Below are positions 1-38,990 of a stretch of 38,990 bases of DNA, one piece after another. Location of the stretch: assembly GCA_029263115.1 (NCBI GenBank), contig JAJCYC010000114.1, positions 1-38,990 on the forward strand. Direction: 5' to 3'. The DNA comes from Pseudonocardia sp. GTDB lineage: Bacteria > Actinomycetota > Actinomycetes > Mycobacteriales > Pseudonocardiaceae. Numbering within the stretch: position 1 is the stretch's first letter; every line of letters begins with the position of its first letter. A program made the translations under genes and the position numbers. The notes beneath the pieces were generated by a model that worked only from the letters and a program-made list of their open reading frames with translations, was not told the DNA's origin and ran no database searches.

Positions 1-154
1 CAAGGAGCAGCTGATGGCGCCGTTGCTGCCCGGCATGGATTCGCCGCCGCACCCGATGCTCCTCGGTCAGGACGAGCAGGACTACTACGTGCAGGCCCCC
101 GGCCTGGCCCGGGACCCGAAGGTGGCCGACCAGGTGGGGGAGCAGGTCAGGTGA
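1..154 (+). CDS. nuoI: NADH-quinone oxidoreductase subunit I, C-terminal fragment
   Basis: The window opens inside this gene; the frame from base 2 reads 50 codons to a TGA at 152-154. The visible tail ([15 protein letters not shown], then DEQDYY) is typical of the C-terminal extension of actinobacterial NuoI, the peripheral-arm subunit carrying two [4Fe-4S] clusters that pass electrons from NADH towards menaquinone. The cluster-binding part lies outside the window. The stop overlaps the GTG start of nuoJ (GTGA), showing translational coupling within the nuo operon. The identification rests mainly on operon position and this tail. Confidence 0.85.
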
Positions 155-1044
155 CGCATTTCCTGGCCCAGGTGGCCTCCGACACCGCCGCCAACGGCGG
201 CCCGGTATCGCTCGGCGAGGCCATCGCGTTCTGGGTGCTCGCACCGGTCGCGCTGGCCGGGGCACTCGGCATGGTCTTCGCCCGCAACGCGGTGCATTCC
301 GCGCTGTGGCTGGTGCTCACCATGTTGTCCCTGGGCGCGCTCTACATGGCCCAGCAGGCGGCCTTCCTCGGCTTCGTGCAGATCATCGTCTACACCGGCG
401 CGGTGATGATGCTGTTCCTGTTCGTCCTGATGCTGGTCGGCCGGGACAGCTCCGACTCGGTGGTGGAGGTGCTGCGCGGCCAGCGGTTGGCCGCGGCGGT
501 GCTCGGCGTCGGCTTCGCGGCCCTGCTGGTCGGGTCGCTGTTCCGGGCGCTGGCCGAGGTCACCCCGGTCGGGCTGGGCGAGGCCAACTCGGTACCCGGC
601 GGCAACGTGGGCGGCCTGGGCCGGCTCATCTTCACCCAGTACCTGTTCTCCTTCGAGCTCACCTCCGCACTGCTGATCACCGCCGCGCTCGGCGCGATGC
701 TGCTGGCGTTCTCCCAGTCGCGCAACGCCGCGAAGAAGACCCAGCGGGAGACGGTGGTCGCCCGGCTGCGCGGCGAGCACGCCCGGATCTCGCCGCTGCC
801 CGGGCCCGGAGTGTTCGCCACCGCGAACTCGGTGGCCACCCCGGCGCTGCTGCCCGACGGCTCGGTCGCCCCGGAGTCGCTCTCGGAGATCATCGAGACA
901 GTGCCGGTCACCCCGACCACGGAGCTGGCCCCGTTGGACGCGCACGCGCTCACCGGACCACCGGCCGAGCGCCGGGCACCCGACCCCGGAACGGATGCCA
1001 CCCCGGGCACCGGCACCGCGCCGGACCAGGAGGCCGGCCAGTGA
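151..1044 (+). CDS. nuoJ: NADH-quinone oxidoreductase subunit J
   Basis: Encodes 297 aa from a GTG that overlaps the nuoI stop. NuoJ is a membrane subunit of proton-pumping complex I. The first 190 or so residues hold five hydrophobic helices, including the conserved stretch around [18 protein letters not shown], the pi-bulge helix of TM3 that couples quinone reduction to proton movement. The C-terminal 100 residues are a hydrophilic Pro/Thr/Glu-rich tail. Such an extension is usual in actinobacterial NuoJ and absent from E. coli NuoJ. The stop overlaps the nuoK GTG start (GTGA). Confidence 0.95.
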
Positions 1045-1340
1045 GCCCGACCAACTACCTGCTGCTGTCCGCGCTGCTGTTCACCGTCGGCGCGGTGGGT
1101 GTGCTGGTCCGCCGCAACGCCATCGTGGTGTTCATGTGCATCGAGCTGATGCTCAATGCGGTCAACCTCACGCTGGTCACCTTCTCCCGGATCAACGGCA
1201 CCCTGGACGGCCAGGTGATGGCCTTCTTCGTGATGGTGGTGGCCGCCGCCGAGGTCGTGGTCGGGCTGGCGATCATCATGTCCATCTTCCGCACCCGACG
1301 TTCGTCCTCCGTGGACGACGCCAACCTGCTCAAGTATTAG
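1041..1340 (+). CDS. nuoK: NADH-quinone oxidoreductase subunit K
   Basis: 99 aa, the normal length for NuoK, starting at a GTG that overlaps the nuoJ stop by four bases. Three transmembrane helices are visible. The helix [11 protein letters not shown] carries the conserved buried Glu needed for proton transfer, and a second membrane Glu sits in [14 protein letters not shown]. Part of the antiporter-like membrane arm of complex I. The stop TAG at 1338-1340 is followed nine bases later by nuoL. Confidence 0.96.
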
Positions 1341-1349
1341 GAGAGACAG

Positions 1350-3359
1350 GTGTTGAGCTCCCCTACGGCTCTCCTGGTCGCCGCGCAGGCCGCCGAGGTC
1401 GCCCCGGCCAGCGGTGCCGGCGCGCTGGCCTGGCTGCTGTTCGCGTTGCCCGCCTTCGGCGCCGCCGTGCTGTTCCTGGCCGGCCGGCGTGCCGACGGCT
1501 GGGGCCACCTGCTCGGCTGCGCCACGGTGGTCGGCGCCTTCGTGCTCGGCCTGGTGCTGTTCACCCAGGCGCTGGGTGCCGGGCCCGAGCAGCGCACCAC
1601 CGAGCTGTCGCTGTTCACCTGGATCCCGGTCGGCGCGCTGGACGTGGACTTCGGCCTGCGGCTCGACCCGCTCTCGCTGACCTTCGTGCTGCTGATCACC
1701 GGTGTCGGCTCGCTGATCCACATCTACTCGATCGGCTACATGAGCCACGACCCGGGCCGGCGGCGGTTCTTCGCCCAGCTGAACCTGTTCGTCGCGGCGA
1801 TGCTGATCCTGGTGCTGGGCAACAACTTCGTCATGCTCTACCTGGGCTGGGAGGGTGTCGGCCTGGCGTCCTACCTGCTCATCGGCTTCTACCAGGACCG
1901 GCCCTCGGCGGCGACCGCGGCGAAGAAGGCGTTCCTGATGAACCGGGTCGGCGACGTCGGCCTGGCGCTGGCGATCTTCCTGCTGTGGACCAACCTCGGC
2001 ACCGTGCAGTACAGCGAGGTGTTCGCATCGATCGGGCAGCTCTCGCCGGGCATCGTGCTCGCGGTCTGCGTGCTGCTGCTGCTGGGCGCCTGCGGCAAGT
2101 CCGGTCAGTTCCCCCTGCAGGCCTGGCTGCCCGACGCGATGGAGGGCCCCACCCCGGTCTCCGCGCTGATCCACGCCGCGACGATGGTCACCGCCGGGGT
2201 GTACCTGGTGGCCCGGTGCAACCCGATCTACGACGTCAGCGCCGACGGCCGGTTGATCGTCACCCTGGTCGGCGTGGTCACGCTGCTCCTCGGGGCGATC
2301 ATCGGCTGCGCCTACGACGACATCAAGAAGGTGCTGGCGTACTCCACGGTCAGCCAGATCGGCTACATGATGCTGGCCGTCGGCCTGGGCCCGGCCGGCT
2401 ACGCGCTGGGCATCTTCCACCTGCTGACCCACGGCTTCTTCAAGGCCGGGCTGTTCCTCGGCGCCGGTTCGGTGATGCACGGGATGAACGACACCGTGGA
2501 CATGCGGCACTACGGCGGGCTGCGCAAGCACATGCCGGTCACCTTCTACACCTTCGCCCTGGGCTACCTGGCGCTGATCGGGTTCCCGCTGCTGTCCGGC
2601 TACTACTCCAAGGACGCCATCATCGAGGCGGCGGCGGCCCAGCCGGGTTGGCGTGGCCTGGTGATGGGCGGCGCGGCGATGCTGGCCGCCGGTCTGACCG
2701 CGTTCTACATGACCCGGCTGATGCTGATGACGTTCTTCGGCCAGGAGCGCTGGAAGGACCTGCGCTCGACCCATGTCACAGCGGACGGCTCGGTCGAAGA
2801 GCGTGCGTACCACCCGCACGAGTCGCCGGCGGTGATGACCGGGCCGATGATCGTGCTCGCGCTCGGCTCGATCGGCGCCGGTTTCCTGCTGTCGGCCAAC
2901 GACCGGCTGGTCGCCTGGCTGGCCCCGACCCTGGGTGAGCTGCAGGAGGCCGACACCGGGATCATCGGGCACTCGGCGGCGGTCGCCGGCACCCTGACCC
3001 TGTCCGCGCTCGGCGTGGTGGTCGGCTACCTGGTGGTGGGTCGCCGACCGACCCCGGTGCGCCGGCCAGAGCCCGTGTCGCTGCCGGTGCGCGCGGCCCG
3101 CAAGGACCTCTACGCCAACTCGATCAACGAGACGCTGCTGGCCCGGCCCGGTACCTGGTTGTGCCGGATGCTGGTCTACGTCGACAACAAGGGCGTCGAC
3201 GGGCTGGTCAACGGCACCGCCGCGCTGCTCGGTGGCAGCTCCGGGCGGTTGCGCCGGCTGCAGACCGGGTTCGTCCGCTCCTACGCGATGAGCATGCTCG
3301 GCGGCACGGTCCTGCTGGTCGCGGCGTTGCTCGCGGTCCGCTTCGGGACCCAGTCGTGA
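1350..3359 (+). CDS. nuoL: NADH-quinone oxidoreductase subunit L
   Basis: 669 aa from GTG at 1350, preceded by a GGAGAGACAG ribosome-binding stretch. NuoL is the distal Mrp-antiporter-like proton channel of complex I, with about 14-16 membrane helices and the long lateral helix at its C-terminus. Family hallmarks visible are [38 protein letters not shown] (split in the protein by one loop) and STVSQIGYM, which contain the Lys/Glu/His residues of the proton path. The stop is followed by a 105-bp gap holding an unusual repeat before nuoM. Confidence 0.97.
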
Positions 3360-3378
3360 TCGCCCCAGTCCCCACCCT

Positions 3379-3446
3379 CTTCGCATACCCGGCCTGTTCG
3401 TCGCACAGGTTGCGCGGTATGCGAAATGCACGCCCGGTATGCGAAG
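3379..3446 (+). repeat. Three GGTATGCGAA copies, two direct and one inverted
   Basis: In the nuoL-nuoM gap, TTCGCATACC (3380-3389) is inverted relative to two direct copies of GGTATGCGAA at 3416-3425 and 3436-3445, exactly 20 bp apart. The first copy can pair with either later copy (11 bp with the second: 3379-3389 with 3436-3446), giving two mutually exclusive hairpins just ahead of the nuoM ribosome-binding site at 3451-3457. It could be a small dispersed intergenic repeat or an mRNA processing or regulatory structure. Confidence 0.7.
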
Positions 3447-3464
3447 TCGGGGAGAGGTAGACCC

Positions 3465-5114
3465 GTGAACGTGTCTCAGAACCATCTGCTGCTGGTGCTG
3501 ATCCTGGTGCCGCTGTTGGGCTCCGTCGGGGTCGTGGCGCTGCGCGCCAACCCGGGCACCGCCAAGCTGGCCGCCCTCGGCGTCGCGCTGGTCGAACTGG
3601 TGCTCACCGCGGTGACCTGGTTCTCCTACTCGGTGTCGGCCGCCGCCGGCGGCACCCGGTTCCAGCTGGTCTTCGACGTGCCGTGGATTCCGGCGTTCGG
3701 CACCCGGATCACCCTCGGGGTGGACGGCATCGCGCTGGTGATGATCGCGCTGACCGCGGTGCTGGTGCCGATCGTCATGGGTTCCTCGTGGGCCGACAAG
3801 CTCCCCGAGGGACGCACCGCCGCCGGGTTCTACGCGCTGCTGCTGGCCACCCAGTCCACGCTGGTCGGGGTGTTCGCGGCCACCGACGTCTTCCTGTTCT
3901 ACGTGTTCTTCGAGGCGATGCTGATCCCGATGTACTTCCTCATCGGCCGCTTCGGCGGTGCCGATGTTCGTTCCGCTGACGCTTCGCTCAGCCCGAAGCG
4001 GCAGTACGCGGCGGTCAAGTTCTTCCTGTACTCGCTGCTCGGCGGCCTGATCATGCTCGGTTCGGTGATCGGGCTGTACGTGGTCAGCGCCGACCGGCTG
4101 CCGGGCGGGGGCACCTTCGCCTGGGCCGACCTGCAGGCGATGGCGGCGACCGTGCCGGAGTCGGTGCAGATCTGGTTGTTCCTCGGGTTCTTCGTGGCTT
4201 TCGCGATCAAGGCGCCGCTGGTGCCGCTGCACACCTGGCTGCCCGACGCCGGTGCCGAGGCGCCGATCGGCGCGGGCGTGCTGCTGGTCGGGGTGCTGGA
4301 CAAGGTGGCCACCTTCGGCTTCCTGCGCTACTGTCTGCCGCTCTTCCCGGCCGCGTCGAAGTCGCTGGCACCGCTGGTGCTGGTGCTCGCGGTGGTCGGC
4401 ATCATCTACGCGGCGCTGCTCGCGGTCGGCCAGGACGACATGAAGCGCTTCGTCTCCTACACCTCGGTCGCGCACTTCGGCTTCATCGCGCTGGGCATCT
4501 TCGCGTTCTCCACCCAGGCGTTCTCCGGCGCGGTGCTCTACATGGTCAACCACGGCATCACCACCGGCATGCTGTTCATCGCGGTCGGCATGGTGATCGC
4601 CCGCGGCGGCTCCCGGCTGGTCTCCGACTACGGCGGGCTGTCGGCGGTGACGCCGGCGCTGGCCGGGGCGTTCCTGATCTCCGGGCTGGCCTCGCTGGCG
4701 CTGCCGGGCACCAACTCGTTCGTCAGCGAGTTCCTGGTGCTGATCGGCTCCTACCCGCGCGAGCCGGTGTACACGATCATCGCCACGGTCGGCATCATCT
4801 TCGCCGCGCTGTACGTGCTGTGGGTCTACCAACGGGTGTTCCAGGGCCCGCTGCGCGGCAACGCGGTGATGGCCTCGGTGTCCGGGCCGGGCTCCGTGCA
4901 GTCGCCCACCGCGGCGCTCACCGGGACCGGGCGGGCGAAGAGCAGCTTCACCGACCTGGACCCCCGGGAGGTCGCGGTGCTGGCGCCGCTGGTGGCGTTG
5001 GTGTTCCTGCTCGGGTTCTTCCCCGGACCGGTGCTCGACGTGATCAACCCCTCGGTCGTCTCGACCATGCAGGAGGTCGGCCTGGCCGACCCCGTTCAAG
5101 GAGTGGCCCGATGA
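3465..5114 (+). CDS. nuoM: NADH-quinone oxidoreductase subunit M
   Basis: 549 aa from GTG 3465, chosen because GGAGAGG ends seven bases upstream and because the longer in-frame reading back to ATG 3426 would run through the intergenic repeat. NuoM is the second antiporter-like proton channel of complex I. Recognisable blocks include FYVFFEAMLIPMYFLIG with the key Glu, KAPLVPLHTWLPDA (the classic proton-antiporter helix) and YTSVAHFGF. About 14 membrane helices. The stop overlaps the nuoN ATG (ATGA). Confidence 0.96.
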   Translation: MNVSQNHLLLVLILVPLLGSVGVVALRANPGTAKLAALGVALVELVLTAVTWFSYSVSAAAGGTRFQLVFDVPWIPAFGTRITLGVDGIALVMIALTAVLVPIVMGSSWADKLPEGRTAAGFYALLLATQSTLVGVFAATDVFLFYVFFEAMLIPMYFLIGRFGGADVRSADASLSPKRQYAAVKFFLYSLLGGLIMLGSVIGLYVVSADRLPGGGTFAWADLQAMAATVPESVQIWLFLGFFVAFAIKAPLVPLHTWLPDAGAEAPIGAGVLLVGVLDKVATFGFLRYCLPLFPAASKSLAPLVLVLAVVGIIYAALLAVGQDDMKRFVSYTSVAHFGFIALGIFAFSTQAFSGAVLYMVNHGITTGMLFIAVGMVIARGGSRLVSDYGGLSAVTPALAGAFLISGLASLALPGTNSFVSEFLVLIGSYPREPVYTIIATVGIIFAALYVLWVYQRVFQGPLRGNAVMASVSGPGSVQSPTAALTGTGRAKSSFTDLDPREVAVLAPLVALVFLLGFFPGPVLDVINPSVVSTMQEVGLADPVQGVAR

Positions 5115-6694
5115 CAGGGTTGGTGCTGGCGCAGGGGGCCCCGATCACGGCGCCCGAGGTGGCGTACTTCGCCATCTCCCCGCTGCTGGTGGTGCTCGGC
5201 GCGGCGTGCGCCGGGGTGCTGGTGGAGGCCTTCGTGCCGCGCCACCAGCGCTGGGCCGCCCAGGTAGGGCTGACCCTGCTGGCGCTGGTCACCGCCGGTG
5301 TGCTGCTGGTGGCCTACGCCCGCGGCGGCGCACCGGCGGCTACCACGCTGGCCGGCGCGATCTCCGTCGACTCACCGACGCTGTTCCTGTGGGGCACCCT
5401 GCTGGGGCTCACGGTGGCCGGCGTGCTGCTGATCGCCGACCGCTCGGTGGAGCCCGGTGGCGCGTTCGTCACCGACGCCGCCGCCGGCGGCTCGGGCCGG
5501 TCCGGGCCGGTGGGCACCGTGCAGGACCGGATCACCGCCGGACGCACCGGCATGCAGACCGAGGTGTTGCCGCTGACGCTGTTCGCGCTCGGCGGGATGA
5601 TGACGTTCTGCGCGGCGAACGACCTGCTCACGATGTTCGTCGCGCTCGAGGTGCTCAGCCTGCCGCTCTACCTGATGTGCGGCCTGGCCCGGCGTCGGCG
5701 TCTGCTGTCCCAGGAGGCGGCGGTCAAGTACTTCCTGCTCGGGGCGTTCGCCTCGGCGTTCTTCCTCTACGGCGTCGCGCTGCTCTACGGCTACGCCGGG
5801 TCGGTGCGCCTGGCCGACATCGCCGGCGCCTCGGTCGCCTCGCAGCGCTCGGACACCCTGCTGTTCGGCGGGCTGGCCCTGCTGGTGGTGGGGCTGCTGT
5901 TCAAGGCGGCGGTCGGGCCGTTCCACACCTGGACCCCGGACGTCTACCAGGGTGCTCCGACACCGGTCACCGCGTTCATGTCGGCGGCCACCAAGGTCGC
6001 CGCGTTCGGCGCGATCCTGCGGGTGCTCACGGTCGCCTTCGGCGACAGCCGCTGGGAGTGGCGCGGGGTGCTCTGGGCGGTGGCCATCGCGTCCATGGTG
6101 ATCGGCGCGGTGATCGGGCTGACCCAGACCGACGTGAAGCGGATGGTCGCCTACTCCTCCATCGCGCACGCCGGGTTCATCCTGATCGGCGCGATCGCGA
6201 TCACCGAGCAGGGCTTGTCCGGGACGATGTTCTACCTGCTCAGCTACGGGTTCACCTCGCTCGCGGTGTTCGGGGTGATCAGCCTGGTGCGCGACGCGGA
6301 CGGGGAGGCCACCCACCTGTCCCAGTGGGCCGGCCTGGCCAAGCGGTCGCCGCTGGTCGCCGGGGTGATGACCTTCCTGCTGCTCGCGCTCGCCGGGATC
6401 CCGCTGACCAGCGGGTTCACCGGCAAGTTCGCGGTGTTCTCGGCGGCCCTGGCCGACGGGATGGCACCGCTGGTGGTCGTCGCGCTGATCGCCAGCGCGG
6501 TGGCCGCGTTCTTCTACCTGCGGGTGATCGTGCTGATGTACTTCAGCGAGCCCGCCCCGGACGGCCCGACCGTCACCGTCCCCGGCGCGTTCACCACGGC
6601 CGCGATCACGCTCGGAGTGTTGATCACCCTGCTGCTGGGGGTGGCGCCCACCCTGGCCTTGTCGTGGGCCGCCGGCGGACCCTTCGTAAGCTGA
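5111..6694 (+). CDS. nuoN: NADH-quinone oxidoreductase subunit N
   Basis: 527 aa from ATG 5111 in a four-base overlap with nuoM. NuoN is the third antiporter-like channel, adjacent to NuoK in the membrane arm. Visible family blocks are FVALEVLSLPLYLMCG, FKAAVGPFHTWTPDVYQGAPTP and YSSIAHAGFILIG, carrying the conserved Glu, Lys and His of the proton path. A short Gly/Ser-rich cytoplasmic insertion (about residues 115-145) is typical of actinobacterial NuoN. Last complex I gene of the operon; the next gene follows after four bases. Confidence 0.96.
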   Translation: MTGLVLAQGAPITAPEVAYFAISPLLVVLGAACAGVLVEAFVPRHQRWAAQVGLTLLALVTAGVLLVAYARGGAPAATTLAGAISVDSPTLFLWGTLLGLTVAGVLLIADRSVEPGGAFVTDAAAGGSGRSGPVGTVQDRITAGRTGMQTEVLPLTLFALGGMMTFCAANDLLTMFVALEVLSLPLYLMCGLARRRRLLSQEAAVKYFLLGAFASAFFLYGVALLYGYAGSVRLADIAGASVASQRSDTLLFGGLALLVVGLLFKAAVGPFHTWTPDVYQGAPTPVTAFMSAATKVAAFGAILRVLTVAFGDSRWEWRGVLWAVAIASMVIGAVIGLTQTDVKRMVAYSSIAHAGFILIGAIAITEQGLSGTMFYLLSYGFTSLAVFGVISLVRDADGEATHLSQWAGLAKRSPLVAGVMTFLLLALAGIPLTSGFTGKFAVFSAALADGMAPLVVVALIASAVAAFFYLRVIVLMYFSEPAPDGPTVTVPGAFTTAAITLGVLITLLLGVAPTLALSWAAGGPFVS

Positions 6695-6698
6695 CGGC

Positions 6699-7709
6699 GT
6701 GCAGGGGAACGGCATACAGCAGATCGCCGGCGTGCAGTTTCTGGACCGGGAACTCGCGCGGGTCATCGAACAGGGCCTGGTGGACGTCGAGGACGTGCTG
6801 CACCGCGAGGTGCGGGGCGACTACGAGTTCGTCACCGAGACGTCGTTGCACCTGATCGACGCGGGAGGCAAACGGTTCCGGCCACTGTTCACCCTTCTCG
6901 CCGGCCAGGTCGGGCCCCGGGCCGGCTCGCCCGACCTGGTCACCGCGGCGGCCGTGGTGGAGTTGATCCACCTGGCCACGCTCTACCACGACGACGTGAT
7001 GGACTCCGCCACCATGCGCCGGGGGGCGAAGAGCGCGAACGCCCGCTGGGACAACTCGGTCGCCATCCTCACCGGCGACTACCTGTTCGCGCACGCGTCC
7101 CGGCTGGTCGCCGACCTGGGGCCGGGTGCGGTGCGGATCATCGCCGACACCTTCGCCGCGCTGGTCACCGGCCAGATGCGCGAGACCCGGGGGCCGAGGG
7201 CAGGCGAGGATCCGGTGGCCCACTACCTCACGGTGGTGGCCGAGAAGACCGGGTCGCTGATCGCCACCTCCGGGCGGTACGGCGCGATGTTCGCCGGTTG
7301 CCCGCCCGAGCAGGTCACCGCGCTGCGCCGGTTCGGCGAGATCATCGGGTCGGCGTTCCAGGTCTCCGACGACGTCATCGACATTGCCTCGGAGACCGAG
7401 ACCTCCGGCAAGACACCGGGCACCGACCTGCGCGAGGGCGTCCCGACCCTGCCGATGCTCTACGCCATGCAGGGCTCGGGAGTGGGTGCCGCCAGGCTGC
7501 GGGAGTTGCTCGCCGCGCCGCTCACCGACGACGACCTGGTCGACGAGGCGCTCGGGCTGCTGCGCTCGGGCGACGGGATCGACCGGTCGCGGGAGACGCT
7601 GGGCGAGCAGGCGCGGGCGGCCCGTGCGGAGCTCGCCCTGTTGCCGGAGTGCCCGGCACGCGATGCGCTGGCCTCGCTCACCGAGTTCGTGGTTCGACGT
7701 ACCGGTTAG
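6699..7709 (+). CDS. Polyprenyl diphosphate synthase, long-chain
   Basis: 336 aa from GTG 6699, four bases after the nuoN stop, so probably co-transcribed with nuo. All-trans prenyltransferase: condenses isopentenyl diphosphate onto allylic diphosphates. The first Asp-rich motif is seen in LATLYHDDVMDSA (DDVMD) and the second in FQVSDDVIDIA (DDVID), with the GGKRFRP and GQMRE blocks in the right order. Length fits heptaprenyl- to nonaprenyl-diphosphate synthases (GrcC/HepT-like). Its position behind complex I suggests it makes the menaquinone side chain, the quinone that complex I reduces; chain length cannot be read from the sequence. Confidence 0.93.
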   Translation: MQGNGIQQIAGVQFLDRELARVIEQGLVDVEDVLHREVRGDYEFVTETSLHLIDAGGKRFRPLFTLLAGQVGPRAGSPDLVTAAAVVELIHLATLYHDDVMDSATMRRGAKSANARWDNSVAILTGDYLFAHASRLVADLGPGAVRIIADTFAALVTGQMRETRGPRAGEDPVAHYLTVVAEKTGSLIATSGRYGAMFAGCPPEQVTALRRFGEIIGSAFQVSDDVIDIASETETSGKTPGTDLREGVPTLPMLYAMQGSGVGAARLRELLAAPLTDDDLVDEALGLLRSGDGIDRSRETLGEQARAARAELALLPECPARDALASLTEFVVRRTG

Positions 7710-8252
7710 CGGATCGCCACGGCGGCGGCTGCGCCTGAGCTGGACCGCAGGCCGGCGTCGGATACCGGCCCGGGGCCCATCGCGACGCCTGTGCGGCACG
7801 CCCCGGAGGCGGGCGAGCCCGAGCCTGACGACGTGCGGTCAGCGGCGTCCGACTCGGCGCTGGCCGGGCTGGATTCGAGTCTGCTGCTCGTCCCGCCGGT
7901 AGCCCCTCGGCCGGCCCTGCCGGCTGACCCGGTGCCGGCCGCTCCGGAGCCCGCCGAGCACGCAAACCCGGACCCGGCCACGGCCCCGCAGCCGCGGGAT
8001 CCGCCGCCGTAGGAGGGCGATCCGTGGGCAGGGGTGAGTTGTGCGGCGCGGGACACCGGAGGAGCCCGGTACACGGGCTCCGGCCCGCATGCGGTTACCC
8101 GGCAGGGCATCACTCCATCGCCGGCGGTCTGGACCTGGTGATCTGCCCACCGCTCGGCTTCGTGGCCGCTTACCGGGAGACCGATGGTCCCGCCGTCGTG
8201 GACCGATCAGGCGCGGAAGGATCTGCCGCCGGTGGAACGAGCCGACTAGCCG
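7710..8252. other. 543-bp convergent intergenic region, no recognised gene
   Basis: Lies between two convergent genes, the prenyl synthase (+) and korB (-). The open frames here are low-complexity. The best candidate is 7791-8012 (+), 73 codons rich in Pro, Ala, Glu and Asp with no ribosome-binding site and no recognisable domain; I do not call it as a gene. No clear terminator hairpin with a T tract was found. It may be decayed sequence. Confidence 0.5.
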
Positions 8253-9326
8253 CTACTCCTCGACGGTCCAGGTGTCGTTGCCTCGCAGAAGTCTGGCCAG
8301 GTCCGCTGTCCTGGTGGCTTTCGCCTCGTCGACCTGTGCACGGGCGCCGTCGTCGTAGGTCGGCCGGTCGACGGTGCGGAAGATCCCGGTCACGGTGTGC
8401 GTAAGGTCCTGGTCGGACATCCGGGACAGCGCGAACGCCAGGCTGGGGTCGGACCGGGTGGCGTCGTGCACCACCAGGGCGTTCTCGCCGACCTCGGCGA
8501 CCGGCGCGAACCGCAGCCCGAAGCCGTCCTCGCTGCGCACCACGCCGTGCTCGTTCTCCAGCCCGAACCGGATCGGCTCGCCGTGGCGCAACGGCACCAG
8601 CCGCTGCTTGGCGTCGTCGCCGCCCTTGCGGATCACGTCGAACGCGCCGTCGTTGAAGATCGGGCAGTCCTGGAAGATCTCCACGAACGACGTACCCCGG
8701 TGTGCGACGGCCGCCCGCAACACCTCGGTGAGCTGCTTGCGGTCGGAGTCCAGCGCCCGGGCCACGAACGACGCCTCGGCGCCCAGTACCAGTGACAGGG
8801 GGTTGAACGGCTGGTCGAGCGACCCCATCGGCGTCGACTTGGTGACCTTGCCGATCTCCGAGGTGGGCGAGTACTGGCCCTTGGTCAGCCCGTAGATGCG
8901 GTTGTTGAACAGCAGCACCGTCAGGTTGACGTTGCGGCGCACCAGGTGGATCAGGTGGTTGCCGCCGATGGACAGTGCGTCGCCGTCGCCGGTGACCACG
9001 AACACCGACAGGTCGGGGCGGGTCACCGCCAGGCCGGTGGCGACCGTGGGCGCGCGCCCGTGGCTGGAGTGCATCCCGTAGGTGTTCAGGTAGTACGGGA
9101 AGCGCGAGGAGCAGCCGATGCCGGAGACGAAGACCACGTTCTCGCGGCGCAGCCCCAGCTCGGGCAGGAACCCGCGCACGGCGGCCAGCACCGCGTAGTC
9201 GCCGCAGCCGGGGCACCAGCGCACCTCCTGGTCGGAGGTGAAGTCCTTGGCGGTCTGCTTGTCCTCGGTGGTCGGCACCCCGTCGAGACCGCCCAGGGTG
9301 GGCAGACCGAGATCGGTCGCGGTCAC
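8253..9326 (-). CDS. korB: 2-oxoacid:ferredoxin oxidoreductase, beta subunit
   Basis: 357 aa from GTG at 9326, which overlaps the korA stop (GTGA). The beta subunit binds thiamine diphosphate and a [4Fe-4S] cluster, and with KorA decarboxylates a 2-oxoacid (in mycobacteria 2-oxoglutarate) to the acyl-CoA while reducing ferredoxin. The N-terminal WCPGCGDYAVL and GIGCSSRFPYY carry the cluster cysteines, and GDGDALSIGGNHL with NNRIYGLTKGQYSPTS is the ThDP/Mg site. This is the oxygen-tolerant actinobacterial KorAB type, an alternative to 2-oxoglutarate dehydrogenase. Confidence 0.95.
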   Translation of the reverse strand: MTATDLGLPTLGGLDGVPTTEDKQTAKDFTSDQEVRWCPGCGDYAVLAAVRGFLPELGLRRENVVFVSGIGCSSRFPYYLNTYGMHSSHGRAPTVATGLAVTRPDLSVFVVTGDGDALSIGGNHLIHLVRRNVNLTVLLFNNRIYGLTKGQYSPTSEIGKVTKSTPMGSLDQPFNPLSLVLGAEASFVARALDSDRKQLTEVLRAAVAHRGTSFVEIFQDCPIFNDGAFDVIRKGGDDAKQRLVPLRHGEPIRFGLENEHGVVRSEDGFGLRFAPVAEVGENALVVHDATRSDPSLAFALSRMSDQDLTHTVTGIFRTVDRPTYDDGARAQVDEAKATRTADLARLLRGNDTWTVEE

Positions 9327-11248
9327 AGCACGTCTCCCTTGAGCGTGTCGACGAACAGGTCCTGCATCTCCTCGGCCTTGAACGGCATGCCGGTGACGTT
9401 GGTGTAGGACTTGATGTCCACCAGGTAGCGCCCGCGCAGTAGCAACGACAGCTGGCCGAGGTTCATCTCCGGGAGCAGCACCGTGCGGTACCGCTCCAGC
9501 ACGTCGCCGAGGTTGGCCGGCAGCGGGTTGAGGTTGCGCAGGTGGGCCTGCGCGATGGACAGCCCCATGCCACGCACCCGGCGGCAGCCGGCACCGATCG
9601 GGCCGTAGGTGGAGCCCCAGCCGAGTACCAGCAGTTCGGCGTCACCGTCCGGGTCGTCGACCTCGATGTCCGGTACCGAGATGCCGTCGATCTTGGCCTG
9701 GCGCAGCCGGACCATCCGGTCGTGGTTGTCCGGCTCGTAGGAGATGGAGCCCTTGCCGTCGGCCTTCTCCAGGCCGCCGATCCGGTGCTCCAGCCCAGCC
9801 GTGCCGGGAATCGCCCACGGCCGGGCGAGGGTGTCGTCGTCGCGCAGGTAGGGCCAGAACTCGCCGGAACCGTCGGGGGCGTTCGGCGCGGTGGCAAAGC
9901 CGGGCTCGAGCGTCGGGAGGGTGTCGACGTCCGGGACCTTCCAGGGCTCGGAACCGTTGGCCAGCGAGCCGTCGGACAGCAGCATCACCGGGGTGCGGTA
10001 GGTGACCGCGATCCGGGTGGCCTCCAGGGCGGCGTTGAAGCAGTCGCCGGGGGAACGCGGCGCGACGATCGGGATCGGGGACTCCCCGTTGCGCCCGAAC
10101 ATGGCCTGCAGCAGGTCGGACTGCTCGGTGCGGGTGGGCAGTCCGGTGGACGGGCCGCCGCGTTGCACGTCGATGATCAGCAGCGGTAGTTCCAGCGCCA
10201 CCGCCAGCCCCGCCGCCTCGGCTTTCAGGCAGATGCCGGGGCCGGACGTGGTGGTCACCCCGAGTGCACCGCCGAACGACGCCCCGATCGCCGAACCGAT
10301 ACCGGAGATCTCGTCCTCGGCCTGGAACGTGGTGATGCCGAACTGCTTGTGCTTGCTCAGCTCGTGCAGGATGTCCGAGGCCGGGGTGATCGGGTAGCTG
10401 CCGAGGAACACCGGCAGCCCGGACTTCTGCCCGGCGGCCACGATGCCGTACGAGAGCGCCATGTTGCCGGTGATCTGTCGGTAGGTGCCGGTCTTGAGCT
10501 TCGCCGCGGCCACCTCGTAGCGCACCGCGAACGCCTCGGTGGTCTCGCCGTAGTTCCAGCCGGCGCGGAAGGCCAGGATGTTCGCCTCGGCCAGGTCGGG
10601 CCGGCGGGCGAACTTTTCCCGCAGGTAGCGCTCGGTGCCCTCGGTGGGGCGGTGGTACATCCAGCACAGCAGGCCCAGGGCGAACATGTTCTTCGACCGG
10701 GTGGCGTCCTTCTTGGACAGCCCGGTCTCCTCCAGCGCGCCCCGGGCCAGTGTCGCCATCGCCACGCTGTGCACCTGGTAGGCGGCCAGCGAGCCGTCCT
10801 CCAGCGGGTCGGCGTCGTAGCCGACCTTGGTCAGGTTGCGCTTGGTGAACTCGTCGGAGTTGGCGATCAGTACGCCACCGTGCGGCAGGTCGGTGATGTT
10901 GGCCTTGAGCGCGGCCGGGTTCATCGCGACGAGGACGTCCGGCCGGTCACCGGGAGTGAGGATGTCGTAGTCGGCGAAGTGCAGCTGGAAGCTCGACACG
11001 CCGGGCAGCGTTCCGGCGGGGGCCCGGATCTCGGCGGGGTAGTTGGGCAGCGTGGCCAGGTCGTTGCCGAACGCGGCCGCCTCGGCGGTGAACCGGTCAC
11101 CGGTGAGCTGCATGCCATCGCCCGAATCGCCGGCGAAGCGGATCACGACCCGATTTTGGGTGATCACTTCGCGCGGCGCGCCGACGCCGTTGGTCGAGTG
11201 GTTGCCGGGACCGGACTGGTCCGTGACGGCACTGTCCGAGGCTGTCAT
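9323..11248 (-). CDS. korA: 2-oxoacid:ferredoxin oxidoreductase, fused gamma/alpha subunit
   Basis: 641 aa from ATG 11248 (MTASDSAV); a longer reading to 11371 is open but would overlap the upstream promoter region. A gamma domain (about residues 30-215, beginning [14 protein letters not shown]) is fused to the alpha domain carrying the pyrimidine-binding region ([30 protein letters not shown]). This domain order is the one found in mycobacterial KorA. It pairs with korB immediately downstream through a four-base overlap. The gap upstream (11249-11386) should hold the operon promoter, although I could not assign a convincing -35/-10 pair. Confidence 0.94.
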
Positions 11249-11386
11249 GTCCTGTCTTCCGTCGAGCTCGATGGAGAGCGGATCCTGCCTGGTCTGAGAG
11301 TAGTCGCACCTCTGTTGACTGTCGGTCGAAGGTGGTTCGACGTCACATGTGTGTTCTGTTTTCCGGAACAACGAGTGAACTCGGCA

Positions 11387-12184
11387 TCAGCCGCGCTTGG
11401 TTACCCGCGACTTCAGGGCCGCCAAACGCTCGGCGAACGCGGGCGACTCGAGCGAGGCGACCTGGGCCCGGATCTCCATCTCCAGTGCGTCGGCCTGGGC
11501 ATCCATGTTCGCGGTCGCGCGCAGCGTGCGTTTGGTGGTGATCGCCAGATCCCTGGGCGCCTCGGCAGCGGTGGCGGCCATCGTCACGGCCGCCTCCACC
11601 GGGTCCTCCACCGCCCGCCAGACCAGGCCCACCCGCTCGGCCTCGCGCGCGTCGAGGACCTGGCTGAACAGGGTGGCGGCCGCCGCGCCCTGCGGCCCGA
11701 GGATGCGTTGCGCCATCCAGGTGTAGCCGCCGCCGGGGTGGATGCCCAGCTGCAGGAACCGCGAGTCGAACCGGGCTTTCGGGCCGGCCAGCCGCACGTC
11801 GCAGGCCAGCGCCAGGTTCATCCCGGCGCCCACCGCGGCACCGTTGACCGCGGCGATGGTGGGCAGTGTGCAGTTCGCCACGGCCACGAACCCGGCGTAC
11901 ACCCGGCGCAGGCCGGCCTCCTTCGATTCGCCGAGCTGAGCCAGGTCGGCGCCCGCGCAGAACGCCGGCGGCTGGCCGGTGACCACCACCGCGCCCACCG
12001 AGTCGTCGGCCTCGGCCAACCCGATCTGCTCGACGAGCTGGGCGGCCAGGTCGACGGCCATCGCGTTGCGCCGCTCGGGGTCGGACACCGTGATCAGCGC
12101 GACCCGGCCATGCCGCTCGGTCCGTACACCGCGCGGGGCAGCGGGGTGCTCGGTCGTGGACCCGGGGGAGTGTTGATCGGCCAT
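11387..12184 (-). CDS. Enoyl-CoA hydratase/isomerase family protein lacking both catalytic Glu
   Basis: 265 aa from ATG 12184. Crotonase fold: the oxyanion-hole blocks [12 protein letters not shown] and [20 protein letters not shown] are intact, so an acyl-CoA thioester should bind. In the segment where true hydratases have PE..LG (Glu144 of rat ECH) this protein reads [17 protein letters not shown], and where the second Glu (Glu164) sits it reads Ala-rich GAAAATLF. Both general acid/base residues therefore seem absent, so a standard hydratase activity is doubtful; isomerase, hydrolase or a non-catalytic role is possible. Divergent from htpX. Confidence 0.9.
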
Positions 12185-12388
12185 GCCGCCATCCTGCCCC
12201 GGGCAACCGGCGCCGCGCGTCGAGGGTCGCCCGGACGTGGATCGCGCGCGATGCCCGAGCGCGCAGCCGATCAGACAGCCGGTAACACAGCGGCGCGGAA
12301 CACCGGTGCCCGCTGGCTCGTTGCTCGATTGAGGGTTCGTCGGACACCGGTGTGGCGGATGCTCGGACCGGGAAGGGACCACAGCGTC
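12185..12388. promoter_or_regulatory. Divergent intergenic region with two CACCGGTG palindromes
   Basis: This 204-bp gap separates the divergent crotonase-family gene and htpX, so both promoters should lie here. It contains two perfect palindromes, CACCGGTG at 12301-12308 and the extended ACACCGGTGT at 12344-12353, 44 bp apart. They could be sites for a dimeric regulator. No confident -35/-10 pair was found. Confidence 0.35.
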
Positions 12389-13258
12389 GTGCACAGCCAT
12401 CTCAACGGTCTGAAGACCGCCGTCCTGCTCGGCGGGATGAGCGCGCTGGTGCTGTTGACCGGGTCGCTGTTCGGCCGGACCGGTCTGATCGTCGCGGTGC
12501 TCGCCGCCCTGGGCATGAACGCCTACGCCTACTTCCGCTCCGACAAACTGGCACTGCGGGCGATGCACGCCCGGCCGGTCGCCGAGGCCGAGCAGCCGGT
12601 GATGTACCGGATCGTCCGCGAGCTGGCCAACACCGCCCGCCAGCCGATGCCCCGGCTCTACGTCAGCCCCACCAGCGCGCCCAACGCGTTCGCCACCGGT
12701 CGCAACCCCCGGCATGCCGCGGTGTGCGCCACCACCGGGATCCTGGAGCTGCTGGACGAGCGCGAGCTGCGCGGAGTGCTGGGCCACGAGCTCAGCCACG
12801 TCTACAACCGCGACATCCTGATCTCCTGCGTGGCCGGCGCACTCAGCTCGATGATCACCTTCCTGGCGAACATGGCGATGTTCGCGTCGTTCTTCGGCGG
12901 CGGGGCTGGTGACACAGCCGAGGACCGGCCGAACCCGATCGCCCTGCTGCTGGTGTCGCTGGTCGGGCCGATCGCGGCGGCGGTGGTGCAGATGGCGGTC
13001 AGCCGGGCCCGGGAGTACCAGGCGGACGCCGGCGGCGCGGCGCTGACCGGCGACCCGCTCGCGCTTGCCTCGGCGCTGCGCAAGCTGGCCGCCGGTACCC
13101 GGGCGAACCCCCTGCCGCCGGATCCGTCGCTGGTGTCGCAGTCGCACCTGATGATCGCCAACCCGTTCCGCCCGGGCGACGGCATGTCCAGGCTCTTCTC
13201 CACCCACCCGCCCCTGGCCGACCGGATCCGCCGCCTCGAGCAGATGGCCCGCCAGTAA
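12389..13258 (+). CDS. htpX: Membrane zinc metalloprotease HtpX
   Basis: 289 aa from GTG 12389, chosen because the resulting N-terminus ([14 protein letters not shown]) matches that of actinobacterial HtpX and GGAAGGG lies upstream. HtpX is an inner-membrane M48 protease that degrades damaged membrane proteins. Two N-terminal membrane helices (about residues 10-50) are followed by the zinc site HELSH in [13 protein letters not shown], a third and fourth hydrophobic segment, and the downstream Glu ligand in [10 protein letters not shown]. Convergent with the asparaginase gene across a 60-bp repeat block. Confidence 0.95.
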
Positions 13259-13317
13259 CCGGCGAGTCCCGCATTCAGCACCGGCGAGTCCCGCATATCG
13301 TGCCGGCGAGTCCCGCA
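13259..13317 (+). repeat. Three tandem copies of CCGGCGAGTCCCGCA, 22-bp period
   Basis: The 15-mer CCGGCGAGTCCCGCA begins at 13259, 13281 and 13303, with seven variable bases between copies. It fills the whole gap between the convergent stops of htpX (13258) and the asparaginase gene (13321-13319). It has no self-complementary arms suited to a terminator. Probably a small dispersed intergenic repeat of this genome; possibly a protein-binding array. Confidence 0.85.
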
Positions 13318-13318
13318 G

Positions 13319-14263
13319 CTAACCCAGGACGGCGCGCACGGACCCAACCGAACGGCCCCCACCCAGCACCGGGAGCTCGCGCTGGCGGCGCACCGCCTCA
13401 TTGTCGACGCCCAGCCGGGCCAGTGTCGCCACCAGCACCACCACCCGGGCCCGGGTGGCCCCGTCGCAGATCTTCACCGCGACGCCGCGCCCGTCGGGCA
13501 GACCGGCGGCGTACACCCCCTCCGCGCCGCCCTTGGCGAGCAGTCCCGGGGTGGCCCGGATCAGCGCCGCCTCGTCCCGCCGGGTGCCGCTCACCAGCTC
13601 CGGGTGGGCCCGCACGGCGTCCGCCACCCGGGCGGCGTCGGTGCCCGGCGCCGCCGAGGCGATCCGGCCGAACGCCTGGGCCAGCCCGGCCAGGCTGATC
13701 GCCATCAGCGGCGCGCCGCAGCCGTCCACGGTGATCGCGCCGATCGGCTCGCCGGCGAGCTCGGCGACGGTGTCGGCGATGATCCGCTGCACCGGATGCC
13801 CGGGGTCGAGGTAGCTCGTGGTGGGCCAGCCGCGGGCCACGCAGCTGGCGAGCATCGCGGCGTGCTTGCCCGAGCAGTTCATGGTGATCGGTTCGGGTCG
13901 CCCGCCGGCCCGTACCCGGTCGTCGCGGGCCTGCTCGTCCAGCGGGTGGCCGGGCGGGGTTCGCAGGTCGGACTCGGTCAACCCGGCGCCGGCGAGTATC
14001 CGGCGCACCCCGTCCAGGTGCACCGGCTCACCGGAGTGCGAGGAGGTGGCCAGCGCGAGCAGCTCCGGTGGCAGGTCCAGCCCGGCGCGCAGCATGCCGA
14101 GGGTCTGCATGGGCTTGTTCGCCGAGCGGGGCAGCATCGGCCGGTCGACCACGCCGAGCGACCACTGGACCGCGCCGTCCGGTCCGGTGAGCACGACGCT
14201 GCCGTGGTGGCGGCCCTCGACGAACCCGTTGCGCACCACCTCGGCGAGCACCGGCGTGCTCAC
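13319..14263 (-). CDS. L-asparaginase, asparaginase II (PF06089) type
   Basis: 314 aa from GTG 14263, overlapping the stop of the upstream nucleotidyltransferase gene (GTGA). This is the Rhizobium etli AnsA-like asparaginase family, unrelated in fold to E. coli AnsA/AnsB. Family blocks visible are [14 protein letters not shown] near the N-terminus, [22 protein letters not shown] with its Cys and Lys, and TVDGCGAPL. Predicted cytoplasmic, no signal peptide, hydrolysing asparagine to aspartate and ammonia. Coupling to a sugar nucleotidyltransferase gene has no obvious pathway meaning. Confidence 0.9.
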
Positions 14264-15141
14264 CCGGCGGCTCCGGCGGCCCGGGCCATCGCCATCACGT
14301 ACTCCCCGTAGCCGGAGCTGCCCAGCTTGGCGCCGAGCGCGAAGCAGGCGTCCGCGTCGATGTAGCCCATGCTCAGCGCCACCTCCTCCAGGCAGGCGAT
14401 CCGGATGCCCTGGCGGTGTTCCAGCACCTGCACGTACTGGCCGGCCTCCAGCAGCGAGTCGTGGGTGCCGGTGTCCAGCCAGGCGAAGCCCCGGCCCAGG
14501 TCGATCAGCGTGGCGGTGCCGCGTTCCAGGTAGGCCCGGTTGACGTCGGTGATCTCCAGCTCGCCCCTGCTGGACGGCCGGATGCCGCGGGCGATCGGGA
14601 CGACGTCGTTGTCGTACAGGTACAGCCCGGTGATCGCCCGGTTGGAGCGTGGCCGCACCGGCTTCTCCTCGATGGAGATCAGCCGGCCGCGCCCGTCCGC
14701 CTCGCCGACGCCGTATCGGCCGGGGTTCTTCACCGGGTAGCCGAAAAGCACGCAGCCGTCCAGCGCGGCGATGGCGGCGCGCAGCTGCCGGGGGAAGCCG
14801 GGGCCGTGGAAGATGTTGTCGCCGAGTACCAGCGCGACCGGGTCGTCGGCGATGTGCTCGGCGCCGATCAGGAACGCCTCGGCCAGCCCGTTGGGTCGGG
14901 GCTGTACGGCGTAGCTCAGGCGCAACCCCCACGCCGAGCCGTCCCCGAGCAGCCGCTCGAACTGGGGCAGGTCGCCGGGCGTGGAGATGATCAGGATCTC
15001 CCGGATGCCGCCGAACATCAGGACGGACAGCGGGTAGTAGATCATCGGCTTGTCGTACACCGGCAGCAGCTGCTTGGACACCGCCGAGGTGACCGGGTAC
15101 AGCCGGCTACCGGTACCGCCGGCCAGTACGATGCCCTTCAC
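14260..15141 (-). CDS. rmlA: Glucose-1-phosphate thymidylyltransferase
   Basis: 293 aa from GTG 15141 (MKGIVLAGG), the usual RmlA start and length; an in-frame ATG at 15174 would add 11 residues and neither has a strong ribosome-binding site. Forms dTDP-glucose from dTTP and glucose-1-phosphate, the first step to dTDP-rhamnose and other deoxysugars of cell wall or natural products. Signature [38 protein letters not shown], and the EEKP and [10 protein letters not shown] motifs are all present. No rmlBCD neighbours lie in the window. Confidence 0.93.
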
Positions 15142-15256
15142 CGGGAGCAGGCTAGCCGCACTGCCGCCGGACATGGCTCGGGGCGCCGCACACACGCCCC
15201 AACCGTGCGCGCGGCGCCCCGAGCGGGCGTGCCGCAATGGCGAAGCAGATCCCGGG

Positions 15257-15742
15257 TCAGTCCTCGTCGGTGACTTCGACGTCACCTTCGGTGACTTCGA
15301 ACGGTGCGAGTCCGGGGGCACAGCCCGGGAAGGCGGCCTCCGGCGCGGGCCCCATGAAGCCGACGTGGTCGGTGCCGCCCTCGCCACCGTCCTCGAGGGT
15401 GATGAACACCGCGGTGCTGCCCGCGATCGCGCCGGGCATGCTGCCCTCTTCGACCGGGTAGATGAAGCCTGCCTTGTTCCCGTCCACCACCAGGCAGGTG
15501 ACGCTGCCCTCCAGGTGGACGAACGCGTCACCGGGCGACGTGGCGTCGGCCTCGAAGTAGCCCGTGACGTCGTCGTCGGAGTCGCCGGTGCTGCGGGCGT
15601 TGAAGTCGAAGGTGCCGAGAGCGAAGGTGCCGGTGCCCTCGATACGGTCCTCGCCGCCGGCCGATGCGGTGCCATAGCTCAGACCGGCGGCCAGGACGCC
15701 GGCCGCCAGCACGCCTGCGGCCGCGCGCACGCTGTTTCTCAT
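15257..15742 (-). CDS. Secreted acidic protein of unknown function
   Basis: 161 aa from ATG 15742, preferred over GTG 15787 because it gives a clean signal peptide ([10 protein letters not shown], hydrophobic core to about residue 24, cleavage after ASA near residue 28). The mature part is acidic, starts GGEDRIEG, and has two cysteines in [13 protein letters not shown] and [10 protein letters not shown], a possible disulfide after export. Composition suggests a small beta-rich extracellular domain. I do not recognise a family. Two CGTTCGAC-type direct repeats (15796-15803 and 15805-15812 on the plus strand) sit in its upstream region. Confidence 0.75.
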
Positions 15743-15852
15743 GTTGTGTGCAACGAGATCGTGCGCGAACGGTAATCTCGTCGGCACACCTAGTAGTCGA
15801 ACGTGTCGAACGGTCGCGTTGTGTGACCGAGACCTCAGGGTGATCCGGAGGC

Positions 15853-16701
15853 TCAGACGATCCGGGCGGCGCCGCAGTAGACGTTCATCGCACCGTCGCG
15901 CACGAATCCGGCCAGGGTCAGCCCCGACTCGGCGGCCAGTTCGGCGGCCAACGACGACGGCGCGGACACCGCGACCAGCGCCGGGATGCCGGCCATCACC
16001 GCCTTCTGGACCAGCTCGAACGACGCGCGACCGGACACCGCGAGCACCAGCCCACGGGCCGGCACCCGCTCGGCCAGCAGCGCCCAGCCCAGCACCTTGT
16101 CCACCGCGTTGTGCCGGCCGACATCCTCGCGCACCACCAGCGGCTCGCCGTAGGCGGTGAACAGCCCGGCCCCGTGCAGGCCACCGGTCGAGTCGAAGAT
16201 CCGTTGCTGGGCGCGGAGCGTGTCCGGCAGCCCGGCCAGCACGGTCGCCGGCAGCCGGACCGGGTCGTCGCCGGGCGGGAACCGGGTCCGCAGTCGCACC
16301 GCGTCCAGCGAGGCCTTGCCGCAGACCCCGCAGGAGGACGTGGTGTAGAAGTTGCGCTGCACGCCGATCGCCGGCGCCGGCACCCCGGGCGCGAGCTCGA
16401 CGTCCAGCACGTTGTAGGTGTGCATCCCGGAGTCGTCCCGGGAGCCCGCCCGACTCGCGCAGTAGCGGGCATGCCGGACGTCGTCGCGCGCCCCGACGAC
16501 CCCCTCGCTGAGCAGGAACCCGTGCGCCAGCTCCACGTCGTGCCCCGGGGTGCGCATGGTCACCGCCAGCGCCCGCCCGTCCACCCGCAGCTCCAGCGGC
16601 TCCTCCACGGCGAGCAGGTCGGGGCGCGACTCGCGGCTCTCGGCGCCGTCGACCACGCTGACCCGCACGACCGGGCGGCGGGCGGTCAACCGTCCGGTCA
16701 T
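15853..16701 (-). CDS. fdhD: Formate dehydrogenase sulfurtransferase FdhD
   Basis: 282 aa from ATG 16701, overlapping the fdsD stop by four bases. FdhD delivers sulfur from the cysteine desulfurase to the molybdenum cofactor, a sulfuration step needed for formate dehydrogenase activity. The catalytic CxxC loop is visible in TSSCGVCGKASL, and LAVEEPLELRVDG and REDVGRHNAVDK are conserved family blocks. Last gene of the formate dehydrogenase cluster. Confidence 0.95.
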   Translation of the reverse strand: MTGRLTARRPVVRVSVVDGAESRESRPDLLAVEEPLELRVDGRALAVTMRTPGHDVELAHGFLLSEGVVGARDDVRHARYCASRAGSRDDSGMHTYNVLDVELAPGVPAPAIGVQRNFYTTSSCGVCGKASLDAVRLRTRFPPGDDPVRLPATVLAGLPDTLRAQQRIFDSTGGLHGAGLFTAYGEPLVVREDVGRHNAVDKVLGWALLAERVPARGLVLAVSGRASFELVQKAVMAGIPALVAVSAPSSLAAELAAESGLTLAGFVRDGAMNVYCGAARIV

Positions 16702-16916
16702 CCGGTGCGCGTCCCGAGCAGCCCGGCGGCGCGGACGGCGAGCGGGTCGAGCCCGGGTCCGCCGGCCTGGACGTGGGCCAGCAGCGCGGCCCGCATCCGC
16801 GGGTCCCAGAAACTCCGCAGGTGGTTCGCGATCGACTCGGCGGCCTCGTCGGGCGGCCGGTGCTGGAACTGCGCGGCGACGTCGTTCACCAGCCGCACGT
16901 GCGGTGGGTCAGGCAC
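16698..16916 (-). CDS. fdsD: Formate dehydrogenase delta subunit
   Basis: 72 aa from GTG 16916, overlapping the fdsA stop by eight bases and the fdhD start by four. The core ESIANHLRSFWDPRMRAALL is the signature of the FdsD family (PF11390), small soluble proteins encoded with NAD-dependent molybdenum formate dehydrogenases and needed for full assembly. Two helices are predicted and no cysteines are present. Confidence 0.88.
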   Translation of the reverse strand: MPDPPHVRLVNDVAAQFQHRPPDEAAESIANHLRSFWDPRMRAALLAHVQAGGPGLDPLAVRAAGLLGTRTG

Positions 16917-19728
16917 CGGCCACCGGCACCTGGTCGGCGGCCGCTGCCCGGGTGGTCGGGGCCACCGCGAGCGACACCTGCACCGCCGTCACCTTGTACT
17001 CCGGGCAGTTGGTGGCCCAGTCGGAGTTCTCGGTGGTCACCACGTTCGCCCCGGTCACCGGATGGTGGAAGGTGGTGTAGCAGACCCCCACCGGCATCCG
17101 GTCGGTGATCACCGCCCGCAGCGAGGTCTCACCGACCCGGCTGGACAGGGTGACCGTGTCACCCTCATTGATGCCGCGGACCTCGGCGTCGTGCGGGTGC
17201 AGGTCGAGCACGTCCTCGGGGTGCCAGGCCACGTTCGCGGTGCGCCGGGTCTGCGCGCCCACGTTGTACTGGCTGAGGATCCGTCCGGTGGTCAGGATCA
17301 GCGGGAACCGCCGGGTGGAACGCTCGCGGGTGGGCACGTACGTGGTCTGCACAAACCGGCCCCGGCCCCGGGTGAACCCGTCCACGTGCATGATCGGGGT
17401 GCCGTCGGGTGCCGCGTCGTTGCACGGCCACTGCACGCTGCCGACCTCGTCGAGGTGGGCGAACGAGACCCCGGCGAAGGTGGGCGTGGTCAGCGCGACC
17501 TCGTCCATGATCTGCGCGGCGGAGTCGTAGTGCATCGGGTAGCCCATGGCCTGCGCGATCTCGGCGACGATCTGCCACTCCTGTTTGCCGGTGCGCGCGG
17601 CCATCACCGGACGCACCCGGTTGATCCGCCGCTCGGCGTTGGTGAAGGTACCGTCCTTCTCCAGGAACGAGGTGCCCGGCAGCAGCACGTGGGCGAACTT
17701 CGCGGTCTCGTTCAGGAACAGGTCCTGCACCACGACCAGGTCCATCGCGGCCAGCGCGGCGTGCACGTGCCGGCTGTTCGGATCGGACTGGGCGATGTCC
17801 TCGCCCTGTACGTACAGCGCCCGGAAGGAGCCGTCCAGCGCCGCGTCGAACATGTTCGGGATGCGCAACCCCGGCTCCTCGCCGATCGGCACCCCCCACA
17901 GCTGGGAGTAGATGTCCCGGACCGATTCGTCGGACACGTGCCGGTAGCCGGGTAGCTCGTGCGGGAACGAGCCCATGTCGCAGGAGCCCTGCACGTTGTT
18001 CTGCCCGCGCAGCGGGTTGACCCCGACCCCGTCGCGGCCGATGTTGCCGGTCGCCATGGCCAGGTTCGCCATGCCCATCACCATCGTCGAGCCCTGCGAG
18101 TGCTCGGTGACGCCCAGGCCGTAGTAGATGGCGCCGTTGCGGGCTCCGGCATAGAGCCGGGCGGCGGCCCGCAGCTCCTCGGCGGACACCCCGGTGATCT
18201 CGGCGACCGCCTCCGGAGAGTGCTCCGGGCCGGCGATGAAAGCCGCCCACTCCTCGAAGCCCTCGCAGCGCCCGGCGACGAACTCCGTGTCGGCCAGGCC
18301 TTCGGTGACCACCACGTGGGCCAGCGCGTTGACCACCGCGACGTTCGTGCCCGGAGCCAGAGCCAGGTGATGTGCGGCTTCGATGTGCGGAGTGCGGACC
18401 AGGTCGATCCGGCGCGGGTCGATCACGATCAGCGCCGCGCCCTCGCGCAGCCGCCGTTTCATCCGGGAGGCGAACACCGGGTGCCCGTCGGTCGGGTTCG
18501 CGCCGATCACCACGATGACGTCGGCCTCGGCGACCGAGCGGAAGTCCTGGGTGCCGGCCGAGGTGCCGAAGGTCTGCTTGAGCCCGTAGCCGGTGGGCGA
18601 GTGGCAGACCCGGGCGCAGGTGTCGACGTTGTTGTTGCCGAACGCCGCGCGCACCATCTTCTGTACGACGTAGACCTCTTCGTTCGTGCAGCGTGAGGAG
18701 GTGATCCCGCCGATCGATCCGGGGCCGTGCTCGGCCTGGATCTCGCGCAGCCGCCGCGCGGTGAACCCGATCGCCTCGTCCCAGGACACCGCCCGCCACT
18801 CGTCGGCGATCGAGTCGCGGATCATCGGCTCCAGGACCCGGTCGGGGTGGGTGGCGTAGCCGAACGCGAACCGGCCCTTGACGCACGAGTGGCCCTCGTT
18901 GGCCCCGCCGTCCTTGTACGGCACCATCCGGACCAGCTCGTCGCCGCGCAGCTCGGCCTTGAACGAGCAACCCACGCCGCAGTACGCGCAGGTGGTGATC
19001 ACCGAACGGGTCGGCATGCCCAGCTCGACGACCGACTTCTCCTGCAACGTCGCGGTGGGGCAGGCCTGCACGCATGCCCCGCAGGACACGCAGTCGGAGT
19101 CCATGAACGGCACGTCGGCGCCGGCGGCCACCTTGGAGTCGAAGCCGCGGCCGTCGATGGTCAGTGCCAGGGTGCCCTGCACCTCGTCGCAGGCCCGCAC
19201 GCAGCGGGAGCAGACGATGCACTTGGAGGCGTCGAAGTCGAAGTACGGGTTGGACGAGTCGGTCGGCGCGTCGAGGTGGTTCGCGCCCGCATCCACCCCC
19301 GAGCCGTAGCGGACCTCGCGCAGCCCGGTGACCCCGGCCATGTCCTGCAGCTCGCAGTCGCCGTTGGCCGAGCAGGTGAGGCAGTCCAGCGGATGATCGG
19401 AGATGTAGAGCTCCATCACGCCCCGACGCAGCCGCGCGACCTTCTCGGTCTGGGTGCGCACCACCATGCCGTCGGACACCGGGGTGGTGCAGGACGCCGG
19501 GGTGCCCTTGGCGCCGTCGATCTCCACCACACACAGTCGGCAGGAGCCGAACGCCTCCATGCTGTCGGTGGCGCAGAGCTTGGGGATGTCGATCCCGGCG
19601 TGCTTGGCCGCCCGCAGCACCGAGGTGCCCGGCGGCACGGTGACGGGCACGCCGTCGACGTTCAGCGCGACGGTCGCCTCGCCCGGACGGGCCGGGGTGC
19701 CGAAGTCGGGTTCCTTGAGCAGGCTCAT
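16909..19728 (-). CDS. fdsA: NAD-dependent formate dehydrogenase, molybdenum catalytic alpha subunit
   Basis: 939 aa from ATG 19728, overlapping the fdsB stop (ATGA). Oxidises formate to CO2 at a bis-MGD molybdenum centre. Domain order: [2Fe-2S] ferredoxin domain (Cys52, 63, 66, 80); His-Cys NuoG-type cluster (HPLDCLTC, DCEL, residues 112-125); two [4Fe-4S] sites (Cys170/173/176/180 and 213/216/219/223); then the molybdopterin domain, beginning with its own cluster CAYCGVGC (Cys247-). The Mo ligand is Cys375 in DTCARVCHSP, where E. coli FdhF has selenocysteine, so this is the Cys type. A standard length for FdsA. Confidence 0.96.
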   Translation of the reverse strand: MSLLKEPDFGTPARPGEATVALNVDGVPVTVPPGTSVLRAAKHAGIDIPKLCATDSMEAFGSCRLCVVEIDGAKGTPASCTTPVSDGMVVRTQTEKVARLRRGVMELYISDHPLDCLTCSANGDCELQDMAGVTGLREVRYGSGVDAGANHLDAPTDSSNPYFDFDASKCIVCSRCVRACDEVQGTLALTIDGRGFDSKVAAGADVPFMDSDCVSCGACVQACPTATLQEKSVVELGMPTRSVITTCAYCGVGCSFKAELRGDELVRMVPYKDGGANEGHSCVKGRFAFGYATHPDRVLEPMIRDSIADEWRAVSWDEAIGFTARRLREIQAEHGPGSIGGITSSRCTNEEVYVVQKMVRAAFGNNNVDTCARVCHSPTGYGLKQTFGTSAGTQDFRSVAEADVIVVIGANPTDGHPVFASRMKRRLREGAALIVIDPRRIDLVRTPHIEAAHHLALAPGTNVAVVNALAHVVVTEGLADTEFVAGRCEGFEEWAAFIAGPEHSPEAVAEITGVSAEELRAAARLYAGARNGAIYYGLGVTEHSQGSTMVMGMANLAMATGNIGRDGVGVNPLRGQNNVQGSCDMGSFPHELPGYRHVSDESVRDIYSQLWGVPIGEEPGLRIPNMFDAALDGSFRALYVQGEDIAQSDPNSRHVHAALAAMDLVVVQDLFLNETAKFAHVLLPGTSFLEKDGTFTNAERRINRVRPVMAARTGKQEWQIVAEIAQAMGYPMHYDSAAQIMDEVALTTPTFAGVSFAHLDEVGSVQWPCNDAAPDGTPIMHVDGFTRGRGRFVQTTYVPTRERSTRRFPLILTTGRILSQYNVGAQTRRTANVAWHPEDVLDLHPHDAEVRGINEGDTVTLSSRVGETSLRAVITDRMPVGVCYTTFHHPVTGANVVTTENSDWATNCPEYKVTAVQVSLAVAPTTRAAAADQVPVAGA

Positions 19729-21302
19729 GGTGTCACTCCGAAATCGTGCGCGAAATGTTTCACGGCACTGCGCACGGGCATCGGCGTGAGCCCGCCCATC
19801 GCGCAGAGCGAGCCGTCGGTCATCAGCTCGCACAGGTCTTCCAGCAACAGCAGGTTCTTCGTCGGCTCCTCGCCGGCCCGGATCCGGTCGATGGTCTCCA
19901 CCCCGCGCACCGCGCCGACCCGGCACGGCGTGCACTTGCCGCAGGACTCCTCGGCGCAGAACCGCATTGCGAAGCGCGCCATGAGCGACATGTCCACGGT
20001 GTCGTCGAACACCACGACCCCGCCGTGCCCGAGCAGCGCGCCGGCCTCGGAGAACGCCTCGTAGTCCATCGGCAGGTCCAGTTGCCCGACCGGCAGGTAG
20101 GACCCGAGCGGCCCACCGACCTGGATCGCCCGCACCGGCCGCCCGGACCCGGTGCCGCCGCCGAGATCCTCCACCAGGGCGCGCAGGGTGATCCCGAACG
20201 CGGTCTCCACGATGCCGCCCCGGGCGATGTTGCCGCCGAGCTGGAACACGCTGGTGCCCCGCGACCGGCCCATCCCGTACCTGGCGTACGCCGCGCCGCC
20301 GTTGGCCAGGATCCACGGGACCGCGGCCAGCGAGAGCACGTTGTTGACCACGGTCGGCCGGCCGAACAATCCCGCGAGCGCGGGGATCGGTGGCTTCGGG
20401 CGCACGGTGCCGCGCTTGCCCTCCAGGCTCTCCAGCATGGAGGTCTCCTCGCCGCAGATGTAGGCCCCGGCACCGACCCGGACGTGCAGGTCGAACTCCA
20501 GCGCCGAGCCCAGGATGCCGGCGCCCAGCCAACCCCGGGCCCGGGCGGCCTCGATCGCGGCGGTCATCGTCTCGATCGCGTCGGGGTACTCCGAGCGGAT
20601 GTAGACGTAACCTTCAACCGCGGCGCCCTCGGTCGCGCCGACCGCGTGCGCGGCGATCGTCATCCCTTCGATCAGGGTGAACGGGTCGCCCTCCATCAGC
20701 ATCCGGTCGGCGAACGTGCCGGAGTCGCCCTCGTCGGCGTTGCAGCAGACGAACTTCAGCTCGTCCTGGGCGCCGAGTACGGTGCGCCACTTGATGCCGG
20801 TGGGAAAGCCGGCGCCGCCGCGCCCGCGCAGCCCGGAGGTGACCACCTCCTCCACCACCTGGTCCGGCGAGCGGTCCAGCGCGGCCCGCAGGCCGGCGTT
20901 GCCGCCGTACGACTCGTGGTCGTCGGCGGAGCGCGGATCGACCACGCCGACCCGGGCGAAGGTCAGCCGCTGCTGACGACGCATCCACGGCAGGTCCTCG
21001 ACCGGCCCGAGACTGGTGGGGGCGCCGGTATCGGCGCCGTCCAGGATGCCCGCGGCGACCAGACCGTCCACCGCCTCCGGGGTGACCGGTCCGTAGCCGA
21101 CCCGCCCGCCGGGGGTGGCCACCTCGACCAGCGGCTCCAGCCACAGCATGCCGCGCGATCCGGTGCGGACCAGCTCGATCTCCCGGCCGGCCAGCGCGGC
21201 GACGGCGGCGATCCGCTCGGCGACCTCGTCCGCGCCGACCGAGCGGGCCGCCGCGTCGCGGGGCACGAACACCCGGGCCGGGTTCACCGTGGGCACGTTC
21301 AT
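19725..21302 (-). CDS. fdsB: NAD-dependent formate dehydrogenase, diaphorase beta subunit
   Basis: 525 aa from ATG 21302, overlapping fdsG (ATGA). A NuoF-like flavoprotein that passes electrons from the alpha subunit to NAD+. The NADH site GRGGAGFPTGIKW, the FMN site CNADEGDSGTFADR, ICGEETSMLESLEG and the C-terminal [4Fe-4S] motif ESCGKCTPCRVG are all seen. About 110 N-terminal residues precede the NuoF-like core, as in FdsB where this region is thioredoxin-like. The cluster context (fdsA with formate dehydrogenase signature, fdhD) separates it from complex I nuoF. Confidence 0.95.
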   Translation of the reverse strand: MNVPTVNPARVFVPRDAAARSVGADEVAERIAAVAALAGREIELVRTGSRGMLWLEPLVEVATPGGRVGYGPVTPEAVDGLVAAGILDGADTGAPTSLGPVEDLPWMRRQQRLTFARVGVVDPRSADDHESYGGNAGLRAALDRSPDQVVEEVVTSGLRGRGGAGFPTGIKWRTVLGAQDELKFVCCNADEGDSGTFADRMLMEGDPFTLIEGMTIAAHAVGATEGAAVEGYVYIRSEYPDAIETMTAAIEAARARGWLGAGILGSALEFDLHVRVGAGAYICGEETSMLESLEGKRGTVRPKPPIPALAGLFGRPTVVNNVLSLAAVPWILANGGAAYARYGMGRSRGTSVFQLGGNIARGGIVETAFGITLRALVEDLGGGTGSGRPVRAIQVGGPLGSYLPVGQLDLPMDYEAFSEAGALLGHGGVVVFDDTVDMSLMARFAMRFCAEESCGKCTPCRVGAVRGVETIDRIRAGEEPTKNLLLLEDLCELMTDGSLCAMGGLTPMPVRSAVKHFAHDFGVTP

Positions 21303-21775
21303 CGCAGGTCTCCGAGCAGCCCGTCGAACCGGTCCGGCCCGACCCGCCCGTACACCCGGCCGGCAACCTCCACCGATGGCCCGAGCGCGCAGTTGCCCAG
21401 GCAGAACACCTCGTCCAGAGTGACCGTGCCGTCGGCGGTGGTCTCGCCGAAGCCGATGCCGAGCCGGTCGCGGGCGTGCCCGGCCAGAGTGGTCGCGCCG
21501 ACCGCCTGGCAGGCCTCCGCCCCGCAGATCCGGACGATGGCCCGCCCGGCCGGAGCCCGGCGGAAGTCGCGGTAGAAGGTGACCACGCCGTGCACCTCGG
21601 CGATCGCGAGGTTGAGCACGTCCGCGATCACCGGCAGGTCCTCGGCCGCTATGCGGCCGAACTCGTGCTGGACCGCGTGCAGCACCGGGATCAGCGCGCC
21701 GCGCCGCTGCTCGTGTGCCCGCGTGACCGCCCGTACCCGGTCCGCCCGGGTCCCGACCTCACCGGTAACCGACAT
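21299..21775 (-). CDS. fdsG: NAD-dependent formate dehydrogenase, gamma subunit (NuoE-like)
   Basis: 158 aa from ATG 21775, the usual FdsG length; the frame stays open upstream to 21886 but would run into the lysR end. NuoE-like thioredoxin-fold subunit holding one [2Fe-2S] cluster, with ligands in CGAEAC and CLGNC. HGVVTFYRDFR is the family signature. It works with fdsB as the NAD+-reducing module of formate dehydrogenase. First gene of the cluster; a candidate LysR-type site lies 56-72 bp upstream. Confidence 0.93.
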   Translation of the reverse strand: MSVTGEVGTRADRVRAVTRAHEQRRGALIPVLHAVQHEFGRIAAEDLPVIADVLNLAIAEVHGVVTFYRDFRRAPAGRAIVRICGAEACQAVGATTLAGHARDRLGIGFGETTADGTVTLDEVFCLGNCALGPSVEVAGRVYGRVGPDRFDGLLGDLR

Positions 21776-21830
21776 CTGCTCAGGATGCTCCCCCGGACCT
21801 GCCGGGTCAAAGCGGAGCGGTGCATGCAGA

Positions 21831-21847
21831 GATAAACCGTGACTATC
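21831..21847 (-). promoter_or_regulatory. Candidate LysR-type operator upstream of fdsG
   Basis: The inverted repeat GATA-N9-TATC contains a T-N11-A core (T at 21833, A at 21845), the general pattern bound by LysR-family regulators. It lies upstream of fdsG and overlaps the last codons of the LysR gene itself. The position suits control of the fds operon by that regulator. The repeat is short, so the call is tentative. Confidence 0.4.
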
Positions 21848-22805
21848 AGTTCGGTCGATGCGTCCCGCACTGAACTGATGCTCCACCGTGGTAGCGGATC
21901 ACCAGCTCATGGAGCGTGGCGCGCAGGTCCAGCCCGGTGGCCACCTCGAGGAACACCCGGGCCAGCATCGAGCCGGGCTCCCGGTCGGCCACCACCAGGC
22001 CGATCGTGTGGCTGTGGGTCGGCCGGGCCATCGGCACCACCCGCATACCCGGCGGCACGCCGAAGAGGTTGAGCCAGGCGTGCGCGATGACCGCCGAGAG
22101 CCGACCGGTGGCCACGTGCGAGTACAGCACCGACACCGCGTCCGCCTCGACCAGCGGATTCAGCTCGACCCCGGCGTCGGCGGCGTTCCGGTCGAGGATC
22201 CGGCGGTGCTGCATCACCGGAGAGAGCAGGCACAGCGCGACCTCGGACAGTTGCGCCCAGCCGATCTCGTCCCGGCCGGCCAACGGCGAGTCGGCGGGCA
22301 TCAGCAGCAGGTAGCGCTCCCGGTAGAGCGGCAGCGCGCGCACGTCCCGCAACGGCTCGCCGTCGAGGTAGGTCATCCCGACGTCGAGCTCGTACTCGGC
22401 GAGTCGGCGCACGATCGCGCGCGAGGACAGCGACTCCAGGGAGATCCGCACCTCGGGATGGCGGCGGTGGAACGGGCCGGTGAGCAGTGAGGAGATGGTC
22501 AGCGCGGTGGGGATGGCGCCGATCCGCAGCACCCCGGTCAGCCCGCCGGCCATCCGGTCGAGATCGGCGCGCAGCGCGTCGCGGTTCTCCAGGATCCGGC
22601 GTGCCCAACCGACCACCACCTCACCCTCGGCGGTGAATCCCTCGAACCGCCGGCTCCGCCGCACGATCTGCACGCCGAGGTCCTGCTCCAGCCGGCGCAT
22701 CGCCACCGACAGCGCCGGTTGCGAGACATGGCAGGCGTCCGCCGCGTGGCCGAAGTGCCGTTCCCGGGCGAGTGCGCACAGGTATTCGAGCTGGGTCAGC
22801 AACAC
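21846..22805 (-). CDS. LysR-family transcriptional regulator, probable fds regulator
   Basis: 319 aa from GTG 22805. The N-terminal winged HTH (residues 1-60, FGHAADACHVSQPALSVAMRRLEQDLGVQIVRR) is followed by a type 2 periplasmic-binding-protein-like effector domain to the C-terminus. Same strand as fdsGBAD-fdhD and only 70 bp upstream, the arrangement seen for formate dehydrogenase regulators in other bacteria, so formate or a related effector is a reasonable guess. Most LysR genes are divergent from their targets; here the tandem orientation allows both read-through and a separate promoter in the gap. Confidence 0.9.
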   Translation of the reverse strand: MLLTQLEYLCALARERHFGHAADACHVSQPALSVAMRRLEQDLGVQIVRRSRRFEGFTAEGEVVVGWARRILENRDALRADLDRMAGGLTGVLRIGAIPTALTISSLLTGPFHRRHPEVRISLESLSSRAIVRRLAEYELDVGMTYLDGEPLRDVRALPLYRERYLLLMPADSPLAGRDEIGWAQLSEVALCLLSPVMQHRRILDRNAADAGVELNPLVEADAVSVLYSHVATGRLSAVIAHAWLNLFGVPPGMRVVPMARPTHSHTIGLVVADREPGSMLARVFLEVATGLDLRATLHELVIRYHGGASVQCGTHRPN

Positions 22806-22813
22806 CCGGACAT

Positions 22814-22854
22814 GGTGGTGCCCCCGGGAACGGGAGCGTCACCGGGGCACCACC
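22814..22854 (-). terminator. Hairpin terminator downstream of small secreted protein gene
   Basis: Perfect 11-bp inverted repeat GGTGGTGCCCC (22814-22824) and GGGGCACCACC (22844-22854) with a 19-base loop, starting 19 bp beyond the stop of the leftward gene at 22873 and ending before the lysR start. No T tract, which is normal for actinobacterial intrinsic terminators. Confidence 0.65.
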
Positions 22855-22872
22855 GACCGATGGGGGTGTAAC

Positions 22873-23184
22873 TCAACCGATGTGGTTGTTGTTCCCGACG
22901 CTGGGGCAGATGGCGATCTTGTCCGCGGACGCGCCGCCGGGCCCGTTCAGATCGGTGATGTTGCTGTTGCCACCGAGGATCGTCTGGTCACCGTGGTTGG
23001 TCTGCTCGACCGACTCGTGGCTCGAGCAGTCGGTGTTGTAGCTCGACTCGCGGTCATGGCTCCCGTGACCGTTGCCGTCGCTACCGTCGTCGTCCCCGTC
23101 GAAGTCGCCCGCGAACGCGACGCCTGCGGCTCCCAGCAGCAACATCGCGGATGCGGCGGCGGTGACGCCTAGCTTCCTGAGCAC
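22873..23184 (-). CDS. Small secreted protein, paralogue of its neighbour
   Basis: 103 aa from GTG 23184. The N-terminal signal peptide starts MLRKLGVTAAAS and is predicted to be cleaved after AFA (residue 25). The mature part is Asp/Gly/Asn/His-rich, then follows the pattern shared with the next gene: TDCSS, S.EQ.N.GDQ, GGNS.I.DLNG, CPS. The two cysteines are conserved between paralogues and may form a disulfide. The MLKK-type start and Asn-rich body recall small surface proteins of sporulating actinomycetes (rodlins, chaplins), but no chaplin or rodlin motif can be confirmed. Function unknown. Confidence 0.75.
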   Translation of the reverse strand: MLRKLGVTAAASAMLLLGAAGVAFAGDFDGDDDGSDGNGHGSHDRESSYNTDCSSHESVEQTNHGDQTILGGNSNITDLNGPGGASADKIAICPSVGNNNHIG

Positions 23185-23207
23185 GTGGTGCCCCTTTCCG
23201 GAACTGG

Positions 23208-23244
23208 CGCCCCGGCGACCTCGTGGTGATCGGCCGCCGGGGCG
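23208..23244 (-). terminator. Hairpin between the two secreted-protein paralogues
   Basis: Perfect 10-bp inverted repeat CGCCCCGGCG (23208-23217) and CGCCGGGGCG (23235-23244), loop of 17 bases. It lies between the stop of the upstream paralogue (23265) and the start of the downstream one (23184), so it may end or attenuate transcription between them. Confidence 0.5.
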
Positions 23245-23264
23245 GGGAAGGACAGGGGGTGTGA

Positions 23265-23519
23265 TCAGTGGTTGAACTCGTTCTCGTTGAACGCGCTCGG
23301 GCAGAAGCCCGGCTGGTCGATCGATCCGCCGATGAAGCCGTTGAGGTCCTTGATGCTGCTGTTGCCGCCGACCAGCTGGTCGCCCTCGTTGCTCTGCTCG
23401 GTGCTGTCGACGCTCGAGCAGTCGGTGTTGTTGTTCTCGTCGCTGGCGAACGCAACGCCGGTCACGCCCAGCAGCGCGGCGGCGGAAACGGCGCCGGCGA
23501 TGACTAGCTTCTTCAGCAC
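23265..23519 (-). CDS. Small secreted protein, paralogue of its neighbour
   Basis: 84 aa from GTG 23519, chosen for the AAGGAGAAG ribosome-binding site eight or so bases upstream. Signal peptide MLKKLVIAGAVSAAALLG, probable cleavage after AFA (residue 26). The mature sequence begins SDENNNTDCSS and aligns with the downstream paralogue over TDCSS, S.EQSN.GDQ, GGNSSIKDLNG and CPS, with two conserved cysteines. It lacks the Asp/Gly/His-rich insertion of the neighbour. Tandem duplication is clear; function is unknown. A nested hairpin sits in its leader at 23541-23580. Confidence 0.8.
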   Translation of the reverse strand: MLKKLVIAGAVSAAALLGVTGVAFASDENNNTDCSSVDSTEQSNEGDQLVGGNSSIKDLNGFIGGSIDQPGFCPSAFNENEFNH

Positions 23520-23934
23520 TTTGCTTCTCCTTCGTCTGAGTGACACCTGGGGAGGAAGGCGTGCGCCTTCGCTGGTGTCACAAGGTGTCAACGAGGCAAT
23601 TGCGGTAAATGAGACGTATGTGGGTGATCACAGCCGATCGTGCGCGAGCTGACGGTCACCGATCGCGATGGGTGAGAGCGTCCGGGAATTTCCGTCCGGG
23701 CACCACTCCGATGATCACGTGTCGCTGCCCGAAACCCACGAACTGGGTGATCATGGGTCGCCCAGCGCAGTCTCGGGGCCGAGGTCGGTTCGGGCCGGTT
23801 CGGGCCGAGGGTCGCCACTCGGCGACCCGAAGGGCCGAGTGCGTAACGCGCGGGGTGCCGGTGCTGATTCACCGGTACCGGAGCGGCGACGCCCGGCGCC
23901 ACCACGGCCCCGACCCCGGACAGGCAGGCCACCG
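23520..23934. promoter_or_regulatory. 415-bp intergenic region with hairpins and TGGGTGATCA repeats
   Basis: Between a leftward secreted-protein gene and a rightward membrane-protein gene. Visible structure: nested inverted repeats TGACACC/GGTGTCA (23541-23547, 23574-23580) around GAAGGC/GCCTTC (23555-23570), in the leader of the leftward gene; the 10-mer TGGGTGATCA at 23621-23630 and 23744-23753 plus a third TGATCA at 23712-23717; and a perfect hairpin GGGTCGCC-ACTC-GGCGACCC at 23809-23828. No protein-coding frame is convincing. Confidence 0.5.
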
Positions 23935-24222
23935 ATGACCTCCGCACAGCACCCGCGCAAGTCGTCCTACGTCGTCCCGATGTCGGAGAGCCATCACGGC
24001 CTCGGCGCGATCGCGATCGGTGCCGCGCTGCTCGCGGTCCCGCTGGCCGGCGGGTCCGGGACCGCCGCGCTGGGCTTCCTCGCCGGCCTCACCGCGGTGG
24101 TCTTCGGCCTGGTCGGTGCGGCGCACGCGGCGCGGGGCACCGCAACCCGCGGCGGGATGGCCCTGGTCGGAGCCCTCGCCGGCGCGGTCGCGCTGGTACT
24201 GAGTCTCGCCGGCGGCCGGTGA
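23935..24222 (+). CDS. Small two-helix membrane protein
   Basis: 95 aa from ATG 23935. A hydrophilic N-terminus of about 25 residues precedes two or three hydrophobic segments (LGAIAIGAALLAVPLAG, LGFLAGLTAVVFGLVGAA and MALVGALAGAVALVLSLAG) with a short Arg-containing loop. This is a common small membrane protein type in actinobacteria (DUF4190-like layout), but I cannot assign a family. No strong ribosome-binding site; the frame is open further upstream, so the start is uncertain. Confidence 0.6.
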   Translation: MTSAQHPRKSSYVVPMSESHHGLGAIAIGAALLAVPLAGGSGTAALGFLAGLTAVVFGLVGAAHAARGTATRGGMALVGALAGAVALVLSLAGGR

Positions 24223-24243
24223 CTCCGCCAGGTCGACCGCCGG

Positions 24244-24375
24244 TCAGCTGAAGCGGGCGGCGGGGGTGCCGGGCGGGTTGTACCTCCCGGGCACGCCGTC
24301 CGGGTTCGGCACGCAGACCTCGCCTGCGGCGGCCAGGGTGTCCTGTCCTGGCCGCCGCGGCCACGGGGCGATCAC
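24244..24375 (-). CDS. Possible 43-aa ORF coupled to yajQ
   Basis: A GTG overlapping the yajQ stop (GTGA) opens 43 codons ending in the stretch [19 protein letters not shown]. The coupling and the non-repetitive Pro/Gly-rich C-terminus make it worth listing, but there is no known family and the overlap could be chance. It may equally be untranslated 3' sequence of yajQ. Confidence 0.25.
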
Positions 24376-24863
24376 CGGTAATTGGTGAACTGCAGGGCGA
24401 TGCCGAAGTCCTTGCCCTTGAGCAGCGCGATGACCGCCTGCAGGTCGTCCTTCTTCTTGCCCGACACCCGCAGCTGGTCGCCCTGGATCTGGGCCTGGAC
24501 GCCCTTGAGCTTCTCGTCGCGGATGGCCTTGGAGATCTCCTTGGCCTTGTCCGAGGCGATGCCCTGGACCAGGGTGCCGGTGACCCGGTAGGTCTTGCCG
24601 GACAGCTGCGGTTCGCCGATCTCGAACGCCTTGAGCGAGATGTCCCGCTTGATCAGCTTCTCCCGGAAGACCTCGATCGCGGCCTTGCAGCGCTCCTCGG
24701 TGTCGGCCTGGATGGTGATGGCCTCCTCGCCGGACCAGCTCGCGCCGGCGCCGGTGTTGCGGAAGTCGTAGCGCTGCGCCAACTCCTTGCCCGCCTGGTT
24801 CAGTGCGTTGTCCACCTCCTGCCGGTCGACCTTGCTCACCACGTCGAACGAAGGGTCTGCCAC
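24372..24863 (-). CDS. yajQ: YajQ family nucleotide-binding protein
   Basis: 163 aa, the standard YajQ length, from GTG 24863 with GGAGGAG about seven bases upstream. The N-terminal [20 protein letters not shown] and C-terminal [26 protein letters not shown] are hallmark YajQ blocks, and RYDFRNTGA is also conserved. Two ferredoxin-like domains; family members bind nucleotides (cyclic di-GMP in Xanthomonas) and phage nucleic acid. Divergent from the tRNA-Tyr gene. Confidence 0.96.
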
Positions 24864-24884
24864 CGTCTGCTCCTCCTATCCCGA

Positions 24885-24915
24885 TTGCGGCCCGCCGTGG
24901 GCCCTGTCGTATCCT
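24885..24915 (+). promoter_or_regulatory. Possible tRNA-Tyr promoter
   Basis: TTGCGG at 24885-24890 and TATCCT at 24910-24915 are separated by 19 bases, 45 bp upstream of the tRNA. Spacing is slightly long for a housekeeping sigma factor, and the -35 box extends close to the divergent yajQ ribosome-binding site. Confidence 0.35.
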
Positions 24916-24960
24916 CTCTGAAGCAGTCACCGAGGCAATCACCGCGGTGGCACGCAACCC

Positions 24961-25041
24961 GGCGGGTTGCCCGAGCGGCCAATGGGAGCGGACTGTAAAT
25001 CCGTCGCGAAAGCTTCGAAGGTTCGAATCCTTCACCCGCCA
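24961..25041 (+). tRNA. tRNA-Tyr (GTA anticodon)
   Basis: 81 bases fold as a class II tRNA. Acceptor GGCGGGT (24961-24967) pairs with ACCCGCC (25034-25040), with discriminator A 25041. The anticodon loop CTGTAAA carries GTA (tyrosine), a long variable arm follows, and the T arm is GAAGG-TTCGAAT-CCTTC. No CCA is encoded. The 3' half serves as the insertion site of the adjacent integrative element, whose integrase gene ends 121 bp downstream. Confidence 0.96.
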
Positions 25042-25048
25042 CATCAGC

Positions 25049-25095
25049 CGAAACCGGCCTCTGAACTGCGGAAACGCGGACAGGGGCCGGTTTCG
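25049..25095 (+). terminator. Hairpin downstream of tRNA-Tyr
   Basis: CGAAACCGGCC (25049-25059) pairs perfectly with GGCCGGTTTCG (25085-25095); the stem can extend inward by two pairs. It begins seven bases after the tRNA and is followed by TCTGT, so it fits an intrinsic terminator of the tRNA. If the integration crossover lies in the tRNA, this terminator belongs to the element. Confidence 0.6.
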
Positions 25096-25118
25096 TCTGT
25101 CCGGTTGGCACCGGGCCG

Positions 25119-25158
25119 CTACGGCGGCCTACGGCAGGCCGTGGCAAATGCGTGGCAA
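25119..25158. repeat. Paired direct repeats next to att, candidate integrase arm sites
   Basis: CTACGGC occurs at 25119-25125 and 25129-25135 (10-bp step) and GTGGCAA at 25141-25147 and 25152-25158 (11-bp step), between the tRNA end and the integrase stop. Helical-turn spacing beside an attachment site suits arm-type binding sites for integrase or excisionase. Short repeats, so tentative. Confidence 0.4.
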
Positions 25159-25161
25159 GGC

Positions 25162-26550
25162 TCAGGGGTCGGTGACCGGCAGCCCCAGGGCCAGGCCGAC
25201 CCGGTTCCGAGCGGCCTCCTCCTGTCCGGCGATGCACTTGGCGTACACCCGCAACAGCACGGCGACGCTGTGTCCTGCCCACTCGGCGACCTGGGTCGGC
25301 GGTACCCCGGCGTTCAGCCAGGTCGAGACCGCCGCGTGACGCAGGTCGTACGGCCGGCGTGCGAGCGGTGAGGCGAACTCAGCGGGAGTGAGTGCACTCT
25401 CTCGGGCCTTTGCCCACACCCGTCCGTACAGACTGTCGGGTAGGTCGTTGTCCAGTGAGCGGGCTCCGCCGAACAGGCGGCCCCGGCTGTTCGTCCCGAA
25501 CTCCGCGAGGTGCGAGCGCAGGAGCGCGGTGAGCGGCGGGGGGCACGGGACCGGCCTCGTCGCCTCGGCTGCCCGGTGCTTCAGCGACCGGTCATCCCGT
25601 CGCCGGCCGCTGTCGCTCCAGGCGGTTCCCGTTGTCGGAGATGACCCCGCGAGAAACAACTCCCCCCACCCGGATTCTGGCAGGACCAACGCGGACTCGG
25701 GAAGTCGCGCAGCTTCGCCGGGGCGCAATGCCGAGTAGTACAGCAGCCCATAGAACGCCACGAGCCGTTTCCCGGTGTCGCTCTGTGCGCGAACGGCATC
25801 GAGTAGCTTGCTGGCCTGCGCAGCATTGACGACCACGCGCTTGTCGAGCTCCTCCACTACCGTCCGTCGCTTGACTCGAATGGAGGTGAGCGGATTCTTT
25901 GTCAGCAACTCGCGTTCCACGGCGTACTCCAATGCGTTGTGTAGGACGGCGCGCTTTCGGTGTGTCGTACTCGCCGCCGCTTGACCTCCGTCCAACTTGC
26001 GGCCGATCGCGCTGATTACGGCGCGCAGTATGTCGGGATCTGCCAGGCTGCCTACTGATCGCGTATTATTTGCGACCCATCGAATAGCGGCGGTTACTTC
26101 CTTGTCGGAGTCAGGGCCGGCAGCGCGCGCTCGCGTATTGAATGCCCAGGTGTACAACGCGCGGCGCATCATGTCTCGATCAGGCTGCCCGGGGCTCGTC
26201 AGCAACATCGCGGGCGTCACGGTGGCTAGGGTCTCCGCAACGCCGACGCGAGACTTGCCGGCCGAATCGGGCCACTTCATGTCGACGTAGTCGCAGGCGA
26301 AGTCGTACCAGCTCGCCGTTGCCGTCTCCTCGCGTTCCATCGAGAGCGGTAGGCCGCTTAGCGCCGAGAATGCCTCACCCTTGCGAGCGGCTGTCACCAG
26401 CCCGGACCGGAAGCTCTCTGCCAGTGCGGATGTCTTGTAACCCTCCTGACACCTCCGACCCGCCACTTTCCACCGGACGTAGTACGTCGTTGTCGTTGCA
26501 CCCTTGTACGTACGTGTCGACCAGATCCGAACATCGTAAGTGGTGTCCAT
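25162..26550 (-). CDS. int: Tyrosine site-specific integrase
   Basis: 462 aa from ATG 26550, whose A is shared with the excisionase stop (TAATG), so translation is coupled. Catalyses integration and excision at tRNA-Tyr. The N-terminal arm-binding and SAM-like core-binding domains (about 80-225) precede the catalytic domain. Catalytic residues visible are Arg276 (ALRPGEAARL), Arg404 in YDLRH, His427 (WAGHS) and nucleophile Tyr436 (LLRVYAK). Tyr401 replaces the usual first His of the HxxR box, a common variant in actinobacterial integrases. Base composition is less GC-rich than the nearby chromosome, consistent with transfer. Confidence 0.95.
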   Translation of the reverse strand: MDTTYDVRIWSTRTYKGATTTTYYVRWKVAGRRCQEGYKTSALAESFRSGLVTAARKGEAFSALSGLPLSMEREETATASWYDFACDYVDMKWPDSAGKSRVGVAETLATVTPAMLLTSPGQPDRDMMRRALYTWAFNTRARAAGPDSDKEVTAAIRWVANNTRSVGSLADPDILRAVISAIGRKLDGGQAAASTTHRKRAVLHNALEYAVERELLTKNPLTSIRVKRRTVVEELDKRVVVNAAQASKLLDAVRAQSDTGKRLVAFYGLLYYSALRPGEAARLPESALVLPESGWGELFLAGSSPTTGTAWSDSGRRRDDRSLKHRAAEATRPVPCPPPLTALLRSHLAEFGTNSRGRLFGGARSLDNDLPDSLYGRVWAKARESALTPAEFASPLARRPYDLRHAAVSTWLNAGVPPTQVAEWAGHSVAVLLRVYAKCIAGQEEAARNRVGLALGLPVTDP

Positions 26551-26930
26551 TACGCTGCCTCCTCGCAGGATGAAATCCAGGCATCCAGATCCACGCGGCG
26601 AATTCGGAGGTCGCCGTTCGGCAGCTTGATGCACTTTGGTGCCCGGCCCTTGGCTCGCCAGTCGTAGAATGTCGACTTGGCAATCTCGAACTCGACACAG
26701 AACGCGGCGATGGTCATGTGATGGCGCGAGGTTCCCATCCGAGTACCGGCTCCTCGGTTGCGGCGCGGTGGGTTGTCTGGGCGTCGGTCGATGGTCGGCC
26801 CCTCGCCGTCGGTCGAGCGGCAGAGGTCGGTAACTCCGGCAACCTCGGTAACTTGACTGGTCAGCCGGTTACCGATGTCGGAGCGGTTACCGCTGGATCG
26901 GTAACCGGTGCAATCATTGGTCGTGGTCAT
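26550..26930 (-). CDS. xis: Excisionase, HTH (AlpA/MerR-like) protein
   Basis: 126 aa from ATG 26930, which overlaps the upstream ATPase stop (ATGA) as at most junctions in this operon. Only the last 60 residues look like a domain: MTIAAFCVEFEIAKSTFYDWRAKG then LPNGDLRIRRVDLDAWI, the winged HTH of phage-type excisionases. The first 60 residues are encoded by the iteron cluster and are low in structure, so the working start may be ATG 26738 (62 aa) or ATG 26717. Directs integrase towards excision; coupled to int through TAATG. Confidence 0.8.
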   Translation of the reverse strand: MTTTNDCTGYRSSGNRSDIGNRLTSQVTEVAGVTDLCRSTDGEGPTIDRRPDNPPRRNRGAGTRMGTSRHHMTIAAFCVEFEIAKSTFYDWRAKGRAPKCIKLPNGDLRIRRVDLDAWISSCEEAA

Positions 26931-27040
26931 GCCGCCTCCGTTCGAGCAATGGTGACCAGTCGGGTTACCGATGGATCGGTAACCGGGATTCCGTCGGGAA
27001 CCGTTTGACCTGTGTGGTTACCGTGGTTACCGGAGTTACC
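26829..27040. repeat. 9-bp iterons and twin palindromes, candidate element origin
   Basis: Left block: CGGTAACTC-type units starting with GGTAAC/GGCAAC/GGTAAC at 26829, 26838 and 26847 (9-bp period). Right block: GGTTACC/GGTTACC/AGTTACC at 27016, 27025 and 27034 (9-bp period), inverted relative to the left block. Between them GGTTACC at 26867 and 26885 (18 bp apart) and two near-identical palindromes pairing GGTTACC with GGTAACC across CG[A/C]TGGATC (26885-26906 and 26963-26984). The array spans the end of the ATPase gene and the start of xis, so it also encodes Gly-Asn-rich and Val-Thr-rich peptide tails. Best read as binding sites for a replication initiator or Xis. Confidence 0.8.
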
Positions 27041-28384
27041 GACTTCCGTGGGTGCGGGCAGGTAGCGGCTCCACGCGTCAGCGAGCCCGACTTGGGGTGT
27101 CGGTTTCTCGGTGGGGTGGACGGTGTAGCCCTTGACCGGTTGTCCGGCGTGTTTGAAGGTGACGACTCGGACGCCGTAGCGGCGTAGCTCGCCGGCCATG
27201 CGCCGGGCGTCGAGGGGTCGGCCATCGAGGTCGGCCCATCCGCCGTCGTCGAGTTCTTTCAGCTCGGCGAGTAGCGCGGCGGTGGGTAGCCGGTCGGCTT
27301 GGTGACGGCGGTAGATGGTGCGGAGATCGGCCAGCAACCGCACCCCGATCGAGCGAACCTCCGCCCCGGTGTCGAGGACGAAGTGCCGGCAGGCGGCGCG
27401 GGCGGTGTCGGGCCAGTGCCCGCCGGCCGCGTCGGCGATCGCCAGCAGTGGTTCCCACACCTCGGCGGCCCGGTCGACCACACCGTCGGGCATGGCGGGT
27501 TCGACCCCACCGACCCGGTCGGAGATCGAGGCCATCCACCCGGCCAACTCCTCCCGGAGCGTGGTTGCCGGGGGCTCGACCCGGCGGAGCTTGAACTCTT
27601 CGACCCGCTGGTCGACCCGGCGCCGGCGCATGTGGATGGTGACCGCGCGGGTGGTGATGGTGTCGGGCATGCCCCCAGCGATGCCGGCCAGGGCGACCGG
27701 GGCGAACACCGGGAACCGAGCCACCTTCATCGCCTTGGCGTCCCCGACACAGCGCGCGACGGTGGCGCCGCGCTTGTAGCCGGCGTTGAGCAGCGCCCGC
27801 AGATCCTCGTTGCTTCCTCCGTTCTGGGTGAAGATCGCGTCGACCTCGTCGAACAGGATCGTGATCGGTCCGGCTGCGACCATCCGGAACAGCGCCGACG
27901 GACTGGCGGAGATGGTCATTTCCGGTGCGGCCACCAACAGCGCGGCGATCTCCAACACCCGGGTCTTGCCCGAACCCGGTTCTGCGGAGTCCAACACCAG
28001 GCGGGGGGTGATGTAGAACGCGTCGATCACGTGGGTGTGCGCGATCCACAACGCCACCGCCGGTAGGCAGTGCTGGTCGGGGAAGGAAGTGAACCGGCCC
28101 AGGAACCCCGCCACGTCGTCGAGGACCTGGTGGCCGTGCCGGGCGTAAGAGCCGGGCGGGGCCGGCCCCAGCCAGTCCAGCGGTCGGGCCGGAGCGGACT
28201 CGACCAGCTGGTCGTCCGGGCCGGCGCCGCTGTCGGTCGGCGCGGGGTCGACCTGGATGGCCGACCAGGTGTGTTGGCAGGCTTCCGAGCAGAACACCGC
28301 CGAGGGTGAGCCGTCCAGCAGAGCGCCGCACTTGGCGCACCCACCGGGGTCGGGAGTCGGGCCGGGATGGTCGGTGTCGGTCAT
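26927..28384 (-). CDS. DUF3631-type helicase-like ATPase, replication module
   Basis: 485 aa from ATG 28384, overlapping the Prim-Pol stop (ATGA). An N-terminal zinc-binding motif (Cys16, Cys19, Cys32, Cys36) is followed by a P-loop ATPase: Walker A EPGSGKT (135-141) and Walker B ILFDE (176-180), then the DUF3631 domain (about 210-430). In AICEs of this class such proteins accompany Prim-Pol replicases and probably act as the replicative helicase or initiator. The last 30 residues (GNSGNHGNHTG and onward) are encoded by the 9-bp iterons and look like a by-product of the DNA repeats. Confidence 0.88.
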   Translation of the reverse strand: MTDTDHPGPTPDPGGCAKCGALLDGSPSAVFCSEACQHTWSAIQVDPAPTDSGAGPDDQLVESAPARPLDWLGPAPPGSYARHGHQVLDDVAGFLGRFTSFPDQHCLPAVALWIAHTHVIDAFYITPRLVLDSAEPGSGKTRVLEIAALLVAAPEMTISASPSALFRMVAAGPITILFDEVDAIFTQNGGSNEDLRALLNAGYKRGATVARCVGDAKAMKVARFPVFAPVALAGIAGGMPDTITTRAVTIHMRRRRVDQRVEEFKLRRVEPPATTLREELAGWMASISDRVGGVEPAMPDGVVDRAAEVWEPLLAIADAAGGHWPDTARAACRHFVLDTGAEVRSIGVRLLADLRTIYRRHQADRLPTAALLAELKELDDGGWADLDGRPLDARRMAGELRRYGVRVVTFKHAGQPVKGYTVHPTEKPTPQVGLADAWSRYLPAPTEVGNSGNHGNHTGQTVPDGIPVTDPSVTRLVTIARTEAA

Positions 28385-29409
28385 GCGCTGGCCTTCCTGG
28401 TGGGGTGCTCGACAGGGGTGGGTAGGCGGCGTGGTCGGCGGGCGCCGTGGGTGAGGCCGGAGCGGATGCTCGCGGCGAGTTCGCGGGTGGTGCAGTCACA
28501 CGGGCCGGCGGCGATGCCGGCGGCGGCGCGGGTGAGCAGTCCCTCGGCCTGGCCGTGATCAAGGGCTCCGGCGGCGGCGAGCTGGCCCAGGGCGCGGGCG
28601 GCGGTGAACACGGCGGGGGTGTGCGGGCCCGGCCCGGCGCGCTGGACGCGGTCCAGCTCGGCGCGCACCACCGCGTCGACATAGCGGCCCGACCACCGCC
28701 GCCCGGCCGCACGGGACGGCTCAGCCGGCGCTGAGACCGCAGTAGGGCGGTGTTCGGTGAGGGCCTGGCGCAGCCAGGTGGGTAGCTCTGCGGGGTCGGT
28801 GTCGTCGAGCAGCTCGTAGGACCCGCCGGGGTGCCCTGGCCGGCCCGGTGCGGCGGGTCGGGGCGCGAGCCGGCAGCCGGGGGCCAGGACGTACCCGCCG
28901 GCTCCTCGGGTGTCGAGCAGCGGTCCGAGTGCCCGGCAGGTGTTGCCTAGCCGGTTGTCCGGGCCTGGGCCGGGCGGCGCGGTGAAGTAGCGGTGCTGGC
29001 CCTCGGACGGGCTCGACACGGTGAAGGTGTCCGGCAGCTCGGCGGCGTGCGCGGTGGCCAGCTCGGCGAGCACCTGGACTCCGCTGACGTAGCGGATCTC
29101 GGGGTGGGCGGGTTTGGGTGTGTCGGCGTCGACCACGAGCAGCCCGGATGGCCCACAGGCGATGCCGGCGTTGAAGCTGGGCCGGTGGCGGTAGAACTCG
29201 AGCAGCCGTGCCGGGTCGGCGCTGGCGCGGTGCTGCCAATCGCGGATGGCGGGGCGCTTGTCCCCGGCCCGGACCGGGAACAGGTGCCAGCCGCGTTCGG
29301 CCAGCAGCAGCCACCCGGCGACTCGGGCGCGGACGGCGGTGGGTAGATCGGCCAGCGGGCCGGCGAGCTGGTGGTGTGTAGGGGTGGTGGTGTCGCGGTG
29401 GGTGGTCAT
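28381..29409 (-). CDS. Bifunctional DNA primase/polymerase (Prim-Pol)
   Basis: 342 aa from ATG 29409 with AAGGAG upstream. The Prim-Pol domain (about residues 30-205) shows the metal-binding DxD in VVDADTPKP (Asp94, Asp96), the SPSEGQHRYF block with His139, and RGAGGYVLAPG. Makes primers and short DNA on single strands for element replication. The C-terminal 130 residues are Ala-rich and helical with no clear family. Coupled to the downstream ATPase by ATGA; together they define the replication module. Confidence 0.92.
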   Translation of the reverse strand: MTTHRDTTTPTHHQLAGPLADLPTAVRARVAGWLLLAERGWHLFPVRAGDKRPAIRDWQHRASADPARLLEFYRHRPSFNAGIACGPSGLLVVDADTPKPAHPEIRYVSGVQVLAELATAHAAELPDTFTVSSPSEGQHRYFTAPPGPGPDNRLGNTCRALGPLLDTRGAGGYVLAPGCRLAPRPAAPGRPGHPGGSYELLDDTDPAELPTWLRQALTEHRPTAVSAPAEPSRAAGRRWSGRYVDAVVRAELDRVQRAGPGPHTPAVFTAARALGQLAAAGALDHGQAEGLLTRAAAGIAAGPCDCTTRELAASIRSGLTHGARRPRRLPTPVEHPTRKASA

Positions 29410-29655
29410 GGCAGGTGCCCACTCCTTGGTGACGTTGTGTAGCCGAATGTGGGTGTGTTGAGGGGAGGGAGGGAGGCACCGGGTGGTGTCTCGATCCCGT
29501 GATTGGGGTGTTTTCGCTGGTCGGGGACCGGTGGGTCCCTCGGCTCCCTCGGCGTGGTTGGCGCTGCTCAGGTGGGGGAGGCGCGGTGAGGGAGCCGGCG
29601 AGGGAGAACTCCCTCTATCCCTCGGGGCGCCCTCGCCGGCTCCCCCACGAGTCGG
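29410..29655. repeat. TCCCTC-repeat and inverted-repeat block downstream of translocase gene, candidate clt
   Basis: The only sizeable gap in the leftward operon. TCCCTCGGC is repeated in tandem at 29536-29544 and 29545-29553, with TCCCTCGGG at 29618-29626 and related units at 29610 and 29630. A perfect 15-bp inverted repeat pairs 29590-29604 (GGGAGCCGGCGAGGG) with 29630-29644, extendable by three pairs after one mismatch. A competing inner palindrome GAGGGAG-AA-CTCCCTC lies at 29600-29615, and GGGACC-GGTG-GGTCCC at 29524-29539. It begins 12 bp after the translocase stop. It may be the locus recognised by the translocase, a terminator, or both. Confidence 0.7.
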
Positions 29656-32136
29656 TCACAGTGTGTGACTGTCTCCGTGCTGGTCGTCCCCGCCGTCGTG
29701 CTGGTGGTCGCGGTCGGCGAGGGCCTCGGCGACGCGGCGGGCGTTGATCTGGACCACGCCCTTGGTCTTGTAGGGCTTGGCCGCTTCGGGTAGGCCGTCG
29801 CGCAGTTGGGTGAAGGTGAGGCGGGTATAGGCGTCGCGGTTGAGCACCCCGAGTCCGGCAATGACTTCCTGGGTGCGCATCAGTTCCGCGCCGGCCGCGC
29901 GCAGGACCTCGGCGACGTCCACCAGCAGGTCCGGGCCGTCGGCCTCGGCGCTGGTCTGGGTGGGCTCGGTGGTGGTGATGTCGGCGCGCAGGGCCATGGC
30001 GCGGGTGACGACGGGGGTGACCTCGTCGATTCCGTTGCCTCGGGGCACGTAGAAGCAGCGCATCAGCCCGTCGGCGGCGGTGAACCCGACGGCCATCGCG
30101 GTGCCCAGGTCACCGAGGTCGACGTTGCCGTCGGCGTCCTCGGTCATCGGGCGCAGGTCGGTCGCGGTGATCCCGGCCTTGTGCTTGCCGGTGCCCAGGA
30201 TGGCGTCGTTGCCCTGGTGGTCACCGATCGCGAAACACGCCTTGTTGGACAGCACCTTGGCGACCTTGCGCGGCAGGCTGTCCGCCGACGGGACCGGTGT
30301 GGCGAACACCAGGGTCACGCCGTACTTGCGGGCCTTGGCCACGATCTTCTCGACCAGCTCGGCGGCCTCCTCGCCGTGCGCGGAGACGAACAGCTCCTGG
30401 CACTCGTCGATGACCACCACCCTCGGGCGCATCCGCGGGTCGGCCTCGGCCAGGGCGCGGGTCAGCTTCGGCTCACCAGCGGCTGAGAGCAGCTGGCCTC
30501 GTTCGGACAGATCGCTCATCAGCTCTTTGAGCGCGACCAGGACCTGGGGGATGTCGTCGGGCTCGTCGGACTTGAACAGCGTCCGCAACCGGGGTGTGAG
30601 GGGGTCGTAGTCGGCGTTGATCGCCATGCAGTAGACGTCGATCTCGACCAGCGGATCGAGGATCGCGCCCAGCAACATGGTGATGATCAGGGTGGATTTG
30701 CCCGAGCCCATCATCCCGGCCACTCCCCAGTTGGCCTGGAACAACCGGCCCACCACGACCTGTCCGCGCGGGTTGACCCCGACCGGGACACCCTTGAAGT
30801 AGTCCGTGGTGCCCTCGTGCAGCAGCGGCCAGGGCTCGACTGGCTTGGTCAGGCTGCCCTGATCGGCCACCCACAGATCCAGCACACCGGGGTTGTTCTT
30901 CGGCTCGGTCGGCCACACCTCGACGGGCAGTCGCAGCAGGTTGTGCGCGAGCAGGGCTTTCTTGTCCACGATCATCTCGACCGACACCCCTTCGGGTAGC
31001 AGCAGTTGGGTGCGCCAGCCCTTCCCGTCATGCGCGGCGCCTTGGACCCACCGGGGCTGCCAGCCCTCCCGGACCTTGCGGTTCATCGCGGGCAGGTTCA
31101 GGTTGCGCAGCGCGTTGAACACCGCGTTCTCGTCCGGGATCACATCCCGGCCGGCCGCCGCCTGCGGTGGGGCCATCCAGGCGGGGGCCTCGGTGCGGGT
31201 GCGCCCGGTGTTCCATAGCAACGCCACCGCGCCGGCGGTGGCGGCCAACAGCAGGGTGGCGCCGTAGACGGACAGGAACCACACGGTGAACGCGATCGCG
31301 TCGATCACCGCCGTGATCGGGGCGATCACCAACGAGACGTCCGAGTCGGCCAGGGCCAGGACCACGCCCAGCCCGAGCAGCAGCCCGGCGAACCCCAGGA
31401 ACGCGAACGTGACCGCTTTGAGCAGGTCCAGCGGTGAACGCACCCAGTCCATCACCCGGGAGTGGCGGCGGGCCTTCTCCGCGACGTCGCGGGACTCCCA
31501 CTCGAACAGCGCTTCGCGGTCTCCGGACAACTCGGCCTGACGCATCATCCGCTCATACCGAGACGCGCCGTGGGCATCGCGCCAGCGCTTGCCCACCACC
31601 ACCGCCCCCGCGACGGGGTACCACAGGTTGCGGCCCAGCAGCTTGCCCGAGCGTTGGGTGTGCGGGTGGGTGACCAGGGTCCGGCCAGTGGCGTAGACGC
31701 TGGTCACGGCCCGGCCCGTGCCCCGCACCGTGCTCGTACCGGCCCGGCGCACCGCCACCACCGCACCCGGCCGGCCGGCGCCGTCCGGGCCGGCCACCGG
31801 GCCGGTGGGCGGGTCGGTCAGGACGTCGACCGGCTCCCCGACGATCTCGCCCTCGATGACCACACCGGCCGCCTCGGGCGGGCCATCCAGCCACGCATCC
31901 GGGTCGTCCACCGGCGGGTTGAGGGCCGCCTTGCGGGCACGGTTCGGGAACGGGTACACCCGGGCATCCCGATCGCTGCCCGGCCCGTCCACGGGTGCGT
32001 CCACCGGCCCGTTCACGGGTGCGTTCACGGGTGCGTTCGTGAACACACCGGGAGGGGTGTTCGTGGCCTCGGAGTTCGTGGCGCCGGGTGTCGTGGCCGG
32101 TCCGGGCCGCTCGCGGTGGTCGGTGGGCTCAGACAT
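29656..32136 (-). CDS. FtsK/SpoIIIE (TraB)-like DNA translocase, conjugal transfer
   Basis: 826 aa from ATG 32136 with AAGGAGAC seven bases upstream. A GTG at 32274, overlapping the previous stop (GTGA), would add 46 residues in frame; I prefer the ATG. Moves double-stranded element DNA between mycelial cells. Residues 34-52 are a [Val/Ala]-Asn/Asp-[Ala/Gly]-Pro repeat; membrane helices at about 242-262 and 270-308; motor domain with Walker A GMMGSGKS (474-481) and Walker B VVVIDE (573-578). The last 100 residues resemble a winged-helix DNA-recognition domain (gamma-like), which in TraB reads the clt repeats. Confidence 0.92.
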   Translation of the reverse strand: MSEPTDHRERPGPATTPGATNSEATNTPPGVFTNAPVNAPVNGPVDAPVDGPGSDRDARVYPFPNRARKAALNPPVDDPDAWLDGPPEAAGVVIEGEIVGEPVDVLTDPPTGPVAGPDGAGRPGAVVAVRRAGTSTVRGTGRAVTSVYATGRTLVTHPHTQRSGKLLGRNLWYPVAGAVVVGKRWRDAHGASRYERMMRQAELSGDREALFEWESRDVAEKARRHSRVMDWVRSPLDLLKAVTFAFLGFAGLLLGLGVVLALADSDVSLVIAPITAVIDAIAFTVWFLSVYGATLLLAATAGAVALLWNTGRTRTEAPAWMAPPQAAAGRDVIPDENAVFNALRNLNLPAMNRKVREGWQPRWVQGAAHDGKGWRTQLLLPEGVSVEMIVDKKALLAHNLLRLPVEVWPTEPKNNPGVLDLWVADQGSLTKPVEPWPLLHEGTTDYFKGVPVGVNPRGQVVVGRLFQANWGVAGMMGSGKSTLIITMLLGAILDPLVEIDVYCMAINADYDPLTPRLRTLFKSDEPDDIPQVLVALKELMSDLSERGQLLSAAGEPKLTRALAEADPRMRPRVVVIDECQELFVSAHGEEAAELVEKIVAKARKYGVTLVFATPVPSADSLPRKVAKVLSNKACFAIGDHQGNDAILGTGKHKAGITATDLRPMTEDADGNVDLGDLGTAMAVGFTAADGLMRCFYVPRGNGIDEVTPVVTRAMALRADITTTEPTQTSAEADGPDLLVDVAEVLRAAGAELMRTQEVIAGLGVLNRDAYTRLTFTQLRDGLPEAAKPYKTKGVVQINARRVAEALADRDHQHDGGDDQHGDSHTL

Positions 32137-32143
32137 GGCGGGT

Positions 32144-32231
32144 GTCTCCTTGCTGTCGTCCTGGCGGTTGGGCGGCGTGCTGGTGGGGCTGGCCTGGTGG
32201 AACGTCTTGGCGGAGGGACCACCAGGGCAGC
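32144..32231 (-). ncRNA. Duplicated leader element, copy A (upstream of translocase gene)
   Basis: Two blocks are identical to copy B: 29 bp at 32144-32172, containing the translocase Shine-Dalgarno AAGGAG, and 21 bp at 32199-32219, whose core in mRNA sense is CCCTCCGCCAAGACGTT. The second block is the loop of a hairpin with arms CCTGGTGG/CCACCAGG (32193-32200, 32219-32226), extended by GCTG/CAGC across a C-C mismatch. Copy B keeps the loop but has different paired arms, the pattern expected from a conserved RNA structure. The same DNA also encodes a shared peptide, so the level of selection is open. Confidence 0.6.
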
Positions 32232-32270
32232 GGGACTCGGTGTCTCGGGTGTGCTGGATGGGCGGTGGGG

Positions 32271-32633
32271 TCACGGTTGGGCCCGCATGACGTGTGCTCG
32301 GATGTAGGTCTCGCCTCGCCACCGGGCGCAGACCGCGCGGTGGTGGCCCTCGATCAGCCACAGGTGTCCGTCGGTGGCCACCACCATCGGCAGGTCCCCG
32401 CCGTCCGGGCGGGCACCTGGGCGCAGGTGGTGGGTCAGCCAGCGCGCGATCAGCCGGCTGTTCGTGGCGATCAACTCATCGAGGCGGACCCGCTCGACCG
32501 GTGCCCGCCGCCACTGCCGCACGGTCCAGCCGTTCGGGTGCGAACGCGGCGGCCGGTAGCCACCGACCCGGCGGAAGTGATCCGACAACCGGGTAGACGG
32601 GACCACGTCGCCGGCTGCCCGGTGCGCGCTCAT
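32271..32633 (-). CDS. ParB/sulfiredoxin-fold protein
   Basis: 120 aa from ATG 32633, overlapping the stop of the upstream membrane-protein gene (ATGA). The ParB N-terminal-like domain is seen as VERVRLDELIATN, then LPMVVATDGHLWLIEGHHRAVCARWRG, where GHHR is the signature loop that in ParB binds CTP. No HTH or dimerisation region follows, so it is a stand-alone domain rather than a full partition protein. Located directly before the translocase gene in the transfer block. Confidence 0.82.
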   Translation of the reverse strand: MSAHRAAGDVVPSTRLSDHFRRVGGYRPPRSHPNGWTVRQWRRAPVERVRLDELIATNSRLIARWLTHHLRPGARPDGGDLPMVVATDGHLWLIEGHHRAVCARWRGETYIRAHVMRAQP

Positions 32634-33061
32634 CGCCCACCACCCCGGCAGCCGGCGCAGTGCAGCCCGGCGCACGCGGCACCGCCGCCGCCCAGCAGCA
32701 GCAGCGCGAGGCCGGCGGCGATCAGCGCCCACAGGTGCGCCTTGAGCCAGGCGATCGCGGCGGTGACGGTCGCGATCGCTGAGAGGACCGCGAGCACCCC
32801 GACCCACACCAGCCCGGCGAGCGCCGCGCCCGCGACCGTGATCACCACCAGGCCCGCGAGGACCCTCGGCCACCGCCGGGCCGGCCGGTCGCGCAGGACC
32901 ACCGCCTCCAGCGTCATCGGCGGGCGCGCGGCCGGCGGCCGGGCCAGGCCCGGGCTGGTGATCAGGGCCAGCTCCGCGCCGGCCACCCCGGTCGGCAACT
33001 GGTCGGGGATGGGCATGGGTGCTCCTCGGGTCGCTGGGTCAGGACTGGCCGGACGGGTCAT
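32630..33061 (-). CDS. Small membrane protein of the transfer/spread block
   Basis: 143 aa from ATG 33061 in an ATGA overlap with the upstream gene. The N-terminal 60 residues are soluble and Pro/Ala-rich; then two or three membrane helices (VLAGLVVITVAGAALAGLVW, VLAVLSAIATVTAAIAWL, LWALIAAGLALLLL) and a Gly/Cys-rich end with three cysteines. Matches no family I recognise by motif. Membrane proteins between the translocase and the regulator in AICEs usually act in intramycelial spread (Spd), the likely role here. Confidence 0.72.
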   Translation of the reverse strand: MTRPASPDPATRGAPMPIPDQLPTGVAGAELALITSPGLARPPAARPPMTLEAVVLRDRPARRWPRVLAGLVVITVAGAALAGLVWVGVLAVLSAIATVTAAIAWLKAHLWALIAAGLALLLLGGGGAACAGLHCAGCRGGGR

Positions 33062-33942
33062 GCCGCGCGCTCCTTCTCCTCAGGACCGGCCGGGCCGGCC
33101 GGGGTATCGCTGGTGGCGGCCGGCGCCGGCCGCTGCTGCTCGGCGCGGAGAGCGGCGGCGAGCTTCACCGACGTACCGCGTGAGCAGCCGGTGACCCGCC
33201 TGCACCACGCGGGGGACGGCTCGACACCCGGGGTGAAGTGGGTGCGGGCCTCGTCGAGGTAGTCACCCAGCAGCCGCCGCCCCTGCCCACCCGCCCGGCG
33301 TCTCGACCGGACCGGTGTGCGCCTGGTGGCGGCCAGCTCACGCGCGGGCGCGGCACCCAGCTCGGCCACCGCCGCCCCCGGTGTAGAGCCGCCCTGAACC
33401 GGCCGCGGATCGGCGGGCGCCGCTACCGCCGTCGCGGCGGTCACCGTGGCCGGCGCCGGCTGGGTCTGCTCGTGCTGGGTCTGCTCGTGCGGGTGCGGGT
33501 CGCCGAGCAGGTGGTGCAGCGCGGCCCCGGCACCCAGGACGAGCACCGGCAGGCAGGCCACGAACACCACCACCGGTACCGGTGCGCTGGTGTAGCCCAG
33601 CGCGGTCAACAGGTGGTAGATCACCTGCCCGAGCAGGCCCAACGCGAGCGAGGCCAGCGAGGACCAGGCGGCGAACCGCCGCGCGTTCGCCGGGATCGGC
33701 CGCGACGAGAGCCAGGTGCCCAGTGCGTACGCGGAGTAGGCCTCGACCCCGATCGGCAGGGTGATCGCGGAGTTCAGCTCGAACCCGTCCGCGATCCCGG
33801 GCAGCGGGCGGACCAGGCCGAACCCGGCCATCTGCCCGAGTCCGACCCAGCCCGACCAGATCGCCACCGACGCCGGTAGCGCCAGCAGCACCAGCGGCCA
33901 GCGCCGCCGCCCCCCGGGAGTGGTGGTGGGTGTGGTGGTCAT
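33058..33942 (-). CDS. DUF2637-like membrane protein with C-terminal HTH-like region
   Basis: 294 aa from ATG 33942, overlapping the previous stop (ATGA). Four membrane helices in residues 15-145 with the DUF2637 pattern: VAIWSGWVGLG, then LPIGVEAYSAYALGTWL, AAWSSLASLALGLLGQVIYHLL and VPVVVFVACLPVLVLGA. A Pro/Ala/Gln linker (with an HEQTQ repeat) leads to a basic C-terminal region whose end, RRVTGCSRGTSVKLAAALRAE, looks like a recognition helix as in regulators of this family. Such proteins are frequent in Streptomyces conjugative elements and are probably spread-related. Confidence 0.78.
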   Translation of the reverse strand: MTTTPTTTPGGRRRWPLVLLALPASVAIWSGWVGLGQMAGFGLVRPLPGIADGFELNSAITLPIGVEAYSAYALGTWLSSRPIPANARRFAAWSSLASLALGLLGQVIYHLLTALGYTSAPVPVVVFVACLPVLVLGAGAALHHLLGDPHPHEQTQHEQTQPAPATVTAATAVAAPADPRPVQGGSTPGAAVAELGAAPARELAATRRTPVRSRRRAGGQGRRLLGDYLDEARTHFTPGVEPSPAWCRRVTGCSRGTSVKLAAALRAEQQRPAPAATSDTPAGPAGPEEKERAA

Positions 33943-34232
33943 GGGTGGTCTCCGTCCGTGCTGGTGTGGGTGATGCGGTGGGCGGCGTCGCAGCTGGACA
34001 GGCCGAGCTCGGCGGCCCAGCCGGCGACATGCGCGGTGTAGCCAGGCCGGATCGGGCGGGTGGTGACCGTCTCGGCCAGGACCATCCCGGTGATCGCCTC
34101 GTTGTAGGTCAACAGCCGATCGGGCAGCCAGGACAGCCGCCACACCCGCCGCCCGGCCGGGGTGAGCAGCTCGGCGGCGTGATGCTCGGTGCGGTCACTC
34201 GACATCCGCCCGCCCTGGATGCGCACACTCAC
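33939..34232 (-). CDS. Small protein of unknown function, AICE operon
   Basis: 97 aa from GTG 34232, which overlaps the stop of the 45-aa ORF (GTGA); ATG 34205 is an alternative start. Soluble, with the segment GRRVWRLSWLPDRLLTYNEAITGMVLAE followed by VAGWAAELGLSSCDAAHRI. I recognise no family; the length and Trp-rich centre suggest a small helical DNA-element accessory protein. Its stop overlaps the DUF2637-like gene (ATGA). Confidence 0.7.
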   Translation of the reverse strand: MSVRIQGGRMSSDRTEHHAAELLTPAGRRVWRLSWLPDRLLTYNEAITGMVLAETVTTRPIRPGYTAHVAGWAAELGLSSCDAAHRITHTSTDGDHP

Positions 34233-34366
34233 CGCGCACCCCCGACCAGCGGGAACGGCGATAGGATCGGGGTCTCCTTGCTGTCGTCCTGGCGGTTGGG
34301 AGACCCGGCCCGGGGGAACGTCTTGGCGGAGGGACTCCCGGGCCGGACCGTGTCGTGGTGGCTCAT
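34229..34366 (-). CDS. 45-aa ORF carrying the duplicated leader sequence
   Basis: ATG 34366 overlaps the upstream stop (ATGA) and the TGA overlaps the next GTG (GTGA), so it fits the coupled operon exactly. The peptide contains PSAKTF and PNRQDDSKETP, both also encoded in frame ahead of the translocase ATG. It has no predicted fold. It is either a real micro-protein, a translated leader whose value is in the RNA, or a truncated copy of the translocase 5' region. Confidence 0.5.
   Translation of the reverse strand: MSHHDTVRPGSPSAKTFPRAGSPNRQDDSKETPILSPFPLVGGAR
34270..34346 (-). ncRNA. Duplicated leader element, copy B
   Basis: The 29-bp block (34272-34300) and 21-bp block (34315-34335) are identical to copy A, separated by 14 rather than 26 bases. 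The hairpin arms here are CCGGCCCGGG/CCCGGGCCGG (34305-34314, 34337-34346), ten perfect pairs of quite different sequence from copy A around the same loop core. A second stem, GGGTCTCC/GGAGACCC (34270-34277 and 34299-34306), would hide the AAGGAG; copy A lacks it. No start codon lies at normal spacing after this AAGGAG. Confidence 0.6.
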
Positions 34367-34734
34367 GAGGGGCCGTCCTGGACACCGATGTGGCCGATCT
34401 CCGACCAGCAGTCGCCGGCGAGTACCTCGACCCCGCTCAGCGCGACGGCCATCACCGCCAGGTCCCGGGCCGCCACGGATAGCCGGGCGCCGGGGTCGGC
34501 GCCATCGTCGTCGTAAAGGACCCGGCCGGACCCGTAACCGGCGATCTGGTCGCCCAGCACCCCGGCCAGCGCCCGCAGCGCCCCCAGCGTGTCGACCAGC
34601 TCCCCGGCCAGGGCGTAGAACTCGCCGTGATCGGGCCTCGCGGCCCGCTGGGCCGCCACCACCCGCCGCCACGCCCGCGCGCCTGCCTCGGCCAACACCA
34701 CCGCCCCGGGCCGGTCCTGGGCCGGCCCGCTCAT
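34363..34734 (-). CDS. Small alpha-helical protein of unknown function, AICE operon
   Basis: 123 aa from ATG 34734 in ATGA overlap with the upstream gene. Mostly helical and Ala-rich (FYALAGELVDTLGALRALAGVLGDQI), with an acidic turn YDDDGADPG and a C-terminal part LAVMAVALSGVEVLAGDCW. No membrane helix strong enough to call and no known motif. Likely an accessory protein of transfer or spread by position only. Confidence 0.68.
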   Translation of the reverse strand: MSGPAQDRPGAVVLAEAGARAWRRVVAAQRAARPDHGEFYALAGELVDTLGALRALAGVLGDQIAGYGSGRVLYDDDGADPGARLSVAARDLAVMAVALSGVEVLAGDCWSEIGHIGVQDGPS

Positions 34735-35204
34735 CGCCGCTCACCACCCTCGACACCGGCCAACCGGTCGGCGATGGCCCGCATGTGCCGGCCCTCCAGC
34801 GCTTCGGTCACCGAGTGGTAGAGCCGGGTCACGTTGTCCAGCAGCTCACCCAGGAACACCGCCGCCAGCGCACCGACGGCCATCCAGGCCCAGGGCCCGC
34901 CGTGAGCGTCCAGCCACGCCGGGAGGACGCCGTTGCGCAGGTAGTGCACACCCACCAGCACCACGGCCAGGTCAAGGCCCAACCCGATCACCGCGCACAC
35001 CACCGCGTTCCACGGCTCAACGAACACCGCGCGCGCCCACCTGCCCGCCACCCCCGCCGGGTGGGTGTCCCGTTCGTTGCCGCTGTCCGTGCTCGTGCCG
35101 CCGGTCTCGTTCATCGCGTCGCGCTCCTGATCACTCGGGTTGTGCTCATGGGTCTCGGATACCGCGCGCAACCGGCGCCGGTCGGGTCCGCGCACGACGC
35201 TCAT
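34731..35204 (-). CDS. Two-helix membrane protein, AICE operon
   Basis: 157 aa from ATG 35204 (ATGA overlap with the upstream gene); an internal ATG at 35114 would give a shorter form. A charged N-terminal 55 residues precede two membrane helices (AVVCAVIGLGLDLAVVLVGVHYL and WAWMAVGALAAVFLGELL) and a charged C-terminal tail with RLYHSVTEALEGRHMRAIADRL. Topology is that of small Spd proteins of Streptomyces elements. Family not recognised. Confidence 0.7.
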   Translation of the reverse strand: MSVVRGPDRRRLRAVSETHEHNPSDQERDAMNETGGTSTDSGNERDTHPAGVAGRWARAVFVEPWNAVVCAVIGLGLDLAVVLVGVHYLRNGVLPAWLDAHGGPWAWMAVGALAAVFLGELLDNVTRLYHSVTEALEGRHMRAIADRLAGVEGGERR

Positions 35205-35509
35205 GACGCGATCTCCTCGATGTCGCACAGCAGGGCCGGCACCGGCGGGCGGACCCGCAGCGACCAGACCACCGCCGCGAGCGCCCGCCGGGCCTCCCGA
35301 CGCCGCCGCCGCTCGGCCGCACTGCCATCCAGCAACGCCGAGGTCATCCCCGGCGCCCTGGCCGTCCTCTCGGCCGCCTCGGCAATCAGCCGGCGCACCG
35401 CCACCGGATCGAGCCCATCTGAGTAGTGCTTTGTCGGGTCCGCCGTCAGGCTGAGGCACGCGCTGATCTGCGCGGCCGAGGTCCGGGCCTGCTGGCGAGC
35501 GAGAGCCAT
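35201..35509 (-). CDS. Small basic protein of unknown function, AICE operon
   Basis: 102 aa from ATG 35509, directly abutting the TGA of the upstream HTH gene. Soluble and Arg-rich in the middle (AAERRRRREARRALAAVVWSLRV); the start ALARQQARTSAAQISACLSL resembles a helical N-terminus. Ends CDIEEIAS and overlaps the next gene by ATGA. No family recognised; a nucleic-acid-binding role would fit the basic stretch but is a guess. Confidence 0.65.
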   Translation of the reverse strand: MALARQQARTSAAQISACLSLTADPTKHYSDGLDPVAVRRLIAEAAERTARAPGMTSALLDGSAAERRRRREARRALAAVVWSLRVRPPVPALLCDIEEIAS

Positions 35510-35737
35510 TCAGGCCACCGCCCCGGGCACCGCGTCGCAGCTGTGGCCGCTGGTCTCTGAGCAGCCGGCCATGTAGGCCCGTACCGAGTCCTCCGGAATC
35601 CGGAGCGCACGGGTGGAACCGAGCCTCAGCGCTTCGAGCTTCCCTGACTCGATGGCCCGGTAGATCGTCTGCGGGGACACGTCGAACATCTCCGCGACGG
35701 CCTTGACTCGCAGCATGCGGGTACCGTTGATCTGCAT
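35510..35737 (-). CDS. HTH protein (excisionase/BldC-like fold), first gene of transfer operon
   Basis: 75 aa from ATG 35737 with ACGGAGAAG upstream. The winged HTH MLRVKAVAEMFDVSPQTIYRAIESGKLEALRLGSTRALRIPEDSVRAYM fits the MerR/excisionase superfamily (given here as one domain, residues 8-56). First gene of the leftward operon and divergent from the GntR repressor. In pSAM2 the gene controlled by KorSA is the activator pra; this protein holds that position but looks different, so an activator or DNA-architecture role is inferred only from place. Confidence 0.82.
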   Translation of the reverse strand: MQINGTRMLRVKAVAEMFDVSPQTIYRAIESGKLEALRLGSTRALRIPEDSVRAYMAGCSETSGHSCDAVPGAVA

Positions 35738-35834
35738 CGCTTCTCCGTGGGTTGCGGTGTGCGCCTCGGTCAGTGGTGACGCACTGGCCGGGGCTTTCTT
35801 CGGTGGCGGTTCTGGAAGATGTGGAACACCAGGG

Positions 35835-35863
35835 ACGCTAGCGAGCTGAGTAGACAGAGTCAA
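35835..35863 (-). promoter_or_regulatory. Leftward promoter of the AICE transfer/replication operon
   Basis: On the minus strand, TTGACT (35863-35858) and TAGCGT (35840-35835) are separated by exactly 17 bases, the best promoter match in the element. It lies about 98 bp ahead of the HTH gene start. Confidence 0.6.
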
Positions 35864-35899
35864 CAGAGTGCAGACTTTCGATCTGAGTCGACGGGCGGT
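35845..35899. promoter_or_regulatory. 9-bp-spaced operator repeats over the leftward promoter
   Basis: On the plus strand CTGAGT (35845-), then AGAGT and AGAGT, form units read on the minus strand as ACTCTGTTG, ACTCTGTCT and ACTCAGCTC with a strict 9-bp step; another CTGAGTCGAC lies at 35883. The repeats cover the -35 box and spacer of the leftward promoter. The adjacent GntR-family gene is the natural candidate to bind here and repress transfer. Confidence 0.5.
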
Positions 35900-35911
35900 A
35901 CGGTCCCTGAC

Positions 35912-36253
35912 GTGGCGAAACTTGACCCCGACGACCGCCGGCCGCCCTACCGGCAGGTGGCTGACCACATCCGGGCTGCCGTCGACTCCGGCGACTACGC
36001 GGCGGGGGAGAAGCTCCCGTCGTACGACGCTCTGGCCGAGGAGTTCGGCGTCTCCCTGGGTGTGGTCAAGCGCGCGATGATGCAGCTCCGTGACGAGCGG
36101 GTGGTGGTGATCCGGCACGGTCAGGGCTCGTACGCCAGGGTTGACCGGGAGCCGGACACGGTCGAGTCCTCCGACCTCGACGAGCTGCGGGCCGAGATGG
36201 CGAACATGGGCGAGCGACTCCAGGCCGTCGAGCGCCGGCTGAGCGAGCTGTGA
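35912..36253 (+). CDS. GntR-family repressor, KorSA-like
   Basis: 113 aa from GTG 35912 (MAKLDPDDRRPPYRQVADHI); the frame opens earlier at 35819 but that would cross the promoter. The winged HTH (residues 9-70) reads PPYRQVADHIRAAVDSG, AGEKLPSYDALAEEFGVSLGVVKRAM, HGQGSYAR. There is only a short coiled C-terminus (ELRAEMANMGERLQAVERRLSEL), probably for dimerisation, and no ligand domain. This is the architecture of KorSA of pSAM2, which keeps transfer genes off while the element is integrated. Divergent from the transfer operon. Confidence 0.88.
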   Translation: MAKLDPDDRRPPYRQVADHIRAAVDSGDYAAGEKLPSYDALAEEFGVSLGVVKRAMMQLRDERVVVIRHGQGSYARVDREPDTVESSDLDELRAEMANMGERLQAVERRLSEL

Positions 36254-36389
36254 TGCACGCTCGCTCGTGCCGGGACGTTGCGACCTCGGGGGGTCTGTGG
36301 TTGCGGTGTTCATGTCATCAAGGAACGCCACGCGGCCCGGGTGAGGAGAGTGCGAACTCAGCTCACCCACACTCACTCACGGCTCACTC
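36254..36389 (+). promoter_or_regulatory. Upstream region of the XRE gene with CTCAC repeats
   Basis: A 136-bp gap. The last 35 bases before the ATG hold repeated CTCAC units (AGCTCACCC, CACTCACTCAC, GGCTCACTC), directly where a ribosome-binding site should be. They may be operator half-sites for the XRE protein. GAGGAGAG lies 40 bases from the ATG, too far to serve it. Confidence 0.35.
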
Positions 36390-37169
36390 ATGACCGGCGA
36401 GGCGCTCGACTTTGTCGCTGAACTGCGGAAATGGCGTGGTGCGCGGGGTCTGTCACAGGCGAAGCTCGCGCAAGCACTCAAGTACGACCGGTCGTACATT
36501 TCCAAGGTTGAGACCGGGCAGGAGTGGCCGGCCGTGGACTTCGCACGTCGCGCTGACCACGTGCTCCAAGCGGGCGGAACCCTGCACCACGCGTATCAGC
36601 ACGGACGCCCGACGGCGCAGGTCTCGGGCAGTTTCGATGGGGAGCGAATTTTCGGCTCCCAGGATTCGGGTATCGCGAAGTTCTACAGTGACTTCGTGGA
36701 CATTGAGGGCGATTGGGATGCGCTGTTCTCAGTGTCGTCAACCCTGGACCTGGCCATCATGTACGGCGCAACGTGGCGCAACACCCATCGCAAGCGGTTG
36801 CGAACATTGGCTGAGCGACCCGACGGACGTATTCGACTGGTCTTGCCCGATCCAAGTCCTGCCTCACCTGTGGTCGACCTCTACGCCCACATGCTCGGCA
36901 TAGAGTCCGACGACTTTCGGCGCAAGATCGGCGAAGCGGTCAGTGACTTCCAGACGATCGGACCACGACGGCACGTCGAGGTTTATCTGACATCCAGCGT
37001 GTTCCGGCACGCAAGCTACCTGTTCACTCACCAGGGGATACTTGCGCTGTACGCTCTCTGTGGTGAACGCATCTCTACGCCCGCGTTGCTCGCCTCCGAA
37101 GGCGAGCTTCTGTCGTTCATGAGGACGGACTTTGATCAGCTGCTATACCGCAGCACCCGACTGACATAG
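36390..37169 (+). CDS. XRE regulator with PLD-like C-terminal region
   Basis: 259 aa from ATG 36390. The N-terminal HTH_3 domain (residues 6-65) reads ELRKWRGARGLSQAKLAQALKYDRSYISKVETG. Residues 105-255 form a separate domain beginning LFSVSSTLDLAIMYGATWRNTHRKRLRTL, with RIRLVLPDPS and a strand VEVYLTSS; this pattern recalls phospholipase-D-fold regulator domains (DUF5919-like) without a catalytic HKD motif, so it probably senses rather than cuts. Seventeen bases before, and probably co-transcribed with, the 2H phosphoesterase gene. Codon use is less GC-biased than in the transfer block. Confidence 0.75.
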   Translation: MTGEALDFVAELRKWRGARGLSQAKLAQALKYDRSYISKVETGQEWPAVDFARRADHVLQAGGTLHHAYQHGRPTAQVSGSFDGERIFGSQDSGIAKFYSDFVDIEGDWDALFSVSSTLDLAIMYGATWRNTHRKRLRTLAERPDGRIRLVLPDPSPASPVVDLYAHMLGIESDDFRRKIGEAVSDFQTIGPRRHVEVYLTSSVFRHASYLFTHQGILALYALCGERISTPALLASEGELLSFMRTDFDQLLYRSTRLT

Positions 37170-37186
37170 GAGAGGACCTCGACGCC

Positions 37187-37750
37187 GTGGATATGTGCCG
37201 GGTCGATTTCGCACTAATTCCAGACGAGCCGCTTTTTGGCGGAGTGATCAACGCGAGCCAAGCGATAACGGACGAGTATTACGACAATGCGAACGTCATT
37301 GACGAAAAAACTTTCCCGCCGCACGTGAGTTTGCACATCTGTACGATCCCGCGCGATAGTCTGGCTCGTGTGGCCGAGGCACTGCACGTATTCGCCACGT
37401 CTCTCCCGGAGTTGCTTCCAATCGGCGTGGAGCGCTCGGACGGCGGGTACGTCATGCTCGATGTCGAGCGGAGCAGCGAGCTGGTCGCCCTGCATGAGGC
37501 GGTCCTAGAGGTGGCCGCTGATGCACGCGAGGGGATGTCCGACAGGTACGGCAACCCGTACATCCGTGACCTGTTCAATCCGCACCTGTCCCTAGCCAAG
37601 GTCGACTACCGAGACCAGGACGGCGCGGTGCGCATCGGGCGCGAAGCGCTCGGCGAGCTGGCCGCCGCGCCGGTTCGGAGCCTCGACCTCTGCGACATCG
37701 GCGAGCGGAGCGAGCAGTGGGAGGTACTGGCGAGCCACGCGCGAGGTTAG
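37187..37750 (+). CDS. 2H phosphoesterase (2'-5' RNA ligase-like) protein
   Basis: 187 aa from GTG 37187 with TAGGAGAGG 11 or so bases upstream. Two HxS motifs frame the active site: His46-x-Ser48 in PPHVSLHICT and His133-x-Ser135 in FNPHLSLAKV, spaced 87 residues apart as in the 2H superfamily, which hydrolyses 2'-5' bonds or cyclic phosphates of RNA or nucleotide signals. Substrate cannot be deduced. Pairing with a sensor-type XRE protein suggests regulated nucleotide or RNA processing, for example stress or defence cargo. Clearly lower GC than its surroundings. Confidence 0.82.
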   Translation: MDMCRVDFALIPDEPLFGGVINASQAITDEYYDNANVIDEKTFPPHVSLHICTIPRDSLARVAEALHVFATSLPELLPIGVERSDGGYVMLDVERSSELVALHEAVLEVAADAREGMSDRYGNPYIRDLFNPHLSLAKVDYRDQDGAVRIGREALGELAAAPVRSLDLCDIGERSEQWEVLASHARG

Positions 37751-37910
37751 TCGGGCGAGCCGTCTCACTTCCCGTCTCAGTTCCGTTCCGTCCGGATCGT
37801 TCCGACCACTCCAAGAGCCTCACTGACCAGGCATTTTGACGGAATGACACCGGGCGGGAAGGTCCTCCAAGTCCTACGGATCAAGAGGTTAGTACTCCAG
37901 CGGTAGATCG
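37751..37910. other. 160-bp gap between 2H gene and transposase remnant
   Basis: No coding frame. It should contain the left end of the insertion sequence, but without the opposite end the terminal inverted repeat cannot be defined. GTTCCGTTCCG-like short repeats at about 37781-37805 are visible. No copy of the tRNA-Tyr 3' sequence is seen here, so this is not an att site. Confidence 0.4.
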
Positions 37911-38990
37911 TTACGTCCATGCGTGGGCGGCTTGTTGGCGCTGGTAGTGGCTGGTTCGGGCGCGGTGTTGGTGGCGGCGTCGCCAGTCTGACCAGGCTTG
38001 GGGGCAGGCCAGGACGCGGGCTGGTTCGATGACGAAGATCGTGAACAGACGCCGGATCTCGTTGCAGGTCAGCGCGATCAGTCCGGTGGGCGCGGGCCGG
38101 TCGGTGTGTTCGCGGGCGGCGATCACGGCCAGGAGGGCGTGCGCGAGCATCGAGAGTAGGGTCCAGCGTCGCCATGGAGTCCAGCGCCGCACCTGGTGCT
38201 CATCCAGGCCGGCCAGGCCCTTGGCCGCCTGGAACGACTCCTCCACGGTCCAGCGTCGTCCGGCGACGCGGACCAGCTCGCGCAGCGGCACGATCTCGGG
38301 GCAGTAGCAGCGGTAGTAGGCCAGCTCGCCGGTGTCGCGGTTGCGGCGCGCGAGCAGCCACCAGCACGCGGTGTCGCCCGGATCGGCCTGGCCGGTGGGA
38401 TCGGGGTGGGGGATCAGCGCCCAGTCGTAGTAGCGCTGCCCCTTCGCGCCCGGCCCGGCGGACAGGCGTTGCCAGGCCCGTGTCGGCACGCTCGCGGTGA
38501 TCTCGTCGGCCCGCATCATTCCGGCCGCGGTCGGGATCCGGCGGTCACAGCCGATGGCCAGCACATATCCGACTCCGCGCAGCTCCAGTTCCGCGCGCAG
38601 GGCGGGGTCGGCGCCGTAGACCTCGTCCCCGGCCACCCACCTGGCTGGGACACCGGCGTTCAGGGCGCGGGTGAGCATGCCGGTGGCCAGGGCGGGCTTG
38701 GTGAGGAAACTCGATGTCGGCGGGCACCCCGGCCTCGTCGAGCCGGTCGGGGTCGGTGGTCCAGGACTTCGGGAGGTAGAGCTCGCGGTCGATCATCGCG
38801 TGCCCGGCCGCGCCGGCGTAGGTCAGATACACCGCGACCTGGGCGTTCTCGATCCGCCCGGCCGTGCCGGTGTACTGCCGTTGCACCCCGACCGTGTGGA
38901 TACCCTTCTTCAGGTCACCGGCATAGGTCCACGACCAGCACGGCGTCGACGTCGCCGAGACCGGCGGTGACATAGTCGCGCAGATCATCA
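37911..38990 (-). pseudogene. IS701-family transposase, two frameshifts, 5' end outside window
   Basis: Transposase of the DDE type, read in three frames. From the window edge, one frame gives DDLRDYVTAGLGD and DAVLVVD (first Asp). It breaks near 38930 where seven bases replace the expected six, and continues in another frame as GDLKKGIHTVGVQRQYTG to ADIEF. An extra base near 38705 moves it into the third frame, which carries AGDEVYG (second Asp) and VEESFQAAKG (Glu) and ends at TAA 37911. Two +1 shifts make it almost surely inactive unless they are sequence errors. Confidence 0.82.

Follow-up and report, generated by a model that had tools for sequence, protein, structure and literature searches.

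What do two hairpin-forming, partly identical sites do in front of genes of an actinomycete mobile element? In a 38,990-nt stretch of Pseudonocardia sp. DNA (the window), an earlier note had described two minus-strand sites sharing identical blocks of 29 and 21 bases, and had proposed that they belong to a functional RNA of AICE transfer operons. We compared these sites with their relatives and propose, with a probability of roughly 0.6, that they are copies of a cis-acting structured RNA cassette of such operons that acts in translation initiation.

Both sites lie on the minus strand as described, and the 21-base block (GTCCCTCCGCCAAGACGTTCC) and the 29-base block (CCCAACCGCCAGGACGACAGCAAGGAGAC) are indeed identical between copies A and B. 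The loop core and the second block each have two matches and none elsewhere in the window (up to three mismatches); of 100 shuffles, 2 gave two matches to the loop core and none did so for the second block. Copy A (R2 model match at 32151-32233, 69.7 bits) consists of a 5′ arm (32219..32231; GCTGCCCTGGTGG), a conserved loop (32201..32218; TCCCTCCGCCAAGACGTT) whose core is kept over the 117 sites compared below, a 3′ arm (32188..32200; CCACCAGGCCAGC) and the C-rich tail and Shine-Dalgarno block of 29 bases common to copy B (32144..32172). Within this block, AAGGAG (32146-32151) was taken to be the Shine-Dalgarno of the translocase gene, in agreement with its position 9 nt 5′ of the ATG (32134..32136) that starts the TraB-like translocase ORF. 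Copy B (34279-34349, 83.3 bits) has the same order of parts: a 5′ arm (34335..34349; GGTCCGGCCCGGGAG), the loop TCCCTCCGCCAAGACGTT (34317..34334), a 3′ arm with one mismatch (34302..34316; CCCCCGGGCCGGGTC) and the tail block (34272..34300) with AAGGAG at 34274-34279. Thus, the arms pair in both copies while differing in sequence between them. Most relatives have ATG GTA or ATG CTA in the start slot, whereas copy B has ATC CTA (34262..34267), with ATC rather than ATG at 34267-34265.

The note had named absence of the element outside this one duplication as evidence against its reading. The element is not so confined: the window's genome has eight copies, two of them in the window, matches were found in 122 of 390 Pseudonocardiaceae genomes, and the circular record pCM32 carries one. 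In a sample of the phylum a single genome of 396 matched, and it was the window's own. At E ≤ 0.01, a search of the order with the R1 model matched 105 of 397 genomes; the matches inspected below about 28 bits looked mostly chance-like and were left unused, except where the loop was right (a few cases, namely G343, G316 and G184). An R2 match in a genome of another family of the same order (G085; 37.3 bits, E = 9.8e-4) is no better than expected by chance over 298 genomes. Over named genomes, a strict sequence pattern had no match and a looser one found six stretches, of which one from a 'Streptomyces' MAG (L124) had no R2 match at E ≤ 0.1 and was dropped. Plain BLAST with one 131-base copy returned no plasmid match, and a 36-base match in Gordonia phage GTE5 reached only E = 0.4; BLAST is too blunt here, since pCM32, from the same plasmid collection, carries the element by the model. 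In pPaSha2, a plasmid from Pseudonocardia that carries FtsK and DUF2637 genes, the first 20 kb contained nothing above 15.5 bits, so the element is dispensable for some such operons. In agreement with the note's remark that the motif resembles no named one, none of the 4227 models of Rfam 15 matched over either window copy at E ≤ 10 or over the elements of four other loci (L031, L034, L035 and L036) at E ≤ 1, and no description of the element was found in the literature searched.

For the comparison, 64 of 72 R2 matches were taken after excluding the duplicate loci L121 and L122 and six antisense palindrome echoes, and removal of three further sites (L139:2792, L137:8536 and L134:10503) left 61. 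Another 60 sites were picked by descending score among the matches in the 122 genomes, omitting those already included and one at a contig end; the larger set of 121 matches, minus one antisense and three identical sequences, comprises 117 sites. Because sites were picked by score, both this set of 117 and the 37 large loci considered below represent the better-scoring part and not a random sample, and related sites are not independent.

The window's copies lie in an AICE-like element, the body of which (taken here as 25162..36376) encodes, all on the minus strand, an integrase-like ORF (25162-26634), an HTH ORF (26550-26930), a DUF3631 ORF (26927-28384), a Prim-Pol ORF (28381-29409), the TraB-like translocase ORF of 826 aa (29656-32136), a second HTH ORF (35510-36376) and small ORFs. 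When read from a GTG at 32274, the TraB-like ORF matches Pfam FtsK_SpoIIIE (7.6e-09). A tRNA-Tyr gene adjoining the integrase ORF (24961..25042, plus strand) is likely the attachment-site tRNA of the host AICE. The assignment to AICE transfer operons held across loci: among the 37 loci that span at least 10 kb, 34 carry a same-strand TraB-like ORF downstream. Clustering of 41 loci, with clusters named from Pfam or by eye, placed a Prim-Pol cluster in 21, a GntR-like cluster in 23 and integrase clusters in 15 and 10, so that TraB-like, replication and integration genes are linked to the element. At several loci the element is repeated, with two to five copies that each precede a different gene. 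AICEs include pSAM2 and pMEA300. The host elements resemble AICEs as treated in the main text of a survey (PMC3218068) in having TraB-like, Prim-Pol, DUF3631, GntR-like and integrase ORFs. A word search of that main text gave no hairpin, stem-loop, leader or non-coding.

The 117 distinct sites are all built alike, from about 13 bp of stem, the loop UCCGCCAAGA and the C-rich tail CCCAACCACC. The note had named arms that are not complementary in homologues as evidence against an RNA. Instead, in all 61 inspected sites the loop is flanked by arms that pair over 7-16 positions and contain no more than one mismatch, with several registers tried per site and the best kept. Covariation of the stem exceeded shuffled, slid and tree-aware nulls. 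In a 13-site alignment the covariation score was 0.396 against 0.150 for shuffles, none of 500 of which scored as high, and in a 29-site MAFFT alignment both sides had changed in 10 of 13 stem pairs. Mapped on a tree, the 117 sites gave 40 double changes that keep pairing, compared with means of 4.0 and 2.0 and maxima of 8 and 6 under two tree-aware nulls of 200 runs each, and the ten highest-scoring of 2278 column pairs all fall within the stem. Pair by pair, significance is modest: E ≤ 0.05 was reached by 3 of 13 pairs under the plain tree-aware null and by none under the rate-weighted null. Covariance-model alignment is biased towards its own structure; with 61 sites it gave one (plain) and no (weighted) pair at this level; the first MAFFT alignment of these sites, with arms out of register where loop lengths differ, gave none, yet its five best pairs lay on the stem diagonal. 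These results support the note's central idea that pairing is kept while the arms change, as in a functional RNA.

The hairpin also has a fixed position before a gene start on the same strand. By a rule built on the first 61 sites and then used on 117, a Shine-Dalgarno with ATG or GTG follows the loop core by 55-83 nt in 105/117 sites, compared with 137/462 shifted controls, and no start was found in 12. ATG alone occupies the slot in 95 sites (62/462 shifted controls). Of the 95 AUG starts, 70 are followed by NUA as second codon, compared with 4 of 392 other ORFs, the latter being mechanical, uncurated predictions with the first ATG taken as start. Five sites, including copy B, have AUC in place of AUG. 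Annotated gene starts in pCM32 and pXL100 agree with the slot. The downstream products of at least 25 aa number 95 and fall into 44 similarity groups.

Taken together, comparison of sequences shows a covarying stem, a kept loop and tail, narrow start spacing, an NUA second codon, linkage to TraB-like operons and downstream products of many unrelated kinds. We propose that the cassette, about 95 nt of stem (~13 bp), loop UCCGCCAAGA, C-rich strand CCCAACCACC, Shine-Dalgarno and AU(G/C)-NUA start, acts in the mRNA on translation initiation of the next gene. A putative factor, most likely a protein, would bind the loop of the hairpin, perhaps along with the C-rich strand, and would set the frequency of ribosome starts at the cassette; in this way the element could switch several of its genes as a group. 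Many sites may, in addition, receive ribosomes from the upstream gene via an overlapping start, and if these translate through the hairpin they would melt it.

Structured mRNA leaders, such as ribosomal-protein leaders and translational riboswitches, control translation. The cassette is like them in that its hairpin covaries, has conserved unpaired bases and lies immediately 5′ of the ribosome-binding site. It differs in serving 44 product groups, in occurring in several copies in some mobile elements, in having no Rfam match and in not masking the Shine-Dalgarno. On this last point the note's suggestion that an extra stem in copy B hides AAGGAG stood in part: the predicted fold of B has a 4-bp AGGA/UCCU helix and nothing longer there, and over the family the Shine-Dalgarno region is no more paired at 55 sites (0.57) than at 70 ordinary ORF starts (0.62), so hiding is not a family feature. 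The hairpins folded alone gave z = -4.38 (A) and -2.07 (B), and the longer leaders were unremarkable (z = -1.11 and 0.20). A pseudoknot of the loop with the tail or Shine-Dalgarno was rejected, as 61 loops paired with their own tails (-8.92 kcal/mol) no better than with 20 other tails each (-8.97 kcal/mol; p = 0.75). Against the 16S and 23S rRNA of one relative (G002), neither loop nor tail gave significant pairing; the best run, 12 with G-U between loop and 16S, is reached by 14% of shuffles, and the other three comparisons were worse. Without Shine-Dalgarno sequestration, site-specific loop-tail pairing or significant rRNA complementarity, the sequence gives no basis for drawing a switch. 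A single long helix with one loop before diverse genes also does not appear to suggest an aptamer.

Alternatively, the hairpin could act on mRNA fate, as an intergenic processing or stability site or as a signal for Rho or a processive antiterminator. A predicted ORF on the same strand ends within 120 nt of the hairpin start at 31/61 sites, so many hairpins are intercistronic, and the C-rich tail would suit Rho. However, a Shine-Dalgarno and AUG-NUA within a narrow range of distances are not required for either cleavage or antitermination, and we consider this reading rather unlikely. LoaP/put antitermination likewise uses a hairpin with a conserved loop in long operons. The cassette differs in its position at ribosome-binding sites, also inside operons, and in lacking any sign of a LoaP-kind NusG paralogue: an element-encoded paralogue was found in none of 12 genomes. 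In 11 of them a single match to the NusG domain was present, either on a different contig or separated from the element by at least 60 kb, and the window's own draft genome had none.

Action at the DNA level, as a single-strand hairpin or protein site for replication, transfer or recombination, would fit inverted repeats within a mobile element whose genes include one for a Prim-Pol replication protein. We regard it as improbable, given that 105 of 117 sites have a start codon at 55-83 nt and that several loci place two to five copies in front of different genes. Moreover, the arms keep pairing and not sequence, unlike a duplex protein site.

The rival offered by the note itself was a conserved peptide. 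In the form considered here, a peptide (SAKTF/SAKN ... PNHQ ... SKE) in a linker frame would be conserved and the hairpin incidental. Reading frames do run through both copies. The stop of a VapB-like ORF (32271-32627; from sequence, translation and Pfam) overlaps the GTG as GTGA (32271..32274, minus strand), and this GTG at 32274 shares its reading frame with copy A and with the translocase ORF. Copy B is crossed by a 45-codon linker ORF (34229..34366, minus strand), whose ATG overlaps the upstream stop (ATGA) and whose terminal TGA overlaps the GTG (34232) of the next ORF. In the peptide frame, a start overlapping an upstream stop occurs at 41/117 sites, compared with 7 and 8 in the other two frames, and the frame is open for 60 codons upstream at 58 sites, compared with 17 and 39. 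The loop-to-start distance is 3-periodic, with phase 0 in 61/105 sites, which a pure leader RNA would not predict. This frame seems to be used for coupled translation. At its 3′ end it is not special, however: an ORF start overlaps 34 of 48 frame ends, against 46/76 and 20/63 in the other frames. The comparison of synonymous and non-synonymous change that the note had called for favours the RNA. The wobble base of the loop Ala codon is fixed (GCC 98, GCT 1 and GCG 0 over 117 sites, with GCG making up 35% of nearby Ala codons), whereas first codon positions in the loop vary with the amino acid (TCC 77, CCC 20, ACC 7), so synonymous change does not predominate in the core. The arms, too, change amino acids yet keep pairing. 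At some sites a stop precedes the gene or no upstream start exists, and only five database proteins were found, the window's own included. Conservation thus lies at the RNA rather than the peptide level, and the peptide reading is very improbable.

Least probable is a selfish palindromic repeat kept in frame in AICE gene junctions: several copies per element and traversing reading frames would fit, and Rickettsia palindromic elements are likewise hairpin-forming palindromes traversed by reading frames, but a selfish palindrome needs no Shine-Dalgarno and start at 55-83 nt (105/117), and the cassette differs from the Rickettsia elements in lying just 5′ of them, in its conserved loop and in its mobile-element operons.

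Within the reading as a translation-initiation cassette, a further step is possible, though we hold it doubtful: the cassette may be a new kind of RNA module, portable and made for starting translation, in which hairpin loop, C-rich strand, Shine-Dalgarno and AU(G/C)-NUA replace ordinary initiation as one unit for genes of a conjugative element. Ribosomes would either start there under a factor specific to the bacterial family or arrive in frame from the upstream gene, and some starts would be AUC. The AUC codons at five sites recall non-canonical start codons controlled by IF3, such as the GTC start of Streptomyces sigR (PMC5472188); the likeness concerns start codons alone, and most sites here have AUG. 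Conservation of NUA as the second codon is unusual, as are the AUC slots. If a start module exists, it would provide an element-wide translational switch for conjugative transfer.

The sequence of the cassette can be used to mark AICE operons in Pseudonocardiaceae, and the cassette points to a putative RNA-binding factor. Control of AICE transfer is usually put down to transcriptional repressors. An RNA module shared by several genes of one element would add a translational layer over gene transfer in actinomycetes, the group known for its antibiotic producers.

The earlier note had placed a duplicated leader on the minus strand of the window, at 32144-32231 (copy A) and 34270-34346 (copy B), with identical blocks of 21 and 29 bases and hairpin arms that differ in sequence yet remain complementary; both the location and the sequence relationships were borne out. 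Copy A immediately precedes the ATG at 32136 of a TraB-like translocase ORF (FtsK_SpoIIIE match), and copy B lies 2.1 kb upstream of copy A, ahead of a series of small ORFs. Folded alone, hairpin A was more stable than 200/200 shuffled sequences (z = -4.38) and hairpin B than 194/200 (z = -2.07); the longer leaders folded ordinarily compared with their shuffles (z = -1.11 and 0.20). The window contains an AICE-like element with a tRNA-Tyr (24961-25042), an integrase-like ORF (25162-26634; Phage_integrase, 2.7e-05, 24.4 bits, below the curated cut-off of 27.1) and HTH, DUF3631 and Prim-Pol ORFs. At its edge is an ORF for an RNA-active enzyme (37187-37750, plus strand; 2′-5′ RNA ligase superfamily, 2.5e-08), right behind an HTH_31/XRE regulator ORF (36390-37169). 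An overlapping ORF pair at 37911-38988 (minus strand), with DDE_Tnp_1 (under cut-off) and DDE_5 matches, is probably a broken insertion sequence, also at the edge.

Searching 100 relatives with the 45-aa ORF that runs through copy B gave clear matches elsewhere in the window's genome and in G045 and G010, both of its genus, the remaining matches up to E = 1 being mostly weak. Scanning the collected loci base by base revealed other arms around the same loop. A covariance model built from 13 sites found eight copies of the hairpin cassette in the window's genome, spread as pairs over four contigs. A second model, built from 29 sites, matched (at E ≤ 0.001 throughout) 122/390 genomes and 31/46 genera of the family, 18/298 genomes of the order (17 within the family, the window's own among them) and 1/396 genomes of the phylum, again the window's own, in a draw whose share of family members is not known. 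We infer that this family is Pseudonocardiaceae because a pattern scan matched Prauserella and three Amycolatopsis species. The cassette is also present (57.5 bits) on pCM32, a circular record from Saccharopolyspora endophytica with integrase, Prim-Pol and FtsK-like genes, where an annotated CDS begins at the AUG following it. The Amycolatopsis plasmid pXL100 (typed MOBP) has a weaker copy (L209:4862-4934; 35.2 bits) just before an annotated CDS, a hypothetical gene outside the FtsK operon. A Pseudonocardia plasmid that carries genes for FtsK and DUF2637 gave nothing above 15.5 bits over the 20 kb searched. A virus-labelled contig, IMGVR_UViG_3300048599_000177, carries the cassette (L125:5-75; 40.8 bits) upstream of two DNA methyltransferase-like ORFs; a TraB-like ORF was absent from the 7.4 kb examined, and the contig may be a mislabelled conjugative element. 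Two loci (L133 in genome G839 and L135 in G1034) have four copies apiece within a few kb, ahead of different small ORFs, and some loops in L135 have diverged.

Pairing in the stem has been kept through sequence change. In a MAFFT alignment of 29 sites, both sides had changed in 10/13 stem pairs (covariation score 0.391, compared with 0.168 when shuffled and at most 0.181 when slid). In the covariance-model alignment of 118 distinct rows, one of them an antisense match, this rose to 12/13 pairs, with pairing in 93.4% of cells and a score of 0.333 against at most 0.071 when slid. On a tree of 117 sites, 40 same-branch double changes that keep pairing were spread over 12/13 pairs, and the top ten of 2278 column pairs were stem pairs. 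When substitutions were reassigned along the same branches (200 runs), the plain null gave a mean of 4.0 double changes (maximum 8) and the rate-weighted null a mean of 2.0 (maximum 6). Single-pair significance was modest (E ≤ 0.05 for 3/13 pairs in the plain null and 0/13 in the weighted null), with a tree that was computed from the cassette's own sequence and absorbs signal.

A start site follows in most cases. By one fixed rule, a Shine-Dalgarno-like tetramer with ATG or GTG, 50-83 nt past the loop core, was found at 105/117 sites compared with 137/462 shifted positions, and for ATG alone at 95/117 compared with 62/462. The second codon was NUA at 70 of the 95 ATG sites (GUA 47, CUA 20, UUA 2, AUA 1) but at only 4/392 of the remaining ATG ORFs predicted in these loci (Fisher P = 8e-58, uncorrected for relatedness), where NUA makes up 0.84% of all codons. 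AUC-NUA occupies the slot at five sites in four genomes, namely copy B (34262-34267), its sister on another contig of the window's genome (C247), G045, G862 and G1042 (loci L186, L182, L034 and L031 besides the window), and one non-AUG site has UUG-GUA. Neither combination occurred among the codons listed for the six shifted controls together. AUC may initiate at the G862 and G1042 sites, because in G862 the frame that begins with it is 129 codons or longer, and at both sites the linker frame, which reads through the hairpin to give SAKTF or SAKN, lacks an upstream start. A GTC start codon, in sigR, is the subject of PMC5472188.

The earlier note's rival reading, a conserved peptide, draws on this linker frame. 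Its start overlaps an upstream stop at 41/117 sites (the two alternative frames: 7 and 8), it stays open over 60 or more upstream codons at 58/117 (17 and 39), and the loop-to-start distance is in phase 0 at 61/105 sites, with 3-periodic peaks at 63, 66, 69 and 72 nt. Linker-frame use is above chance, and therefore ribosomes from the upstream gene may traverse the hairpin, which, from the 3-periodic distance, seems also bound to a reading frame. When the ends of the three frames were compared for overlap with the start of the following ORF, the linker frame did not stand out. The loop Ala codon is GCC at 98 sites and GCG at none, against local use of 46% and 35%, and the Ser codon TCC (77 sites) is replaced non-synonymously by CCC (20) and ACC (7). 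Conservation of the loop thus acts on RNA; both constraints seem to act, and the phase bias is only partly explained.

In 34/37 loci of at least 10 kb, the cassette was followed within 10 kb by a TraB-like ORF on its own strand. Each of the remaining three is a 10-kb piece, and in two of these the cassette opens a long ORF running past the end. Downstream products at least 25 aa long (95 in all) fell into 44 similarity groups, and therefore the cassette tracks operon type rather than a single protein. Downstream ORFs closed within 35 codons at 15/105 sites, and by eye the stop of several short ones overlaps what could be the next start.

The cassette matches no family of Rfam 15, and no description of it was found in open-licence PubMed Central literature (PMC11706625 and an AICE survey, PMC3218068, were word-searched). 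Shine-Dalgarno masking, a loop-tail pseudoknot, rRNA pairing and a NusG paralogue were unsupported. The candidate mechanism that fits best, judged from sequence, is a portable structured initiation region to which a factor (probably a protein) would bind. The cassette's restriction to a single family of bacteria would be in keeping with a host factor from this family, or with just one AICE lineage.
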